Below, in pieces: positions 1-64,000 of a stretch of 64,000 bases of DNA. The stretch's first letter is position 1, and each line of letters begins with the position of its first letter. Below the pieces are notes generated by a model. That model saw only the letters and a list, made by a program, of their open reading frames with translations. It did not search any database and was not told the DNA's origin. The stretch comes from Mesorhizobium sp. (lineage in GTDB: Bacteria > Pseudomonadota > Alphaproteobacteria > Rhizobiales > Rhizobiaceae): the NCBI GenBank assembly GCA_004020545.1, contig SAQE01000001.1, forward strand, positions 186,001-250,000. Direction: 5' to 3'. The position numbers and the translations under genes were made by a program.

Positions 1-294
1 GTTGCCGTCGGCGGAAGTGATGGAACGGCCGATCAGCGCGTCGGCCTGCGACAGCGCCGAGGATTGCATGATCTGATCGAGCTTGCTGTTGGTCTGCACC
101 GACTGCTCGACCTGCGAAAAGGTCGCGAGCTGCGCGACATACTGCGTCGAATCCATCGGCTTGGTCGGGTCCTGGTTCTTCATCTCGGCGATCAGAAGCT
201 TCAGGAACGACTGGTAGTCGACCGCCGTCTTCGAGGTCTGCTGGCTTGCCTGGTTGGCGCCAACCGGGATCGTCGTTGTCATGTCCACGGCCAT
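1..294 (-). CDS. flgD: FlgD, flagellar hook cap / basal-body rod modification protein (N-terminal part; cut by window edge)
   Basis: The first 98 codons are present and the reading frame runs off the left edge, so the C-terminal part is missing. FlgD is exported through the flagellar secretion system and caps the growing hook so that FlgE subunits can polymerise. The visible N-terminal FlgD region contains the family stretch 'DYQSFLKLLIAEMKNQDPTKP' in split form (YQSFLKLL, then MKNQDP) and the SxVEQ-like segment 'ATFSQVEQSVQTNSKL'. The start is the ATG at 292-294, two bases beyond the flbT stop, so it sits at the end of the flgE-flgK-flgL-flaF-flbT-flgD series. Family assignment is confident; length cannot be judged. 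Confidence 0.9.
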   Translation of the reverse strand, partial: MAVDMTTTIPVGANQASQQTSKTAVDYQSFLKLLIAEMKNQDPTKPMDSTQYVAQLATFSQVEQSVQTNSKLDQIMQSSALSQADALIGRSITSADGN

Positions 295-296
295 CT

Positions 297-734
297 TTAT
301 GCTCCCACAGCCAGCGCGCGCGGCGCTTCCGGAATGTCGTCATTGCCGCCAAGCGCCTGGCGCTCGAGCGGATAGAGCGCCCGTATCGCCTTCAGCGCCT
401 CGTAGATGTGATCCTCGCCGACCATGCGGTCGATCTGCTTCAGCGCGCCGCAGATATCCTGATTGTCGAAGCTGGCGATGAGCATCGGCAGCGAGCGGCG
501 GAACATGTCGCGGGCCTCGGAGGCACCCGCCGGATTCACGAGCATGATCTGCACGATGAAGTAGAGTTGCCTGAGCGGCGTCGAGGCCTGCTCGGCCTGG
601 ATGACATGGCTTTCGAGCAGGAACTGGACGTCGTTCATCAGCTCGATGGTGACCTTGCGATCGACACGAATGACGGCGCCGTTGATGTAGATCTTCTCGT
701 TCGGCTTCAGCGAGATCTTCAGCGTGTTGGTCAT
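297..734 (-). CDS. flbT: FlbT, flagellin post-transcriptional regulator
   Basis: A 145-residue soluble protein of the FlbT family. In Caulobacter FlbT acts on the 5' leader of flagellin mRNA and lowers its translation or stability; in rhizobia and Brucella it can act as an activator. Family features seen are the N-terminal 'LKPNEKIYINGAVIRVDRKV' and the helical middle with 'QLYFIVQIMLVNP'. The gene overlaps the upstream flaF by 4 bp (ATGA) and is followed after two bases by flgD, so it is translationally coupled to flaF. Its expected partner, a flagellin leader RNA, is in the same window (see the hairpin at 15569-15589). Confidence 0.93.
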   Translation of the reverse strand: MTNTLKISLKPNEKIYINGAVIRVDRKVTIELMNDVQFLLESHVIQAEQASTPLRQLYFIVQIMLVNPAGASEARDMFRRSLPMLIASFDNQDICGALKQIDRMVGEDHIYEALKAIRALYPLERQALGGNDDIPEAPRALAVGA

Positions 735-1078
735 TGGATGCCGTCTCGGATGATCTGGGAGACCTCGATCAGTCCTTCGAAATTGTTGGCGCGGCCCTGC
801 CGGATGTCTTCCGTCTCACGCAGCAGCCATAGGCCGATGGAGATCAGGTTGGCGCGCAGTTCCTTGGGCAGCGCATTGTCGCTGGAGCCGAGGTCCTCGA
901 CGAAGGTGGTCCAGATGCGGTTGGTGAAGTGCAGTGCCTCGACTGCTTCCATCGACTCCGGGCCGACGGCAGCCGCCGCGGCCAGCATGTCGATCGATCG
1001 GGTGAGCAATTGCCGCTCCCGATCCTTGGCGTCGGCGACGGAGTCGGTCTGGATGTCGGCGTAGGAGTATTGATACAT
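731..1078 (-). CDS. flaF: FlaF, flagellin synthesis / assembly regulator
   Basis: A 115-residue protein of the FlaF family, which works together with FlbT; FlaF promotes flagellin production or export and FlbT balances it. The family signature is the N-terminal 'MYQYSYADIQTDSVADAKDR' followed by a helical segment with 'LLTRSIDMLAAA' and a C-terminal part with 'GLIEVSQIIRDGI'. Start ATG at 1076-1078; its stop overlaps the flbT start by 4 bp. It lies 31 bp downstream of flgL. The small size and the coupled flaF-flbT arrangement are typical of alphaproteobacterial flagellar loci. Confidence 0.93.
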   Translation of the reverse strand: MYQYSYADIQTDSVADAKDRERQLLTRSIDMLAAAAAVGPESMEAVEALHFTNRIWTTFVEDLGSSDNALPKELRANLISIGLWLLRETEDIRQGRANNFEGLIEVSQIIRDGIQ

Positions 1079-1109
1079 CGTCGGAGCTCTGCCGTTCCGG
1101 TTTATGTGT

Positions 1110-2159
1110 TCAGGTGAGATAGTTCAGCAGGCTGAGCTGCTGCAGGCGCGCGGTCAAGGCGAAGGACGTTTCGATATGCTGGGTCAGGTCGGCCACGCGG
1201 GTGGCGGCTTCAGCGGGATCGACGCCTTCGAGGTCGACGATATGCTTCTCGAAGAGATCGACCTGCGTCTTCATGCGGTCGCTGGCATCGGACACGCGCT
1301 TCTGGGCCAGGCCCACCTCGGACCGCACCTGGACGATGCCGCCGATGGCCTCGCCGACCAGTTCCTGCGCACGGCTGGCGATCGTATTCTGGGCGGCTTC
1401 GCTGATGTTGCCGGTGACAAGAGTGCTGACCATGGCGGCCGCCATGGCGAGCTTGCGGATGCCCTGTTCGTTGGCGCTGACCGAGGTCTGGGTGGTTTCG
1501 TTCAGCGAAATGCGGCTGGTGATCTGGTCGTCGGTGGCGCTCGACCAGTTGGTTTGCCAGCCGGAGCCCAGGAATTGCGGCTCGACCTGGGTGGTGATGA
1601 AGTCGTCCATCTGGGCGGCGGTGATGTTGGTGGCTGCCGGGTCGTTCTGGGTGAAGCCGAAGTAGCTGGTGAACGCAGCGTCGAACGCCGCCTTGGCGGG
1701 CGAGCCGGCCGCGCTGAAATCGTCGATCGGCTTGACGTCGGTGTTGGTGCCGGCAAACAGATATTCGCCGTTGACGCTGGTGTTCAGGATGCCCGTCATC
1801 TGCTGCAGCGCCGAGGCGCCGGCGGTCTGCAGGACGCTGGTCGAGGAGTCGCCCGACACGCCGGCGGTCAGCGCGGACAGGAAGCTCTGCGCGACATCGG
1901 AGAGCTGGCCGAGCGAATCCTGGGTCGATGTCAGCCGAGCGCCGACCAGCGCGTTGGAATCGATGATGCCGTTCAGCCGGTCGAGGTCGCGCTGGAAGGT
2001 GACGGCCTGGGTCGTGCGTCCGCCAAGCGCCAGGCCGACATCCGCGACCTTGCCGGTCTGGGATTCCGTCGTCGCTTTGACGAGCTCAGCCTGCATGCGC
2101 ATCTGCTGGTAGCGCATGGCGTTGGAGATGGCGGCTGAGGAAACGGCTGTCGCTTTCAT
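1110..2159 (-). CDS. flgL: FlgL, hook-filament junction protein (HAP3)
   Basis: A 349-residue exported junction protein that sits between the hook-associated FlgK ring and the flagellin filament. It has the flagellin-like architecture: conserved N-terminal helix ('SAAISNAMRYQQMRMQAELV'), a variable middle, and a C-terminal helix ending 'FALTARLQQLSLLNYLT'. The middle contains 'LNTSVNGEYLFAGTNTDVKP', the segment that marks HAP3 proteins ('YLFAG'). It starts 3 bp after the flgK stop, so the two are cotranscribed and their products are adjacent in the structure. No signal peptide is expected, because export is by the flagellar type III system. Confidence 0.92.
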   Translation of the reverse strand: MKATAVSSAAISNAMRYQQMRMQAELVKATTESQTGKVADVGLALGGRTTQAVTFQRDLDRLNGIIDSNALVGARLTSTQDSLGQLSDVAQSFLSALTAGVSGDSSTSVLQTAGASALQQMTGILNTSVNGEYLFAGTNTDVKPIDDFSAAGSPAKAAFDAAFTSYFGFTQNDPAATNITAAQMDDFITTQVEPQFLGSGWQTNWSSATDDQITSRISLNETTQTSVSANEQGIRKLAMAAAMVSTLVTGNISEAAQNTIASRAQELVGEAIGGIVQVRSEVGLAQKRVSDASDRMKTQVDLFEKHIVDLEGVDPAEAATRVADLTQHIETSFALTARLQQLSLLNYLT

Positions 2160-2162
2160 GGA

Positions 2163-3617
2163 TTATCCCACCGCGCTCAACAGGGCGTTCAGCATGTCGT
2201 CGACCGTCTTCATCATGCGCGCCGACGCCTGATAGGTGTGCTCGAGGTCGAGAAGGAGCGACATTTCCTGATCGACGTTGACGCCGGTTTCGTTCGACAG
2301 CGCCTCGGCCGTGCGCGTGGCCAGCGCCTCCTTGGCGTCGGCGGTGGTCGACGCCTGCTGGCGCACGCCCTCGAACCAGCCGATGGCGTTGGCGGCATAG
2401 TCCGAGACGCCGGAGCTGACGGTGATGCCGGCGGATGTGTCGAAAGCCATCGGCTGATCCAGCCTGTTGCCATAGGCGATCAGCAGGTTCGAATAGGAGG
2501 CGCCGCTGCCGGGGTTGGAAACATAGGCCGCGCCGTTGGCGCCACCGTCGCGCAGAAGTGAGGGGCTGCCGCCGGCGCTCGGATCGAAAGCGGCGTTGAC
2601 GCTGATCGAACCGGCAAGGCCATTGACCAGGGTGCCGGCGGCCGGGATGGCCGGCGTGCCGGACCAGGTGAAGAGGCCTGCCGCGTCGGGCTGCGACGGC
2701 GCGGTCTCGGCAAATGCCGTGATCAGGCCGCGCGCGATTTCGTCGAGCTGGCTCTGCATGGTCGCGGCGACGTCGTCGCGCAGCTTGAGCATGCCGGCAA
2801 GCTTGCCGTCGGCGGTGGCACTGTCGCCGGTGCCTGCCGAAAGCGGCACATTGTCGATGTAGATTGTATTGCCGGGGGTGCCGGCCGTGTAACCTGCCGA
2901 GGGCGTGAAGGTCACCGACCGCGGCACCGTCTCGAATAGGGTCGTGCCGTCAGTGGTGGTGATGACCATGTCGTTGTCGCCGCGCGTGAAGGTCGAGACG
3001 GGGACATATTCCGCGATCTTCTTCAGAAGCGCGTCGCGCTGGTCGAGCGCATCGGACACGTCCGTGCCCGAACGGGTGCCCGAGATGACAGCCTTGTTGG
3101 CATCCTGAAACTGGCTGAGCAGCGAGTTGAGGTCGTCGACGGCGGTGGCGATCTGGCCGTCGGTCTGGGTGCGGAAGTCCTGGATCGCCTTGGTGCCGCC
3201 GTTCAGCGAGTTCACCACCTGCTTGGCCGCGTCGATGACGGCGGTGCCAAGGTTCTGGTTCGACGGCGTCGTGGCATAGAGCTGCAGCTGCTGCTGCAGG
3301 TTGGCGATCGCGGTCGACGGGGACGACGCATTGTCGATCCCGTTGACCGAGAGGTCGAGCTGATCCATGCCGCTATAGAGCGCGCTCTGGCCGCTCCATG
3401 CCGACAGCGCGGAAAGGTTCTGGCGGAACAGAAGGTCGTTGGCGGCGCGCTGTATCTCCACCGACCGCGCGCCGGGCGCCGTGCTGGTGACGACGGCGAC
3501 GCGACGGGCATAGTCCGGGTTGGACGCGTCGGCCACATTGCGCGAGACGACGCTGGTTTGCTTGGATGTGGCCAGGAGCGCCGACTGGGCGATGCTTAAT
3601 GCGGTGGAAAGCGGCAT
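2163..3617 (-). CDS. flgK: FlgK, hook-associated protein 1 (HAP1)
   Basis: A 484-residue hook-associated protein that joins the hook to the filament through FlgL. The N terminus has the rod/hook/HAP family motif, here 'QSALLATSKQTSVVSRNVAD' followed by 'ASNPDYARR', and the C terminus has 'SLLLDLEHTYQASARMMKTV', the usual heptad region that packs against FlgL. The length is normal for rhizobial FlgK. It follows flgE by 31 bp and precedes flgL by 3 bp. Start ATG at 3615-3617. Confidence 0.92.
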   Translation of the reverse strand: MPLSTALSIAQSALLATSKQTSVVSRNVADASNPDYARRVAVVTSTAPGARSVEIQRAANDLLFRQNLSALSAWSGQSALYSGMDQLDLSVNGIDNASSPSTAIANLQQQLQLYATTPSNQNLGTAVIDAAKQVVNSLNGGTKAIQDFRTQTDGQIATAVDDLNSLLSQFQDANKAVISGTRSGTDVSDALDQRDALLKKIAEYVPVSTFTRGDNDMVITTTDGTTLFETVPRSVTFTPSAGYTAGTPGNTIYIDNVPLSAGTGDSATADGKLAGMLKLRDDVAATMQSQLDEIARGLITAFAETAPSQPDAAGLFTWSGTPAIPAAGTLVNGLAGSISVNAAFDPSAGGSPSLLRDGGANGAAYVSNPGSGASYSNLLIAYGNRLDQPMAFDTSAGITVSSGVSDYAANAIGWFEGVRQQASTTADAKEALATRTAEALSNETGVNVDQEMSLLLDLEHTYQASARMMKTVDDMLNALLSAVG

Positions 3618-3648
3618 GCGGGTCTTTCACGGGCTGGCGCCCGATGGG

Positions 3649-4905
3649 TTATCTCTTGAGGTTGACGAGGACGTCCATGAGGTCGGAACCGGTCTGGAAG
3701 ACTTTCGAATTGGCGGTGTAGCTGCGCTGCGCCGCGATCATGTTGGTCAGTTCCTCGGCGATATCGACGTTGGAATTTTCGAGCGCGCCCGAGACGACCG
3801 AGCCAAGCTTTCCTTCGTTGGCAAAGCCGATGCGAACGGCGCCCGAGTCGGCGCTCTGCACATAGACGTTGCCCGGCATCGCGGTGAGGTTGTCGGGGCT
3901 CTGAACGTCGGCCAGCGGTATCTTGTAAAGCGGCTTGGTGGTGCCGTCCTGGTACTGCGCGTAGATGACGCCGTCCTGGCTGATCTGGATCTTCTCGATC
4001 GTGCTCGGCGGATTGCCGTTGACCTTGGCGTCGGAGACCGTGAAGCCGGTTCCAAGCTGCGTCAGCTTGGAGAGGTCGAGGTTGAGGGTCGAGCCGTTCG
4101 GCACCGTAAAGGAGATGCCCGTGGTCGCGCCGGTGAGCTTGCCTGTGGTGGTGTCGAAGGTGAGGTTGGCCGATCCCAGCGCGCCGCCGGTATAGGGGAA
4201 GGAGGTGCCGGGGGTCGCCTTCGACTGGTCGAAGACCGAAACCTCCCAGGTGCCGGCGCCGGTGTTGGTGAAATAGACGTCGAGCAGCACCTTGTTGCCG
4301 AGGTTGTCGTAGGCGACCAGCGAGGATTTTGATGTGTATTCGGCGGTCGCGCTGTTGGTCGACGGCAGGCTGCCGGCTGTGACCGGGGTCGCGCCCGCCG
4401 GCAGGTTGCCGGTGAAGGTGCCTTCCGTGCTCGGCGTCGCCGTCATCTCCTGGTCGGAGATCTGCACCGGCACCAGGCCCTCGAAGCCGTTGGCGGTCGC
4501 GGCCGGATCGCCGTTGGCGTAGCTGTAGGCCATGAGCTGGTAGCCGGCGGCATTGACCAGCCGACCCTCGGCATCCGGAACGAAGGCGCCGGCGCGGGTG
4601 AGAAAGGGCGTGCCGCTCGGATCCTGGACGACGAAGAAGCCGTCGCCATTGACGGCGAGGTCGGACACCGAGGTGGTGTACTGAAGAACACCTTGCGAGC
4701 TGATGGCGGAGCGGATCGTCGTCGTGACGCCGCCCGAATTGTAGGCGCCGCCGGTGGTCGGCATGATCAGCGTCGAGAATTCGGCGGAGGAGCGCTTGTA
4801 GCCGGTGGTGTCGGAGTTGGCGATGTTGTCAGCCACCGTGGACAAGCGGTTGGCCTGCGCGTTCATACCGGAGACGCCGGTCCGCATCATTCCGTAGAGG
4901 CTCAT
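3649..4905 (-). CDS. flgE: FlgE, flagellar hook protein
   Basis: The hook subunit, 418 residues, exported and polymerised under the FlgD cap. The N-terminal rod/hook motif is 'MNAQANRLSTVADNIANSDT' followed by TGYKRS, and the C-terminal motif is 'NMIAAQRSYTANSKVFQTGS'; the D1/D2 hook domains lie between. The ATG at 4903-4905 is chosen over an upstream in-frame start because a good AGGAG Shine-Dalgarno sits about 7 bases before it and the protein then begins at the family-typical MSLYGMMRTGVSG. It is the first gene after rem/ftcR in the same direction, separated by a 184-bp gap holding a 13-bp perfect hairpin, so it may have its own promoter. Confidence 0.93.
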   Translation of the reverse strand: MSLYGMMRTGVSGMNAQANRLSTVADNIANSDTTGYKRSSAEFSTLIMPTTGGAYNSGGVTTTIRSAISSQGVLQYTTSVSDLAVNGDGFFVVQDPSGTPFLTRAGAFVPDAEGRLVNAAGYQLMAYSYANGDPAATANGFEGLVPVQISDQEMTATPSTEGTFTGNLPAGATPVTAGSLPSTNSATAEYTSKSSLVAYDNLGNKVLLDVYFTNTGAGTWEVSVFDQSKATPGTSFPYTGGALGSANLTFDTTTGKLTGATTGISFTVPNGSTLNLDLSKLTQLGTGFTVSDAKVNGNPPSTIEKIQISQDGVIYAQYQDGTTKPLYKIPLADVQSPDNLTAMPGNVYVQSADSGAVRIGFANEGKLGSVVSGALENSNVDIAEELTNMIAAQRSYTANSKVFQTGSDLMDVLVNLKR

Positions 4906-4925
4906 ACATACATCTCCTCGATGCG

Positions 4926-4956
4926 CAAAGCGCGTCGCGTCGGGCGACGCGCTTTG
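4926..4956. promoter_or_regulatory. Perfect 13-bp hairpin between rem/ftcR and flgE
   Basis: Arms at 4926-4938 and 4944-4956 are exact reverse complements (CAAAGCGCGTCGC and its complement) around a 5-base loop. Read towards flgE (minus strand) the stem is not followed by a T-run; read on the plus strand it is followed by a T-rich stretch (GTGTCTTTGTTTTGG). It may be an attenuator, an RNA-stability element between the rem and flgE messages, or a terminator for antisense transcription. It begins about 20 bases upstream of the flgE start, so it would be close to the flgE ribosome-binding site in a read-through message. Confidence 0.6.
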
Positions 4957-5089
4957 TGTCTTTGTTTTGGTGCATGTCGTTCTCCCAAAACCGCTGCGCA
5001 CTTTTGGGCGGCATGCATTGGATCAGAGGCCATAAGGGTAGGCCTCGTGTCTTGCGCGAGGCTGGCGCGGACTGCGCCGGCGGCGGCCA

Positions 5090-5758
5090 TCAGAACACCA
5101 GCCGGTAACCGAGGAACCGCTTGGAATCGATCGGGTCGTGGCCAAGCTTCTCGCGCAGTTTCTTGCGCAGCTTCGAGATGTGGCTCTCGACCACGTTCTC
5201 CTCGACCTCTTCGTCGAAGATGCCGTAGATGGCGTTGAACACCTGCGTCTTGGTCACGCGGCGGCCGCGATTGCTGGCCAGATATTCCAGGATGCGCCGC
5301 TCGCGCCGCGGCAGCGGCAGCGGCTCGCCGTCGATCTCCGGATCGCGGCCGTCCATGAAGATGCGCATCGAGCCAACTTCGGTGTAGGCGGCCTCTTCAT
5401 GGGCGCGGCGGCGGATGGCGGTGATGCGGGCAAGGATCTCGCGGATGTGCACGGGCTTGCGGACGACGTCGTCGACGCCGCTCTCGAAAAGCCGCAGCGT
5501 GTGCTCGAGCGAGTGCTGCTCGCTGAGCGCGATAACCGGCGCGCCGGTGCGGTCGCGGATCTGGCGCGGCGAGATGGCGCCGTCGCGGCAGTCGCCGATG
5601 AGGAAGGCCCTGACGGATCTGAGGTCGGTGTCGGCGGCGGAACTCACCCACTCGCCGAACTCGCCCGGCGCGAAGCCCGCGGTGGCGACGCCCTCGCGAT
5701 CGAAAAGTGAGCTATAACCCTCAGTTACGAGCTCGCGCTCATCAACGATCACGATCAT
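5090..5758 (-). CDS. ftcR: Rem/FtcR-type OmpR-family flagellar transcription regulator
   Basis: A 222-residue response-regulator protein: receiver domain at about residues 1-112 and an OmpR/PhoB winged-helix DNA-binding domain at about 125-222 ('[20 protein letters not shown]', then '[17 protein letters not shown]'). Receiver residues expected for phosphorylation are visible: acidic pair D6/E7, candidate acceptor D56, S79 and K101-P102. Rem in Sinorhizobium and FtcR in Brucella activate flagellar genes and sit at this same place beside flgE. No partner histidine kinase is encoded in the window. The start ATG at 5756-5758 has a GGAGGG ribosome-binding site 7 bases upstream. The 224 bp upstream are AT-richer than their surroundings and probably hold the promoter. 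Confidence 0.88.
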
Positions 5759-5982
5759 CGGCCCGCCCTCCGAATCATCTCATTTGCCCCGTGCGGAAAG
5801 GGGTACCCGGTGGCGTGAATCCTGAAAAACCGTCATTTCTTGTAGCTATTTTCTTGGGAGTTTTTTGGGGAGCCGTAATAAAAGCCGGCCGCAAAGTGTA
5901 TTGGCGGCACCGGATCGAGGACGATATTGGGGGTCGTCGAGCGCCTCGACGGCGGTCGTCCAGGGGGGAGTTATCGCAACAA

Positions 5983-6573
5983 CTATTGATTGCAGAACGC
6001 GCTGGCGTTCGGCGTCCATTTGCCGAAGCCGGTGGCGACCATGTTGGCGATGACGCGGCAGACATAGATCTTCTGCGCCGGGTCATTGTCGGGGCCGGCA
6101 TGATAGCGGGCGACGGCCATCGACCAGGTCATGTGGCGGGCATGGAGGCTGACCAGGAAGCGCGCCGCGTAGTCGACGTTCTGGTGCGGGTCGAGCATGT
6201 CCCTGACGCTGCGGAAATGATCGCCGTGATAGCGATGATTGATCTGCATGCAGCCAAGATCGATCAGCGTCTTGCCCTCGCGGCGGGCATTCTCGAATGT
6301 CGCAAGCGCCTCGCCGCGGCTGCGCGGGAAGACAGCTTTTCCTTCTATATTCAAGGCATTAGGCTGGAGGCTGCCTTTCTTTCCCGTTTCTGTCAGGCCA
6401 ACCGCGTAGAGGATACCAGCCGGCACGCCATAGCGGTCGGCGGCGCGCAGGATTTCCGGCTCGCAAGGGTTGGCGGCGGCCTGGGCGGCAACGACAGCCA
6501 GGCTAGATATAGATATCGTCGCCAGCGCGCTCGCGAAGAGGCGAAGCAGCGCGGCCGATTTCCTGTGCGCCAT
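5983..6573 (-). CDS. Periplasmic lytic transglycosylase-like protein of the flagellar cluster
   Basis: About 196 residues: a signal peptide (roughly residues 1-34, ending AAQAAANP) followed by an SLT-type lysozyme-like domain. Visible active-site features are the catalytic Glu in 'ILYAVGLTETGKKG' (E62), the 'GCMQINHRYHG' motif and 'AVARYHAG'. Such enzymes cut peptidoglycan; in this position, after fliK/motD and before rem in rhizobia, the natural role is to open the wall for the rod, which is an inference. The ATG at 6571-6573 is preferred because GGAAGG lies about 9 bases before it; an ATG 9 bases further upstream would sit too close to that site. The start lies inside the end of fliK (71-bp overlap in another frame). 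Confidence 0.82.
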   Translation of the reverse strand: MAHRKSAALLRLFASALATISISSLAVVAAQAAANPCEPEILRAADRYGVPAGILYAVGLTETGKKGSLQPNALNIEGKAVFPRSRGEALATFENARREGKTLIDLGCMQINHRYHGDHFRSVRDMLDPHQNVDYAARFLVSLHARHMTWSMAVARYHAGPDNDPAQKIYVCRVIANMVATGFGKWTPNASAFCNQ

Positions 6574-7879
6574 TGCTGTCATTCCTTCCCGGTTGGCGGC
6601 CGCCGCCGGCACTGTCGCCGCCCGAATTCCCTGGCTGGAACGAAGGCTGATCGCGGCCCGCCGACATCGGCGGCGTGCTGGTTGCATCGGTGCGGCTGGC
6701 TGAATGAGCTGCTATCGAGGGTTGCAGGATGGTAACATGATCGACCTCGAAACCAAGACCGCGCATCGACTTGACGATGGCCTCGCTGTCGGCGGTCAGG
6801 CGGCGGTATGCCTCATGCGTCTGTGGCTTCATCTCGATCGAAAGTTGCTCTCCCGAGAGCCGCAGGCTGGCGGTCACCACGCCAAGCTCCGAAGGATGAA
6901 GCTCGATCTTCAGGACGTGTGTCGGAACGGCAACAGAATTGGCCGTTTGAGCGGCGGCCGAGGCGCTTGAAAAGGTCTGCTGGACGCCGGCGTCCGAGGC
7001 GATCGCCTCAACCAGCGCCGATGCCGTCTGGCTGATGGGATTTTGCACCGGCGCCGGAAAGCTCTGCTCGCTGACGACATCCATGCGCCCGGCGGCGGAT
7101 GGCTTGGCCTGGTTGAGCGACGCGATGGATTGCACCGCTTGCGCGGTCTTCTGGGCGGCTGCAGGCCGCCAGCCTTGCGGCGCTGCGGCGTCGGTCTCGG
7201 TTCCAGTTGTTCCGGGCAGGACGATGTCGTCCTCGCGGACCAATGCGGTGGGGCCGGTGCTGGCCGGTTTCTGTCCAAAGTCGGGCCCGGCTTTCTCCGT
7301 CGGCATCGTCGCACGAGCGGACCGCTGCAAGGGCTCGGGGCTTTCGGCGCTGCCGGTCGGTGTGCGTTTGCCCTGACGGATCGTGAGCTGCGAAGAGGCG
7401 GATTGGCCGACGGAGGATTGGATCCCAGCCTCTTCCTCGGCGGCCGATCCGCTGCGATCGGCATTTGTCGAGGTTGCGAAATGACGGATGTCGCCCAGCG
7501 CCATCAGCAAGGGCAGGCGATCCTCAAACGGAGCGGCATCCGACGATTGCGCCGCCGCGTCGGCATCGTCCGCGGCCTTCACATGGTCGGCATCAGCGTT
7601 GTTCTTCGCGGCTTTTCCAGTCGCCGGCTTCTGCGCGGCAGTCCTGGCCTGTCCATCCTGGTCAGCCTGTGTCTTGGCGGGACCGGCGAGGGGACGCCGT
7701 GTCGGATGGGCATTCGGGGAGACAGACTCCGCCGACTGCTTGCCCTGCAAGGCCGCCTTCTCGGCGCCATGCACCATCTCGCCGAAATTCGCGCCTTTTT
7801 CCTTCCCGTCGGCAGCGTGCTGTCGCGACTGGGCGTGGGCGGAGCCGAGTCCCGGCAAGGCCTGGCTGATGCTGGTCAT
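6503..7879 (-). CDS. fliK: FliK / MotD, flagellar hook-length control protein
   Basis: A 458-residue protein with a long Ala/Gln/Ser/Pro-rich N-terminal region, typical of a molecular ruler, and a C-terminal hook-length-control domain at about residues 320-395 with 'LKIELHPSELGVVTASLRLS' and 'AIVKSMRGLGFEVDHVTI'. In rhizobia this gene was first named motD and later shown to be the hook-length regulator fliK. It overlaps motC by 4 bp at its start, and the downstream transglycosylase gene begins within its last 71 bp. No signal peptide is seen, consistent with flagellar type III export. Confidence 0.87.
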   Translation of the reverse strand: MTSISQALPGLGSAHAQSRQHAADGKEKGANFGEMVHGAEKAALQGKQSAESVSPNAHPTRRPLAGPAKTQADQDGQARTAAQKPATGKAAKNNADADHVKAADDADAAAQSSDAAPFEDRLPLLMALGDIRHFATSTNADRSGSAAEEEAGIQSSVGQSASSQLTIRQGKRTPTGSAESPEPLQRSARATMPTEKAGPDFGQKPASTGPTALVREDDIVLPGTTGTETDAAAPQGWRPAAAQKTAQAVQSIASLNQAKPSAAGRMDVVSEQSFPAPVQNPISQTASALVEAIASDAGVQQTFSSASAAAQTANSVAVPTHVLKIELHPSELGVVTASLRLSGEQLSIEMKPQTHEAYRRLTADSEAIVKSMRGLGFEVDHVTILQPSIAAHSASRTDATSTPPMSAGRDQPSFQPGNSGGDSAGGGRQPGRNDSNGAQEIGRAASPLRERAGDDIYI

Positions 7880-9324
7880 TTGGGAGCGGCTCCGAGCATC
7901 TGGTCAATCTGGTCGAGCTGACGGCGCGCGTTGAGCATCGCGGCGTCGGTGGGATCGTGCGGATCAAGATCCGAATTGGACGCAGGCGCCGATGCAGGCA
8001 ACACAGGCGGCATTTCGGCTTGCGCCTGGGCCGCTGCCGGCGGCGCGGCCGCGGACTGAACCGTCGCTGGCGAAGCCGGCGGCGCGGGAGCCGCGGCCGG
8101 CGCGTCCGCCGCCGGCTTGGCCGGAGCCACGACAGCCGGCTGCTCGGGCATGGCGCCTTCCACCAGCGGCAAGGCTTCGGCGTCGGCCTTGCTCACAGAC
8201 TCGGCTTCGGCGGCGGGTTTCGCCGCATTGATCCTTGCCGGATCCGCGGCCTCGATCTCGTCCTTGCCTGCCGCCGGCACGGGTGCGACGACCTCGCCTG
8301 CGACGGCTTGCGCGGCGTCGAGCAAGGCGCGGTCGCCTTCCGAAAGTTTGCCGCGATCGATCTTGCCGAGCCTGGCGCGCACGTCGTCGATCGTGGCCGA
8401 CGTCACCGTGGAGAGGCTGGAGTAGAGCACGGCGCGCGGATCGTCCTGATTGCCGTTGCCGTTGCGGCCTTGCTCGGCCCGCGCCGAGGCGAAAGCGGAA
8501 AGATCCGTCAGCCCGTCGATCGCGGCACGGCGGGCGATGCGCAGATAGATCACCTTCTCGCGCTCGGCATCCATCATCGACGTGATGTCGGCGAGCTTGT
8601 CCTGGCTGATCGACATATGCAGTTGAATAACGCCGGAGACGAAGGAATCCGCGAACTGGCTGGCATAGGGGGAATAGAGATAGCCCGCGACATACTGCGT
8701 CGAGGCGAGCGCGAAGCGAGCGGCATCGCCTTGTGCCGCGGCGATGCCGACGGAACGGCGGAGGGCTGCTTCCTCGACCAGCGTGCCGGGGCTGAGCAGG
8801 CGGGCCTGGTCCAGCACGATGAGCGCTGCGGCCGGTTCATCGGTCGCAAGCAGAGAACCCTTGACCAGCGCCAGGAAGGCGCCGAGGTCGGGAGGCACGC
8901 TCATCGGATCGATCGGCTTCAGGATCTCGATCGCGGCGGCCGGCCGGCCGTTCAGGTAGGCGACGATCCCCTTGGCGATGGCGAGGCTCTGCGGGTCGGT
9001 CGTCGCGCGCGAAGCCGCTGCCTCGACCGTGACAGGGTTGCCGCCGCTCATGCCGTAGACAAGAAGCGCGCGGAAATTCTTCGGATCCTCGAAATCCTCG
9101 GCATCGGCAGCGCGAAGCCTGGCATCGGTCATTTCGAGCAGCTTGGCCTGCATCGGCAGCGCCGCATGGTCGCCGCCGGCGATGCGGTCCTGGATAAGCT
9201 GCAGCGAACGCACCAGCTGATATGGCTGCAAGCCCTCATCCTGGACGAAAGCCGCAGCCGGCGATCCTGCGGCGGCGAGCAGCAGCAGCCCGACAGCGTG
9301 GCCGATGACGGTCTTGCCTCTCAT
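7876..9324 (-). CDS. motC: MotC, periplasmic motor protein
   Basis: A 482-residue periplasmic protein found in rhizobial motility clusters, where it binds MotB and is needed for motor rotation. It has a Sec signal peptide (about residues 1-25, 'GLLLLAAAGSPAAAFVQDEG'), a helical middle domain, and a Pro/Ala-rich C-terminal third from about residue 345 that is probably flexible. Its dedicated chaperone MotE is encoded at 17723-18325. The gene overlaps motB upstream and fliK downstream by 4 bp each, so motB-motC-fliK is a coupled unit. Confidence 0.9.
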   Translation of the reverse strand: MRGKTVIGHAVGLLLLAAAGSPAAAFVQDEGLQPYQLVRSLQLIQDRIAGGDHAALPMQAKLLEMTDARLRAADAEDFEDPKNFRALLVYGMSGGNPVTVEAAASRATTDPQSLAIAKGIVAYLNGRPAAAIEILKPIDPMSVPPDLGAFLALVKGSLLATDEPAAALIVLDQARLLSPGTLVEEAALRRSVGIAAAQGDAARFALASTQYVAGYLYSPYASQFADSFVSGVIQLHMSISQDKLADITSMMDAEREKVIYLRIARRAAIDGLTDLSAFASARAEQGRNGNGNQDDPRAVLYSSLSTVTSATIDDVRARLGKIDRGKLSEGDRALLDAAQAVAGEVVAPVPAAGKDEIEAADPARINAAKPAAEAESVSKADAEALPLVEGAMPEQPAVVAPAKPAADAPAAAPAPPASPATVQSAAAPPAAAQAQAEMPPVLPASAPASNSDLDPHDPTDAAMLNARRQLDQIDQMLGAAPK

Positions 9325-10736
9325 CCGCCTGTCGCCATCAGGATTTCGATGCGGCGGTTCGCGGCGGCCAGCGGATCGGACGGGATCCTTGGCTGGCGGT
9401 CGGCATAGCCGGCGACCTCGGTGACGCGGCTTTCGTCGACGCCGCCGCGCACCAGCATGTAATAGGCGGAGTGGGCGCGGGCGGTGGACAGCCGCCAGTT
9501 GTCATAGGTGTCGCTGCGGAACGGCCGCGCGTCGGTATGGCCGCCGATGGTGATGGTGCCCTTCTTCTCGTTGATGATGTGGCCGATCTTCTCCATCGCC
9601 AGCACCAGCTCGCGGCGCGGCAAGGCCGAACCGATCTCGAACATGCCGAAGTCGAGCTGATCGGTGATCGAGATGACGACGCCCTTGTCGGTGGCCTCGA
9701 CGGAGACGCCCTCGGCCAGCTTTTCACCCGGTGCGAAGGCCTTGGCCAGCTCCTGCTTGATTTCCGCCGCGGCCTTGAGGGCGGCGCTGCTCGGGGCTTT
9801 TCCGCCTTGGTCTGGAGCCTGCTCCAGCTCTGCCTTCGCCGCTTCGGCCTTCGCGGCTTCGGACTTGGCCTCATCTCCGGCCTTTTCGGCTTCCGCTTTT
9901 CCGCCTTCAGCCTTCTCGCCCTTGATCTCCCGGCCCGCGGCCTTACCGGCCTTCGCATCGACCGAACCGGCAGCCATCTTGGTACCGGGCTTCTCGGGCG
10001 TTGCCATCGGTTCGAGTGGGGCTTCCAGGCGCGGCGGCGCCGGCGGAACCGCCTTGACCTTCGGTACCTCGGTTTCGGCGACTTTTTCGCCGGGCTTGGC
10101 CGGATCGCCTTCGATCTTCTTGCGTTCGGCGCTGGCTTCGGCGCCAGGTGTCGCTACCTGCTGCGACCAGAAATCCGGCGCGAAAGGATCGCGATAGGAT
10201 TCGCCGCCGGAAGCGCCGGTCGCCGGACCGGCGTTCTGAACACCGCCTTCACCCTTGGCGCTGACATTCTGCATGACGCCGGTATCGGTGGCGATCTCGG
10301 CAAGCACGGCGTAGGGGTCGGCAAACAGGTGCTCGTCGGAAAGGTCGGACTTCTGCGAGGCTTCCTTGGTCTGCCTGCGGTCGGACGAGCCGGCTCCGCC
10401 CTTGCCGTTCTCGCCGGCCTTGCTGGCGCCATCCTGCGGGTTGTCGGCAGTGAGACCGACCTTGCTCGGGCCGTCGCCGAGATCCTCGAGGCCCTTGCGG
10501 CTGGAGTTGCGGTCGATCAGCTCGACCGGATTGAAGTAACTGGCGACCGCCGCCTTGGTCTGCTCGTTGGCGGCGTTGATCAGCCACATGACGAGAAAGA
10601 AGCACATCATCGCGGTCATGAAATCGGCGAAGGCGATCTTCCAGACGCCGCCATGATGGTCGTCGTCATGACCGTCGTGGTTGCGCTTGACGATGATGAT
10701 CTCGTGCCTGGCCTCGCCGTGGTCGATGGCACTCAT
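9321..10736 (-). CDS. motB: MotB, stator subunit with OmpA-like peptidoglycan-binding domain
   Basis: A 471-residue stator protein that anchors the MotA-MotB proton channel to the cell wall. A single membrane helix at about residues 33-54 contains the proton-carrying Asp (D38 in 'WKIAFADFMTAMM'). The C-terminal OmpA-like domain has 'GTITIGGHTDARPFRSDTYD'. Between them is a linker of well over 200 residues, rich in Lys, Ala and Glu, longer than in enterobacterial MotB. The ATG at 10734-10736 is chosen because GGAGG lies 7 bases upstream and it overlaps the preceding gene's stop by 4 bp. motA is not adjacent; it begins at 26170 on the other strand. Confidence 0.93.
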   Translation of the reverse strand: MSAIDHGEARHEIIIVKRNHDGHDDDHHGGVWKIAFADFMTAMMCFFLVMWLINAANEQTKAAVASYFNPVELIDRNSSRKGLEDLGDGPSKVGLTADNPQDGASKAGENGKGGAGSSDRRQTKEASQKSDLSDEHLFADPYAVLAEIATDTGVMQNVSAKGEGGVQNAGPATGASGGESYRDPFAPDFWSQQVATPGAEASAERKKIEGDPAKPGEKVAETEVPKVKAVPPAPPRLEAPLEPMATPEKPGTKMAAGSVDAKAGKAAGREIKGEKAEGGKAEAEKAGDEAKSEAAKAEAAKAELEQAPDQGGKAPSSAALKAAAEIKQELAKAFAPGEKLAEGVSVEATDKGVVISITDQLDFGMFEIGSALPRRELVLAMEKIGHIINEKKGTITIGGHTDARPFRSDTYDNWRLSTARAHSAYYMLVRGGVDESRVTEVAGYADRQPRIPSDPLAAANRRIEILMATGG

Positions 10737-11359
10737 GACAGGACCTCCGACAGGGAAGCCGACCATTCGGCGATACGCGTCTCGAACACCGTTTCATCGA
10801 TGGTCACGGTCAGGTCGAAGCCCGGAGCTTCGGTGAAATCGAGATTGGCCGCGCGGTCGCCAAGTGCCGCCTTCAGCGGCTCGAACAGCGACAGCGGCCC
10901 GCGCACGCCGATGCGCACGGCCTCGCTGTCGGCAACCGCGGCGCTGATGGTGCGGGTGAGGGCGTCGAGTGATCGCTTTTGCAGGTCGTCGCTGACGATG
11001 CCGCCCAGGATGCGGGCGACGGTGGCGGCGGTGAGCTCGGCAACACGCGCCTCCATGGCATCGATGCGCGTCGTGACCGCCACGCCGAGATCGCCGCCGA
11101 AGCTTTCCAGGAATGCTTTCGCCGCATCGTCATTGGCCTGGCGCTCGGCCTCCAGCGCCGCCTGATGGGCGGCCGTGAGCCGCGCCTCCAGCGCAGCTTC
11201 CGCGTCGGCCACCGCCTCGGCGATCAAAACGCCAATGTCGGCCTGCGGCGGGGATGCCTCCGGCTTGCGCTCGACGTCAGGCGCCGCCGGCGGCTGGCCG
11301 GTGCGCGGGGCGCGCGGGCCGAAATCAGGCAGGAGATCGAAAAGGGCTCCCGAAGCCAT
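10733..11359 (-). CDS. fliH: FliH-like flagellar export ATPase regulator
   Basis: A 208-residue protein between fliF and motB. It has a disordered Pro-rich N-terminus, a long charged coiled-coil-like region at about residues 45-115 rich in Ala/Glu ('AEAVADAEAALEARLTAAHQ'), and a compact C-terminal domain. This is the FliH/SctL layout: such proteins form a dimeric stalk that holds the ATPase FliI against the export gate. Sequence similarity by eye is weak, so the assignment rests on layout and position beside fliF. FliI itself is encoded away, at 22767-24167. Overlaps motB by 4 bp. Confidence 0.65.
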   Translation of the reverse strand: MASGALFDLLPDFGPRAPRTGQPPAAPDVERKPEASPPQADIGVLIAEAVADAEAALEARLTAAHQAALEAERQANDDAAKAFLESFGGDLGVAVTTRIDAMEARVAELTAATVARILGGIVSDDLQKRSLDALTRTISAAVADSEAVRIGVRGPLSLFEPLKAALGDRAANLDFTEAPGFDLTVTIDETVFETRIAEWSASLSEVLS

Positions 11360-11362
11360 GGC

Positions 11363-13021
11363 TTAAGCCGCCGCTTCCGGGGCGGCCGCCCATTTGCGCA
11401 GGATCTGTGCGGTGCGCTCCTCGTTGAGGTCGACCATGCGCGCCAACCGTTCCTGCGGCGCCGGTCTGATCTTCTGACGCAGGTCGTCGAGCGGGGTGGA
11501 GCCTGGGCGAGCGTCGGGCAAGGCGCCGACCGGCGTATCGGAAGCGATCGCGGCCACCGGCGCGTCGGGCGTCGGCAGTGAGCGCTGGACATCGTCGAAG
11601 CTGGGGCCGGCGATGGCTGCGGGCTTCGCCGATGCCGTCAGCGCTGCCGCCATAGGCCGCAGGCCGAAGAAGGCGACCAGGAACACGACGACGATGAAGG
11701 CTCCGGCGTTGATGAGCGTGCCGGTGTATGTGCCGATCGAGGCGAGGATGCCGGGCTGGTCGATCGGCTCGCCATCCAGTCCGTCGATGAATTCCACCGC
11801 CGAGACGTCGATGATGTCGCCGCGCTTGTCGTCGAAGCCGGTGGCCGAGGCCACCATCTTCTGGATGTCCGCAACGCGCTTGGCGATCTGCTCGGGCGTG
11901 GCGTCCTTGCCGAGGATGGTCTTGAGCCGATCCTGGTTGACGACGACGGCGATCGACATCTTGGTCACCGAATAGCCGTTGGAGACGGTGGCGATCTTCT
12001 TGGAGTTGATCTCGTAGTTGGTGATCTCTTCCTTGCGGTCGTTCTGGGAAGAGGACTGCGGCCCCTCGGTGCTGGTCGTTTGGGTCTCGGGCAGGTTCTG
12101 CTCGACGCTGGTCGGGGTCGAAGCCTGTTTCTGGTTGCTGGCCTCGTTGGTGCGTACCGATTGCACCGATCGCTCGACGCGGGATTCTGGATCGAAGATC
12201 GTCTCTTCGGTCTGGCGCGTGTCGGTGTTGACGTCGGCCTTGACGCTGGCGCGGAAATTGTCGGGGCCGAGATAGGGGGTCAGCGCGCGGCGGATGTTGT
12301 CGCTGATCTGCGCCTCGACCGTCTGCTCGACGCCGAGCGTGCGGGCAGCGCTGGTGTTGGAGGTGTCGTCGCCGGCGGCAAGCAGGTTGCCGTTGGAATC
12401 GAGCACGGTGACCTTGTCGGCCGACAGGCCGGGAACCGCCGCGGCGACCAGGTGGCGGATCGACTGCGCGCTCTTTTCGGCATCCACGCCGGCATAGCGG
12501 ATGACCACCGAAGCCGAGGGCTGCTGCTCGTCGCGGCGGAAATTGGCGCGCTCGGACATGACGATGTGGACGCGCGCCGCCTTGACGCCGGCAATCGACT
12601 GGATGGTGCGCGCGATCTCGCCTTCGAGCGCGCGCACGCGGGTGATCTGCTGCATGAAGGACGTCAGGCCAAGCGAGCCGACATTGTCGAACAGCTCGTA
12701 GCCGGCGTTGGCGCTGGTCGGCAGGCCCTTCTCGGCAAGCAGCATACGGGCCCGCGCGGTGGTGCCGGCCGGCACCAGCACGGAGGTTCCGTCGGCGCCG
12801 ACATCGAAGCCGATGCCGGCCTCGCCCAGCACCAGGCCGATCTGGTTCACGTCGGAGCGATCGAGCCCGACATAAAGCGTCTCGTAGGCCGGACGGTTGA
12901 GGTAGACCGAGGCGAGGCCGACAACCGCCATGACCAGCGCGGCGATGCCGCCCATGAGGGCGAGACGCCTGACGCCGAATCCCCGGAGATTCGCGATGAG
13001 GCTCTGGATCTGTTCCGGCAC
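11363..13021 (-). CDS. fliF: FliF, flagellar MS-ring protein
   Basis: The 552-residue inner-membrane ring protein on which the rod, C-ring and export gate are built. Membrane helices lie at about residues 19-41 ('LALMGGIAALVMAVVGLASV') and about 437-460 ('FIVVVFLVAFFGL'). The large periplasmic part holds the YscJ/FliF ring domains, with 'YETLYVGLDRSDVNQI' and 'ARVHIVMSERANFRRDEQQP'. The cytoplasmic tail binds FliG. The only sensible start is a GTG at 13019-13021, with a GGGAG ribosome-binding site about 10 bases upstream. It follows the terminator of the first flagellin gene, so it needs its own promoter in the 13022-13135 stretch. Confidence 0.94.
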   Translation of the reverse strand: MPEQIQSLIANLRGFGVRRLALMGGIAALVMAVVGLASVYLNRPAYETLYVGLDRSDVNQIGLVLGEAGIGFDVGADGTSVLVPAGTTARARMLLAEKGLPTSANAGYELFDNVGSLGLTSFMQQITRVRALEGEIARTIQSIAGVKAARVHIVMSERANFRRDEQQPSASVVIRYAGVDAEKSAQSIRHLVAAAVPGLSADKVTVLDSNGNLLAAGDDTSNTSAARTLGVEQTVEAQISDNIRRALTPYLGPDNFRASVKADVNTDTRQTEETIFDPESRVERSVQSVRTNEASNQKQASTPTSVEQNLPETQTTSTEGPQSSSQNDRKEEITNYEINSKKIATVSNGYSVTKMSIAVVVNQDRLKTILGKDATPEQIAKRVADIQKMVASATGFDDKRGDIIDVSAVEFIDGLDGEPIDQPGILASIGTYTGTLINAGAFIVVVFLVAFFGLRPMAAALTASAKPAAIAGPSFDDVQRSLPTPDAPVAAIASDTPVGALPDARPGSTPLDDLRQKIRPAPQERLARMVDLNEERTAQILRKWAAAPEAAA

Positions 13022-13135
13022 GTTTCAACCGCTCCCAGCATGATTGTCCGCCGGAAGACTAGACCGCGAAGCTTGTGCGAGGATGATAGGCGCGCCGCCG
13101 GAATGCCGGCGAGGTCCGAACCGCAACGTCGGAAT

Positions 13136-13166
13136 AAAAAAAGGCCGCACCCCGGGCGCGGCCTTT
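13136..13166 (-). terminator. Rho-independent terminator after the first flagellin gene
   Basis: The 9-bp stem AAAGGCCGC/GCGGCCTTT has its arms at 13140-13148 and 13158-13166. On the minus strand it is followed by a run of seven T (positions 13142 down to 13136). It lies 22 bp beyond the flagellin stop codon and before fliF, and separates the abundant flagellin message from the fliF-motB-motC operon. Confidence 0.88.
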
Positions 13167-13187
13167 CGATCGGTAAGGAGATCAGGC

Positions 13188-14258
13188 TTAGCCGTTCTTG
13201 AACAGCGACAGGATCGACTGCGAGGAGCTGTTGGCGATCGACAGGGACTGGATGCCGAGCTGCTGCTGAACCTGCAGGGCCTGGAGGCGGGTCGATTCCT
13301 TGTTCATGTCGGCGTCGACGAGCTGACCGACGCCGCGGTCGATGGAGTCCATCAGGCTCTGCGTGAAGGTCTTCTGCAGGTCGATGGAGCTCTTGGCCGC
13401 GCCGAGGATGGTGGCGGAGTCGGTGAGCTGACTCATGACGTTGTCGATCTTGGTGATCATCTGGGTGATGATGTCGTCGGTCACGCCTGACGCCATGATG
13501 TCGAGATTGTAGGCGGAGATGTTGTCGATCTTGACGGGCGTGCCGGACACAGCCGCCTGGCCTGCGGTGTTGGCGGCGATGTCGGTGGCGCCGCCGGCGA
13601 TCGCGGCGGCATAGGCGGCATCGTATGCGGACTGGTCCGCAGCCGTGGAATAGATCGAGGTCTGGCGATCGAGGATGCCGTAATTCTTGACGTCCGTGGC
13701 GAGCCCGGAATCGAACAGCTTGATGCCCTCGATATTGATGTCGATCGTGCCAAGCTGAATAGCGCCGGATGAGGTGCGGTTGAACGAGGAGACGATCTTG
13801 GCGTCGGGCTGGACGCCGTCATTGGCGGCCGCGACCTGCTTGGACGTCACCGAAAGGTAGTTCGAGCCGGAGAAGGTGGCGGCATCGGCAAAGGACTTCA
13901 TCTGCGCCTGAAGCGCGGTGATTTCGGTCTGCGTCTTTGCCTTGTTGGCATCCGACTGGCCGACGCTCGACAGCAGCTTGGTCTTGATCTTGCCGATCGT
14001 GTCCAGCACGTTGTTCATGCCGGTGTAGGCGGTGTCGACCTTCGAGGCGCCGAGGCCGAGCGCATCCTGCACCGTCGACATTGCCGAGTTGTCGGATCGC
14101 ATGGTGGTGGCGATCGACCAGTAGGCGGCGTTGTCGGAGGCTTCGGAGACCCTGTAGCCGGTCGAAATCCGGGCCTGTGTCTGCTCGAGCGATTTGTTGG
14201 TGGCGTTGAGGCTTTGAAGTGCAGTCAACGCCGCAGCGTTCGTCATGATGCTCGCCAA
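13188..14258 (-). CDS. Flagellin, first copy (TTG start proposed)
   Basis: A filament subunit of 356 residues if it starts at the TTG at 14256-14258. That codon has a strong ribosome-binding site (GGAGAAGGAG, about 8 bases upstream) and gives an N-terminus (M)ASIMTNAAALTALQSL, which matches the second flagellin's MASIMTNASALTALQSL. The next ATG, four codons in, would lose these residues. Conserved ends: N-terminal 'SLNATNKSLEQTQARISTGY' and C-terminal 'QVQQQLGIQSLSIANSSSQS'; the central part is variable and differs from the second copy. A terminator follows and a palindromic region lies upstream, so it is monocistronic. Expression is expected to depend on the Rem and VisNR regulators and on FlaF/FlbT. 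Confidence 0.93.
   Translation of the reverse strand: MASIMTNAAALTALQSLNATNKSLEQTQARISTGYRVSEASDNAAYWSIATTMRSDNSAMSTVQDALGLGASKVDTAYTGMNNVLDTIGKIKTKLLSSVGQSDANKAKTQTEITALQAQMKSFADAATFSGSNYLSVTSKQVAAANDGVQPDAKIVSSFNRTSSGAIQLGTIDINIEGIKLFDSGLATDVKNYGILDRQTSIYSTAADQSAYDAAYAAAIAGGATDIAANTAGQAAVSGTPVKIDNISAYNLDIMASGVTDDIITQMITKIDNVMSQLTDSATILGAAKSSIDLQKTFTQSLMDSIDRGVGQLVDADMNKESTRLQALQVQQQLGIQSLSIANSSSQSILSLFKNG
13248..13325 (-). repeat. Identical 78-bp tract shared by the two flagellin genes (partner copy 14596-14673)
   Basis: Within the C-terminal coding parts, positions 13248-13325 and 14596-14673 match at every base, and flanking blocks of 35 bp on one side differ from their partner only at isolated positions. 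Exact identity including third codon positions, while the central parts of the two genes differ greatly, suggests recent duplication or ongoing gene conversion of the ends. Confidence 0.8.
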
Positions 14259-14369
14259 GAAACTCGCTCCTTCTCCAAAGCCGGCATGCCATAAAGGCCG
14301 GATCGGCCTGCCCATCGGCTGCGATCGTGCCGGTCGGGGCCGATTCGACAACCTGTCGTAAGCTAACGG

Positions 14370-14397
14370 TTAACCATACCTAGCGCGATATGGTTAA
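14370..14397. promoter_or_regulatory. 9-bp inverted repeat upstream of the first flagellin
   Basis: Arms TTAACCATA (14370-14378) and TATGGTTAA (14389-14397) are exact reverse complements with a 10-base spacer. The left arm overlaps the 8-bp palindrome GGTTAACC. The element lies about 112 bp upstream of the proposed flagellin start, a suitable place for an operator or activator site. An ACGGTTAA motif at its left edge is also found upstream of the second flagellin, at about 15685-15692. Binding by Rem or another regulator is an inference. Confidence 0.45.
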
Positions 14398-14481
14398 TGC
14401 CCTGTTAAAAATCAGCTTTTGAGAGGTTAAGGAGCGAGGGTTGCGCGAGCCTTGAGCAAACGCAAATCGGGGAGCAAACGC

Positions 14482-14513
14482 AAAACGGGCCGCGCTCTTG
14501 GCGCGGCCCGTTT
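14482..14513 (-). terminator. Rho-independent terminator after the second flagellin gene
   Basis: A perfect 13-bp stem (arms 14483-14495 and 14501-14513; AAACGGGCCGCGC and its complement) with a 5-base loop. Read on the minus strand, the stem ends in a run of T at 14485-14482. It lies 25 bp beyond the stop codon of the second flagellin and isolates that transcript from the first flagellin gene. Confidence 0.87.
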
Positions 14514-14538
14514 GTCTAAATTGATCGGTAGAAAGCGA

Positions 14539-15531
14539 TCAGCCGCGGAAGAGCGACAGGATCGTCTGCGAGGAGCCGTTGGCGATCGACAGCGCCTGGA
14601 TGCCGAGCTGCTGCTGAACCTGCAGGGCCTGGAGGCGGGTCGATTCCTTGTTCATGTCGGCGTCGACGAGCTGGCCGACGCCGCGGTCGATGGAGTCCAT
14701 CAGGCTCTGGGTGAAGGTCTTCTGCAGGTCGATGGAGCTCTTGGCGGCGCCGAGCTTGGTGGCGGCGTTCGTCATGTCCTTGAGCGCGGCGTCGACGACG
14801 TTCATCATCTCGCCGATCTGGCTGTCGCTGGCGCCGGCGGTGCCCGAGAAGATCGACATGGTGGCGACCGAGTAGGTGTCGCCGGCCGCGGCAGCCGCGC
14901 CGAGGGTCGGGTTCTGCGCCGTGGCGGTGATAACGCCGGTCGCGCCGACGCGGGCCGCGTCGAGAATACCCTTCACCGTACCCGCGGTGGTGCCGGCCTC
15001 ATACAGCTTGATGCTTTCCACATTGACGTCGATCGTCGAGACCGAAGCCGCGCCGGAGGCGTTGCGGTTGAAGGCCGAAACGATCTTGACGTCGGCCGCG
15101 GCGGTGGCCGTGCCGCTGTTCACCGACAGCATGTTGGTGCCGGAGAAGGTGGCGCCATCGGCGTAACCCTTCAACTGCGCCTGCAGGGCGGCGATTTCGA
15201 CCTGGGTCTTTTCCTTGGAAGCGTCGGTCTGGCCGTAGGACGACAGCAGCTTGGTCTTGATCTGGTTGATGGTGTCGATCGCGCTGTTCATGCCGGTGTA
15301 GGCGGTGTCGACCTTCGAGGCGCCGAGACCGAGCGCGTCCGAAACGGTGGACATGGCCTGGTTGTCGGAGCGCATCGTGGTGGCGATCGACCAGTAGGCG
15401 GCGTTGTCCGAAGCCTGCGAGACGCGGTAACCCGTCGAGATGCGGGCCTGAGTGGCTTCGAGGTTCTTGTTGGTGGCGTTCAAGCTCTGCAGCGCGGTCA
15501 GCGCCGAGGCATTGGTCATGATACTGGCCAT
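14539..15531 (-). CDS. Flagellin, second copy
   Basis: A 330-residue flagellin starting MASIMTNASALTALQSL and ending 'LSIANGSSQTILSLFRG'. The N-terminal D0/D1 helices ('TQARISTGYRVSQASDNAAY') and the C-terminal D1/D0 helices are nearly the same as in the first copy; the surface-exposed middle is different and shorter. The ATG at 15529-15531 has only a moderate ribosome-binding site (AAGG about 11 bases away), weaker than that of the first copy. Its leader carries a small hairpin 38 bp upstream. It is an independent unit with its own terminator. No fliD or fliS is seen, as is usual in rhizobia. Confidence 0.95.
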   Translation of the reverse strand: MASIMTNASALTALQSLNATNKNLEATQARISTGYRVSQASDNAAYWSIATTMRSDNQAMSTVSDALGLGASKVDTAYTGMNSAIDTINQIKTKLLSSYGQTDASKEKTQVEIAALQAQLKGYADGATFSGTNMLSVNSGTATAAADVKIVSAFNRNASGAASVSTIDVNVESIKLYEAGTTAGTVKGILDAARVGATGVITATAQNPTLGAAAAAGDTYSVATMSIFSGTAGASDSQIGEMMNVVDAALKDMTNAATKLGAAKSSIDLQKTFTQSLMDSIDRGVGQLVDADMNKESTRLQALQVQQQLGIQALSIANGSSQTILSLFRG

Positions 15532-15568
15532 GGCTACTCGTACCTTGTTTTTACACGGATTTTTTTGA

Positions 15569-15589
15569 CATACCGGCTTGTCCGGTATG
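15569..15589 (-). promoter_or_regulatory. Hairpin in the leader of the second flagellin
   Basis: The arms CATACCGG (15569-15576) and CCGGTATG (15582-15589) form a perfect 8-bp stem with a 5-base loop, ending 38 bp upstream of the ATG. Next to it on the gene side is a run of seven A or T bases. The position fits a 5' untranslated-region structure that FlbT could recognise, as reported for flagellin mRNA in Caulobacter; that link is an inference. It could also be a DNA operator. Confidence 0.45.
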
Positions 15590-15780
15590 ACGGTGCGGCA
15601 TCATGCCAATGACCGTTGAGACCGGTCACCCGCCATCTGCAGGCGACTATGGCGGCAAGTCCCTACCAAAGGGCTAAACCGGACGGTTAATCGAAAATAA
15701 TATCGGGAAACTTCGCGCCAACTTTCGTCACCAAGTCTTCAAGACTTTGCGCGGCATCCCAGGGCGCCCGGCCGTGGCGA

Positions 15781-16512
15781 TCAGGTGAAGGAGCGCACCA
15801 GGCTGCCGACCAGAAGGTTCCAGCCGTCGATCAGCACGAAAAACAGGATCTTGAACGGCAGCGAGACCACTGTCGGCGGCAGCATCATCATGCCCATCGC
15901 CATGGTGACGGTGGCGACGATGAGGTCGATGACCAGGAACGGCAGCACGATCAGGAAGCCGATCTCGAAGCCGCGCCGGATCTCCGAGATCATGAAGGCG
16001 GGCACCAGGATGCGCAGATCGACGGTATCGCGCGAGACGGTCTGGCCGCGCTCGCGGGCGAGATCCGCGAAGAGGTCGAAATCCTTGTCGCGCACATTGT
16101 GAAGCATGAAGCTGCGGAACGGATCCGAGATCTTCTCGAAGGCTTCGGCCTGGGTGATCTGGTTGTCCATCAGCGGCCTAACGCCGGTGTTCCAGGCCTG
16201 GTCGAAGGTCGGCGCCATGACATAGAAGGTCATGAACAGCGACAGCGAGATCAGGATCAGGTTGGCGGGCGTTGACTGCAGGCCGATGCCGGCGCGCAGG
16301 ATCGAGAATGCGATGACGAAGCGGGTGAAGCTCGTCACCATGATCAGCAGGCCCGGCGCCACCGAAAGCACGGTGAGCAGGCCGAACATCTGGATGAGGT
16401 AGCCGACCGTCGTGCCGTCGGCCTTGCCGATGCCGCCGAGATCGAGCTGTTGGGCCGCGGCGACAGAGGTGGAGACGACGATGAGCGCCGTGGCGACGAG
16501 GAACTTTCTCAT
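15781..16512 (-). CDS. fliP: FliP, flagellar type III export gate protein
   Basis: A 243-residue integral membrane protein; FliP subunits form the core of the FliPQR export pore. It starts with a cleavable signal peptide ('MRKFLVATALIVVSTSVAAA') and has four further membrane segments, including 'LLIMVTSFTRFVIAFSILRA' and 'GFLIVLPFLVIDLIVATVTM'. The conserved signature 'AFMISEIRRGFEIGFLI' is present. The ATG at 16510-16512 overlaps fliL by 4 bp; an open frame extending further upstream belongs to other genes. It is the last gene of the long minus-strand operon. The 249 bp downstream, before the second flagellin, show no clear terminator. Confidence 0.95.
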   Translation of the reverse strand: MRKFLVATALIVVSTSVAAAQQLDLGGIGKADGTTVGYLIQMFGLLTVLSVAPGLLIMVTSFTRFVIAFSILRAGIGLQSTPANLILISLSLFMTFYVMAPTFDQAWNTGVRPLMDNQITQAEAFEKISDPFRSFMLHNVRDKDFDLFADLARERGQTVSRDTVDLRILVPAFMISEIRRGFEIGFLIVLPFLVIDLIVATVTMAMGMMMLPPTVVSLPFKILFFVLIDGWNLLVGSLVRSFT

Positions 16513-17003
16513 TCGAGCAGCATCGTCCTGATGAGAACCTGTTTGGCGTGGCCGCCGCTGCGCAGCGCCGCGCGCTCGTCGAGATCGGCCTTGAGATGCT
16601 GGTAGCCGCTGGCGCCTTCGATCTGATGCATCTTCAGCGTGCGCACGAACGCCAAGAGGTCCTGCTGGATCTGCTCGGCCATTTCCGGAGGCTGCGGCGC
16701 GTCGTAGAGCACCGATGCCTCCAGCCTTATCCAGACTTCGCCCGGTGAAGCGATATTGGTGGTGATCGGCGCGAGCTGAACCACCGTCGGTCCGGCAGCC
16801 GGCTTGCCGGCTTCGGCCGCCTTCTCCGGGCTGCCAGCGTTCTCCGGCGCGGCGGGTACAGGTGCCGGCGCTTCGCCTTGCTTGAGATAACCGCCCGAGA
16901 CCCAGCCCATGCCGATGGCCGCGCCCGTCATGACCAGCAGCATGGCGAGCTGGATCACCAGGGAAGGTCCTTTCTTGGGCTGCGCCTGCTCGACATTTGC
17001 CAT
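16509..17003 (-). CDS. fliL: FliL, stator-associated basal-body protein
   Basis: A 164-residue inner-membrane protein with one helix at about residues 15-38 ('LVIQLAMLLVMTGAAIGMGW'), a Pro/Ala-rich linker and a periplasmic C-terminal domain ending 'GHAKQVLIRTMLLE'. FliL forms a ring around the MotA-MotB stator and supports torque. It lies 18 bp after flgH and overlaps fliP by 4 bp. Length and topology are normal for the family. Confidence 0.88.
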   Translation of the reverse strand: MANVEQAQPKKGPSLVIQLAMLLVMTGAAIGMGWVSGGYLKQGEAPAPVPAAPENAGSPEKAAEAGKPAAGPTVVQLAPITTNIASPGEVWIRLEASVLYDAPQPPEMAEQIQQDLLAFVRTLKMHQIEGASGYQHLKADLDERAALRSGGHAKQVLIRTMLLE

Positions 17004-17021
17004 AACAGCGGTCTCCCCGTC

Positions 17022-17726
17022 CTAGAAAGGAAGAACCTGGTCGAGGATCTGCTGGCCGTAGGCCGGCTGCTGGACCTCCATCACACGGCCGCGGCCGCCA
17101 TAGGAGATGCGTGCCTCGGCGATGCGCTCGTAAGGGATGGTGTTTTCGGCGCCGATGTCGGAGGGACGCACCATGCCGGCGATGGTGAGGACCCGAAGCT
17201 CGTAATTGACGCGTACCTCCTGCGAGCCACTGATCATCAGATTGCCGTTGGGCAGCACTTCGGTGACGACGGCGGCGACGTTGAGCTCGAGATTCTCCGA
17301 GCGCTTGATCTCGCCGTCGGCGTTGGTCTCGGTGCTGGAGCTCAGGCCTGCGTCGCCCTTGCCGCTTGTGCTCTTGCCATCCCATCCGAGCGTGACGTCG
17401 TAGCCGAGCTTGCGCGCGGCGGTGCGGCTGCGGTCGTTCTGGTTCTTGAAGTTGGCCTTGTCATTGAGCTTGATGTTGACGGTCAGGATGTCGCCTTCGC
17501 GCAGTGCCCGCGGGTCGGTGAAGAGCCTGCTCTGGCGGTCGTCCCACAGCGAGAATTTCTTCACGGGCGCGGCCGGCGGCTCCGGATAGCTGTAGGGCGC
17601 TCCCCCGCCATTGCCGATGCCGGAGCCGACCGGCGACAGCGCAGGCTCCCGGCCGACCTCCTTGAGATCGGTGCCGCAGCCGGACAGTGCCGCCGCCGCG
17701 ACAAGGACGAGCAATTTCAACTTCAT
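17022..17726 (-). CDS. flgH: FlgH, flagellar L-ring lipoprotein
   Basis: A 234-residue outer-membrane lipoprotein that forms the L-ring bushing. The N-terminus 'MKLKLLVLVAAAALSGCGTD' is a lipoprotein signal with lipobox LSGC, modified at Cys17. Family motifs include 'FTDPRALREGDILTVNIKLN' (as LFTDPRA, then GDILTV) and the C-terminal 'YGGRGRVMEVQQPAYGQQIL'. It overlaps motE by 4 bp and is in the flgI-motE-flgH order known from rhizobia. Confidence 0.95.
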   Translation of the reverse strand: MKLKLLVLVAAAALSGCGTDLKEVGREPALSPVGSGIGNGGGAPYSYPEPPAAPVKKFSLWDDRQSRLFTDPRALREGDILTVNIKLNDKANFKNQNDRSRTAARKLGYDVTLGWDGKSTSGKGDAGLSSSTETNADGEIKRSENLELNVAAVVTEVLPNGNLMISGSQEVRVNYELRVLTIAGMVRPSDIGAENTIPYERIAEARISYGGRGRVMEVQQPAYGQQILDQVLPF

Positions 17727-18325
17727 GACGGATCAACCCTTCGCGCCGCGCTGGCCATGATGCCGGTGAGCGTCGCCGCCGCCTTCTGGTCCATTTCGTT
17801 GAGGATGACGCCGGCCTTGCGGGCATCGAGCTTCATCAGGATGGCCGCCGCGAGCTCGGCATTGACCATCGCCAGCCGTTCCGCCGCGGCGTCGGGCTTC
17901 ATGCCGGCATAGATCTTGACCAGGCTGTCCTCGGCGCGCGCCAGGAAGACTTCGCGGCGCTTCAGCCATTCCTCGTATTCGACGCGCTTTGCCTCCAGCG
18001 CCTTCATGCGCTCGTCGATGCCGGCCTGAAGCTGCTTCAGCTCCTCGGCCTGCAGGGCATAGCGGCGGTCGCGCGCGGCATCGGCGATGTTGGAGCAGAA
18101 GCGCTGGATCTCGCTTTCGTCCGGCGCTTTTTCGCGCGTGAGCTGGGCCGGATGAGCCGGCGCCTGTCCGCCGGGTAATACTTGGCGAACCTCGTCCGCG
18201 CGGGCGGTGCCACCCGCCAGCGCGACGATTGCGGCCGCGGCGAGGAGGCTCATGCCGAGATGAAGTCTCTGGCTAGGGTGAAGTCCCGGGCGACGATGCA
18301 GTCTTGCGGAGAAAAGCTCGATCAT
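17723..18325 (-). CDS. motE: MotE, periplasmic chaperone for MotC
   Basis: A 200-residue exported protein lying between flgI and flgH, as MotE does in Sinorhizobium, where it stabilises MotC. It has an N-terminal hydrophobic signal (about residues 25-43, 'MSLLAAAAIVALAGGTARAD'), a long coiled coil at about residues 85-145 ('RDRRYALQAEELKQLQAGID') and a MgtE-N-like C-terminal region. The first ATG (18323-18325) adds 24 residues before the signal; an ATG at 18251-18253 would start right at it but lacks a visible ribosome-binding site. Identification rests on position, coiled coil and length. Confidence 0.82.
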   Translation of the reverse strand: MIELFSARLHRRPGLHPSQRLHLGMSLLAAAAIVALAGGTARADEVRQVLPGGQAPAHPAQLTREKAPDESEIQRFCSNIADAARDRRYALQAEELKQLQAGIDERMKALEAKRVEYEEWLKRREVFLARAEDSLVKIYAGMKPDAAAERLAMVNAELAAAILMKLDARKAGVILNEMDQKAAATLTGIMASAARRVDPS

Positions 18326-18333
18326 CGGCGCGC

Positions 18334-19572
18334 CTATTGGAGAACCAGGTCGGCCTGCAGGGCGCCGGCCGACTTGATGCCCTGCAGGATGGCGATGATG
18401 CCGTCGGGCTTCACGCCCAGGCGGTTGAGGCCGGAGACAAGCGTTTCGAGATTGGGGCCATCGAGCACGGCAACGCGAGCATCGGGTCGCGTGGCCTCGA
18501 TGGCGGTGAAGGGTTCGACCGCGGTCTCGCCCCTGGAGAAGGGTTCCGGCTGCACCACTTTCGGCGCTTCGGTGATGCGCACGGTGAGCGTGCCGTGGCT
18601 GATGGCCACGCGCGAGATCTTGACGTTGTTGCCGATGACGATGGTGCCGGTGCGCTCGTCGATGACGACGCGCGCAGGGGCATCCGATTCGACGACCAGG
18701 TTTTCGATCTCGGCATAGAAGCGCGCGGCCGACACGTTCTTCGGCCGCCTGATCTGCACGGTGCGGGCATCGCGCTCAGCCGCGACGCGCATGCCGAAGC
18801 GCTGCGAGGTGTATTCGTTGATGGCGTCGGCGATGCGGATGGCGGTCGAGAAGTCGGGATTGCGCAATTGCAGCGTCAGCACGCCCTGGTCGTCGAATTC
18901 GGCCGGCACCGTGCGCTCGATGATGGCGCCGTTCGGCACGCGGCCGGCAGTGGGCACACCTTGCGTCAACTGCTCGGCCTGGCCCTTGGCGGTGAAGCCG
19001 CCCACGATCACCGAACCCTGCCCGACGGCGTAGATCTCGCCGTCCGCCGCCTTCAGCGGCGTCATCACCAGCGTGCCGCCGGCGAGCGAGGTTGCGTCAC
19101 CCATGGAGGAGACGTCGATGTCGATGCGGGCGCCCGACTGGACGAAGGGCGGCATGTTTGCGGTGACGATGACGGCGGCGACATTCTTGGCGCGCGCGCT
19201 GCCGCCTTCGGTGGCGATGCCGAGGTTCTCCAGCATGGCGCGGATCGACTGTTCGGTGAAGGGCGAGTTGCGCAGGCTGTCGCCGGTTCCCGCCAGGCCG
19301 ATGACAAGGCCGTAGCCGACGAGCTGGTTGTCGCGCGCACTCTGCAGTTGGGCGATATCCTTGATGCGCGCCGCGACCTGGCCGGGCGGCAGCGTGCTCG
19401 GCCCCGTCGAGACGCGGAACATGCGCGTGGTGGTGGCCGGATCGTATTCAGGGTCGTCGTAGACGCCGCCATTCTTCAAGGCCAGCTCGCGCTTGGCCTT
19501 GGGCGTCAACCCGTCCGCCAAGGCGGGCTGAAGGCCGATCGCGGCGCTGAGCAAAAGGGCGAAAGCGCGCAT
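18334..19572 (-). CDS. flgI: FlgI, flagellar P-ring protein
   Basis: A 412-residue periplasmic protein that forms the P-ring in the peptidoglycan layer. It has a Sec signal peptide ('MRAFALLLSAAIGLQPALAD') and family motifs such as 'NQLVGYGLVIGLAGTGDSLR', 'VAAVIVTANMPPFVQSGARI' and the C-terminal 'LNRLGVKPDGIIAILQGIKS'. The ATG at 19570-19572 overlaps the flgA stop (TGATG); a GTG one codon earlier is an alternative. It is followed by motE after 8 bp. FlgA, the P-ring chaperone, is encoded immediately upstream. Confidence 0.96.
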   Translation of the reverse strand: MRAFALLLSAAIGLQPALADGLTPKAKRELALKNGGVYDDPEYDPATTTRMFRVSTGPSTLPPGQVAARIKDIAQLQSARDNQLVGYGLVIGLAGTGDSLRNSPFTEQSIRAMLENLGIATEGGSARAKNVAAVIVTANMPPFVQSGARIDIDVSSMGDATSLAGGTLVMTPLKAADGEIYAVGQGSVIVGGFTAKGQAEQLTQGVPTAGRVPNGAIIERTVPAEFDDQGVLTLQLRNPDFSTAIRIADAINEYTSQRFGMRVAAERDARTVQIRRPKNVSAARFYAEIENLVVESDAPARVVIDERTGTIVIGNNVKISRVAISHGTLTVRITEAPKVVQPEPFSRGETAVEPFTAIEATRPDARVAVLDGPNLETLVSGLNRLGVKPDGIIAILQGIKSAGALQADLVLQ

Positions 19573-20108
19573 CACGATGCGCCGACCTTGATGGTGCCGT
19601 CGGCCATGACAATGCCGGAAATGATCTTGCCGCTGTCGATGTTGCGGACCTTGATGAGGTCGCCCGCGGCACCTGGCTGCAAGGTGACGCCGGCAGCCGA
19701 AATGGTCAGCGCGCCGGCGGTGAAATAGACCTGCACGGAGGCGCCCTGCTCGACCAGCCAGGCTTCGCGGATAGCGGCCACGGGAATGTAGCGGCCGGGC
19801 AGCAGCGTGCGCTTGGCGACCTTGCCCTGCAGGTCTTCGGAGCGCGTCGCCATGCCGTCCGGCTTGTGCTTGCCCGGCACGAGGGTCACCTGCTTCAGCG
19901 CCGCAAGCTCGATGGTCTCGCCCGGGTAGATGACCCGGTTGGGGATCAGCACGGCCTCGCCGGCCGGCTGGCCGGCGGCGATCTGGTTGGCCGACTCGCC
20001 CTGCATCTGGCCGGCCGTTTCCTGCGCGAGTGCCGGCATGCGGCCAGCGACCAGCGCGAGGGCCAGCGCGGCGCGGCAGACTGCGGAGCAGGAGATCGGC
20101 CTCGCCAT
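19572..20108 (-). CDS. flgA: FlgA, P-ring assembly chaperone
   Basis: A 178-residue periplasmic protein with a signal peptide (about residues 1-29, ending RMPALAQE) and a C-terminal SAF/chaperone domain containing 'ATRSEDLQGKVAKRTLLPGR' and 'KVRNIDSGKIISGIVMADGT'. FlgA helps FlgI polymerise into the P-ring. The gene lies between flgG and flgI, 6 bp after the flgG stop, and its own stop overlaps the flgI start by one base. Confidence 0.92.
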   Translation of the reverse strand: MARPISCSAVCRAALALALVAGRMPALAQETAGQMQGESANQIAAGQPAGEAVLIPNRVIYPGETIELAALKQVTLVPGKHKPDGMATRSEDLQGKVAKRTLLPGRYIPVAAIREAWLVEQGASVQVYFTAGALTISAAGVTLQPGAAGDLIKVRNIDSGKIISGIVMADGTIKVGAS

Positions 20109-20114
20109 CGTCTT

Positions 20115-20903
20115 TTACCTGATGTTCTTGGAGACCACCGAGGCCATGTCGTCGGCGGCCTGAATGACCTTGGAGTTCATTTCATAGGCGCGCTGCGCCG
20201 AGATCAGCTCGGTGATTTCCTTGACCGGATCGACGTTGGAGGATTCCAGATAACCCTGCTCGATCGTGGCGAAGCCGGGATCGCCGGGAACGCCGACATT
20301 GGCCGGGCCGGAAGCCGCCGTCTCCTGGAACAGATTGTCGCCGAGCGGGGCGAGGCCGGCCTCATTGGCGAAGTTGGCGATCTGAAGCTGACCGAGAAGC
20401 TGGAGGTCGGTCTGGCCGTCGATACGGGCAAAGACCTGGCCGGTCTTGTTGACGATCACCTCGACCGCGTTGGTCGGCACGGTGATCGCCGGGACGACGC
20501 TGGCGCCGTCGACGGTGACCAGCTGCCCGGTGGCATTGGTGTTGAAGGCGCCGGCGCGGGAGTAGAGCGTGCTGCCGTCGGCGCCCTCGATCTGGAACCA
20601 GCCTCTGCCGGTCAGCGCCAGGTCGAAGCTGTTGCCGGTGCTGGTCAGTTCGCCTTGCGTGTGGACGTTGCGCACCGCCGTCGTCTTGACGCCGAGGCCG
20701 ATCGAGACACCCTCGGGCACCAGCGAGGTGTTGGAGCGGTTGGGCACGCCCTGGGTCCGGTCGACCTGATAGAGCAGATCGGAGAACTCGGCCCGCGCCC
20801 GCTTGTAGCCGGTGGTGTTGATGTTGGCGATGTTGTTGGCGATGACTTCCAGATTGGTCTGCTGGGCATTCATGCCGGTCGCGGCGATGGCAAGGGCTTT
20901 CAT
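20115..20903 (-). CDS. flgG: FlgG, distal rod protein
   Basis: A 262-residue rod subunit exported by the flagellar type III system. The N-terminal motif is '[20 protein letters not shown]' followed by TGYKRAR, and the C-terminal motif is '[20 protein letters not shown]'. The length is exactly that usual for FlgG. It begins 9 bp after the fliE stop and is followed by flgA. FlgE and FlgF in this window share the same end motifs but differ in length and middle domain. Confidence 0.95.
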
Positions 20904-20912
20904 GACGCGGTC

Positions 20913-21242
20913 CTAAATATTCATGCGACTGATTTCGAGGTAGGCCGAGACGACCTTGTCGCGGATGGCGATGGTCGTCTGCAGGGCCTGCTGGGCGCTC
21001 ATCACCGCATCGGCCACCTGGCGGGTGTCGGCATCGCCCTTGAGCGCCTGGATCGACATCTGCTCGGCGTTCTGCAGCGTGTTGACGGTCTTGGTCGCGG
21101 CCTGGCTGAGAAGGTCCGCGAAGCTGCCGCCGACGCTTTCGCTTGCCTGTGTCCCGACACCGCCCGGAAGCAAGCCTGGTGAGGCGGCCTCCGCGCCGTC
21201 GATTGCCGGTTTGAACTGTAGTGTCCCGATACCGCCGATCAT
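20913..21242 (-). CDS. fliE: FliE, MS-ring/rod junction protein
   Basis: A 109-residue protein with the FliE signature in its C-terminal half: 'QMSIQALKGDADTRQVADAV' followed by 'MSAQQALQTTIAIRDKVVSA', ending 'YLEISRMNI'. FliE is the first exported rod component and joins the rod to the export gate and MS ring. Its start overlaps the flgC stop by one base. Its small size and place after flgB-flgC are standard. Confidence 0.95.
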   Translation of the reverse strand: MIGGIGTLQFKPAIDGAEAASPGLLPGGVGTQASESVGGSFADLLSQAATKTVNTLQNAEQMSIQALKGDADTRQVADAVMSAQQALQTTIAIRDKVVSAYLEISRMNI

Positions 21243-21658
21243 TACTGGTTCCTCATCAGGTCGATGGTCATGGAAATCAGGTCGCGAGCCTGCTTGATGA
21301 CCTGCAGGTTGGCCTCATAGGAGCGGTTCGCCTCGCTCATGTCCGCCATTTCGACCAGCACGTTGACGTTGGGCATCTTCACGTACCCTTTTTCGTCGGC
21401 GGCTTCGTTGCCGGGCTGAAACTCGATCGGGAAGTCCGACGGGTCGCGCGCGATCGAGCTCACCTCGACCAGCGAGCCGCCGCTCGCGCGGTCGAGCTCG
21501 GACTGGAAGGTGATCGTCTTGCGCCGATAGGGGTCGGCGCCCGGCGTGTTGCCCGTCGATTGCGCGTTGGCGAGGTTTTCCGACACCACGCGCAGGCGCT
21601 CCGACTGGGCGCCGAGGCCGGATGCCGCGACTTTGAGTGCTGCGGTCAGCGCGTCCAT
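21242..21658 (-). CDS. flgC: FlgC, proximal rod protein
   Basis: A 138-residue rod subunit. The N-terminal motif is '[20 protein letters not shown]' and the C-terminal one '[20 protein letters not shown]'. The '[10 protein letters not shown]' segment after the N-terminal motif is typical of FlgC. It follows flgB by 2 bp and overlaps fliE by one base, so the flgB-flgC-fliE-flgG order of rod assembly is kept in the gene order. Confidence 0.95.
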
Positions 21659-21660
21659 GG

Positions 21661-22041
21661 TCAGCTCTTCACCACCATCGTCATCATCGAGTGGAAGGCT
21701 TTGACGATCGCCGTGTTGAGCTCGAAGGAGCGGCGCACTTCGCCGGCCTTCATCAACTCGTCTTCGAGAACGACGGTGTTCTTCGACGGCATGATCGAGC
21801 CGGTGGCCTCCTCAGGCTTGACATTGAAGCCGGCATTCGTCGTCTCGGCGCCGAGATGGCCTGCCTCGGTGGCCTTCAGCGTCACCGCGGTCCGGTCGAG
21901 AACCTTTTCGAACGGCTCGACGTCGTTTGCTGTGTAGCCCGGCGTGTTGGCGTTGGCGATGTTGGAGGCGATCGCGGACTGGCGCACGGCCAGCCATTGC
22001 GACTGCCGGGTGGCGAGATCAAAAAGGTTGACGGGTTCCAT
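21661..22041 (-). CDS. flgB: FlgB, proximal rod protein
   Basis: A 126-residue rod subunit starting [17 protein letters not shown] and containing '[20 protein letters not shown]', the rod N-terminal motif; the C-terminus is '[18 protein letters not shown]'. The ATG at 22039-22041 is chosen because GGAGAG lies just upstream at proper spacing; an in-frame GTG eight codons earlier has no such site. The gap to the preceding membrane-protein gene is 88 bp, so a promoter may lie there. Confidence 0.93.
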
Positions 22042-22129
22042 GGGACTCTCCGGGCGAGTGCGCACAAGACTAGGCCGTCAGTCTTGCGCGGACCTTGCGC
22101 GGATAGGCCCGAAGTCCGTTCCAGCGCCA

Positions 22130-22786
22130 TCACCTGGAAAGCTCGACCACCTTGTTTGCGTCCGTGACGATCACCCATTTGCCGCCGCGCTGCTCGATCG
22201 AGGCGACGCGGCTGGAATCGGGCAGGACCGAGCCGCGCTGGACGATCCACAGGCCGGTGTCGTCCTCGATCATGGCGCGGCCATTGGCGACATGCACCAT
22301 CTTGAACTCCGACGCGGCGGCCGGGAAGGGCTGGTCGCCGGGCGCCGGCGCGGGTTCGTCCTGCACCGTTCCGGTGGCAAGCAGGTCGATATCGGCATTG
22401 GGGACGTCCTTGGCCGTCAGCGATGCGTTGCGTTCGGCCGCGACGCCACCGCCCTCGCGTCCGGAATTGCTGCCGCTGCCACCGAACTTGATGGCCTGCA
22501 CGCCGAATTGCTCCTGGTTGAAGAAGATGTACCAGGGAAACAGCGCGCAGATCAGCCCAAGCGTGATGCCGAGCGCGGCGACGACGAAATCGCTGCGCCG
22601 GTCCGCTTTCCTGTTGGTCAGGCGCGGAAATTCGGCCCGCGGCGGCTGCGGCCATTCGACCTTCGGAAACAGGCCATTGATCAGCGAGTCGCGGCTGGCC
22701 TCGGCCTCCTCGGTGGCCTTGGCCTCGGCAATCATCTCGCGCAGCAGACGCTCGGTTTGCTTGAGATCAGTCTCCCTGATCGCCAT
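22130..22786 (-). CDS. Single-pass membrane protein of unknown function between fliI and flgB
   Basis: A 218-residue protein I cannot name. A charged cytoplasmic N-terminus (about residues 1-65, with a short coiled coil rich in Glu/Ala) is followed by one membrane helix at about 66-89 ('FVVAALGITLGLICALFPWY'), a Gly/Ser-rich linker, and a C-terminal periplasmic domain of about 70 residues with alternating hydrophobic residues ('GLWIVQRGSVLPDSSRVASI', then RGGKWVIVTD). That last domain looks like a small beta-rich domain. The gene overlaps the end of fliI by 20 bp and precedes flgB, so it is co-expressed with rod and export genes. A basal-body or export-apparatus accessory role is a reasonable guess. 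Confidence 0.7.
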   Translation of the reverse strand: MAIRETDLKQTERLLREMIAEAKATEEAEASRDSLINGLFPKVEWPQPPRAEFPRLTNRKADRRSDFVVAALGITLGLICALFPWYIFFNQEQFGVQAIKFGGSGSNSGREGGGVAAERNASLTAKDVPNADIDLLATGTVQDEPAPAPGDQPFPAAASEFKMVHVANGRAMIEDDTGLWIVQRGSVLPDSSRVASIEQRGGKWVIVTDANKVVELSR

Positions 22787-24167
22787 TCTGCTTCCCCTTG
22801 AGATGGCGGGCGAGGTCGGCGAACGGATCGGCCGAAGCGCGATCCCTCGGCGACTGCGTGAGCGCCTCGTAGATCAGCGGCACCTGGCGCACGGCGATGT
22901 CGAGCTCGGCATCGGCGCCGCCTTGGTAGGCGCCAAGCAGGCGGATATCGCGCGTATCCTCGAAACGCGCGATCATCGACTTCAACCTGGTCACCAGCAG
23001 GCGCTGCTCCGCGCTCCAGGCCTTGTCGGCGAGACGCGAGATCGACGACAGCGGATTTACCGGCGGGTAGCGCCCCTGCTCGGCGATCGCGCGGTCGAGG
23101 ACGACATGGCCGTCGAGGATGCCGCGCACCGAATCGGCCACCGGGTCGTTGTGGTCGTCGCCGTCGACGAGAACCGAGATGATGGCGGTGATCGACCCCT
23201 TGCCCTCGGCGCCCGGGCCGGCCCGTTCGAGCAGCTTCGGCAAATCGGTGAAGACCGAGGCCGGGTAGCCGCGCGCGACCGGCGGCTCGCCGGTTCCCGT
23301 CGCCACCTCGCGCAGCGCATGGGCGAAGCGGGTGATCGAATCCAGCACCAGAAGCACGCGATGGCCCTGGTCGCGGAAATGCTCTGCAACGCACATGGCG
23401 GTGTCCGGCGCGCGCCGGCGCATCATGGCGCTCTCGTCGCTGGTGGCGACGACGGCGACGGTCTTTGCCATGCTGTCGGCGCCGATCGTGTCCTCGAGGA
23501 ATTCGCGCACCTCGCGGCCGCGCTCGCCGATCAGCGCGACGACCACCGTATCGAAGGCCTCGGCGCCGGCGAGCATGGCAAGTAGCGTCGACTTGCCGAC
23601 GCCGGAGCCGGCGAAGATGCCGAGCCGCTGGCCGAAGCAGAGCGGGGTGAAGATGTCGATCACCCGCACGCCGGTCAGAAAGCCGGTGCCGACCCGCTGG
23701 CGCGACATGGCGCCCGGCGTCAGCGCGCTATCGCCGGCGTTCGGCCTGATCAGCGGCGGGCCACCGTCGATGACGCGGGTCAAAGCGTCGATGGCGCGTC
23801 CGCGCCAGGAAGCATGCGGCGCGACGCCAAGCGGACCGCGCCGGAACACGGCATCGCCGATGCCGGCATCGGCGCTGCGTTCGAACGGCGCGATAACGAC
23901 CTCGTCGCGGCCTATTCTGACGATCTCGCCGCGGCGCGCGCCGCCCTTGCCGCGCTGCTCGACAATGTCGCCGAGCCTTGCGATGTCGGACAGGCCGCGC
24001 ACCTTGTAGTGGGTGGGCGCGATCTCGACGACGCGGCCGCCGCGGCTGAGCACTGTTTGCGGATCGTCGAACCGCCGCCAGACGCGTTCGAGCGCCGACA
24101 GCCTATCCGCCGGGCCGGCCTCGGCAAGTCTCTCGGGCGCGCGCAGCAGGGACGGGCCGGTCGCCAT
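22767..24167 (-). CDS. fliI: FliI, flagellar export ATPase
   Basis: A 466-residue cytoplasmic ATPase related to the F1 beta subunit; it unfolds and feeds export substrates to the FlhA-FlhB gate. Walker A is at about residues 187-194 (GSGVGKST), Walker B ends at D276 in 'HRVLLVLDSITRFAHALREV', and the type III ATPase segment 'GRYPPVNPLSSISRLADKAW' is present. Start ATG at 24165-24167, 4 bp after the flgF stop. The partner FliH-like protein is encoded far away at 10733-11359, and no fliJ is recognised in the window. Confidence 0.96.
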   Translation of the reverse strand: MATGPSLLRAPERLAEAGPADRLSALERVWRRFDDPQTVLSRGGRVVEIAPTHYKVRGLSDIARLGDIVEQRGKGGARRGEIVRIGRDEVVIAPFERSADAGIGDAVFRRGPLGVAPHASWRGRAIDALTRVIDGGPPLIRPNAGDSALTPGAMSRQRVGTGFLTGVRVIDIFTPLCFGQRLGIFAGSGVGKSTLLAMLAGAEAFDTVVVALIGERGREVREFLEDTIGADSMAKTVAVVATSDESAMMRRRAPDTAMCVAEHFRDQGHRVLLVLDSITRFAHALREVATGTGEPPVARGYPASVFTDLPKLLERAGPGAEGKGSITAIISVLVDGDDHNDPVADSVRGILDGHVVLDRAIAEQGRYPPVNPLSSISRLADKAWSAEQRLLVTRLKSMIARFEDTRDIRLLGAYQGGADAELDIAVRQVPLIYEALTQSPRDRASADPFADLARHLKGKQNGDQGD

Positions 24168-24171
24168 GTCG

Positions 24172-24894
24172 TTACTTCGAACCGAGCGTCTTGATCGCGT
24201 CGTCGGTGGAGGAAGCGCTCTGCCGGATCAGCGCCGCCGTGTTCTCGAAGGCACGCTGCACCATGATCAGCCGGGTCATCTCCAGCACCGGATTGACGTT
24301 GGATTCCTCCAGAAACCCTTGCGCGACGCCGACGTCGGAACGGTCGGTGACAGGCTCCGGCGCGCGCGCGGGCACGATACCGGAATTGCCGTAACGGACG
24401 AAATTGTCACCGGGGTCGAAATCATAGAGCCCGATGGCGCCGACAAGCTGGTCGTTCTGCCTCAGCGAGCCGTCGGCGCCGGCCTTTGGCGGGCCGTTGC
24501 GCGGATCGAGCTGGATCGGCGCACCGCCGCTGTCCAGCACCGGATAGCCTTCGATCGACATCAGCTCGCCGTTCTCGTTCATGGAGAAGCGGCCGTCGCG
24601 GGTCATCACCGTTCCGACCGGCGTCTCGATGGCGAACCAGGCGTCGCCTTGTATGGCGAAGTCGAATGGATTGCCGGTTTCGGTCAGCGAGCCATGCGCG
24701 GTGGAAAGATAGGTCTTGCCCGAGGAAGCGAAGGAGACCGACTTCGGCCCGGTGCCGGAGACCACGTCCTCAAACTTCACGCCGGTGGCGCGGAAGCCGA
24801 TGGTCGAGGCATTGGCGACATTGTCGGCGATGGTGTCGAGGCGGCGCTCGAGCGCAATCTGCGAGGAGAGGGCGACGTAGAGACTGTCTTGCAT
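24172..24894 (-). CDS. flgF: FlgF, proximal rod protein
   Basis: A 240-residue rod subunit with N-terminal 'LYVALSSQIALERRLDTIAD' followed by NVANASTIGFRATG, and C-terminal 'NPVLEMTRLIMVQRAFENTA'. The internal 'GSLTETGNPFDFAIQGDAWF' segment marks FlgF/FlgG-type rod proteins, and the length matches FlgF. It lies 7 bp after the DUF1217 gene and 4 bp before fliI. Confidence 0.94.
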   Translation of the reverse strand: MQDSLYVALSSQIALERRLDTIADNVANASTIGFRATGVKFEDVVSGTGPKSVSFASSGKTYLSTAHGSLTETGNPFDFAIQGDAWFAIETPVGTVMTRDGRFSMNENGELMSIEGYPVLDSGGAPIQLDPRNGPPKAGADGSLRQNDQLVGAIGLYDFDPGDNFVRYGNSGIVPARAPEPVTDRSDVGVAQGFLEESNVNPVLEMTRLIMVQRAFENTAALIRQSASSTDDAIKTLGSK

Positions 24895-24901
24895 GGTGTT
24901 C

Positions 24902-26023
24902 TCAGAACTTCAGCTTCTGCATGGCCATCATCAGGTCGGTGGAGATGCCCACGGTGATCGGCTGCGCGAAGAGCACGCTGACCGACGTCACGGCCGTCGA
25001 GGTCGGGTTGTTGATCTCGTACATGCTGGTGAAGCGGGTCAGGAATTTACCGAGTTTCACGGGGTCGGTGAAATCCGAGATGTCGAGCTTCTGCTCGAAC
25101 AACTGCGCCTGCTTGTCGATGTCGGCCGTGGCGAAGGAATCGGGCAGGCCGAGCGCGGTGCGCACCACGCTGGCAAGCGCGGTGTCGGCGAGCACGTCGT
25201 ACCAGCTGGTGATGTCCGGCGCCTTGCGCTGGAAGTAAAGCGCCAGCCGCACGCCCTCATTCGTCTTGCCGGCATCTTCCTCCAGCGTCTGGCGCATGTA
25301 TTTGTCGACGGTCGGCTGCTGCGCCGGAACGTAGGTGGTGGCGTTCTCGCCGTACTGTTCGAAGTTGAAGGCGGAGGCGAGCGCGGCATAAGCCGGATTC
25401 GTCTGCTTGTTGGCGACACTGTCGGGGTCGCGCACGCCGCCTTGCAGGACCTCTTTGATCAGGTCCTTGTCCTCGGTCGCCGAATCGAGGCCGAACGCGG
25501 CCAGCGCGTAAGTGTAGAGCCGGTCGTTCGACATCAGATCGTCGACGGACTTCACCTTGGTGATGTTGGCGAGATAGTAGGTCGTCTCGCCCTTCACGTA
25601 GTCCGAGTTCGGATCGAGGCCTGCGATCTGCGCCTGCGTGGCATAGTTCTTGGTTACCAGTTGCTGCGCCTTGTTGTAGACGGTCGCATCGGCGCCATTG
25701 GCGGCAAAGTTGAAAGCAGCGACAAACTCGGCGTAGCGCTTGTCGGTCAGCTTGTTGGCGAAACTGTTGGTATCGGAAACGCCCTCCTTGAGCGCCTTGA
25801 CCATGAAGGCTTTGGCGTAGTCCATGTCCTCCAGGCCGTAGGCCTTCATGGCATATTTGAACAGGCGGTCATTGTTGACGAAATCGTCGATCGATTTCAC
25901 CTTGGTGATGTTGGCCAGATAATATTTGGTATCGCGGTCAACGGTCGGCTGTTGCTCGATGCGGTCGATCGACTTGTTGATGTCTTTGACGATCAACTGG
26001 TAGCTGGTGTAGGTATTGAACAA
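24902..26023 (-). CDS. DUF1217-type flagellar-region protein with internal repeats
   Basis: About 373 residues, no signal peptide or membrane helix, helical. The same unit occurs twice with high similarity: 'YYLANITKVKSIDDFVNNDR' at about residues 34-64 and 'YYLANITKVKSVDDLMSNDR' at about 149-179, and a third, looser copy follows at about 263-294. This is the DUF1217 family, found in rhizobial flagellar loci with no established function. A TTG at 26021-26023 is proposed as start because GGAGG lies 7 bases upstream; a GTG two codons earlier would be only one base from it. It is the first gene of the long minus-strand flagellar operon, divergent from motA, and may be an exported or rod-related protein. 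Confidence 0.75.
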   Translation of the reverse strand: MFNTYTSYQLIVKDINKSIDRIEQQPTVDRDTKYYLANITKVKSIDDFVNNDRLFKYAMKAYGLEDMDYAKAFMVKALKEGVSDTNSFANKLTDKRYAEFVAAFNFAANGADATVYNKAQQLVTKNYATQAQIAGLDPNSDYVKGETTYYLANITKVKSVDDLMSNDRLYTYALAAFGLDSATEDKDLIKEVLQGGVRDPDSVANKQTNPAYAALASAFNFEQYGENATTYVPAQQPTVDKYMRQTLEEDAGKTNEGVRLALYFQRKAPDITSWYDVLADTALASVVRTALGLPDSFATADIDKQAQLFEQKLDISDFTDPVKLGKFLTRFTSMYEINNPTSTAVTSVSVLFAQPITVGISTDLMMAMQKLKF

Positions 26024-26135
26024 GGACACGCCTCCGGCCGAAGCTATCCCGAAACGATAAGCTCACTTCCTTGCGCGAAACTGAATCGCGTCCATCGGCT
26101 CCGATTCAAGCCTCACACAAGGCACGAGGACTATC

Positions 26136-26152
26136 CGTGATCACGACGTGAT
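26136..26152. promoter_or_regulatory. Overlapping palindromes in the divergent motA / DUF1217 promoter region
   Basis: CGTGATCACG (26136-26145) is a perfect 10-bp palindrome, and ATCACG-A-CGTGAT (26140-26152) a second dyad sharing one half, so three CGTGAT half-sites are packed into 17 bp. The array ends 17 bp before the motA start codon and about 110 bp upstream of the divergent operon. It is placed to act as an operator for both flagellar operons. Which regulator binds, if any, is unknown. Confidence 0.4.
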
Positions 26153-26169
26153 GTGCGGAAGGACCTGTC

Positions 26170-27045
26170 GTGGGTATTCTGATCGGACTTGTGGTGACGC
26201 TTGGTTGCGTTCTCGGCGGCTTCATGGCCATGGGCGGGCATCTGCATGTGCTGATGCAGCCATGGGAAGCGGTGGTCATCTGCGGCGCCGCGCTCGGCAC
26301 CTTCCTCGTCGCCAACCCGATGAAGACGGTCAAGGATACCGGCAAGGGCATTATCGAAGCCTTCAAGCAGGCAGTGCCCAAGGAACGGGATTATCTGGAG
26401 ACGCTCGGCGTGCTGCACAGCCTGATGCGCGAACTGCGCTCGAAGTCGCGCAGCGAGGTCGAGGCGCATATCGACAATCCGGAAGAATCCGCGATCTTCC
26501 AGGCCTTCCCGACCGTCTTGAAGAACCACGATCTGACGAATTTCATCTGCGACTATTGCCGCATCATCATTATCGGCAATGCACGCTCGCACGAGATCGA
26601 GGCGCTGATGGACGAGGAGATCCAGACCATCCGCAGCGACAAGCTGAAGGCCTATCACGCGATGGTCGCGGTCGGCGACGGCCTGCCGGCGCTCGGCATC
26701 GTTGCCGCCGTGCTCGGTGTGGTGAAGGCGATGGGCGCGCTCGACCAGTCGCCGGAAATCCTCGGCGGGCTGATCGGCGCCGCGCTCGTCGGAACCTTCC
26801 TCGGCATCTTCCTGTCCTATGGAGTGGTCGGCCCGGTCGCCACCAAGATCAAGACGGTTCGCGAGAAGAAGAACCGCCTCTACATCATCGTCAAGCAGAC
26901 CCTGCTCGCCTACATGAACGGCGCCTTGCCGCAAGTCGCGATCGAGTTCGGCCGCAAGACCATCTCCTCCTATGAGCGCCCGACGATCGATGCCGTCGAG
27001 CAGAGCACGATGAATACGGGCGTGGCCGAGAAGAAGGCGGCCTGA
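26170..27045 (+). CDS. motA: MotA, stator proton-channel subunit
   Basis: A 291-residue inner-membrane protein with four membrane helices (about residues 2-20, 30-50, 170-190 and 200-225) and a large cytoplasmic loop that pushes on FliG. Family motifs include '[20 protein letters not shown]' and '[20 protein letters not shown]'. The start is a GTG at 26170-26172 with GGAAGGA 6 bases upstream. It opens the plus-strand operon motA-fliM-fliN-fliG-flhB. Its partner motB is about 15 kb away on the other strand, in the usual rhizobial arrangement. Confidence 0.95.
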
Positions 27046-27079
27046 GCATGCAGAACTTAAGCCAGGGCCGCATGCCGTC

Positions 27080-28015
27080 ATGACCAGTCCGGGCAGTCCG
27101 TCGCAAACCCGGGCTCTCATCATCGAGCGTCTCGTCGGCGACAGCGGCGAGGCGGCGCAGGTGATCGGCGCCGGCCGCGGCATGGCCGAACGCGCGGTGC
27201 CGCTGCTGCAGAAAGCCCTTTCGGGAGAGCTTGGCGCGCCGGTCACCGTCGACCTGCAAACCGTCGAGGTCGGCCGCGTCCCCGATGCGCGCGCCGGCGC
27301 CGGTGAAACCTTCGCCATGACGATCGTTTCGTCGCCGATCTCGGCCGATGCCATAACGCTCGTCATGGACGCGCCGGCGATCGCGGTCATGGTTTCGGCG
27401 CTGTTCGGCGGCGATCCGGACCAGCCGGTGGCGCCGATCGAGCGCGACCTGTCGCAGATCGAGACCGATGTCGCGACCAGTGTGTTCCAGGAGGTCGCGG
27501 TGGCGCTGAACGGGTCGGGCCGGCGTTCCCTGGAGCTAAGGCTGCCGGTTCCAAGGGCAATATCCGGCAGCGAGGCGAGACGGCGGGTTTTGCGCGACGG
27601 CGCGGCGGTCCGCATCGTCTACGGCATTTCGACGCCAACCGACACCGGCACGGTGACGGTGATGATCCCGCAGCGCATCCTTCTGGCGGCGCGCGGCGCC
27701 ACCGCCGCTCAAGGCGACGACCAGACGACCGAGGTCGACTGGCGGGCCCGTTTCTCGGAAGAAGTGATGCGCTCGGCCGTGCGGCTCGAGGCCACCATGC
27801 CGCTCGCCCGGCTGACGCTTGGCGATCTCGCGGCCATGCAGCCCGGCCAGGTGATCGAGTTCGAGGAGAACGCGCAGTCGCAGGCCAAGCTCAGTGCGCG
27901 CGACAAGACGCTGTTTGTCTGCGAGTTCGGCAAGCTCGGCCAGAATTACACGGTCCGCATCCGGCATCCTCACGATGCCGGGCAGGATTTCATCGACGGA
28001 CTCATGCCCGGCTGA
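27080..28015 (+). CDS. fliM: FliM, C-ring switch protein
   Basis: A 311-residue C-ring component between motA and fliN. The C-terminal SpoA domain is at about residues 230-300 ('LGDLAAMQPGQVIEFEENAQ', then LFVCEFGKLGQNYTVRI), and a CheC-like middle domain precedes it ('RDLSQIETDVATSVFQEVAV'). The N-terminus (MTSPGSPSQTRALII) does not show the LSQxEIDxLL motif that binds phospho-CheY in enterobacteria. The ATG at 27080 has no strong ribosome-binding site. Assignment is supported by operon position and the C-terminal domain. Confidence 0.85.
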   Translation: MTSPGSPSQTRALIIERLVGDSGEAAQVIGAGRGMAERAVPLLQKALSGELGAPVTVDLQTVEVGRVPDARAGAGETFAMTIVSSPISADAITLVMDAPAIAVMVSALFGGDPDQPVAPIERDLSQIETDVATSVFQEVAVALNGSGRRSLELRLPVPRAISGSEARRRVLRDGAAVRIVYGISTPTDTGTVTVMIPQRILLAARGATAAQGDDQTTEVDWRARFSEEVMRSAVRLEATMPLARLTLGDLAAMQPGQVIEFEENAQSQAKLSARDKTLFVCEFGKLGQNYTVRIRHPHDAGQDFIDGLMPG

Positions 28016-28045
28016 GGCCGGACCTGGGATTATTGGAGAAGAGGC

Positions 28046-28426
28046 ATGGCAAAGACCAAGGTGGAAGCCGAACCCGATCAGCCGGACGAGCAGCTGGACC
28101 GCGCTATCGAGGAACTACGCGGCGTGCTGCGGGAAGAGGAACACCGTCCGGACGCCGCCCTCCGGGCAGGCGCTAATTCGTCGATCATCATGACGATCCC
28201 GGTCGATGTGCAGATCATCCTCGGCAGCACCGAAATGCCGGTGTCGGAGCTGATGGCATTGCAGAAAGGCTCGACCGTGGCACTCAACCGCCGCATCGGC
28301 GAGCCGGTCGACGTGGTCGTCAACGGCCGCAGAATTGCGCGCGGCGAGATCACCGTCCTGGAAAACGATCCGTCGCGCTTCGGCATCAGGCTCACCGAGA
28401 TCATCGCCGCGACGAAGAGCGCGTAG
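28046..28426 (+). CDS. fliN: FliN, C-ring switch protein
   Basis: A 126-residue protein with an acidic N-terminal extension (about 45 residues) and a SpoA domain: '[20 protein letters not shown]', '[20 protein letters not shown]' and '[20 protein letters not shown]'. FliN forms the lower C-ring and the docking site for FliH. The ATG at 28046 is preceded by GGAGAAGAGG. It lies 30 bp after fliM and 40 bp before fliG. Confidence 0.95.
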
Positions 28427-28466
28427 AAATGGACAGCCAGAGCATCCACCGGCCGCGGAGCCAAGC

Positions 28467-29486
28467 ATGATGACGTCATTGACGCTGACGCGCCCGCAAA
28501 AGGCTGCCGCCATCCTGGTGGCGATGGGCAAGCCCTCGGCCAGCCGGCTGCTCAAATTCTTCAAGCAGGAAGAGCTGAAGGCGCTGATCGAGGGCGCCCG
28601 CCTGCTGCGCACCATCCCACAAGCCGATCTGGAACGCATCGTCGCGGAATTCGAGGCCGAGTTCACGGAGGGCGCCGGCCTGCTCGATTCGGCCGACCGG
28701 ATGGACACGATTCTCAACGAATCGCTGTCGCCCGAGGAGATGAGCGCCATCATGGGCGACAAGAAACTCGAGCCTGCCCCCGAGGGACCACCGCCGATCT
28801 GGCCGGATATCGAGAAGCTCGAGCCCGCGCGCCTCGGGACCTTCCTCGCAGGGGAACATCCGCAGACGGCGGCCATGGTGCTGTCGAAGCTTGCGTCGCA
28901 GACCGCCGCCAACGTGCTGCTGACGATGGAAAAGCCGATACGCAGCCAGATCATCAAGCGCATGGTGACGATGGCCAACATTCCGGATGCTGCGACCAGG
29001 ATCGTCGAGAACCAGTTGCGCGTCAGCGTGCTTTCACAAAAATCGGCCAGGGATACGTCGGTCGGACAGGAGCGCGTCGCCAGCGTGCTCAACGAAATGG
29101 CGAAGCCCGAACTCGACGAGCTCATGCAGGATCTGGAGGAAGCCGGTACCCCCGATCTCGCCGGCGTCAGGTCGCGGCTGTTTGCTTTCGACGATCTGCC
29201 GCGGCTCACCCAGAAAGCGCGGGTGCTGCTGTTCGACGGGCTGTCGACCGAGCTTGTCACGCTGGCGCTGCGCGATGCGTCGGCGGCGCTCACCGAAGCC
29301 GTGCTGTCGGCGATCGGCGCACGCTCCCGCCGCATGATCGAGTCCGAGCTCGGGCAGGGATCGGAAGGCATCGCGTTGGCCGACATCATGGCCGCCCGCA
29401 AGACGATCGCCGTGGCGACCATCCGTCTGTCGCGACAAGGGGCCTTCGAGCTTCCGTCGACGCAGAACGCTGCCGAAGCGGCCTGA
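28467..29486 (+). CDS. fliG: FliG, C-ring torque-generating protein
   Basis: A 339-residue switch protein with FliG N-, middle and C-terminal domains. Segments seen are 'TRPQKAAAILVAMGKPSASR', the middle 'EHPQTAAMVLSKLASQTAAN' and the C-terminal 'LFAFDDLPRLTQKARVLLFD'. The C-terminal domain meets MotA and produces torque; the N-terminal domain binds FliF. The ATG at 28467 (MMTSLTL) is chosen because GGAG lies 6 bases upstream; open frame further upstream overlaps fliN and is not used. Confidence 0.94.
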   Translation: MMTSLTLTRPQKAAAILVAMGKPSASRLLKFFKQEELKALIEGARLLRTIPQADLERIVAEFEAEFTEGAGLLDSADRMDTILNESLSPEEMSAIMGDKKLEPAPEGPPPIWPDIEKLEPARLGTFLAGEHPQTAAMVLSKLASQTAANVLLTMEKPIRSQIIKRMVTMANIPDAATRIVENQLRVSVLSQKSARDTSVGQERVASVLNEMAKPELDELMQDLEEAGTPDLAGVRSRLFAFDDLPRLTQKARVLLFDGLSTELVTLALRDASAALTEAVLSAIGARSRRMIESELGQGSEGIALADIMAARKTIAVATIRLSRQGAFELPSTQNAAEAA

Positions 29487-29510
29487 CGATAGCAATCCGG
29501 TCAGGTCACC

Positions 29511-30593
29511 ATGGCTGAGGCGGTCGACAAGGATTCCAAAACCGAGGAAGCCACAGAAAAGAAGATCCGCGACACGATCGAACAGGGCAAGCTGCCCCAT
29601 TCGCGCGAGACGGCGATCTTTGCTTCGTTCCTTGCGATTTTGGTGTTCGCGGTCTTTTACGCCAAGGATGCCGTCATCGATCTCGGCGTGTTCCTGTCGA
29701 CGTTCCTGGAAAAGCCCGAAGCATGGCCGATGGACACCGAGACCGATGTCATCACGCTCTACGAGCAGGTCTTGATCGAGATCGGCCGCGCCGTCGTCAG
29801 CCTGCTGGTGCTGCTGGTGGTCGCCGGCATCGGTGCCTCGGTGTTCCAGAACATGCCGCAACTCGTCGGCGAGCGGATCAGGCCGCAACTGTCGCGCATT
29901 TCGATCGCCAAGGGTTGGAGCCGGCTGTTCGGCGCGCAGGGTTTTGTCGAATTCGGCAAGTCACTGGCCAAGCTTGCGTTCGCCATCGCCGTGCTCTCCT
30001 TCACGCTGTCGGAGGATCATCGCAGGCTGCTTGCCGGCATGATCACCAACCCGGTGTCGTTCGGCATGGTCATCCGCGGCATCTTTGTCGACATATTGGT
30101 GTCGATCGTCTTCGTCATGGGGCTGATCGCGGTCGCCGACATCGTCTGGTCGCGCTTCCACTGGCGGCGCGACCTGCGCATGACCAAGCAGGAAGTGAAG
30201 GACGAGTTGAAGCAATCGGAAGGCGATCCGATCGTGAAGTCGCGCCTGCGCTCGCTGGCGCGCGACCGGGCGCGGCAGCGCATGATGACGGCAGTGCCGC
30301 GCGCGACGCTCGTCATCGCCAATCCGACGCACTACTCCATCGCGCTGAAATATGTGCGCGAGGAGGATTCCGCTCCGGTCGTGCTCGCCAAGGGCCAGGA
30401 TCTGGTGGCGCTGAAGATCCGCGAAATCGCCAGGGAGCACAACATCCCGATCTTCGAGGACGTGGCGCTTGCCCGCTCCATGTACAAGCAAGTTTCGGTT
30501 GATAGCGTGATCCCGTCGCAATTCTACCAGGCCGTCGCCGAGTTGGTGCGGATCGTCTACTCGAAGAAGGCCGTGCGCAGGGTACCCTCATGA
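29511..30593 (+). CDS. flhB: FlhB, flagellar export gate and substrate-specificity switch protein
   Basis: A 360-residue membrane protein with four helices in its N-terminal part and a cytoplasmic C-terminal domain that cleaves itself at the NPTH site (N271-P272 in 'TLVIANPTHYSIALKYVREE'). The cleavage switches export from hook to filament proteins, together with FliK encoded at 6503-7879. The start 'MAEAVDKDSKTEEATEKKIR' is typical, and a second family motif is 'FHWRRDLRMTKQEVKDELKQ'. Follows fliG by 24 bp. Confidence 0.96.
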   Translation: MAEAVDKDSKTEEATEKKIRDTIEQGKLPHSRETAIFASFLAILVFAVFYAKDAVIDLGVFLSTFLEKPEAWPMDTETDVITLYEQVLIEIGRAVVSLLVLLVVAGIGASVFQNMPQLVGERIRPQLSRISIAKGWSRLFGAQGFVEFGKSLAKLAFAIAVLSFTLSEDHRRLLAGMITNPVSFGMVIRGIFVDILVSIVFVMGLIAVADIVWSRFHWRRDLRMTKQEVKDELKQSEGDPIVKSRLRSLARDRARQRMMTAVPRATLVIANPTHYSIALKYVREEDSAPVVLAKGQDLVALKIREIAREHNIPIFEDVALARSMYKQVSVDSVIPSQFYQAVAELVRIVYSKKAVRRVPS

Positions 30594-30597
30594 ACGG

Positions 30598-31050
30598 ATG
30601 CTGCCTCTATCCATGAACCGGCAACCACACGCCAATTCACGCGAGCAGATCGTCGCCAGCGCCATCCAGGATGTGGTCGGCGAGTTGCGCCTGATCGAGG
30701 TCGCCGACTATATCGCCTTCATCCGGCTGGAGCATTTCGCTTGCCTGTCGGACCTGGTGGACTCGGCCGCGGAACTCTACTTCCAACCGGGCACGCTCAG
30801 GCTCGGCCATAGCGGCGAAGCGCATGTCGACTGGAGCGGCAGCGCGCGCATCGTGCTCGATCTGGAGCTTCGGCCGCGCGGCGTCACCGTCTACTTCCAG
30901 CTCGCGCTGACCGAGCACGGGGCGTCCGTGGTCGTCAACTACGTGTCTTTTGAGAAGCCGGGCGAGACGCCGGAGCGCAACACCGCCCTGCTGGAGGGGG
31001 CGATCGAGCAGGCCCGCATCCGGAGGACCGAGCCGCTCGCCTATCCTTGA
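30598..31050 (+). CDS. Small conserved-looking protein after flhB, function unknown
   Basis: A soluble protein of 150 residues (145 if the second ATG at 30613 is used), with no signal peptide or membrane segment and no domain I recognise. It is well ordered in appearance: an N-terminal helix ('REQIVASAIQDVVGELRLIE') and alternating beta-like segments ('SARIVLDLELRPRGVTVYFQ'). It starts 4 bp after the flhB stop and is therefore probably the last gene of the motA-fliM-fliN-fliG-flhB operon. It converges on visR with a gap of 39 bp. A flagellar accessory role is inferred from position only. Confidence 0.7.
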   Translation: MLPLSMNRQPHANSREQIVASAIQDVVGELRLIEVADYIAFIRLEHFACLSDLVDSAAELYFQPGTLRLGHSGEAHVDWSGSARIVLDLELRPRGVTVYFQLALTEHGASVVVNYVSFEKPGETPERNTALLEGAIEQARIRRTEPLAYP

Positions 31051-31089
31051 CGATATTTTTGGGGCGTGTGGACGCTTGGCCTGAGCGAG

Positions 31090-31860
31090 CTACTCGATCA
31101 GGCCGAGCCGCAGCGCCTTGGCCACCGCCTGGTTGCGGTTGACCGCGTTGAGCTTTTGCGTCGACTGGGTGAGGTACTGGTTGGCGGTGTGCACCGACAG
31201 TTTCAGGAGCTTCGCAATTTCTTCGCTGGTGTTGCCGTTGGCGGTCAGCTTCAGGCATTCGAGTTCGCGCTTGGAGATCGCGCGCGTCCTGCCGGTTTCG
31301 CCTGGACGGATACGGGCGACCGCCGCGAACAGCGCAAAGCAGCGCGCGTGGATTTCGCAGAGCGCGTCGTCCGACAGCGTGATGTCGGACCCAAGGAAGA
31401 CGACCAGCCCGCACTGACCGCGATCCGCATGCACAGGAAAGGCGATGCCGTTGGTGCCGGGCGCCAGCGGCGCGGTCGGCTCGGCCCATGCCAGGCTCTC
31501 AAGGGTCCGCCGCGAGCCGGCGATACCGTCATCCGCCCACCAGCGCGGCGTCGTCGAGATGCGGCTGTGGCGCACCATATCCTCGCCGCTGACGCCCGAG
31601 ATGAATTTGGTCGTGACGGCGGTCGACGGATAGTCGGAATCGAAGCACCCGACCAGGCGGGCGCGCTCCAGCGAAGGGCTCACGAAGAACAGTCCGAAAC
31701 CGGAAGCGTTGATGTCGACGGCGACCCAGCGGCAACGGCGCACGGCATCCGGGATGGTGGCCGCCTGATGCGTTTCCGATCCAAGTGAGAAGGCGCCGAA
31801 CGGATTGCGCTGGTCGTTGAAAAGGGCGGCTGCGGTCTCTCTGATCTGCGCGTGTTTCAA
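31090..31860 (-). CDS. visR: VisR, LuxR-family master regulator of motility
   Basis: A 256-residue regulator with an N-terminal ligand-binding-like domain and a C-terminal LuxR helix-turn-helix at about residues 190-250 ('SKRELECLKLTANGNTSEEI', then LSVHTANQYLTQSTQKL). VisN and VisR act as a pair at the top of the rhizobial motility cascade and switch on rem. The start is taken as a TTG at 31858-31860, which overlaps the visN stop (TTGA) and has an AGGAG site 9 bases upstream. No in-frame ATG lies nearby. The shared operon and strong overlap suggest equal production of the two partners. Confidence 0.85.
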   Translation of the reverse strand: MKHAQIRETAAALFNDQRNPFGAFSLGSETHQAATIPDAVRRCRWVAVDINASGFGLFFVSPSLERARLVGCFDSDYPSTAVTTKFISGVSGEDMVRHSRISTTPRWWADDGIAGSRRTLESLAWAEPTAPLAPGTNGIAFPVHADRGQCGLVVFLGSDITLSDDALCEIHARCFALFAAVARIRPGETGRTRAISKRELECLKLTANGNTSEEIAKLLKLSVHTANQYLTQSTQKLNAVNRNQAVAKALRLGLIE

Positions 31861-32567
31861 ATGATGCCGCTCCTGATCGCGGTCGCAATCGCCATCGCGC
31901 GGTTGCTGGCCGCGAATTTCTGGATGGCATGCGTGATGTAGCTGTTGACGGTGTTCGACGAGACGCCAAGGATGAGCGCCACCTCGTCGGTGGTCTTGCC
32001 TTCCGACACCCAGAACAAGCATTCGCGCTCGCGGTCCGAGAGAGGGTCCTGCATGGCGGCGGCGGCAATCAGTTGCGGGATGCTGGACAGCGCGTAGCAG
32101 CATTTCAGCTGCGCCTTCATCAGGGCCGTGAGATCGATCTTGCCGGCCTCCGCGGCCGAGAACAGCACAAAGAGACGCTGGCGGCCGACATTGAGCCTCA
32201 GCGAATAGATTTCGGCGTGGCCGAGCACGTCGAGCAGCCTGGCTTCCTCGCTGGTCAGCAGGGCGCCGGCGTCGGGGGCATGCGCCGCGACCAGCGGCTT
32301 GGGGCGCACGCCGGGTGCGGCGGTCAGCGGCCCCAGCGCAAGATTGGCGATCAGCCTTTTGCCGATCAGCTCGATGGCGTCGAAAATCCAGTTCGACGAC
32401 ACGATGCGGGCGTCGTTGCGGTCCTGGTCGTGCACGATGGCGACAAGCATGTAGCTGTCGGCGCCGATGTCGGCGGCAAGCTGCATGAAGAAACTGGTGA
32501 GATCGCCGCGAGACGACAGGCGCGGGCCTGAAGCGTCGGATTGAAAAGGCGCGGCGAGACTGCTCAT
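31857..32567 (-). CDS. visN: VisN, LuxR-family master regulator of motility
   Basis: About 236 residues with a C-terminal LuxR helix-turn-helix ('LSDRERECLFWVSEGKTTDE', then LGVSSNTVNSYITHAIQKF) and an N-terminal sensory-like domain ('DLTSFFMQLAADIGADSYML'). It is the first gene of visN-visR and overlaps visR by 4 bp. The ATG at 32565-32567 (MSSLAAPF) is used; an ATG at 32610-32612 adds 15 residues and cannot be excluded, and neither has a clear ribosome-binding site. VisN/VisR naming relies on position beside the flagellar genes and the paired arrangement. Confidence 0.82.
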   Translation of the reverse strand: MSSLAAPFQSDASGPRLSSRGDLTSFFMQLAADIGADSYMLVAIVHDQDRNDARIVSSNWIFDAIELIGKRLIANLALGPLTAAPGVRPKPLVAAHAPDAGALLTSEEARLLDVLGHAEIYSLRLNVGRQRLFVLFSAAEAGKIDLTALMKAQLKCCYALSSIPQLIAAAAMQDPLSDRERECLFWVSEGKTTDEVALILGVSSNTVNSYITHAIQKFAASNRAMAIATAIRSGII

Positions 32568-32997
32568 ATTGATGTTCTGGCCGGAATCGATCCCTGTGCC
32601 CGGTGCCGGCATCAGCCGGCGTCCGGACCCGAAACGCGTCACGTTCACGAAGACACACTCAAGGGCGCGCACAGCGCCCAACCGAGCCGAATCCTTTCAG
32701 GGAACGCGCAGCCGTCCGCGTCTGGTGCCGGCCGGATGCCGGAACTAGAGACTTTGGGTGGTCGCCGCGCCCCCCGTGGACCGGCTGATTCGGGTCTAAT
32801 CTACCTGCAGATGAATCCGACATCAAACGCGATTTGACAAAATCGAATCTGAGGACTCGTGTTGCGACTCAGAAGCCTCGCTTCGCATTACCTGGCGGCG
32901 ATCTCCGGCCTGAATTGAGCCGATGATTTCGGGCGGAATCGCTAAAAATACCCCCTCGGCCACCTCCGAGGGCGCATGTCCTTTCGATCGGCGCGGC
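32568..32997. other. 430-bp non-coding region between visN and aphA
   Basis: No convincing gene is seen. The part next to visN should hold its promoter and leader. A small dyad CGATTT-GACA-AAATCG lies at 32830-32845 and an AT-richer stretch surrounds it; either could be a regulator site for the visNR operon. The right end carries the terminator of the amidohydrolase gene (32944-32972). Confidence 0.5.
32944..32972 (-). terminator. Rho-independent terminator after aphA
   Basis: The 7-bp stem CCCTCGG/CCGAGGG (arms 32953-32959 and 32966-32972) has a 6-base loop, and on the minus strand is followed after a few bases by TTTTT (32948-32944). It starts 26 bp beyond the stop codon of the acetylpolyamine amidohydrolase gene. 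Confidence 0.7.
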
Positions 32998-34029
<1,032 letters not shown>

Positions 34030-34070
34030 AGGAATTCCCCAGGAGTGCAAAATCAGTTGGAAATGCGAAA

Positions 34071-34724
34071 TCAGTCGAGGTTGAGATAGGGGTTCACAAG
34101 AGCCAGCCACATGGCTTCCACATCGTCCTCGATGAGGTCGAATGTCTTGCGATCTCTCTTCAGTCCGACAAGCCTGCAGGCGTGTCCGACCTCCATCATC
34201 ACCAGGCCCAGCCGTTTGGCGGTCTTTTCTTCCAGGGCCGGGTTCACATGTTGCAACCAGGCTGCGTAGAGGGCGATGATCTCTTTGTCGTATTCGTCCT
34301 GGATCGGCCTCAGATCGGCGTTGCCGGATATGGCTTCGATCACCGGCATCAGCGTGACGTTGTCCAGATAGAGCCTGGACGTGTCGATGAAGAGCTTGCG
34401 CACTTCGCGCCGAAACTCGTCGCGGTTGGTCGGCCGGGGAACGTTGATACGCTTCTGGATGACCTCGGGAAAAGACGACAACCAGCGCCTGGCGAGTTCG
34501 AGAAGAATGGCTTCCTTGTTGGGAAAATACTGGTAGACCGAACCGACCGACAGGCCTGCACGCTGGGCTATGGCAAGCGTCGTCGGCGTCCTGGTTCCCT
34601 GCTCACGCGTCAGGATCAGCGCCGCGTCGAGAATCCTGTCGACCACCTTACTTGACCGTTGTTGCCGCGGCTGCTTGCGCGGTTCGAGCGCTATCCTGGT
34701 CTTGCGGTCGAGACTGCGCTTCAC
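34071..34724 (-). CDS. TetR-family transcriptional regulator
   Basis: About 217 residues with an N-terminal TetR helix-turn-helix ('KVVDRILDAALILTREQGTR', then LAIAQRAGLSVGSVYQYF) and a helical ligand-binding C-terminal domain. It is divergent from the amidohydrolase-Pot operon and upstream of aphA, so it probably controls both; the ligand may be a polyamine or a related amine. The start is uncertain. A GTG at 34722-34724 gives a normal-length N-terminus; an ATG at 34785-34787 would add 21 residues and also fits. Confidence 0.83.
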   Translation of the reverse strand: MKRSLDRKTRIALEPRKQPRQQRSSKVVDRILDAALILTREQGTRTPTTLAIAQRAGLSVGSVYQYFPNKEAILLELARRWLSSFPEVIQKRINVPRPTNRDEFRREVRKLFIDTSRLYLDNVTLMPVIEAISGNADLRPIQDEYDKEIIALYAAWLQHVNPALEEKTAKRLGLVMMEVGHACRLVGLKRDRKTFDLIEDDVEAMWLALVNPYLNLD

Positions 34725-34976
34725 TTTCCGATGCCCTCGTTCACCGCCCGGCCTCAGCACAGGCGCGGGGTGCTGTCCACTATACATTCCAAATTCCGGC
34801 TGTTGACAAACGCGAATAAACAGTCGCATTCTTTATCCACGCTGTCTTCCACGATAACAAGGGGAATTTCGAAGACGGCGCATCGGCATCGACTTTCGTC
34901 CCACGGCGCCGCCCCAGTGGAGCGGCAGCTCGTTGGACCTGGCGCTGTCGGTCCCTCAGCAAAATGTGGAGTCGCG
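34725..34976. promoter_or_regulatory. Divergent promoter region between tetR-aphA and the amidohydrolase-Pot operon
   Basis: About 250 bp without a firm gene. A TTGACA box at 34803-34808 faces the plus-strand operon, but the expected -10 site 17-18 bases later (around GCATTCT) is a weak match. The stretch around 34800-34870 is AT-rich against its surroundings. A TetR operator would be expected here; no long perfect palindrome was found by eye. Confidence 0.35.
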
Positions 34977-36644
34977 ATGTCGGTTGCGGATGGTGGTGCG
35001 GATCTGATGGTCGTCAACGGTCGTGTGCTGACCATGGACGAAGACAATCCCGCCGCCGAGGCCGTTGCCGTCAAGGACGGCGTCATCATTGCCATTGGCA
35101 ACCGCGCTTCCATCGAAGAACTCAAAGGACCGGCGACAAAGGTCATCGATGCCCAGGGCGGCTCCGTCCTGCCTGGCTTCATCGAAGCGCATATGCATCT
35201 GTTCGGCGGCGCGGCCGAGCTCGACAACCTGCATCTGGCGGGTGTGCATGGCTTCGACGCGCTGCGCGACGCCATCCAGACTTTTGCCGCCGACCGTCCA
35301 AATGCCAGGCTGCTGATCGGCGCCGGCGTCGATTATGCGATCCTGCCTGAGCCGGTGACGCGCCATCATCTCGACCGCATCATTCCCGATCGACCGTTCG
35401 CCATGTCGGCCTCCGACCACCACACGATGTGGGCGAACACCAAAGCGCTCGAAGAGGCCGGCCTGCTCAATGGCAAGGAGGTGGGGCCGGGCAACGAAGT
35501 CGTCATGGGCGCGGACGGGCTTGCCGCCGGCGAGTTGCGCGAGGGCGAAGCGTTCGGACCGATCCTTGAGCATTTCGGAGCAAATCGGACACGGCTGGGA
35601 CTGACCGGCGAGGAGCCGGATCCCTATCCGTCGGCCGAGGAGCTGGCCGCCGATCGCGACCTGATGCATCGCGGGCTTCAGTGGTGTGCCCAGCACGGCA
35701 TCACCTCGATCCAAAACATGGACGGCAATCTCTACCAGCTCCAGCTCCTCGCCGAACTGGAGAAAGAGGGGCGCTTGCTGTGCCGCACCAAGATCCCGTT
35801 CCACTTCAAGAATTTCATGAAGCTGGACATGCTGGAAAAAGCCTCGCGCATGGCGGCGACCTACAATTCCGAGTGGCTCTCCTCCAGCATGGTCAAGGTC
35901 TTCTATGACGGCGTGCTGGATTCCTGGACCGCGGTGATGGTCGACGACTATGCCGACCGGCCGGGCTGGCGCGGCGAGCCGCTATTTTCGCCCGAACATT
36001 TCGCCGAGGTGGCGGTCGAGGCCGACAGGCGCGGCCTGCAGGTCGCCGTGCATTCGATCGGCGACGGCGCCGTACGCGCCGTGCTCGACGGTTACCAGGC
36101 GGCGCTGAGGAAGAACGGCCGGCGCGACAGCCGCCACCGCATCGAGCATATCGAGGTCACCACGCCGTCCGATGTGCCGCGCTTTGCCGAACTCGGCGTT
36201 CTGGCGTCCATGCAGCCGCCGCACCCGCCGGGCGCCATGAACTTCCCGCTGGAGCCGACGATCTCGCGCATCGGTCGCGATAAGTGGCCGCTTAGCTATG
36301 CCTGGCGCACGCTGAAGGATGCCGGCGCGCGCGTCGTCTTCGCCTCCGACTGGCCAGTCTCGCCGGTTGATCCGATCCTGGGCATCCAGGCGGCGGTGAT
36401 GCGCAAACCTTGGGCAGAAGGCCTGCCGGACCAGAGCTTCTCGCTGCATGAATCGATTGCCAGCTATACGGTCGAGGGCGCCTATGCCGAGTTCATGGAA
36501 CATCGCAAGGGTCGTCTGAAGACCGGATACCTTGCGGATATCGTCGTGTTGTCGGCCGATATCGAGGCGACTGCGCAGGAAGCGCTGCACACGGTGCGTC
36601 CGGTGACCACCATCTGTGGTGGAAAGGTCACTTATCAAGCCTGA
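34977..36644 (+). CDS. YtcJ-type amidohydrolase
   Basis: A 555-residue metal-dependent hydrolase of the amidohydrolase-3 group. Metal-binding and active-site features are '[13 protein letters not shown]' (HxH), '[20 protein letters not shown]', '[20 protein letters not shown]' and '[20 protein letters not shown]'. There is no signal peptide, so it acts in the cytoplasm. Such enzymes split amides, cyclic amides or N-formyl compounds; the substrate cannot be read from sequence. It opens an operon with a Pot-type importer 10 bp downstream, so its substrate is likely to be what that importer brings in. The ATG at 34977 follows a TGGAG site. Confidence 0.85.
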
Positions 36645-36654
36645 GGGGGGTGGC

Positions 36655-37878
36655 ATGGGAATTGCGTTGGAAAGTCGAGTGACAGCTCCGCAGTTGCCAA
36701 GCCAGCCGGCTTATGGTGACAATCAAACAGGAACAAACCTGCCGCCAAGAGCAGGCTCTCTCAATGGGGTAATCGTGCCGGAACAACCGGGTAAGAACGC
36801 GATCGAAGTTCGCGGCGTACGCAAGGTATTTGGAACCGGTGAAAACCAGGTAGCCGCTCTCGACACGGTGTCGGTGTCGATCCGCGAAAACGAGTTTTTC
36901 ACCCTGCTCGGCCCGTCCGGATGCGGAAAGACGACGCTGCTGAGATTGATTGCCGGCTTCGATTTCCCAACCGCCGGCGAGATACTGCTGCACGGCCAGG
37001 ATATTGCGCCGCTGCCGCCCTTCAAGCGCCCGGTCAACACCGTCTTCCAGAGCTACGCGCTGTTCCCGCATATGACGGTGGCTGAGAATATCGGTTTCGG
37101 CCTGGAGATGCTCGGCAAGCCGAAGGCGGAGATCGAGGCGCGTGTCGCCCAGATGCTGAAGCTGGTCAAGATGGAGCAGCTTAAGGCGCGCCGCACGAGC
37201 CAGATTTCCGGCGGCCAACAGCAGCGCGTCGCGCTCGCCAGGGCGCTGGCGCCGCAGCCGAAAGTGCTGCTGCTCGACGAGCCGCTCTCGGCGCTCGACT
37301 ACAAGCTGCGCAAGGAAATGCAGATCGAGTTGAAGCGTCTGCAGCATGAGACCGGCATCACCTTCATCTTCGTCACCCACGACCAGGAAGAAGCGCTGAC
37401 CATGTCCGACCGCATCGCAGTCATGTCGGCCGGCAAGATCCTGCAGGTCGGCACGCCGCGCGATATCTACGACCGGCCGGCGGAGCGCTTCGTCGCCGAC
37501 TTCATCGGCGAGACGAATTTCCTGGCTGGCACAGTGGTATCGAAGAAGCCCGGTGTGGCGACGGTCAAATTCGCGAGCAATGCCACGATCGCCGCCGGTT
37601 ATCCGGAAGGCTTCGATCCGACGGGCGAAGTGACGCTGGTGGTGCGTCCCGAGCATGCCGACCTGGTGCCGGACCCGGCCAAGGGCACGATCGCGGGAAC
37701 GCTGTCCAACATCGTCTATTTCGGCACCGACACGCATTATCACGTGAAGCTCGACGGCGGTGGCGAAAACTTCATCGTGCGCCACCAGAACAGCCGCTCG
37801 AGCCCGGTCACCTACGAGACCGGCGCCAAGGTCGGCATCCAGTTCGAGGAGGACGCCGCGCGCGTCCTGAAAGACTGA
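36655..37878 (+). CDS. potA: ABC transporter ATP-binding protein, PotA type
   Basis: A 407-residue ATPase. Walker A '[20 protein letters not shown]' (residues about 86-94), Q-loop '[20 protein letters not shown]', signature '[20 protein letters not shown]' and Walker B '[20 protein letters not shown]' are all intact; a TOBE domain with '[13 protein letters not shown]' is C-terminal. An unusual low-complexity extension of about 48 residues precedes the ATPase domain. The ATG at 36655 follows a GGGGGG-rich ribosome site. Stop and next start overlap (TGATG). The transporter family imports spermidine or putrescine. Confidence 0.9.
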
Positions 37879-38825
37879 TGACGACAGCCACGCTCTCCCC
37901 AACTCTGCCTTCCAAGGCCGCGTTGTTCGAGGCCCGGGCGGTGAAGGCCGGTGCGCGGCGCAACCGGCTGCTGTCGCTGCCGGCGCTGATCATCATCGGC
38001 ATCTTCGGCGTGCTGCCGCTCCTCATCATCTGCGTCTATTCGTTCCTAGTCGCCGCACCCTATGGCGGCGTCCAGTGGCAGTTCTCGACGGACGCCTATC
38101 TTAACTTCCTGTTCCAGCGCGACATCTTCGACGACACGCTGCAGTTCACGCCGGACTTTCTGATCATCTATTTGCGCTCGTTCCTGTTCGCGGTGGTGAC
38201 GACAGTCATCTGCCTGCTGCTCGGCTTCCCGACCGCCTACTTCATGGCGACGCGGCCGCCGGCGCAGCGCAACTGGTGGGTGCTTCTGATCACCATTCCG
38301 TTCTGGTCGAACCTCTTGGTGCGCACGCTGGCGATCATGTTCATCATCCGCGACGAGGGCCTGATCAACAACGCGCTGATGGCATTGGGCGTGATCGATA
38401 AGCCGATCACCATGCTCTACACCAATTTCGCCATCCAGCTCGGCCTGCTCTACGCCTTCCTGCCGTTCATGGTGCTGCCGCTCTATTCCAGCCTGGAGAA
38501 GCTCGACTTCCGGCTGATCGAGGCAGCCTACGATCTCTACGCGACGCGCCGGCAGGTGCTGTGGCGGGTGATCATCCCGCTCTCCAGACCCGGCATCATC
38601 GCCGGCTGCCTCCTCGTCTTCATCCCGGCGCTCGGCGCCTATGTGACGCCGCTGATCCTGGGCGGCGGCGTCCACCTGATGATCGGTGACCTGATTGCCC
38701 AGCAATTCGGTTCCGGGCGCAACTGGCCGCTCGGCTGCGCGCAGGCGCTGATCCTGATGGCTGCGGTGCTGGTGGCGCTCTACTTCTACGTCCGCAACAC
38801 GTCGGGGAAGGTGCAGCATGGCTGA
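37878..38825 (+). CDS. potB: ABC transporter permease, PotB type
   Basis: A 315-residue inner-membrane permease with about six helices. The cytoplasmic EAA loop that docks the ATPase is visible in 'EAAYDLYATRRQVLWRVIIP'. An N-terminal cytoplasmic stretch of about 35 residues precedes the first helix ('LLSLPALIIIGIFGVLPLLI'). Start overlaps the potA stop (TGATG) and its own stop overlaps potC by 8 bp, so the transporter subunits are translationally coupled. Confidence 0.92.
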   Translation: MTTATLSPTLPSKAALFEARAVKAGARRNRLLSLPALIIIGIFGVLPLLIICVYSFLVAAPYGGVQWQFSTDAYLNFLFQRDIFDDTLQFTPDFLIIYLRSFLFAVVTTVICLLLGFPTAYFMATRPPAQRNWWVLLITIPFWSNLLVRTLAIMFIIRDEGLINNALMALGVIDKPITMLYTNFAIQLGLLYAFLPFMVLPLYSSLEKLDFRLIEAAYDLYATRRQVLWRVIIPLSRPGIIAGCLLVFIPALGAYVTPLILGGGVHLMIGDLIAQQFGSGRNWPLGCAQALILMAAVLVALYFYVRNTSGKVQHG

Positions 38826-39630
38826 ACCGCGCACCATCGACATCAAGGACCAGCCGGGCTTCCGCTCGATCGCCATCATCTGCCTGCTGGTGCTCTACAT
38901 CCCGGTGCTCATCCTGATGATCTTCTCGCTGAACAGCGGCTCGCTGGTCACGCATTGGGAAGGCGTCACGCTCGGCTGGTACGGCAGCGCGCTGCGTAAC
39001 GCGGAGTTCCACAACGCGGCCCGCAACACGCTGATCATTTCGGTCACCGCTACGATCGTCTCGACCATCTGCGCGACGCTGGCGGCGATTGGGATGACCA
39101 GGGTGAAGCCGTGGCGCGGCCTGGCGGCGGCCTTCATGGTGATCAACCTGCCGCTGATGGTGCCGGAGATCATCACGGCGGTGGCGACGCTCTCCTTCTT
39201 CGCGCTGATCGCCGGCACGTTCGGGCTGAATTTCGGCATCGGCAACCTGATCCTTGCCCATACCGTGTTCTGCATCCCCTTCGCCTATATGCCGATCCGG
39301 GCGCGGCTGGAGGACATGGACCTGACGCTGGAGTATGCGGCCGCCGACCTCTACGCGACGCCGTGGAACGCCTTCAAACGCATCACGCTGCCGCTGCTGG
39401 TGCCAGGCATCATGTCGGGCGCAGCACTCGCCTTCATCGTCTCCTTCGACGATTTCACCATCACGCAGCTCGTCGCCGGTCCCGGCCAGACGACGCTGCC
39501 TCTCTACATCTGGAACCAGATCAGGCGGCCGATGACGCCGGAGATCAACGCCATCTCCACAATCCTGCTTTTGGTGTCGATCCTGTTCGTCTCGGTCTCG
39601 TTCCTGATCGCGCGCCGGCGCGCAAAATGA
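38818..39630 (+). CDS. potC: ABC transporter permease, PotC type
   Basis: A 270-residue permease partner of the PotB-like protein. EAA loop: 'YAAADLYATPWNAFKRITLP'. First helix 'IAIICLLVLYIPVLILMIFS'. The motif 'AALAFIVSFDDFTITQLVAG' is characteristic of PotC and PotI. Overlaps potB by 8 bp and is followed after 45 bp by the binding-protein gene. Confidence 0.92.
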   Translation: MAEPRTIDIKDQPGFRSIAIICLLVLYIPVLILMIFSLNSGSLVTHWEGVTLGWYGSALRNAEFHNAARNTLIISVTATIVSTICATLAAIGMTRVKPWRGLAAAFMVINLPLMVPEIITAVATLSFFALIAGTFGLNFGIGNLILAHTVFCIPFAYMPIRARLEDMDLTLEYAAADLYATPWNAFKRITLPLLVPGIMSGAALAFIVSFDDFTITQLVAGPGQTTLPLYIWNQIRRPMTPEINAISTILLLVSILFVSVSFLIARRRAK

Positions 39631-39675
39631 CCCAAGAGCTCCAACATAACAATGGGAAGGCAAGGAGAACATAAA

Positions 39676-40704
39676 ATGTCTGGAAAACTGATGGCGGCCG
39701 TTTCCGCGGCCGTGCTGCTATGGGCGGTGCCTGCGCTCGCCGACGGCGAACTGCATATCTATAACTGGGGCGACTACACCAACCCCAAGCTGATCGAGAA
39801 GTTCGAGAAGCAATACAACATCAAGGTGACGCTGGACGACTATGATTCCAACGAAACCATGCTGTCCAAGGTGCGCGCCGGCAATTCCGGCTACGACATC
39901 GTGGTGCCGTCCGACTACACCGTGAAGATCATGATCGAAGAGGGCCTGCTCGAAAAGACCGAGCCCAACGCGATGCCGAACGGCAAGAACATCGATCCGC
40001 GCTTCGTCGACATCTATTGGGACAAGGGCCGCCATTACACCGCGCCGTGGCAGTTCGGCACGACGACGTTCTCCGTCAACATGGACAAGTTCAAGGGCGA
40101 TATCGACACGCTGGCGATCCTGTTCAATCCGCCGGACGAGCTGAAGGGGCAGATCAACGTGCTCGACGACGTCAACACCGTCATGCACGCGGCCGAGCGC
40201 TATGCCGGCGTGCCGCGCTGCGGCGCCGATAAGGCCAATCTGAAGAAGATCAACGACATACTGACGGCCGCCAAGCCGTCGTGGAAGACCTTCAGCTACG
40301 ACACCATCACCAAGATCACCTCGGGCGACGTGGTCGTGACCGAGCAGTGGAATGGTGCTGCCTACCGCTCGCGCCAGAAGATCCCGGCGATCAAATATGC
40401 CTATCCGAAGGAAGGCATTGAGGGCTGGATGGACAATGTCGCGGTGCTGAAGGGCGCCAAGAACCTCGAGAACGCCAAGCTGTTCCAGGACTTCGTCATG
40501 GCGCCTGAGAATGCGGCGCTGATCTCCGAGTTCGCCGGCTACGACAACGGCATTGCCGGCAGCCACAAATTCCTGCCGGCGGAGTTCGCCAACTCGCCGG
40601 AGATCAGTCCGCCGGCCGGTTCGGCGACGCCGGAATTCGTGCCGCCGTGTCCGCCAGAGGTGGTGGAGATCTATAACAAGATCTGGACCAACCTGCGCAA
40701 ATAA
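39676..40704 (+). CDS. Periplasmic polyamine-type binding protein (PotD/PotF family)
   Basis: A 342-residue secreted solute-binding protein with a Sec signal peptide (about residues 1-22, ending VPALADGE). The mature start 'LHIYNWGDYTNPKLIEKFEK' is the classic PotD/PotF signature, and 'YDIVVPSDYTVKIMIEEGLL' continues it. It delivers substrate to the PotABC-like permease encoded just upstream. The ATG at 39676 has AAGGAG 8 bases before it. A strong hairpin follows 17 bp after the stop. Confidence 0.92.
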   Translation: MSGKLMAAVSAAVLLWAVPALADGELHIYNWGDYTNPKLIEKFEKQYNIKVTLDDYDSNETMLSKVRAGNSGYDIVVPSDYTVKIMIEEGLLEKTEPNAMPNGKNIDPRFVDIYWDKGRHYTAPWQFGTTTFSVNMDKFKGDIDTLAILFNPPDELKGQINVLDDVNTVMHAAERYAGVPRCGADKANLKKINDILTAAKPSWKTFSYDTITKITSGDVVVTEQWNGAAYRSRQKIPAIKYAYPKEGIEGWMDNVAVLKGAKNLENAKLFQDFVMAPENAALISEFAGYDNGIAGSHKFLPAEFANSPEISPPAGSATPEFVPPCPPEVVEIYNKIWTNLRK

Positions 40705-40721
40705 TCCGGCCATAGAGCATG

Positions 40722-40753
40722 AAGGAGGGGAGGCTCCGGCCTCCCCTCCTTTT
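40722..40753 (+). terminator. Strong hairpin after the Pot operon
   Basis: A perfect 13-bp stem, AAGGAGGGGAGGC (40722-40734) and its complement (40739-40751), with a TCCG tetraloop and a short T-run (TTTT at 40750-40753). The T-run is short, so partial termination is possible, allowing some read-through into the serine hydrolase gene that begins 16 bp later. Such a stem may also protect the abundant binding-protein message. Confidence 0.7.
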
Positions 40754-40769
40754 GTCCAGGGAGGATTTG

Positions 40770-41966
40770 ATGACCTCTTACCGCAATTCCGATCCGCGGC
40801 CGCCGATCATGCAGGGTTCGCCGCCGAAGCTGATCCCTCCGAAGCTCGATTGGGACAGGGGTCCCTGGAACCGCTGGGCCTTCCAGAACATCCGCGAGGT
40901 ACTGCCGACTGTCGAGGTCTGGCGCGGCCACGGCCACCGCCATCGCTTGGAGCGTGCCGAGGTCGACCTCGACGATCTGGCGGTGGTGGATGGCGAAGGC
41001 CGCCCAACGACGCTCGCCGGACTGCTCGACGAGACCTATACCGACGGCTGCCTGGTGCTGAAGGACGGCAGGATAGCCTATGAGCGATACTTCAACGGCA
41101 TGGACGAGCGCACGCTGCATCTGTCGCAGTCGATGGCGAAATCGGTCACCGGTTCGGTGTTCGGCATCCTGGTCGGGCGCGGTCTGATCGACCCGGCAAG
41201 GCTGGTGACGGACTATCTTCCGGAACTGGCAGTGACCGCCTGGACTGGCGCCATCATGCAGCAGGTGCTCGACATGACGACGGGCGTGCGCTTCTCCGAG
41301 GAGTACACTGATCGCTATTCCGAGATCGGCCAGGTCGACGTCGCCAGCGGCTGGAAGCCGATCCCGCCGGGCAGCGATCCCGACTTCCAGTGGCCGACGC
41401 ACATGTTCGAATTGATCCTGCGGCTGAAGGACAAGGTGCGGGAGCATGGCGAGGCCTTCGAATACCGCTCGATCGAGACCGATGTGCTCGCCTTTATCAT
41501 GGAGCGCGTGAGCGGCAGGCGGCTGGCGCAGCTCGTCTCGGAAGAGCTCTGGCAAAAGCTCGGCGCCGACGAGAGCGCCTGCTTCACCGTCGACAGCGCC
41601 GGCTATGCGCTGGCCGAGGGCGGCTTCAACGCGACGCTGCGCGACTATGGCCGCTTCGGCCAGCTCATCCTCGACAATGGCGGCGGCGTGATCCCGGCCG
41701 AGTGGATCGAGGCAACGCGCACCGGCAAGCACGGACCGAACTTCAATCCCAGCCTGCCGGAGGGTAGCTATCATAATCAGTTCTGGATCGAGGATCCGCG
41801 CTCGCGCTCGCTGATGTGTCGCGGTGTATTCGGGCAGTTGATCCATATCGACTGGGACAACAGGATGGTCGTGGTGAAGCTTTCGACCTATCCGGATTTC
41901 ACCAACATCGCCTATTCGGTGGCGACGCTGAAAGCCGTGCACGCTATCGCTACGGCTCTCGCCTGA
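40770..41966 (+). CDS. Serine hydrolase of the beta-lactamase / 6-aminohexanoate-dimer-hydrolase fold (first copy)
   Basis: A 398-residue protein without signal peptide. The penicillin-recognising SxxK motif is 'LSQSMAKSVTGSVFG' (S121, K124), and the second motif Tyr is Y232 in 'AFEYRSIETDV'. Tyr179 and Asp190 sit the same distance from the Ser as two residues important in nylon-dimer hydrolase. This points to hydrolysis of a linear amide or ester rather than a beta-lactam; exact substrate unknown. The ATG at 40770 has GGGAGG 5 bases upstream. It follows the Pot operon hairpin and precedes a second gene of the same fold. Confidence 0.8.
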   Translation: MTSYRNSDPRPPIMQGSPPKLIPPKLDWDRGPWNRWAFQNIREVLPTVEVWRGHGHRHRLERAEVDLDDLAVVDGEGRPTTLAGLLDETYTDGCLVLKDGRIAYERYFNGMDERTLHLSQSMAKSVTGSVFGILVGRGLIDPARLVTDYLPELAVTAWTGAIMQQVLDMTTGVRFSEEYTDRYSEIGQVDVASGWKPIPPGSDPDFQWPTHMFELILRLKDKVREHGEAFEYRSIETDVLAFIMERVSGRRLAQLVSEELWQKLGADESACFTVDSAGYALAEGGFNATLRDYGRFGQLILDNGGGVIPAEWIEATRTGKHGPNFNPSLPEGSYHNQFWIEDPRSRSLMCRGVFGQLIHIDWDNRMVVVKLSTYPDFTNIAYSVATLKAVHAIATALA

Positions 41967-41997
41967 AAATCAGAGACAAAAGTACCGGGAGACAATC

Positions 41998-43176
41998 GTG
42001 GCCGGCAAGACTGCGTTCGAGACCAGATACGGCTTTGCCCGCAAGGACGTGCGGCTCGACAATTGGCGTCTCAGGCCGTTCAGCCAATGGTCGTTCCAGA
42101 ATGTCGGCGAACTGGTGCCGAGCGTACATGTTGCAGCAGCGCCCGGCGGCGAGGAACAGGCGAAGCCTCTCGGTGCGTTGCTCGAAGAAAAGGTCACGCT
42201 CGCTGGCGGCGCCGAAACCGTCGCAGCTTTGCTCAAGCGTTCCGACACCGACGGGCTGACCATCCTGAAGGGTGGCAAGTTGGCCGGCGATTGGTCGGCG
42301 CCGCATATGGCGTTCGGGTCGCGCCACATCGTCTTTTCGATCAGCAAGTCGGTCACGGCGATTCTCGCAGGCATTCTGGAAGGCGAGGGGGTGTTCGACC
42401 CTGGGGCGCCAGTGGCAGAGTACATCCCCGAAGCCAAGGGCTCGGCCTATGGCGATGCCAGCGTGCGCAACGTGCTCGACATGACGGTCAGCCTCGATTT
42501 CGAGGAAGCCTATCTCGATCCGGAAAGCGCCTTCGCCCGCTATCGCCGCGCGACGCTGTGGAATCCGGGTGGCGGGTCGGAAAGCCTTGCGGCGTTCCTG
42601 CTGACGCTGCAGCGTCTCGCCGAGCCGCATGGCCAGACCTACCGCTACCGCTCCCCCAATTCGGATATGCTGGGCATTCTTATCGAGCGGGCATCCGGCA
42701 AACGGGTCAGCGACCTGCTCAGCGAGAAAACGTGGCTGCCGCTCGGCGCCGCGAGCGAGATGTCCGTTACCGTCGACATGGAAGGAACGGCGCGCACCGC
42801 CGGTGGCATGTCGATGACGCCGCGCGATCTTGCCCGCATCGGCGAGATGATGCGGCAGGGCGGCATGGCCAATGGCCGGCGCATCGTGCCTGAGGCCTGG
42901 GTGCGCGACACGGTTGCCACCGGCGGCAGCCATGAAACCTGGCAGCGCGGCACGATGGCGTTCCTCTTCCCCGAAGGGCGCTATCGCAACAAATGGTACC
43001 AGATGGGCAAGGCAAGCGGCGCCTTCTGCGGCATCGGCATCCACGGCCAATGGATTTACGTCAACCCTAGGGACGAGGTGGTGATCGCCAAGATGTCGTC
43101 GCAGCCGGAGCCGGTCGACGATGTGCTTGACCTCGATATCGTCGCTTTCTTCGAGGCGCTGAGCGCGATGGTTTAA
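41998..43176 (+). CDS. Serine hydrolase of the beta-lactamase / 6-aminohexanoate-dimer-hydrolase fold (second copy)
   Basis: A 392-residue cytoplasmic-looking protein with SxxK in 'IVFSISKSVTAILAG' (S114, K117), Y172 and a YRS motif at Y217 ('TYRYRSPNSDMLG'). The N-terminus 'WRLRPFSQWSFQNVGELVPS' resembles the first copy's 'WNRWAFQNIREVLPTVEV', so the pair comes from an old duplication, but overall they differ much. GTG start at 41998 with GGGAG 6 bases upstream. Gap to the first copy is 31 bp, so they are cotranscribed. Confidence 0.8.
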   Translation: MAGKTAFETRYGFARKDVRLDNWRLRPFSQWSFQNVGELVPSVHVAAAPGGEEQAKPLGALLEEKVTLAGGAETVAALLKRSDTDGLTILKGGKLAGDWSAPHMAFGSRHIVFSISKSVTAILAGILEGEGVFDPGAPVAEYIPEAKGSAYGDASVRNVLDMTVSLDFEEAYLDPESAFARYRRATLWNPGGGSESLAAFLLTLQRLAEPHGQTYRYRSPNSDMLGILIERASGKRVSDLLSEKTWLPLGAASEMSVTVDMEGTARTAGGMSMTPRDLARIGEMMRQGGMANGRRIVPEAWVRDTVATGGSHETWQRGTMAFLFPEGRYRNKWYQMGKASGAFCGIGIHGQWIYVNPRDEVVIAKMSSQPEPVDDVLDLDIVAFFEALSAMV

Positions 43177-43298
43177 GCCGTTCGGCTGGTCGCATTCATA
43201 GCTGTTTCCTGTGGACCTCCAGGGTCGGTTGAAAACAGCGCGGTTGGCGGGACGGGCATCCCGGCCTATGGTCGCCGCTCTTTTCGACAGGGACCAGC

Positions 43299-45620
43299 AT
43301 GGCATCGGACATCAAGCGCATCGCAGCAATCATCGCGGCCGAGATCGGTTCGCGGCCGGAGCAGGCCGCGGCGGCGATCGGGCTTCTCGACGAAGGCGCC
43401 ACGGTGCCGTTCGTGGCGCGTTACCGCAAGGAAGTCACCGGCGGGCTCGACGACACGCAGTTGCGCGATCTTTCCGAGCGGCTGGCCTATCTGCGCGAGC
43501 TCGATGCGCGTCGCGAGACGATCCTCGGCTCGATCCGTGAGCAGGGCAAGCTGACCGAGGATCTGGAGGCCAAGATCGCGGCGGCAAGCACCAAGGCCGA
43601 GCTCGAGGACATCTACCTGCCCTATAAGCCGAAGCGCCGGACCAAGGCCGAGATCGCCAAGGAACGCGGGCTCGGGCCGCTGGCCGCAGCGATCCTGGCC
43701 GACCGTTCGGCGGCGCCGGCCGAGCTCGCGCTCGCCTATGTCACCGAAGAAGTGCCCGATGCGAAGGCGGCGCTCGAAGGCGCGCGCGACATCCTGTCGG
43801 AGCAGTTCGCCGAGAATGCCGATCTGGTCGGCAAGCTGCGCGCCTATATGAAGGAACGCGCCTTCCTGCGTGCCAAGGTCGTCGACGGCAAGCAGGAAGC
43901 CGGCGCGAAATTTTCGGACTATTTCGACCATGTCGAGCGTTGGGCGGGCGTGCCCAGCCACCGCGCCTTGGCCATGCTGCGCGGCCGCAACGAGGAAGTG
44001 CTGTCGCTCGACATCGAGGTTGATGCCGATGATCAATCGCCGGTGAAGCCGGTCGAGCGCATGATCGCCAGTGCCTATGCGATCGGCGCCAGCTTGCCGG
44101 GCGATCGCTGGCTGATGGAGGTCGCCGGCTGGACCTGGCGGATAAAACTGTCGCTGCATCTGACGCTCGACCTGATGCGCGACCTGCGCGAGCGGGCCGA
44201 GGAAGAGGCCATCCACGTCTTCGCCCGCAACCTCAAGGATTTGCTGCTTGCGGCCCCCGCCGGTTCGCGGCCGACCATGGGGCTCGATCCCGGCATACGC
44301 ACCGGCGTCAAGGTGGCGGTGGTCGACGGCACCGGCAAGCTGGTGGCGACAACGACGGTCTATCCGTTCCCGCCGAGAAACGATGTGCGCGGCACCCAGG
44401 CGGAACTCGCCGCGCTCATCCGCCTGCACAAGGTGGAACTGATCTCGATCGGCAACGGCACCGGCAGCCGCGAGACCGAGAAACTGGTCGCCGACATGTT
44501 GTCGGATCTGCCGGCAGGTGCCGGGCCGAAGCCGCTCAAGGTGATCGTCAGCGAGGCGGGCGCCTCGGTCTATTCCGCTTCCGCCACGGCAGCGGCAGAG
44601 TTCCCGGGCCTGGACGTGTCGCTGCGTGGCGCGGTGTCGATCGCGCGGCGCCTGCAGGACCCGCTCGCCGAGCTGGTCAAGATCGAGCCGAAGTCGATCG
44701 GCGTCGGCCAGTACCAGCACGATGTCGACCAGTACCGGCTCGGCCGCTCGCTGGAAGCGGTGGTGGAGGACGCGGTCAACGCCGTCGGCGTCGACCTCAA
44801 CACGGCGTCCGCGCCGCTGCTGGCACGCGTTTCAGGGTTGGGGCCGTCGCTCGCGGAAGCAATCGTCGCGCATCGCGACGCTGGCGGTGCTTTCGGAACA
44901 CGACGCGACTTGCTCAAGGTAGCACGGCTCGGGCCGCGCGCGTTCGAGCAATGCGCCGGCTTCCTGCGCATCCCGAACGGCGTGGAGCCGCTTGATGCTT
45001 CCTCGGTGCACCCGGAAGCCTATGGCGTGGCGAAAAGAATAGTCGCCGCCTGCGGGCGCGACGTGCGCTCGCTGATGGGCGACAGCGCGGCACTCAAGGC
45101 GCTCGACCCGCGCGTCTTCGTCGACGAGCGCTTCGGTCTGCCGACCGTGCGCGACATCATCGCAGAGCTGGAAAAGCCTGGACGCGACCCGCGTCCCGGC
45201 TTCAAGACGGCGACCTTTGCCGAGGGTGTCGACGACATCAAGGACCTGAAGCCCGGCATGCTGCTCGAAGGCACCGTCACCAATGTCGCGGCCTTCGGCG
45301 CCTTCGTCGACATCGGCGTCCACCAGGACGGACTGGTGCATGTCTCGCAACTGGCCGACCGCTTCATCAAGGATGCGCATGAGGTGGTGAAGGCGGGCGA
45401 CGTGGTGAAGGTTCGCGTCGTCGACGTCGACATCAAGCGCAAGCGCATCGGGCTTTCGATGCGCAAGGATGGCGGCGAGGGCGGTGCACCCAGAGGTGGT
45501 CAGCGCGACCAGGGCCGAGGCAAGCCGGCACAACGCTCGTCGGCGCCACAGCGCCAGCCGGAAAAGCCGGCACAGGGCGCGTTTGGTGCTGCGCTCGCCG
45601 AGGCGATGAAGCGCAAATAG
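43299..45620 (+). CDS. tex: Tex, RNA-binding transcription accessory protein
   Basis: A 773-residue cytoplasmic protein with the Tex layout: N-terminal helical region ('[20 protein letters not shown]'), YqgF-like nuclease-fold domain ('[20 protein letters not shown]'), helix-hairpin-helix repeats ('[20 protein letters not shown]') and a C-terminal S1 RNA-binding domain ('[20 protein letters not shown]'). A basic Gly/Gln/Arg tail follows. It acts in transcription and RNA handling and is found in most bacteria. Its stop codon directly abuts that of the converging LysR gene, with no spacer. Confidence 0.95.
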
Positions 45621-46535
45621 CTACCACGCCAGAACAGCCGGTTCCTTCTCGACCTGGCCCAGCAGCCAATCGCGAAAGCTGGCAACGGGGGCATGGCCGC
45701 GCTTGTCGTGCGGCACGACGAGGTAATAGGCGCTGCGGCTCTGCATCGGTTGGCCGGGCGCCGGGACCAACTGGCCGCGCTGCAACTCGCCGGCAATCAG
45801 GATTTCCGGCAGCAGCGCGACGCCAAGACCTGCCATGCAGGCCTGGGCGACGGTGCCGAACTGCTCGAACTGCATGCCGGGGCCGGTCGGCGCCTCGAGG
45901 CCCTGCTCTTCGAACCATTCGCTCCAGGCGCCAGGGCGCGTCGCCATGTGCAGCAGCGGCAGGCGGCTGATATCGGCCGGCGTGGCGATGTCGCGGCTGG
46001 CCAGAAATTCGGGTGAAACTACCGGCATGACGGTCTCGCGCATCAAAAGCGTGCAATCCGCGTCCGGCCAGTCGGGCATGCCGTGATGGATCGCGGCGTC
46101 GAGCCGCTCGCGGCCGAAGTCGAAGCGGCCGATGCGCGTGGCGAAATTGATGGTGATGTCGGGATGGCGGGCGACGAAATCCGGGATCAGCGGCATCAGC
46201 CAGCGTGTACCGAAGGTCGGCAGTATGGCGAGGTTGAGGGCGCCGCTATGCCGATTGCTCATCAATCCAAGGGCGGCATCGCGCAATTGGCCGAGCGCGG
46301 AACGCACCGCCTCGGCATAGATCTCTCCCGCCGTCGACAGCCGGACATTGCGGCTGTCACGCTCGAACAGCCGGCGGCCGAACTGTTCTTCCAAAAGACT
46401 AATCTGCCGGCTGACGGCGCCTTGGGTCAGATCGAGCTCGCGCGCGGCGGCGGTGAAGGAGCCGAGGCGCGCCACCGCCTCGAAGGCGGCAAGGGCGGCG
46501 GTGTTCGGCAAGAGACGGCGCTGGACGTTCATCAT
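45621..46535 (-). CDS. LysR-family regulator, GcvA-like
   Basis: A 304-residue regulator: winged helix-turn-helix at about residues 10-68 ('FEAVARLGSFTAAARELDLT', then QGAVSRQISLLEEQFGRRLF) and a periplasmic-binding-protein-like effector domain. It is divergent from glutaryl-CoA dehydrogenase with about 100 bp between, so it probably controls that gene, with an effector from lysine or glutarate metabolism. The first of two adjacent in-frame ATG codons is used; no clear ribosome-binding site is seen. Confidence 0.88.
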   Translation of the reverse strand: MMNVQRRLLPNTAALAAFEAVARLGSFTAAARELDLTQGAVSRQISLLEEQFGRRLFERDSRNVRLSTAGEIYAEAVRSALGQLRDAALGLMSNRHSGALNLAILPTFGTRWLMPLIPDFVARHPDITINFATRIGRFDFGRERLDAAIHHGMPDWPDADCTLLMRETVMPVVSPEFLASRDIATPADISRLPLLHMATRPGAWSEWFEEQGLEAPTGPGMQFEQFGTVAQACMAGLGVALLPEILIAGELQRGQLVPAPGQPMQSRSAYYLVVPHDKRGHAPVASFRDWLLGQVEKEPAVLAW

Positions 46536-46638
46536 TCATTACTAACGCTCATTGATCCGCGATGCAATTTTGTTTGATTTTTCGCATGGGGAGGCCGATA
46601 AGCCGGGCAATCCAAGATATTGCCGGGAGAGCGAGGCC

Positions 46639-47829
46639 ATGGCCGCCGAGAAGAACGCCTTCGTGTGGAACGATCCTTTCCTGATCGAGGATCAGCTTTC
46701 CGAGGACGAGCGCATGGTGCGCGACGGTGCGGTGGCGTTTGCCGCCGACAAGCTGGCGCCCCGCATCGAGGAAGCCTATCTCGACGAGAAGACCGATCCC
46801 TCGATTTTCCGCGAGATGGGCGAGGCTGGCCTGCTCGGCATCACCATCCCGGAGGAATATGGCGGGCTCGGCGCCAACTACGTGACCTACGGGCTGGTGG
46901 CGCGCGAGGTCGAGCGCATCGATTCCGGCTACCGTTCAATGATGAGCGTGCAGTCGTCGCTGGTCATGTATCCGATCCATGCCTATGGCTCGGAAGAGCA
47001 GCGCAGGAAATACCTGCCGAAGCTCGCCTCCGGCGAATGGATCGGCTGCTTCGGCCTCACCGAGCCGGATGCCGGATCGGATCCGGGCGGCATGAAGACG
47101 CGCGCCGAGAAGACGGCGAACGGCTACAGGCTTTCCGGCTCCAAAATGTGGATCTCCAACGCGCCGATCGCCGACGTCTTCGTCGTCTGGGCGAAATCAG
47201 CCGCGCATGACAACCAGATCCGCGGCTTTGTGCTGGAAAAGGGCATGAAAGGGCTTTCGGCGCCGAAGATCGGCGGCAAGCTGTCGCTGCGGGCCTCGAT
47301 CACCGGCGAGGTGGTGATGGAAGGCGTCGAGGTGGGCGAGGGGGCGCTGCTGCCCAATGTAGCGGGCCTGAAAGGTCCGTTCGGCTGCCTCAACCGCGCC
47401 CGCTACGGCATCTCCTGGGGCGCCATGGGCGCTGCCGAAGATTGCTGGCACCGGGCGCGCCAGTACGGGCTCGACCGCAAGCAGTTCGGCAAGCCGCTCG
47501 CCGGCACGCAGCTCTTCCAGAAGAAGCTCGCCGACATGCAGACCGAGATCGCGCTTGGCCTGCAGGGCTCGCTGCGCGTCGGTCGGCTGATGGACGAAGG
47601 CAAGATGGCGCCGGAGATGATCTCGATCGTCAAGCGCAACAATTGCGGCAAGGCGCTCGACATCGCCCGCCAGGCCCGCGACATGCATGGCGGCAACGGC
47701 ATCCAGATCGGCTACCACGTCATGCGCCACGCGCAGAACCTGGAGACAGTCAACACCTATGAAGGCACGCATGACGTGCACGCGCTGATCCTCGGAAGGG
47801 CGCAGACGGGGCTTCAGGCGTTTTTCTAA
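46639..47829 (+). CDS. gcdH: Glutaryl-CoA dehydrogenase
   Basis: A 396-residue FAD flavoprotein of the acyl-CoA dehydrogenase family that oxidises and decarboxylates glutaryl-CoA to crotonyl-CoA in lysine and tryptophan breakdown. The catalytic Glu is E375 ('[20 protein letters not shown]') and the substrate Arg is R99 ('[20 protein letters not shown]'), both as in known enzymes. The family motifs '[20 protein letters not shown]' and '[20 protein letters not shown]' are present. The ATG at 46639 gives the normal length; open frame upstream is untranslated leader. The LysR gene is divergent. Confidence 0.92.
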
Positions 47830-47934
47830 GCCGGCAACGCTGCTTAAATTAGGTGCAGCGCAACATCTCTGCTTGGAGAATGCCCAGGACTTGTGTCAGG
47901 GTTCGGCGATTGAAACGCCGTTCTCCGGGGCACC

Positions 47935-50900
47935 ATGGCAATACTGGCAGCCGTCCACCACCTGACCCATTACAAATACGATCGGCCGGTGGTGCTCGGC
48001 CCCCAGGTGATCAGGCTGCAGCCGGCGCCGCATTCGCGCACCAAGGTGCTCAGCCACTCGCTGAAGGTCGAGCCGAAGAACCACTTCGTCAACCTGCAGC
48101 AGGATCCTTACGGCAACTTCCTCGCCCGCTTCGTCTTCCCGGAGCCGGTGAGCGAGCTGAAGATCGAAGTCGACCTCGTCGCCGACATGACGGTCTACAA
48201 CCCGTTCGATTTCTTCGTCGAACCCTCGGCCGAAACCTTTCCCTTCGACTATCCGGAAGAGATCAGGGAAGACCTCGCCATCTACCGGACGCCGGAGCCG
48301 GTGGGACCGCTCTTGTCGAAGTTCCTGGAGAGCATCGACCGCAGCCCGGCAAACACCGTCAATTTCCTCGTCGACCTCAATGCGCGGCTGCAGCGCGAGA
48401 TCGCCTATATCGTGCGCATGGAGACCGGTGTCTACTCGCCGGAGGAGACGCTGGCCGCGGGCAAAGGTTCATGCCGGGATTCGAGCTGGCTGCTGGTGCA
48501 AACCCTGCGCAACCTCGGCATCGCGGCGCGTTTCGTGTCCGGCTATCTGATCCAGCTCAAGCCCGATCTCGTCTCGCTCGACGGACCGCCCGGAACCTCG
48601 GTCGATTTCACCGATCTGCATGCCTGGTGCGAGGTCTATATTCCGGGTGCCGGCTGGATCGGCTTCGATCCGACCTCAGGCCTGCTTACCGGCGAAAGCC
48701 ATGTGCCGCTTGCCGCCACGCCGCATTTCCGCAACGCCGCGCCGATCTCCGGCATGGCGAGCTTCGCCAATGTCGATTTCAACTTCGACATGCGCGTCGA
48801 CCGCATCGCCGAGCATCCGCGCATCACCAAGCCGTTCTCCGACGAAAGCTGGGAAGCGCTCGATGCGTTGGGCAACAAGGTCGATGCCATTTTGCAGGAA
48901 CAGGACGTGCGGCTCACCATGGGTGGCGAGCCGACCTTCGTGTCGATCGACGATTTCGAGTCCGCCGAATGGAACACGGCCGCTGTCGGCCCGACCAAGC
49001 GCGACAAGGCGGATGAGCTCATCCGCCGGCTGCGCGAACGCTTCGCGCCGGGCGGCTTCCTGCATTACGGCCAGGGCAAATGGTATCCGGGCGAGAGCCT
49101 GCCGCGCTGGACCTTCTCGCTTTACTGGCGCGCCGATGGCGAGCCGGTGTGGCGCGACCCGTCGCTGATCGCGCGGGAAAAGAGCACGGTTCTCGTCGGA
49201 CCCGAACAGGCGGAAAGCTTGCTCACGGCGATCGCCGGCGAGCTCGGCCTCGACAAGGGCATGGTCAGCGAGGCCTATGAGGATCCGGCCGAATGGCTGC
49301 TCAAGGAAGGCAAGCTGCCGGACAATGTCGATCCGTCCAACTCGAAGCTGGAGGACCCGGAAGAGCGCAGCCGCATGGCGCGCGTCTTCGAGCGCGGCCT
49401 GACCAAGCCGTCTGGCTATGTCCTGCCGGTGCAGCGTTGGAACAGCCAGGCCGCAGGACAGCGCTGGCGCTCGGAGAAATGGAAGACAAGGCGCGGCCGG
49501 CTCTTCCTGGTGCCGGGCGATTCTCCGGTCGGCTATCGTCTGCCGCTCGGCACGCTGCCCTATGTGCCGCCGGCGCAGTTCCCCTACATCGTGCCGGTCG
49601 ACCCTTCTGTGCCGCGCGGTCCGCTGCCGGCGCGCGAGGCAATCTTGCCGGAAGCCGCTCCGGTTGAGCCTGAAGGCGCCGACGAAATGGCCCGTCGTCA
49701 GCAGGCGGTATCCTTCACGGCAGCGACTGGCCAGCAGGACCGCGTCGAGCAGGAGATCACCGAGATCGGCGGCGCGGTGCGCACGGCGCTCACCGTCGAG
49801 CCGCGCGACGGACGGCTCTGCGTTTTCATGCCGCCGGTCGAGGCGCTGGAGGATTATCTCGAACTGGTGGCTGCGGCTGAGAATGCGGCGAAGGCGGTTG
49901 GGCTGCCGGTGCATATCGAAGGCTACGGCCCGCCCCACGATCCGCGCCTCAACGTCATCCGCGTCGCGCCCGATCCAGGCGTCATCGAGGTCAACATCCA
50001 TCCGGCTGCCAACTGGCAGGAATGCGTTGCCACGACCACGGCGATCTACGAGGAAGCCAGGCAGTCGCGGCTTGGGACCGACAAGTTCATGATCGACGGC
50101 CGCCACACCGGCACCGGCGGCGGCAACCATGTCGTGGTCGGCGGCGCGACGCCCAACGACAGCCCGTTCCTGCGCCGGCCGGACCTGTTGAAGAGCCTGG
50201 TGCTGCAATGGCAGCGGCATCCGTCGCTGTCCTATCTGTTTTCCGGCCTGTTCATCGGCCCGACCAGTCAGGCGCCGCGCTTCGACGAGGCGCGGCACGA
50301 TTCGCTCTATGAGCTCGAGATCGCGCTGGCGCAGGTGCCGCATCCGGACAAGGGAGAGGCGCCCTTGCCATGGCTGGTCGACCGGCTGTTCCGCAATCTG
50401 CTCACCGATGTCACGGGCAACACGCATCGCTCGGAAATCTGCATCGACAAGCTGTTCTCGCCCGATGGCCCGACCGGCCGGCTGGGGCTGGTCGAGTTCC
50501 GCGGCTTCGAGATGCCGCCCAACGCGCGCATGTCGCTTGCCCAGCAGTTGCTGGTCCGCGCCATCATCGCCCGCGCCTGGAAGAATCCGCTCGACGGCCG
50601 CTTCGCGCGCTGGGGCACCTCGCTGCACGACCGCTTCATGCTGCCGCACTATGTCTGGGCGGATTTCCTCGATGTTCTGGAGGATCTGAAGCTCAACGGC
50701 TTCGACTTCCGCCCGGAATGGTTCGCCGCGCAGCTCGAATTCCGCTTTCCCTTCTGCGGCGAGGTGCGGCATGCCGGCGTCAAGCTGGAACTGAGGCAGG
50801 CGCTGGAGCCCTGGCACGTGATGGGCGAGCAGGGCGCGATCGGCGGCACCGTCCGCTTCGTCGACTCTTCCGTCGAGCGGCTGCAGGTGAGGACCGAAGG

Positions 50901-51294
50901 ACTGAACCCGGAGCGCCATGCCATCGTCTGCAACGGCCGCATCGTGCCGATGAAGGTCACCGACAGCAGGGAGATCTCGGTGGCCGGCGTGCGCTTCAAG
51001 GCCTGGCAGCCGGCCTCCGGCCTGCATCCGGCCTTGCCGGTCAACACGCCGCTGGTCTTCGATATCTACGACCGCTGGTCGGGCCGCTCGATCGGCGGCT
51101 GCGTCTATCATGTCGCGCATCCCGGCGGCCGCAACTACGACACCTTCCCGGTCAACGGCAACGAGGCCGAGGCGCGGCGGCTTGCACGCTTCGAACCGCG
51201 CGGTCATACGCCGGGCAGCTACGTGCTCGAAGCCGAAGAAGCCTCTGAAGACTTCCCCATGACCCTTGACCTCAGGCGGCCGGCAAGACTCTGA
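47935..51294 (+). CDS. Transglutaminase-like protein fused to DUF2126
   Basis: A 1119-residue cytoplasmic protein. The N-terminal transglutaminase part has a beta-sandwich-like start ('[20 protein letters not shown]') and a papain-like core with the catalytic triad C180 ('[16 protein letters not shown]'), H229 ('[15 protein letters not shown]') and D245 ('IGFDPTSG'). From about residue 290 to the end is DUF2126, with '[20 protein letters not shown]' and '[20 protein letters not shown]', resembling a carboxylate-amine ligase-like catalytic domain. It is the first gene of an operon with an ATP-grasp/alpha-E gene and a second transglutaminase. Comparative genomics has predicted such operons to make or cut peptide or amide bonds; no product is known. 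Confidence 0.88.
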
Positions 51295-51300
51295 TCAAGA

Positions 51301-53712
51301 ATGGCAAAGGGGAATCAAAAACGAGCGAGCGGCAGGCCGCGGGCGCAGGGCCTGCTGGAGCACTACCGTCCGATCGACGGTGTCGTCGACGAGATGGTCG
51401 ACGCATCAGGCAATCCGCGCCCGGCCTGGCGTTCCTTCATCGAAGCGCTCGACGAACTGGGGGCTGAGACGCTCGGACAGCGATTTGCCCGCGCCGACCA
51501 GTATCTGCGCGACGCCGGCGTCTACTACCGCGTCTACGACAAGGCCGGCGCCAACGAGCGCGAATGGCCGCTGGCGCATGTCCCTCTGCTGATCGACGAG
51601 AAGGAATGGGCCGAAATCAGCGCCGGGCTCGTCCAGCGTGCCGACCTGTTCGAGGCGATCCTGGCCGACGTCTACGGTCCGAACCGGCTGATCGAGAAGG
51701 GCATCCTGCCGGCTGGGCTGATCGCGGCCAGTCCCGAATATCTGCGCCCGGTCGCCGGCGTCCGTCCGGCCAGCGGTCATTTCCTGCACATGGTCGCCTT
51801 CGAGCTCGGCCGCGGCCCGGACGGGCGCTGGTGGGTGCTGGGCGACCGCACCCAGGCGCCGTCGGGCGCCGGCTTCGCGCTGGAGAACCGCGTCGCCACC
51901 ACGCGCGCTTTGTCCGACATCTATGGCGAAATGCATGTGCACCGTCTTGCCGGCTTCTTCCGCCGCTTCCGCGACGCTCTGAACGGCATGGCAAGAGAGT
52001 CCGGCGGACGCGTCGCCATCCTGACGCCCGGACCGCTCAACGAGACCTATTACGAGCACGCCTATATCGCGCGCTATCTCGGCATCATGCTGCTCGAGGG
52101 CGAGGACCTGACCGTTTCCGGCGGCCGGCTGATGGTTCGCACCGTTTCGGGCCTGATGCCGATCGGTGTTTTGTGGCGGCGGCTCGATGCGGCCTTCGCC
52201 GATCCGCTCGAGCTCAACCCGGACTCGCAGATCGGCACGCCGGGCCTGGTCGAGGCGATCCGCCGCGGCACCGTCTCGGCCGTCAACGCGCTGGGTTCGG
52301 GCCTGATGGAAACGCGGGCGCTGCTTTCCTTCCTGCCCAGGATCGCCCAGGAACTGCGGAGCGAGGATCTCTCCCTGCCGAGCATCGCCACGTGGTGGTG
52401 CGGGCAGCAGACCGAACGCGACCATGTGCTTGCCAACATCGACCGCATGGTGATTGGCCCGGCGCAGTCGACGCGGCTTGCCTTCGAGGACGATGGCGCG
52501 ACGCGGCTGGGCCTGGCGCTTTCGTCAGGGGAGCGGGCGGAACTGATCGCGCGGATCGAGACGGACGGTGCCGGCTTTGTCGGCCAGGAAGCCGTTACGC
52601 TTTCGACGACGCCGGTCTTTGCCGGCGGCCGGCTGGAGCCGCGGCCCGCCAGCCTGCGGGTCTATCTGGCGCGAACCCAAGAAGGCTGGACCGTCATGCC
52701 TGGAGGCTTTGCGCGCGTCGGCTTCTCGCTCGACCCGACGGCGATCGCCATGCAGCGCGGCGGCCAGGCCGCCGATGTCTGGGTGGTCAGCGACAGGCCG
52801 GTCGAACGCGAGACGCTGCTGCCGCAGGAGCATGACAGCTTCACCCGGACCATGCCCGGCAGCCTGCCAAGCCGCGCGGCGGAGAACCTGACCTGGCTCG
52901 GCCGCTATATCGAGCGCTCGGAAGACACGGTGCGCGTGCTGCGCGCCTATCATGTCAGGCTGGCGGAGACGTCCGATCCCGAGATGCCGTTGCTCGCCGA
53001 TATCAGGGACTATCTCGAGCCGTTCGGCATCGAGGTCGAATCGGCGATCCCGCTTGGTCTGATCGGCACATTGGACAGCGCCGTCTACAGCGCCGGCCAG
53101 ATCCGCGACCGCTTCTCGCCGGACGGCTGGCTGGCGCTGAAGGATCTGTCGAAGACGATCCATAAATTCGCCGGAACGGTGGCGCCCGGCGACGACGCGA
53201 CACGGGCGATGACCGTCATGCTGCGCAAGCTTGCGGGCTTCTCGGGCCTGCTGCACGAGAACATGTACAGGTTCACCGGTTGGCGTTTCCTGGAGATCGG
53301 CCGCCGGCTGGAGCGCGGCATCCAGATCGCCCGGACGCTCGCCCGGCTGACCGGGACCGGGGCGCCGGAAGGCGCGCTCGACATGATGCTGGAGATCGGC
53401 GACAGCGTGATGACCCACCGCCGGCAATATCCGGTGCAGGCGGGGCGGCGCACGGTGATCGACCTTCTGGCGCTCGACCCGCTCAATCCGCGTTCCATCC
53501 TGTTCCAGCTCGAGCGGCTGAAGGCCGAGATCGGCATGCTGCCTTCCGTCGGCGGCGAGGGGCATATGTCGCCGGCGGCGAAAGAAATCCTGCAGCTCAA
53601 CACGGCGATCGCCGTCATGGAACCTTCGGACATGACCGCCAGGGTGCTCGACGAACTCGCCAACCAGATCGGCGATCTCTACAACAGCCTCGCCAAGGCT
53701 TATTTCGGTTAG
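51301..53712 (+). CDS. Circularly permuted ATP-grasp ligase fused to an alpha-E domain
   Basis: An 803-residue fusion. Residues about 1-480 form the circularly permuted ATP-grasp domain ('HFLHMVAFELGRGPDGRWWV', 'ALENRVATTRALSDIYGEMH', 'EHAYIARYLGIMLLEGEDLT', 'AVNALGSGLMETRALLSFLP'). Residues about 520-803 are the helical alpha-E domain (DUF403; 'SRAAENLTWLGRYIERSEDT'). In many bacteria these are separate neighbouring genes, so the fusion confirms that they work as a unit. ATP-grasp enzymes join a carboxylate to an amine or thiol using ATP, here possibly forming a peptide. It starts 6 bp after the first gene and ends with its stop directly before the next ATG. Confidence 0.88.
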   Translation: MAKGNQKRASGRPRAQGLLEHYRPIDGVVDEMVDASGNPRPAWRSFIEALDELGAETLGQRFARADQYLRDAGVYYRVYDKAGANEREWPLAHVPLLIDEKEWAEISAGLVQRADLFEAILADVYGPNRLIEKGILPAGLIAASPEYLRPVAGVRPASGHFLHMVAFELGRGPDGRWWVLGDRTQAPSGAGFALENRVATTRALSDIYGEMHVHRLAGFFRRFRDALNGMARESGGRVAILTPGPLNETYYEHAYIARYLGIMLLEGEDLTVSGGRLMVRTVSGLMPIGVLWRRLDAAFADPLELNPDSQIGTPGLVEAIRRGTVSAVNALGSGLMETRALLSFLPRIAQELRSEDLSLPSIATWWCGQQTERDHVLANIDRMVIGPAQSTRLAFEDDGATRLGLALSSGERAELIARIETDGAGFVGQEAVTLSTTPVFAGGRLEPRPASLRVYLARTQEGWTVMPGGFARVGFSLDPTAIAMQRGGQAADVWVVSDRPVERETLLPQEHDSFTRTMPGSLPSRAAENLTWLGRYIERSEDTVRVLRAYHVRLAETSDPEMPLLADIRDYLEPFGIEVESAIPLGLIGTLDSAVYSAGQIRDRFSPDGWLALKDLSKTIHKFAGTVAPGDDATRAMTVMLRKLAGFSGLLHENMYRFTGWRFLEIGRRLERGIQIARTLARLTGTGAPEGALDMMLEIGDSVMTHRRQYPVQAGRRTVIDLLALDPLNPRSILFQLERLKAEIGMLPSVGGEGHMSPAAKEILQLNTAIAVMEPSDMTARVLDELANQIGDLYNSLAKAYFG

Positions 53713-54588
53713 ATGCTTTACGACGTCCGGCTTCATCTGCACTACGAATACGCCTCCGCCGCCGGCGGCGGCCGGCACCAGGTGCGCGTCTTGCCGCAGA
53801 CGATCGCCGGCGTGCAGCGGGTGATTGCCGCGTCATTGTCTTTTCAGCCGATGCCGGCAGAAAGGGCGGATTTTTCCGATTTCTTCGGCAACAACGTCAC
53901 CTCGATCGCCTTTCGCGAAGCGCATGAGGAACTCGACATCAGGATGAGCGCGCGGGTTTCTGTCTCTCGGCCGGAACCAGGGCTGGACGTTTCGCCCGAC
54001 ATCCACGGTTTGAGGGCGGAACTGGATGCCGTGCGCTCGCTGTCCCCTGCCGCGCCGCATCATTTCCTCGCCGCCAGCGACTATGCCGGCATCAATGCGG
54101 CGATCACCGCCTATGCGCGGGAGAGCCTCTCGGGTTCCACGGTCGGCACCGCGGTCGATCTCTGCAACCGCATCCATCGCGATTTCACCTATGACGGCAA
54201 GGCGACCACCGTGCAGACCCGGGCCAGCGACGCTTTCGCGCTGAAACGCGGGGTGTGCCAGGACTTTTCGCATATCATGATTGCCGGCCTGCGCGGCCTG
54301 GGCATTCCCGCCGGCTATGTCAGCGGCTTCCTGCGCACCATTCCGCCGAAAGGAAAACCGAGGCTCGAAGGCGCCGACGCCATGCATGCCTGGGTAAAGG
54401 TCTGGTGCGGCCGCGACGCCGGCTGGCAGGAATTCGATCCAACGAACGGCATGCGGGCGAGCAATGACCATATCACGGTCGGATACGGCCGCGACTATTC
54501 CGACGTGGCGCCGATCGTCGGCGTCTTGAAAACCACCGGCGGCCAGGTCGGCGAGCAGGCGGTCGACGTCATTCCTGTCGCCGCCTGA
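53713..54588 (+). CDS. Second transglutaminase-like cysteine protein
   Basis: A 291-residue protein with the transglutaminase N-terminal domain ('LYDVRLHLHYEYASAAGGGR') and core. Triad: C182 ('LKRGVCQDFSHIMIAGL'), H225 ('GADAMHAWVKVWCG') and D242 ('WQEFDPTNGMRAS'). There is no signal peptide. It begins at the base after the ATP-grasp/alpha-E stop codon. In this family the cysteine core usually acts as a peptidase or amide transferase; with the ATP-grasp partner it may recycle or attach the product. Confidence 0.9.
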   Translation: MLYDVRLHLHYEYASAAGGGRHQVRVLPQTIAGVQRVIAASLSFQPMPAERADFSDFFGNNVTSIAFREAHEELDIRMSARVSVSRPEPGLDVSPDIHGLRAELDAVRSLSPAAPHHFLAASDYAGINAAITAYARESLSGSTVGTAVDLCNRIHRDFTYDGKATTVQTRASDAFALKRGVCQDFSHIMIAGLRGLGIPAGYVSGFLRTIPPKGKPRLEGADAMHAWVKVWCGRDAGWQEFDPTNGMRASNDHITVGYGRDYSDVAPIVGVLKTTGGQVGEQAVDVIPVAA

Positions 54589-54767
54589 AGGCGTGCCACG
54601 GGCCGTGTGGGCTGCTTCTCAAACCGCGGCGCGGCGCCGGGTCTCGATCTATCACAGCCAGTTGCAAAGCGCCTGATGGCTGACGGGCCGGGGTTGCCGT
54701 CGCTCCGGACTGTGGAACCAGCCGCCTGTCGCGCGGCTTATCTACGGACCAGTTCCGTGGAGCCATT

Positions 54768-55859
54768 ATGCTGCAACGAGCACAATCGTCCTCCGACCGC
54801 CTGGCGGGTGGTACGAAGATGCAGGGGAACGATGCGCAAAATTCGGCCGAGCGCGCGTCGCTTAGCTATGTCAGCGATGCCGATCCGGGCATTCGCCGAC
54901 TAAGAAAAGGTAACGGATTTGCCTATGTCGCGTCGGACGGCAACGCGGTGGGCGCGGCAACGCTCGCCCGCGTCAAGGCGATCGTCATCCCGCCTGCCTG
55001 GACGGATGTTTGGATTTCGCCTGACCCGGACGGCCATATCCAGGCGACCGGCCGGGATCAGCGCGGGCGCAAGCAGTACCGCTATCACCCGCAATGGACC
55101 GAGGAGCGGGACGGCGTCAAATATTCCAGCCTTGTCGCTTTTGCCGAGGCGTTGCCTGAGCTGCGGAGCCGCATCGATGCCGACCTGCGCCGGCACGGCC
55201 TGCCACAGCAGCGTGTGGTCGCGGCGATCGTCTGGCTGCTCGACAACACCATGATCCGCGTCGGCAATTCCGCCTACGCCCGGGACAACAAGAGTTTCGG
55301 GCTGACCACGCTGCGCGACCGCCATGTCGATATCAAGGGTTCGAGGCTGCGCTTCGCCTTCAAGGGCAAGTCCGGCAAGGAATGGAAGCTGAGGCTCGTC
55401 GACCGCCGCATCGCCAAAATCGTGCGCGGAGCGCAGGACCTGCCGGGCCAGAACCTGTTCCAGTATCTCGACGAGGAGGGAAACCGCCGGCCGGTGCGCT
55501 CCGAGGATATCAACCGCTACATCCGTGAGGCGTCCGGCGTGGAATTCAGCTCGAAACATTTCCGCACCTGGGGCGGCACCATTCATGCGGCGTCGCTGTT
55601 TGCGCAGACGGAGCTGCCCGAAAGTGCCCCCCAGCAAAAGCGGATGATAAACAGCATCGTCGACAAGGTCGCCGAACGACTGGGCAATACGCGAGCCGTC
55701 TGCCGCAAATGCTATATCCATCCGCTGGTCTTCGAGGCGTGGTCGCAAGGCAAGCTGCTCGACGAAATGGCGGAAGCCAACAAGCGAAAGCGTCTTGTGC
55801 CGGGCCTCGACGAAGAGGAGACGCTGGTACTCAGATGGTTGCAGGCCCGCGGAGCCTGA
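54768..55859 (+). CDS. DNA topoisomerase IB (bacterial/poxvirus-like)
   Basis: A 363-residue enzyme that relaxes supercoiled DNA by a 3'-phosphotyrosine nick. The active-site Tyr is Y316 in 'NTRAVCRKCYIHPLVFEA'; other conserved parts are 'IPPAWTDVWISPDPDGHIQA' near the N-terminus, 'RVGNSAYARDNKSFGLTTLR' and 'SSKHFRTWGGTIHAASLFAQ'. This type occurs patchily in bacteria. The ATG at 54768 has TGGAG upstream. A 179-bp gap separates it from the transglutaminase operon, so cotranscription is possible but not shown. Confidence 0.9.
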   Translation: MLQRAQSSSDRLAGGTKMQGNDAQNSAERASLSYVSDADPGIRRLRKGNGFAYVASDGNAVGAATLARVKAIVIPPAWTDVWISPDPDGHIQATGRDQRGRKQYRYHPQWTEERDGVKYSSLVAFAEALPELRSRIDADLRRHGLPQQRVVAAIVWLLDNTMIRVGNSAYARDNKSFGLTTLRDRHVDIKGSRLRFAFKGKSGKEWKLRLVDRRIAKIVRGAQDLPGQNLFQYLDEEGNRRPVRSEDINRYIREASGVEFSSKHFRTWGGTIHAASLFAQTELPESAPQQKRMINSIVDKVAERLGNTRAVCRKCYIHPLVFEAWSQGKLLDEMAEANKRKRLVPGLDEEETLVLRWLQARGA

Positions 55860-55971
55860 CAAACCGCGAGGGCACGGGATAAGCCCGTGATCGCCTTATG
55901 AATTTTTTTTGTCGACCTTGTGTCGGGAAGGGTCCTACTGTCGCGTCCTTTGATACGGAAAGGACGAGACC

Positions 55972-56346
55972 ATGCTCTACGCCATCCTCTGCTACGCCTC
56001 CGAAGACGTCGTCTGCTCCTGGAGCAAGGAACAGGACGACGAGGTGATGGCAAAGCTCATCAACGTACAGGACAAATACGCCAAGGCGGGCCGGCTTGGA
56101 CCCGTGGCCCGTCTCCTGCCGACCACCGCCGCGACGACCTTGAGAAAGGTCAAGGGCGAAGCGGTGGTGCTCGACGGACCTTTCGCCGAGACCAAGGAGC
56201 AGTTCCTCGGTTTCTACACGCTCGACTGCCACGACCTTGACGAGGCCGTCGCGTTCGCCCGCGAGCTCTCAGAGGTCAATCCGAGCGGCGGCTCCTACGA
56301 GATCAGGCCGATCTCCATCTTCAATCCGATCAAGGTTCCCGCATGA
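55972..56346 (+). CDS. YciI/DGPF-domain protein
   Basis: A 124-residue ferredoxin-like-fold protein with the DGPF signature at residues 68-71 ('AVVLDGPFAETKEQFLGFYT') and C-terminal 'SGGSYEIRPISIFNP'. Such proteins are linked in many genomes to the ECF42 group of sigma factors; here it overlaps the sigma gene by 4 bp. It may bind a small ligand or modulate the sigma factor; neither is proven. ATG at 55972 with AAGGACGAG upstream. Confidence 0.88.
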   Translation: MLYAILCYASEDVVCSWSKEQDDEVMAKLINVQDKYAKAGRLGPVARLLPTTAATTLRKVKGEAVVLDGPFAETKEQFLGFYTLDCHDLDEAVAFARELSEVNPSGGSYEIRPISIFNPIKVPA

Positions 56347-57614
56347 CCGACCTTGCCTGGATCAGCAGCGCGATCAGCACCGCCCGTCCGCAGGCGATGG
56401 GCGCGCTGCTGCGCTATTTCCGCGATCTCGACGCCGCGGAAGAAGCTTTCCAGGACGCTTGCCTGAGGGCACTGAAGAACTGGCCGAAAAACGGGCCGCC
56501 GCGCGATCCGGCGGCCTGGCTGATCTTCGTCGGCCGCAACAGCGGCATCGATGCGGTGCGCAAGCGCTCCAAGCAGGCGCCGATGCCGGAAGAGGACCAG
56601 ATCTCCGATCTCGAGGACGCCGAAGGCGATATGGCCGAGCGGCTGGACGGCGCGCATTATCGCGACGACATCCTGCGGCTCCTGTTCATCTGCTGCCATC
56701 CGGACCTGCCGGCGACACAGCAGATCGCGGTGGCGCTGCGCATCGTCTCCGGCCTCACCGTCAAACAGATCGCGCGCGCCTTTCTTGTCGGCGAAAGCGC
56801 CATGGAGCAGCGCATCACGCGCGCCAAGGCGCGCATCGCGGATGCCGGAGTGCCGTTCGAGACGCCGGGCGCGGTCGAGCGGTCGGAGCGCCTAGCGGCG
56901 GTTGCCGCCATGATCTACCTCATCTTCAACGAAGGTTACTCGACCAACAGCGGCGAGGCGCCCGCGCGTGCTCCGCTCTGCGAGGAAGCGATCCGGCTTG
57001 CCCGGCTGCTGCTCAGGCTCTTTCAGACCGAGCCCGAGATCATGGGGCTGACGGCGCTGCTGCTTCTCCAGCATGCGCGCGCGCCGGCGCGCTTCGACGA
57101 GAATGGCGAGATCGTGCTGCTCGAGGATCAGGACCGGTCGCTGTGGAGCCGCAAGATGATCGACGAAGGCCTGGCCTTGGTGGACAAGGCGCTGCGCCAT
57201 CGCCAGCCCGGCCCCTACCAGGTGCAGGCGGCGATCGCGGCGCTGCATGCGCGTGCGGCGACGCCCGAGGATACCGACTGGACCGAGATCGACCTGCTCT
57301 ACGGCCTGCTCGAGCAGATGCAGCCGTCGCCGGTGGTGACGCTCAACCGCGCCGTAGCGGTGAGCAAGGTGCGCGGACCTGAAGCCGCGCTTGCCATGAT
57401 CGAGCCGCTGGAAGACAGGCTGTCCGGCTATTTCCACTTCTTCGGCCTGAGGGGCGGACTGTTGATGCAGCTTGGCCGCAACGAGGAGGCGCGCGTGGCG
57501 TTCGACCGTGCGATCGCTTTAGCCAACACCGCCGCCGAGGCCGCTCACATCCGCATGCACATTGACAGGCTGATCAAGGAAAGCGCCGAAAAGCCGGTCC
57601 ACAAAGCACGCTGA
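56343..57614 (+). CDS. ECF42-type RNA polymerase sigma factor with C-terminal helical extension
   Basis: A 423-residue sigma factor, far longer than the usual 180-200. Region 2 is at about residues 10-75 ('RDLDAAEEAFQDACLRALKN') and region 4 at about 110-165 ('RIVSGLTVKQIARAFLVGES', AMEQRITRAKARI). The C-terminal 250 residues are helical with TPR-like repeats, a hallmark of ECF42, and appear to replace an anti-sigma factor; none is encoded nearby. Cotranscribed with the DGPF gene through a 4-bp overlap. The signal it answers is unknown. Confidence 0.87.
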   Translation: MTDLAWISSAISTARPQAMGALLRYFRDLDAAEEAFQDACLRALKNWPKNGPPRDPAAWLIFVGRNSGIDAVRKRSKQAPMPEEDQISDLEDAEGDMAERLDGAHYRDDILRLLFICCHPDLPATQQIAVALRIVSGLTVKQIARAFLVGESAMEQRITRAKARIADAGVPFETPGAVERSERLAAVAAMIYLIFNEGYSTNSGEAPARAPLCEEAIRLARLLLRLFQTEPEIMGLTALLLLQHARAPARFDENGEIVLLEDQDRSLWSRKMIDEGLALVDKALRHRQPGPYQVQAAIAALHARAATPEDTDWTEIDLLYGLLEQMQPSPVVTLNRAVAVSKVRGPEAALAMIEPLEDRLSGYFHFFGLRGGLLMQLGRNEEARVAFDRAIALANTAAEAAHIRMHIDRLIKESAEKPVHKAR

Positions 57615-57759
57615 TCCCCCCTCCGGCGCCTGGCCCAATTTTGCGAGCCGGGCTTGGACCATGCCGGGGTGGCGGTTTGTCCCTGAAACGAGTAATGCCA
57701 CGCCATCAAGGCGCCTGGACGTGCCGGAGGGCGCGCCAAGCATGGCGCAGGGCTTCCAT

Positions 57760-57780
57760 TCCCGCCATGTGACGGCGGGA
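57760..57780 (+). promoter_or_regulatory. Small hairpin in the leader of the aldehyde dehydrogenase gene
   Basis: Arms TCCCGCC (57760-57766) and GGCGGGA (57774-57780) are exact complements with a 7-base loop, ending 16 bp before the ATG. It sits just ahead of the ribosome-binding site (GAAAGGGA) and could influence translation. Evidence is limited to the fold. Confidence 0.3.
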
Positions 57781-57796
57781 TCTGAAAGGGACAAAA

Positions 57797-59311
57797 ATGA
57801 CGATAGCGAAGGAAACGGCCTCACTTCTGGAGAAACTGGGCGTTGCCAAGGATGCGCTTTTTGGCGGCGACCTCATCGTGCGCAGCCCGGTGACGGGCGA
57901 ACAGATCGCGGCGCTGAAGTCGATCTCGGCGGCCGATGTCGGCAAGGCCATCGACGCCGCGCACAAGGCCTTCCAGGCCTGGCGGCTGGTGCCCGGGCCA
58001 AAGCGCGGCGAGCTGGTGCGCCTGCTCGGCGAGGAATTGCGCGCGCACAAGGCGGAACTCGGCCGGCTGGTGTCGATCGAGGTCGGCAAGATCCCGTCCG
58101 AGGGGCTCGGCGAGGTGCAGGAAATGATCGACATCTGCGATTTCGCCGTCGGCCTTTCGCGCCAGCTCTACGGCCTGACCATCGCCACCGAGCGTCCCGG
58201 GCATCGCATGATGGAAACCTGGCATCCGCTCGGTGTCGTCGGCGTGATCTCGGCCTTCAACTTCCCGGTTGCGGTGTGGTCGTGGAACGCGGCACTCGCC
58301 TTCGTCTGCGGCGACGCGGTGGTGTGGAAACCGTCGGAAAAGACGCCGCTGACCGCGCTGGCCTGCGAGGCGATCTTCAAGCGTGCCGTCAAGCGCTTCG
58401 GCGCCGATGCGCCGGAAGGCCTGCTGCAGGTGCTGATCGGCGACCGCGCCGTCGGCGAGGTGCTGGTCGACCATCCGAAGGTGCCGCTGGTTTCTGCCAC
58501 CGGCTCGACCCGCATGGGCCGCGAGGTCGGGCCGCGGCTGGCGAAGCGCTTTGCGCGTGCGGTGCTGGAGCTCGGCGGCAACAATGCCGGCATCGTGGCG
58601 CCCACCGCCGATCTCGACATGGCGCTGCGCGCCATTGCCTTCGGCGCCATGGGCACCGCCGGCCAGCGCTGCACGACGCTGCGCCGCCTGTTCGTGCATG
58701 AGAGCGTCTATGACGCGCTGCTGCCGCGGCTGAAGAAGGCCTATCAGAGCGTCTCCGTCGGCAATCCGCTGGAGACCTCGGCGCTGGTCGGTCCGCTGAT
58801 CGACAAGGCCGCCTTCGACAACATGCAGAAGGCGCTCAAGGAAGCGGAAGCGCATGGCGGGAAGGTCACCGGCGGCACCCGGTTCGAGAACGGCCACCCC
58901 GACGCCTACTACGTGCATCCGGCGCTGGTCGAGATGCCGAGCCAAGTGTCGCCGGTGACGGAAGAAACCTTTGCGCCGATCCTCTATGTGATGAAATATT
59001 CCGATTTCGACGAGGCGCTTGAGCTGCACAATGCCGTCGGCGCCGGCCTGTCGTCGTCGATCTTCACCCGCGACCTGCAGGAGTCCGAGCGCTTCCTCGG
59101 TGTCGACGGTTCGGATTGCGGCATCGCCAACGTCAATATCGGCACCTCGGGCGCCGAGATCGGCGGCGCGTTCGGCGGCGAGAAGGAAACCGGCGGCGGC
59201 CGCGAGAGCGGCTCGGATGCCTGGAAGGCCTATATGCGCCGGGCCACCAACACGGTGAACTTCTCCAAGGCGCTGCCGCTGGCCCAGGGCGTGTCGTTCG
59301 ACATCGACTGA
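57797..59311 (+). CDS. amaB: ALDH7-family aldehyde dehydrogenase (aminoadipate-semialdehyde / piperideine-6-carboxylate type)
   Basis: A 504-residue NAD-dependent enzyme. Catalytic E258 ('VLELGGNNAGIVAP') and C292 ('GTAGQRCTTLRRLF') are seen, with the ALDH7 pattern 'VISAFNFPVAVWSWNAALAF' and the C-terminal 'SGAEIGGAFGGEKETGGGRE'. Family members oxidise 2-aminoadipate semialdehyde (in equilibrium with piperideine-6-carboxylate) to 2-aminoadipate in lysine breakdown, which then feeds glutaryl-CoA, the substrate of GcdH encoded at 46639. ATG at 57797; AAAGGGA upstream. Gene symbol by family only. Confidence 0.83.
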   Translation: MTIAKETASLLEKLGVAKDALFGGDLIVRSPVTGEQIAALKSISAADVGKAIDAAHKAFQAWRLVPGPKRGELVRLLGEELRAHKAELGRLVSIEVGKIPSEGLGEVQEMIDICDFAVGLSRQLYGLTIATERPGHRMMETWHPLGVVGVISAFNFPVAVWSWNAALAFVCGDAVVWKPSEKTPLTALACEAIFKRAVKRFGADAPEGLLQVLIGDRAVGEVLVDHPKVPLVSATGSTRMGREVGPRLAKRFARAVLELGGNNAGIVAPTADLDMALRAIAFGAMGTAGQRCTTLRRLFVHESVYDALLPRLKKAYQSVSVGNPLETSALVGPLIDKAAFDNMQKALKEAEAHGGKVTGGTRFENGHPDAYYVHPALVEMPSQVSPVTEETFAPILYVMKYSDFDEALELHNAVGAGLSSSIFTRDLQESERFLGVDGSDCGIANVNIGTSGAEIGGAFGGEKETGGGRESGSDAWKAYMRRATNTVNFSKALPLAQGVSFDID

Positions 59312-59398
59312 GGATAACCGCCTCGTCGAGGCGAAGCGGCTGAACGGCGCGCCTTTTGCGCGCCGGCACGGCGCGGGCTGGGAGCGGGGCCGCGGCGC

Positions 59399-60265
59399 TC
59401 AGCTTTCGCCCGCGGCGGGAAAACAGGCTTCGAAGGCCGCATCGACAATGGCGAGCTTGGCGGCCTGGACGGCCATGTATTCCTCGAAGAACTGCCGCGA
59501 CACCCACATCACCGAATGTCCGCGCTGGCCGACCCAGCCGATGCTGCCAAGCGCTTCGGCGTCGTGGAGCTTGCGCGCCAGATGGGTGCGCGACAGCTTC
59601 AGCCAATGCGCGAATTCGCTGATCGAAATGACGCTGGTCGGAATCCTGTCGAGACTGGCGTCGTCCGGGTCGATGCCCGCCATCAGCCAGTCCATGACGA
59701 TGCCGCCATTGTTCAGCCAGATAAACAACGAGAAGGTCTGCTCGGGTTCGCGCACCGGACCGGATGCCAGCAAGCCGTCGCAGATCAACGGCTGCAGCTT
59801 TGCCAGCATACCGGGTCGTTCGAGGAAGGTTGCCAGCCGGGTTCCGCCGTCGATACGATCGAGCGTTCTCAAATGGGCATAAATCCAGTTGGTGAAGGTC
59901 TCGATGGTGGCCTCGGTCACCCGCAAGGGGTGAGCGCGGCCATCACCGCTCGCCGAAACATATTCGGCGATGTTGTAGTGCAGCATTTCCTTGACAAACG
60001 CCTCGGCGGTGTTGCGGCTGGCGACTGAATTGCGGCGCACGACCTCGATGAAACGCGCCAGTGTCATCTCGGTGCGGCGGTCATTGGGGTCGCGCCTGAA
60101 ATGCAGGGCCAGTCCGACATGGCCGAGCAGCCAGCGCTGCTGGGTGGCAAAGACGGAGGCAAGGCGCGGGCTGGTTTCGTAGACATGGATGAGCGCGCGC
60201 GACTGCTCCTGCACACTGCGGAGTGCTGCAGGATGACTGGCGATCTCTTCGGCGCTCAGCGGCAT
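59399..60265 (-). CDS. Unrecognised protein, possibly a transcription regulator
   Basis: About 288 residues, soluble, no family recognised. The C-terminal half contains a segment that looks like a winged helix-turn-helix ('VISISEFAHWLKLSRTHLAR', then LHDAEALGSIGWVGQRG). The N-terminal half is helical with 'RALIHVYETSPRLASVFATQ'. It converges with the aldehyde dehydrogenase gene and has a long upstream inverted repeat, which fits a self-regulating regulator. The ATG at 60263-60265 is used because AGGA lies nearby; a TTG 27 bases upstream is possible but has no ribosome-binding site. Confidence 0.6.
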   Translation of the reverse strand: MPLSAEEIASHPAALRSVQEQSRALIHVYETSPRLASVFATQQRWLLGHVGLALHFRRDPNDRRTEMTLARFIEVVRRNSVASRNTAEAFVKEMLHYNIAEYVSASGDGRAHPLRVTEATIETFTNWIYAHLRTLDRIDGGTRLATFLERPGMLAKLQPLICDGLLASGPVREPEQTFSLFIWLNNGGIVMDWLMAGIDPDDASLDRIPTSVISISEFAHWLKLSRTHLARKLHDAEALGSIGWVGQRGHSVMWVSRQFFEEYMAVQAAKLAIVDAAFEACFPAAGES

Positions 60266-60576
60266 TTCCTGCGGCACTCCATTCGATTCCAAGCAACTGC
60301 AAATGAAGATTTATAGCCTTCGCCGGTTGTGTCCAGTTGCCGATTGGAATAACGAATGACTGCTCGGCGATTTCTTTGCTAACCCCTTGCATCGGCTTGG
60401 AAAACTCCTCCCCGGTAATTGTTGGCCAGCAGTCGTGCTTCGGATGTCTCGTGTAAGTAGAGCAGGCCGGCTCCATCTTTCGCGATGCGGGCCGACAGCG
60501 GCGGCCTTTGCAACTTGCGGGCCGCATCCTATCGTGGCGGCTTGAAATCCATCGCCTCAGGCCGCCGAGTGAAACG
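60266..60576. other. 311-bp divergent non-coding region with a gapped inverted repeat
   Basis: No gene is seen. The notable structure is a gapped inverted repeat: the left arm 60281-60299 (ATTCGATTCCAAGCAACTG) pairs with 60334-60357 in blocks (CAGTTGC, ATTGGAAT and CGAAT) separated by 2-3 unpaired bases. It lies just upstream of the unknown minus-strand gene. The right half, 60358-60576, probably contains the promoter of the GNAT gene but no clear box. Confidence 0.45.
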
Positions 60577-61410
60577 ATGCCGAGAACGATAAGGACGCTG
60601 ACCGCCGGCGAGGTGGAAACGCTCGTCGACTGGGCGGCGGGGGAGGGCTGGAATCCAGGCATCGGCGACGCCGCCGCGTTGCGCGCGGCCGATCCGGAAG
60701 GATTCATCGGCGCCTTTGTCGGCGGCGAGATGGTGGCCGGCATTTCGGCCGTTGCCTACGGCTTGGGTTTCGGCTTCATCGGCCTTTACATCTGCCGGCC
60801 GGACAGGCGTGGCGAGGGCCACGGCAAGGCAGTCTGGCAGGCCGGCATGGCGCGGCTCGGCGACCGTATCATCGGCCTCGACGGCGTGGCCGAGCAACGG
60901 GCCAACTACCAGCGCAAGGGGTTCGTACCCGCCTATGAGACTGTCCGCTTCAGCGGTCGTCCGGTCGGACTGACCGGGGGCAGCGACATCCTGCCCGTGA
61001 TGCCCGCGAGCACAGCCGGGATCCTGGCTTACGACCGCCAGTGCTTCCCGGCGCCGCGAGAGGCCTTCCTGCGGGAATGGCTGCAGCCGCCTCGGATTGC
61101 GCTGTTGTCCGCGGGTTCAGCCGGCATTGCCGGCTTTGGCGTGGCTCGCCGATGCCGGGAGGGATTCAAGGTCGGGCCGCTGTTCGCGGACGACATGGAC
61201 ATGGCCTTGGCGCTGGTGGCGGAACTGGCGGACACGACGGCGGGCGAAGCGCTGCATATCGACGTGCCGGCCACCCAGGTCGGATTCACCGCGCTGCTTC
61301 AGGCTGCCGGCATGGTTGCGGGCTTCGCCACGACGCGCATGTACAAGGGGGGCAAGCCCGGCAACGCACCGACGAAGGTTTTCGGCATCACGACGCTGGA
61401 ACTGGGTTGA
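60577..61410 (+). CDS. GNAT-family N-acetyltransferase with C-terminal extra domain
   Basis: A 277-residue protein with an N-terminal GNAT acetyl-CoA-binding domain ('CRPDRRGEGHGKAVWQAGMA' holds the RxxGxG/A-like P-loop) and a second C-terminal domain of the Acetyltransf_18 kind with 'VGFTALLQAAGMVAGFATTR'. Acetyltransferases of this layout are common; the substrate is unknown. The ATG at 60577 is chosen because the family N-terminus starts there ('MPRTIRTLTAGEVETLVDWA'). An SDR gene follows after 119 bp. Confidence 0.8.
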   Translation: MPRTIRTLTAGEVETLVDWAAGEGWNPGIGDAAALRAADPEGFIGAFVGGEMVAGISAVAYGLGFGFIGLYICRPDRRGEGHGKAVWQAGMARLGDRIIGLDGVAEQRANYQRKGFVPAYETVRFSGRPVGLTGGSDILPVMPASTAGILAYDRQCFPAPREAFLREWLQPPRIALLSAGSAGIAGFGVARRCREGFKVGPLFADDMDMALALVAELADTTAGEALHIDVPATQVGFTALLQAAGMVAGFATTRMYKGGKPGNAPTKVFGITTLELG

Positions 61411-61529
61411 TCGCCAGAGCGGACAAGTTTCGATCTTCTGTGATCATTGTTTGTCCGGCGTGGTGCATGCGGCATGACTTCTGGACATGGTTGGCATGTG
61501 CTCTCGGCGGCGTTTCGTGGAGGTTATCG

Positions 61530-62300
61530 ATGGCTGGCAGGACGGTCCTGATCGCGGGCGGCGCCGGAGGGATGGGTCTCGCGACCGGACTTCGCTTCGC
61601 GGCTGACGGCGAGCGGGTCGCGCTCGCCGATCTTCCAGGCTCGAAACTCAATGACGCCGTGGCTAGGATTACCGCGACAGGCGCGAAAGCGATCGGCTTG
61701 CCGCTCGACATCCGCTCCGTCGCCGCCTGCCGCGAAGCGGTGGACAAAGCCCGTGAGTGGGGAGGCGGCCTGGACATTCTCGTGAACGCCGCTGGCGTCT
61801 GGCTGGAGGGGCCGGCCAGCGACGTCCAGGAAGCGCAATGGGACCTGGTGCTGGACGTCAATCTCAAGGGCGCGTTCTTCCTGATCTCGGCCGCCATTCC
61901 GCATCTTTCGGCGAAGCAAGGCGTCGTCATCAACATTGCGTCCGACGCCGGCATCGTCGGCAATAACGGCGCGGCGGTCTATTGCGCCTCCAAGGGCGGG
62001 CTGGTGCTTCTGACCAAGGCTCTCGCGCTGGAACTTGCCCCGCACGGCATCAGGGTCAACGCCGTGTGCCCCGGCGACACGGCGACGCCGATGATCGAGT
62101 ATCAGGCGAGGACCTATGGCGGAAATGACCCGGACGGTTACAAGCGGAAGCTTCTGGGGCACTACCCGCAAGGGGAAAGAGCACGGTTCATCACCGTGGA
62201 AGAGATCGCTTCCTTCATCCGCTATCTTTGCCAGCCCGGCGCGGCGCCGATTACCGGAGCGGCGCTTCCGATCGATTTCGGCGTCAGCGCCGGATACTGA
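61530..62300 (+). CDS. Short-chain dehydrogenase/reductase
   Basis: A 256-residue classical SDR. Cofactor motif 'VLIAGGAGGMGLATG' (G10, G14, G16), 'LVNAAG' loop, and catalytic S138, Y151 and K155 ('GAAVYCASKGGLVLLTKALA'). A basic-residue pattern near residue 36 does not settle the choice of NAD or NADP. A second SDR follows 36 bp downstream, so the two are likely to act on related alcohol/ketone substrates. The ATG at 61530 has GGAGG 6 bases upstream. Confidence 0.87.
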   Translation: MAGRTVLIAGGAGGMGLATGLRFAADGERVALADLPGSKLNDAVARITATGAKAIGLPLDIRSVAACREAVDKAREWGGGLDILVNAAGVWLEGPASDVQEAQWDLVLDVNLKGAFFLISAAIPHLSAKQGVVINIASDAGIVGNNGAAVYCASKGGLVLLTKALALELAPHGIRVNAVCPGDTATPMIEYQARTYGGNDPDGYKRKLLGHYPQGERARFITVEEIASFIRYLCQPGAAPITGAALPIDFGVSAGY

Positions 62301-62336
62301 ATTGCGGCGGCGCCGGCGTCATCGCCTGGAGGGTCC

Positions 62337-63098
62337 ATGACCATGTTTCGCAAATCCCGCACGGCACTGGTGACCGGCGCGGGCGCCGCCGACGGCATCG
62401 GCATGGCCGTTGCGCGCGCTCTCGGCGAAGCCGGGCTTGCGGTCGCCATTACCGCGTCCTCGCAACGTGTCGAGCAGCGCGCCGAAGAGCTGCGAGCGGA
62501 CGGGCTCGACGTCCGTGCGGTGGTGGCCGACCTGACACGTTCAGCGGATGTCGAGCGGCTATGCTCCGAGGTCGGCGAGATCGATATCCTCGTCAACAAT
62601 GCCGGAATGGGGACGGCGGCCCAGCCGGCGCTGCAGCGGCGGTTTCTCGACCTCAGCGAAAGCGACTGGGATCGGGGCATCGATGTCAGCCTGAAGACCG
62701 CGTTTTTGAGCACGCGCGGATTTCTGGCCGGCATGGTTCGGCGCGGCCACGGGCGCGTGGTCAATATGGCCTCGGTCACCGGACCCTATGTCTCGAACGA
62801 AGGAGAAGCCGCCTATTCCGCCGCCAAGGCCGGTATGGTCGGGCTGACCCACGCTCTTGCGCTCGAGGTCGGCCTCAGCGGGGTCACTGTGAACGCCGTT
62901 GCGCCGGGCTGGATCGCGACCGGCGCCTCAACGCCGGAAGAACTCGTCGCCGCGCAACAAACGCCGCTTGGACGCGCCGGCACGCCTCAAGAAGTGGCCG
63001 CCGCCGTCCTGTTCCTGGCCTCCGACGGGGCGAGCTATGTCAACGGCGCCGTTCTCGTCGTCGATGGCGGCAACATCCTGCAGGAGCGCAAGGGCTGA
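62337..63098 (+). CDS. Short-chain dehydrogenase/reductase, FabG-like
   Basis: A 253-residue SDR with cofactor motif 'LVTGAGAADGIGMAVARALG', 'ILVNNAGMG', and catalytic S146, Y160 and K164 ('EAAYSAAKAGMVGLTHALAL'). Similar in length and motifs to 3-oxoacyl-ACP reductases but, being outside a fatty-acid operon, more likely a catabolic oxidoreductase. It follows the other SDR by 36 bp; ATG at 62337 preceded by GGAGGG. Confidence 0.86.
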   Translation: MTMFRKSRTALVTGAGAADGIGMAVARALGEAGLAVAITASSQRVEQRAEELRADGLDVRAVVADLTRSADVERLCSEVGEIDILVNNAGMGTAAQPALQRRFLDLSESDWDRGIDVSLKTAFLSTRGFLAGMVRRGHGRVVNMASVTGPYVSNEGEAAYSAAKAGMVGLTHALALEVGLSGVTVNAVAPGWIATGASTPEELVAAQQTPLGRAGTPQEVAAAVLFLASDGASYVNGAVLVVDGGNILQERKG

Positions 63099-63115
63099 CC
63101 ACGAAGGTCAGCCCT
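63091..63115. terminator. Bidirectional hairpin covering both stop codons of convergent genes
   Basis: Arms AGGGCTGACC (63091-63100) and GGTCAGCCCT (63106-63115) are perfect 10-bp complements around ACGAA. The stop codons of the SDR gene (63096-63098) and of the opposing oxidoreductase (63108-63110) lie inside the two arms. No T-run follows on either strand, so it is a weak terminator at best and may act with transcripts as an RNA stabiliser. Confidence 0.5.
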
Positions 63116-64000
63116 CGGCCGTATCCGCCACTGCGTCCGGCACCACCACCAGCTTGCCGACAAAGTCCTTGGCCATGAAGTCGGTCTGGGCGCGGTGGAA
63201 GTCCGACAGTTTGTAGACGCCGCCGACCAGCGGCTTGATCTTCTTCTCCTCGATGTAGCGCACGATGCGGCGGAAATCCGCTCGCGTGCCCTGGCTCGAG
63301 CCATGCAGCTGCAGCTGCTTCAGATACATGGTGCGCAGATCGAGCTGCACGACAGGCCCGGCGATGGCGCCTGCGGTGGTGTAGCGGCCTTCGGGTCTGA
63401 GAATGCGCAGCAGGTCGTTGAAGATGGCGCCGCCGACAAGGTCGGCGACCACGTCGATGGGTTGGCCAGCGGTCGCCTCGTTGACCGCGGCCGGCAGGTC
63501 GGCGACGCCGCGCGTGATCACCTTCTCGGCGCCGATGTCGAGCACCGCCTGTTCCTTGCCCTTGCCGACGATGGCATAGGGAATGGCGCCGCGGGCGCGT
63601 GCCAGCTGCACGATGCCGGAGCCGACGCCGCCGGAGGCGCCGGTGACCAACACCCGCTCACCGGCCTTCAGCGCCGCGCGCTCCAGCATCTGCTCGCCGG
63701 TGAGATAGGCGCAACAGAAGGTGGCGAGCTCGACGTCGGTCAAGTCGGTGTCGACGACATGCGCGTTCTGCGCCGGCAGCGCCTGATACTCGGCATAACC
63801 GCCGTCGCGGCCATGGCCCATATAGTCGATGTCGGCCAGCGAATCGTCGTCGCGGTTGTAGATGGAGAAGTCGACCATCACCCGCTCGCCGATGCGCTCG
63901 GCGGACACACCGTCACCGACGGCAACGATGGTACCGACCGTGTCGGTGCCCTGGATGCGCGGGAAGGTCAGCGTGTTGCCTTGCCGGCGCCAGGTCGACA
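63108..64000 (-). CDS. Quinone/zinc-type oxidoreductase (MDR superfamily; N-terminus cut by window edge)
   Basis: At least 297 residues; the frame stays open to the right edge without a start. The visible part has the MDR catalytic-fold region ('FPRIQGTDTVGTIVAVGDGV') and the Rossmann NADPH site 'VLVTGASGGVGSGIVQLARA'. The C-terminal segment 'RPEGRYTTAGAIAGPVVQLD' is typical of quinone-oxidoreductase-like MDR enzymes. Substrate unknown. It converges with the SDR pair, and its stop sits in a hairpin arm. Confidence 0.85.
   Translation of the reverse strand, partial: STWRRQGNTLTFPRIQGTDTVGTIVAVGDGVSAERIGERVMVDFSIYNRDDDSLADIDYMGHGRDGGYAEYQALPAQNAHVVDTDLTDVELATFCCAYLTGEQMLERAALKAGERVLVTGASGGVGSGIVQLARARGAIPYAIVGKGKEQAVLDIGAEKVITRGVADLPAAVNEATAGQPIDVVADLVGGAIFNDLLRILRPEGRYTTAGAIAGPVVQLDLRTMYLKQLQLHGSSQGTRADFRRIVRYIEEKKIKPLVGGVYKLSDFHRAQTDFMAKDFVGKLVVVPDAVADTAEG

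Follow-up and report, generated by a model that had tools for sequence, protein, structure and literature searches.

A widespread bacterial operon in Mesorhizobium with two intact transglutaminase-like proteins and a probable ATP-grasp pseudo-ligase fused to Alpha-E

A cysteine amidase is joined to a ligase in the glutathionylspermidine synthetase/amidase GspS of E. coli. Related enzyme types are encoded side by side in the Anbu operon, which is composed of ATP-grasp, Alpha-E, transglutaminase and Anbu genes (PMC6376114, PMC5666114). The ATP-grasp of this operon in Y. bercovieri frees phosphate from ATP, and the pull-downs described for the Yersinia operon proteins showed no specific interaction (PMC6376114). 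Another described group is the transglutaminase-fused carboxylate-amine ligase family, for instance Rv2566 (Iyer, Burroughs and Aravind 2008, PMC2588565), and peptide making or editing has been predicted for such genes since 2008 (PMC2588565). Another operon that combines a protease with ATP-grasp and transglutaminase genes is Rlo in Pseudomonas aeruginosa, where RloA is a retropepsin, RloB an inactive transglutaminase anchored in the membrane and RloC an ATP-grasp with 24% identity to RimK (PMC12239564).

The window, the whole stretch of 64,000 nucleotides from Mesorhizobium sp. that was analysed, contains three ORFs which are open at the coordinates in Table 1 and separated by 6 bp (51295-51300) and 0 bp. 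Pfam recognizes Bact_transglu_N, Transglut_core and DUF2126 (1347.8 bits; cut-off 27) in P0001, CP_ATPgrasp_2 (458.1 bits over the whole domain) and Alpha-E (PF04168; 187.7 bits, cut-off 20.8) in P0002, and Bact_transglu_N and Transglut_core (PF01841) in P0003; the NCBIfam search gave no match. ORFs and domains thus agree with the three-gene operon of the original prediction. Its genes share their three domain families with the Anbu operon, which is present in the same genome and adjacent to the set elsewhere. However, DUF2126 is here fused to transglutaminase, the ATP-grasp is degenerate and fused to Alpha-E, and there is no Anbu beside them. The first gene fits the Rv2566-type family, with an N-terminal transglutaminase-like domain, a C-terminal domain of the ligase superfamily and no Pup-like ORF nearby (PMC2588565); the amidoligase prediction earlier ascribed to Aravind and colleagues is in print there, and section 6 of that paper does not discuss the fused ATP-grasp/Alpha-E gene. 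In contrast to the Rlo operon, it is the ATP-grasp that is degenerate here, and the transglutaminases are intact.

Table 1. Features of the operon, with positions in the window.
Feature	Position	Strand	Details
P0001: transglutaminase + DUF2126	47935-51294	+	1119 aa; ORF, Pfam
P0001 sub-regions			N-terminal transglutaminase-like 6-246 (C180, H229, D245); DUF2126 278-1114, predicted carboxylate-amine ligase
P0002: circularly permuted ATP-grasp, degenerate (95-473), with fused Alpha-E (522-802)	51301-53712	+	803 aa
Degenerate stretch of P0002, G181-D182-R183-T184-Q185 (E-D-N-x-R in standalone enzymes)	51841-51855	+	Alignment
Degenerate ATP-lysine/glycine-loop region of P0002, residues 386-406 (G386 replaces K383; GGYG loop missing)	52456-52518	+	Alignment
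P0003: stand-alone transglutaminase-like protein (C182, H225, D242)	53713-54588	+	291 aa

The ATP-grasp domain of P0002 is probably a conserved pseudo-ligase and not the bond-maker of the operon. Comparison of the ATP-grasp profile with GspS by hhalign returned nothing informative. A MAFFT global alignment paired E175, N177, K336 and K383 with the E. coli GspS residues E330, N332, K498 and K533, active-site positions that hold metal and ATP (all four pairs align in one MAFFT mode, three in a second and two in a third). P0002 has G181, R183, R339 and G386 at these positions and lacks the GGYG loop. None of the four residues is kept in 130 of 144 fused copies, one is kept in 14 and more than one in no copy; 12 further fused copies likewise never keep more than one. 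The standalone relatives possess all four in 61/62 cases, the remaining sequence being truncated, and the glycine-rich loop GG[YFWH]G is found in 62/62 of them but in 0/144 fused copies. It is the standalone ATP-grasp that resembles GspS at these positions, whereas the ATP-grasp of the window is without these residues and the amidase-like domain is joined to DUF2126 instead.

An active ATP-dependent ligase, whose product is processed by the two transglutaminases, would be in accordance with the match of CP_ATPgrasp_2 to the entire domain, with 47 columns that are at least 90% identical in both the fused and the standalone group, and with the predicted fold. The structure model of P0002 (m3a79c5dc9416; pLDDT 89.5) indeed finds the ATP-grasp fold in Foldseek, with 3n6x as best match (E 1.4e-28, TM 0.85 by target length), followed by glutathione synthetases (best E 1.0e-11). 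We nevertheless reject this as very improbable, since the four positions and the glycine loop are lost throughout the fused copies; the loss of ATP-binding residues had itself been named beforehand as one of the observations that would refute the idea. Any bond-making would therefore have to come from a neighbour protein or from the intact sister enzyme elsewhere in the genome, and in many genomes the fused ATP-grasp is probably misannotated when it is called a ligase.

The fused and standalone forms are split by a single branch of the tree (support 100/100). Values of dN/dS are low in P0002, 0.14-0.15 for the degenerate ATP-grasp domain and 0.08-0.10 for Alpha-E (each against four relatives), compared with 0.05 for the intact standalone ATP-grasp (against two relatives), indicating that the gene is under purifying selection and not decaying. 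Five residues, R183, Q185, E337, E430 and P449, are conserved in 120-139 of the 144 fused copies and differ from the standalone consensus. This pattern and the low dN/dS would also be expected if the cleft had been repurposed and these residues bind another ligand or catalyse an ATP-free reaction, but clade-specific residues may be structural, their placement along the cleft is derived from the alignment only and no ligand is known, so we regard a new use of the cleft as quite unlikely. The Alpha-E part retains both ER pairs (E538-R539 and E671-R672), and among 28 columns conserved in 57 standalone proteins, 15 persist in 80% or more of the 69 fused copies compared and the other 13 do not.

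A candidate for the bond-making role is the DUF2126 domain, which Rv2566 presumably carries as well. DUF2126 (PF09899) gives a full-length match above the curated cut-off in P0001, is named 'putative amidoligase' in Pfam and is strongly conserved. The family with the architecture of the first gene was described as a ligase prediction in section 6 of PMC2588565. Foldseek matches of DUF2126 to glutamine synthetases are weak (E 0.018-0.07 among the matches listed; probability 0.96 for the best) and come from a middling structure model (pLDDT 77). Profile comparison by hhalign was not significant against GCS2 ligases (probability 0.3) and gave nothing informative against the ATP-grasp profile; a PDB sequence search with P0001 found no match, and the family profile of P0001 retrieved transglutaminase-like entries only. 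The assignment of DUF2126 as an ATP-dependent ligase is a weakly supported, published prediction. The original prediction missed both this putative ligase and a set with an intact standalone ATP-grasp elsewhere in the genome.

That set is a sister operon on contig C155, which carries genes for the intact standalone ATP-grasp (8204-9673 of locus L037), Alpha-E and a transglutaminase together with an Anbu-like gene. The Anbu-like gene is one of two proteasome-family matches in the genome, located on contigs C144 and C155, both distinct from the contig of the window; as noted earlier for the window, no Ntn-hydrolase was found beside its operon among the flanking genes scanned. The Cys-His-Asp triad, already reported as intact in the second transglutaminase of the window, is kept in 144/144 scored relatives of the last gene and also in 157/157 of the first. 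For the sister-operon transglutaminase, the counts are 36/39 for Cys and 39/39 for both His and Asp, and the copy of this genome is intact. Three transglutaminase-like proteins with intact triads are hence distributed over two operons in this genome.

In other bacteria such genes respond to nitrogen supply. The B. cenocepacia cluster I35_5080-83 is controlled by NtrC and sigma-54 (PMC5491218), and PP_2685 and PP_2688 of P. putida are up on nitrate compared with ammonium (PMC8050072). The family names were not found in one Sinorhizobium and one Paraburkholderia nitrogen-starvation study. We counted sigma-54-like sites with at least 10/12 matching positions in 300 bp and derived expectations from simple single-base shuffles. 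Such sites precede the DUF2126 gene in 3/39, 2/78 and 3/40 cases (expected 0.65, 1.1 and 0.25), the standalone ATP-grasp in 7/42 and 6/19 (expected 0.25 each) and Anbu in 0/32 and 1/8 (expected 0.4 and 0.15). No good site was seen before the operon of the window (best 9/12 positions) or before its sister operon in the same genome (best 6/12).

The three intact triads, the Anbu-like gene and the expression under nitrogen limitation would all be compatible with a proteolysis or deamidation module, where DUF2126 does not ligate, substrates are degraded or deamidated to release nitrogen when it is limiting, and Anbu is the peptidase partner. Rv2569c, presumably a relative, is of interest in this respect. 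This mycobacterial protein was reported to degrade proteins, but its activity is serine-type and is not stopped by cysteine-protease inhibitors (PMC11081392). Moreover, Anbu of Yersinia was without peptidase activity on the substrates tried (PMC6376114), and the intact standalone ATP-grasp together with the strongly conserved DUF2126 argues that bond formation belongs to the system. A module of this kind is accordingly rather unlikely in our estimation.

The interpretation we favour, at about even chances, is that the operon forms an add-on module to a nitrogen-regulated, Anbu-type amide-forming system and contributes a pseudo-ligase/Alpha-E scaffold to it. The make-and-process operon of the original prediction survives here as a candidate amide-forming and amide-processing system, but the fused ATP-grasp loses its part as the bond-maker. 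ATP-dependent amide bonds would be made by the DUF2126 domain, the intact standalone ATP-grasp, or both. The fold of the pseudo-ligase and its Alpha-E domain may act as a substrate- or partner-binding scaffold serving the transglutaminase encoded next door as well as the intact ATP-grasp and Alpha-E. The transglutaminase-like domains would cut or transfer these amides, once as part of the very polypeptide that carries the predicted ligase, in a manner like the GspS amidase. Expression under nitrogen limitation in Burkholderia and Pseudomonas putida suggests that the product is a small peptide or amide of the gamma-glutamyl type, and making and breaking it down could help in handling scarce nitrogen. 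The module probably acts in the cytoplasm, and long hydrophobic segments are absent from the seven proteins of this genome that were examined. No assigned product for genes of this kind was found in the literature searched, nor a substrate, product or phenotype for the operon; the result can guide biochemists in choosing the protein, partners and growth condition for an assay. A bolder and more doubtful extension is that one intact and one pseudo ATP-grasp, as an ancient pair, constitute a bacterial amide-conjugation system: the pseudo-ligase/Alpha-E adaptor would present the substrate to the intact ligase, DUF2126 and the transglutaminases, and Anbu would remove or trim the product under nitrogen starvation. 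If true, such a cycle of conjugation and removal would differ from those of Pup and ubiquitin.

RiPP pathways include ATP-grasp and cysteine-protease-fold enzymes, and a pathway of this type with a precursor peptide encoded nearby would also combine the enzymes seen here. However, the search for conserved small ORFs near orthologous operons found none widely conserved within 2 kb among 5,803 small ORFs from 160 loci, in line with the earlier remark that no precursor gene is visible, and a nearby precursor peptide was rejected. The widest of the 15 small-ORF clusters listed covers 14 loci and contains 4 remote pairs, and the cluster richest in remote pairs extends over 8 loci. In our judgement, these clusters resemble alternative reading frames of neighbouring genes. 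Extra conserved partner genes were rejected as well: besides the operon's own genes and Anbu (8/81 loci), every larger gene family occurs in at most 7/81 loci. A RiPP-type pathway, graspetides included, thus appears extremely improbable.

Our survey shows that this little-tested operon is widespread in bacteria and that its three genes are linked far beyond chance. Among the best 80 named of at least 590 matched places, the full set lies within the fetched stretch in 70; eight have the first gene only, one lacks the last gene and one was not called. In four of the eight (L142, L147, L160 and L192) the sequence stops within about 2.3 kb downstream, and the remaining four extend for about 8 kb in that direction. 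Of 150 genomes from the order, 63 have Pfam DUF2126, as do 120 of 398 from the phylum. By raw counts that ignore kinship, Alpha-E occurs in all 120 DUF2126-positive phylum genomes, with two or more in 111, and in 92 of 278 DUF2126-negative ones. Twelve of the genomes examined, two of them from the same genus, have the fused gene but no DUF2126, which is therefore not obligatory for it. Within the order to which the window belongs, the two gene sets are weakly linked (3/39 loci, with Anbu in 0/39). Across 40 hand-picked loci of the phylum, standalone ATP-grasp and Alpha-E stand beside DUF2126 in 20 and Anbu in 8, and at two loci (L253 and L258) the six genes of both sets are contiguous.

The operon consists of the three genes listed in the table; the gene set first proposed for this DNA, with its spacing of 6 and 0 bp, matches their coordinates exactly and agrees with their Pfam domains. 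Upstream, the nearest flanking genes include those for a LysR regulator and an acyl-CoA dehydrogenase; downstream they include topoisomerase IB and a sigma-factor-like gene. These flanks vary among relatives, as besides the system genes and Anbu every neighbouring family occurs in at most 7 of 81 loci. Several long open reading frames near the operon (57661-58701, 57821-59029, 59399-60292 and 41950-43305) lack a Pfam match, and some may be non-coding frames.

Genes of the operon, in window positions
Position	Strand	Product	Length	Source
47935-51294	+	Transglutaminase N region + transglutaminase core + DUF2126	1119 aa	Pfam
51301-53712	+	Circularly permuted ATP-grasp type 2 + Alpha-E	803 aa	Pfam
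53713-54588	+	Second transglutaminase	291 aa	Pfam

The original prediction ascribed bond-making to the fused ATP-grasp, which is very probably inactive as an ATP-dependent ligase. Fused copies were aligned with the standalone ATP-grasp proteins of Anbu-type operons, and four polar positions were scored (E175, N177, K336 and K383 in the standalone protein of the same genome). Of the standalone proteins, 61 out of 62 have all four, and the remaining one is cut off by the end of its stretch. No fused protein among the 144 scored (142 distinct sequences) keeps more than one position: 14 retain a single one and 130 have lost all four; when the named relatives (the best 80 of at least 590 matches to the DUF2126 protein) are left out, 61 of 73 keep zero and 12 keep one. 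All 62 standalone proteins, and none of the 144 fused ones, have the loop GG[YFWH]G, and the fused protein of the window carries G181, R183, R339 and G386 at the four positions. In a global MAFFT alignment these correspond to E330, N332, K498 and K533 of the E. coli glutathionylspermidine synthetase/amidase GspS, which we take to bind Mg and ATP; two other MAFFT modes reproduce part of this, E330, N332 and K498 in one and K498 and K533 in the other. Standalone proteins also match other ATP-grasp families of Pfam weakly, and the K383 loop lies inside those matches. An alignment check for lost ATP-binding residues had been suggested with the prediction, and it goes against bond-making by the fused ATP-grasp, each fused copy having at most one of the four residues aligned to the GspS positions. 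We found no mention of this degeneracy in the accessible parts of the open papers that our search covered.

The predicted structure of the window's fused protein (pLDDT 89.5) matches 3n6x best in Foldseek, followed by glutathione synthetases and GspS, and together with the four missing residues this suggests that the fold is retained while the chemistry residues are gone. Compared with four relatives, dN/dS is 0.14-0.15 for the degenerate ATP-grasp domain and 0.08-0.10 for its Alpha-E, against 0.05 for the intact standalone ATP-grasp (two relatives), indicating that the degenerate domain is under weaker constraint and yet still selected; the fused gene is not decaying. A 75-row tree built from sampled sequences splits fused from standalone forms by a single branch with 100/100 support; long branches are flagged within the fused group. 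The Alpha-E part retains its ER pairs, but conservation is lost at 13 of the 28 columns that standalone Alpha-E conserves. The fused clade also has conserved positions of its own, for instance R183, Q185 and E337, which align to the lost metal/ATP residues or adjoin them.

DUF2126 is present in 63 of 150 genomes of the Rhizobiales and 120 of 398 of the Pseudomonadota. In the 7.0 Mb genome studied here, the DUF2126 protein has its closest named relatives in Mesorhizobium, with at most 95% identity across its length (best 80 of at least 590 matches). Within these best 80 of at least 590, the three genes occur together in 70; in the other ten, DUF2126 stands alone in eight (four of these stretches stop within ~2.3 kb downstream), the last gene is absent in one and one is uncalled. 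Wide stretches were taken from 39 order genomes (of 63 with DUF2126) and from 40 of the 85 that carry it elsewhere in the phylum, hand-picked for spread. The fused gene shares a stretch with DUF2126 in 37/39 order loci, 34/40 phylum loci and 71/79 named relatives (best matches listed). In the two exceptional order loci (L099 and L110) it lies at a different genome site, and six of the 40 phylum loci have DUF2126 without it on the stretch. Conversely, 13 genomes have two Alpha-E matches and no DUF2126 match; in all 12 from which stretches were taken (G078 was left out), the fused gene occurs without neighbouring DUF2126, accompanied by the last transglutaminase in ten. For G284, one of the 12, the genome is incomplete and the contig short. 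Two of the 12 belong to the window's genus, and searching these two with the DUF2126 protein gave matches to its transglutaminase part only. The fused copies of all 12 are degenerate as well (11/12 keep none of the four positions, 1/12 keeps one). The fused gene and its transglutaminase thus appear to be the steadier pair, and DUF2126 is a frequent yet separable member of the operon. In L255 (genome G399), and also in G520, the DUF2126 protein lies in two reading frames; the gene may be broken or split, or the sequence may contain an error.

The catalytic triads of both operon transglutaminases are intact in all relatives scored (157/157 and 144/144). In the sister operon, on contig C155 of the same genome, the transglutaminase (39 relatives) keeps histidine and aspartate in 39/39 and cysteine in 36/39; in the other three the cysteine is replaced by Ser (two) or Ala (one), and the window-type cysteine is present in all scored. 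Long hydrophobic segments are absent from the seven proteins of both operons, which makes a cytoplasmic location likely.

The available text of Iyer, Burroughs and Aravind 2008 lists a family that joins an N-terminal transglutaminase-like to a C-terminal carboxylate-amine ligase domain, a description that fits the window's DUF2126 protein; it mentions that a Pup-like ORF is missing from the neighbourhood and proposes that the family forms peptides (PMC2588565). Our DUF2126 model (pLDDT 77) gave weak Foldseek matches to glutamine synthetases (E 0.018-0.07 among the matches listed), and hhalign of DUF2126 against GCS2 gave nothing significant. We lean towards DUF2126 being a real ligase.

The C155 sister operon encodes a standalone ATP-grasp (489 aa) that keeps all four residues and the loop, an Alpha-E (313 aa), a transglutaminase (272 aa) and a proteasome-family protein (243 aa), and is adjoined by a gene with an Lrp/AsnC domain. 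The name Anbu for the 243-aa protein comes from where it sits in the operon and from its match to the proteasome family (32.3 bits against a cut-off of 22.4); contig C144 carries another gene of this family, probably HslV. Alpha-E occurs in 120/120 DUF2126-positive phylum genomes, with at least two copies in 111 (raw counts, kinship ignored), and at least two copies occur in 60 of 63 order genomes with DUF2126 (kinship ignored), the other three being incomplete assemblies (56-84% complete). Standalone ATP-grasp and Alpha-E share the DUF2126 stretch (12-20 kb) in 20/40 phylum loci, and Anbu in 8/40; the order values are 3/39 and 0/39. At L253 and L258, six genes stand in a row: ATP-grasp, Alpha-E, transglutaminase, transglutaminase-DUF2126, fused ATP-grasp/Alpha-E and transglutaminase. 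A functional link between the operon and the Anbu set seems fairly probable.

An Anbu-like gene adjoins or lies near the DUF2126 gene at L233, L234, L237, L240, L241, L244, L249 and L257. Of the 39 order loci only L042, L075 and L076 (family f44) join both sets, with standalone ATP-grasp and Alpha-E directly beside the DUF2126 operon; these three have a divergent standalone Alpha-E, which shares 29-30% identity with the copy in the genome studied here. At L091 and L095, standalone ATP-grasp and Alpha-E precede a transglutaminase (299 and 305 aa) without DUF2126, whose best match is the transglutaminase part of the DUF2126 protein; these stretches have no gene labelled Anbu.

In the mechanism that we favour, DUF2126 and/or the intact standalone ATP-grasp would perform ligation, the pseudo-ligase/Alpha-E protein may act as scaffold or substrate presenter, the transglutaminase domains would cut or transfer, and Anbu would be the removal enzyme. 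A small gamma-glutamyl-type peptide or amide is a tentative and rather doubtful candidate for the product. Neither the gene families nor the amidoligase idea nor the Anbu operon is new. For Yersinia bercovieri, the accessible part of one study reports that the Anbu-operon ATP-grasp frees phosphate from ATP, and that Anbu was inactive on the peptide substrates tried and a specific interaction was not seen (PMC6376114).

Nitrogen conditions bear on related genes, according to the portions available of two studies. NtrC and sigma-54 share Burkholderia cenocepacia I35_5080-83 as targets, with listed ntrC-mutant values of -8.2, -9.4, -9.4 and -6.0 and descriptions as DUF404/DUF407, DUF403, transglutaminase-like and large transglutaminase-like proteins (PMC5491218); we infer that they correspond to the genes for standalone ATP-grasp, Alpha-E and two transglutaminases, the large one carrying DUF2126. 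For P. putida on nitrate versus ammonium, the log2 change is 4.44 for PP_2685 ('bacterial proteasome, beta subunit') and 3.99 for PP_2688, a circularly permuted ATP-grasp (PMC8050072). No good sigma-54-like site was found upstream of either operon in the genome studied here. Sigma-54-like sites (at least 10/12 positions) precede 7/42 and 6/19 standalone ATP-grasp genes, for example at L078, L059, L063, L243 and L239; they are commoner than in shuffled sequence and fit the NtrC control described for Burkholderia.
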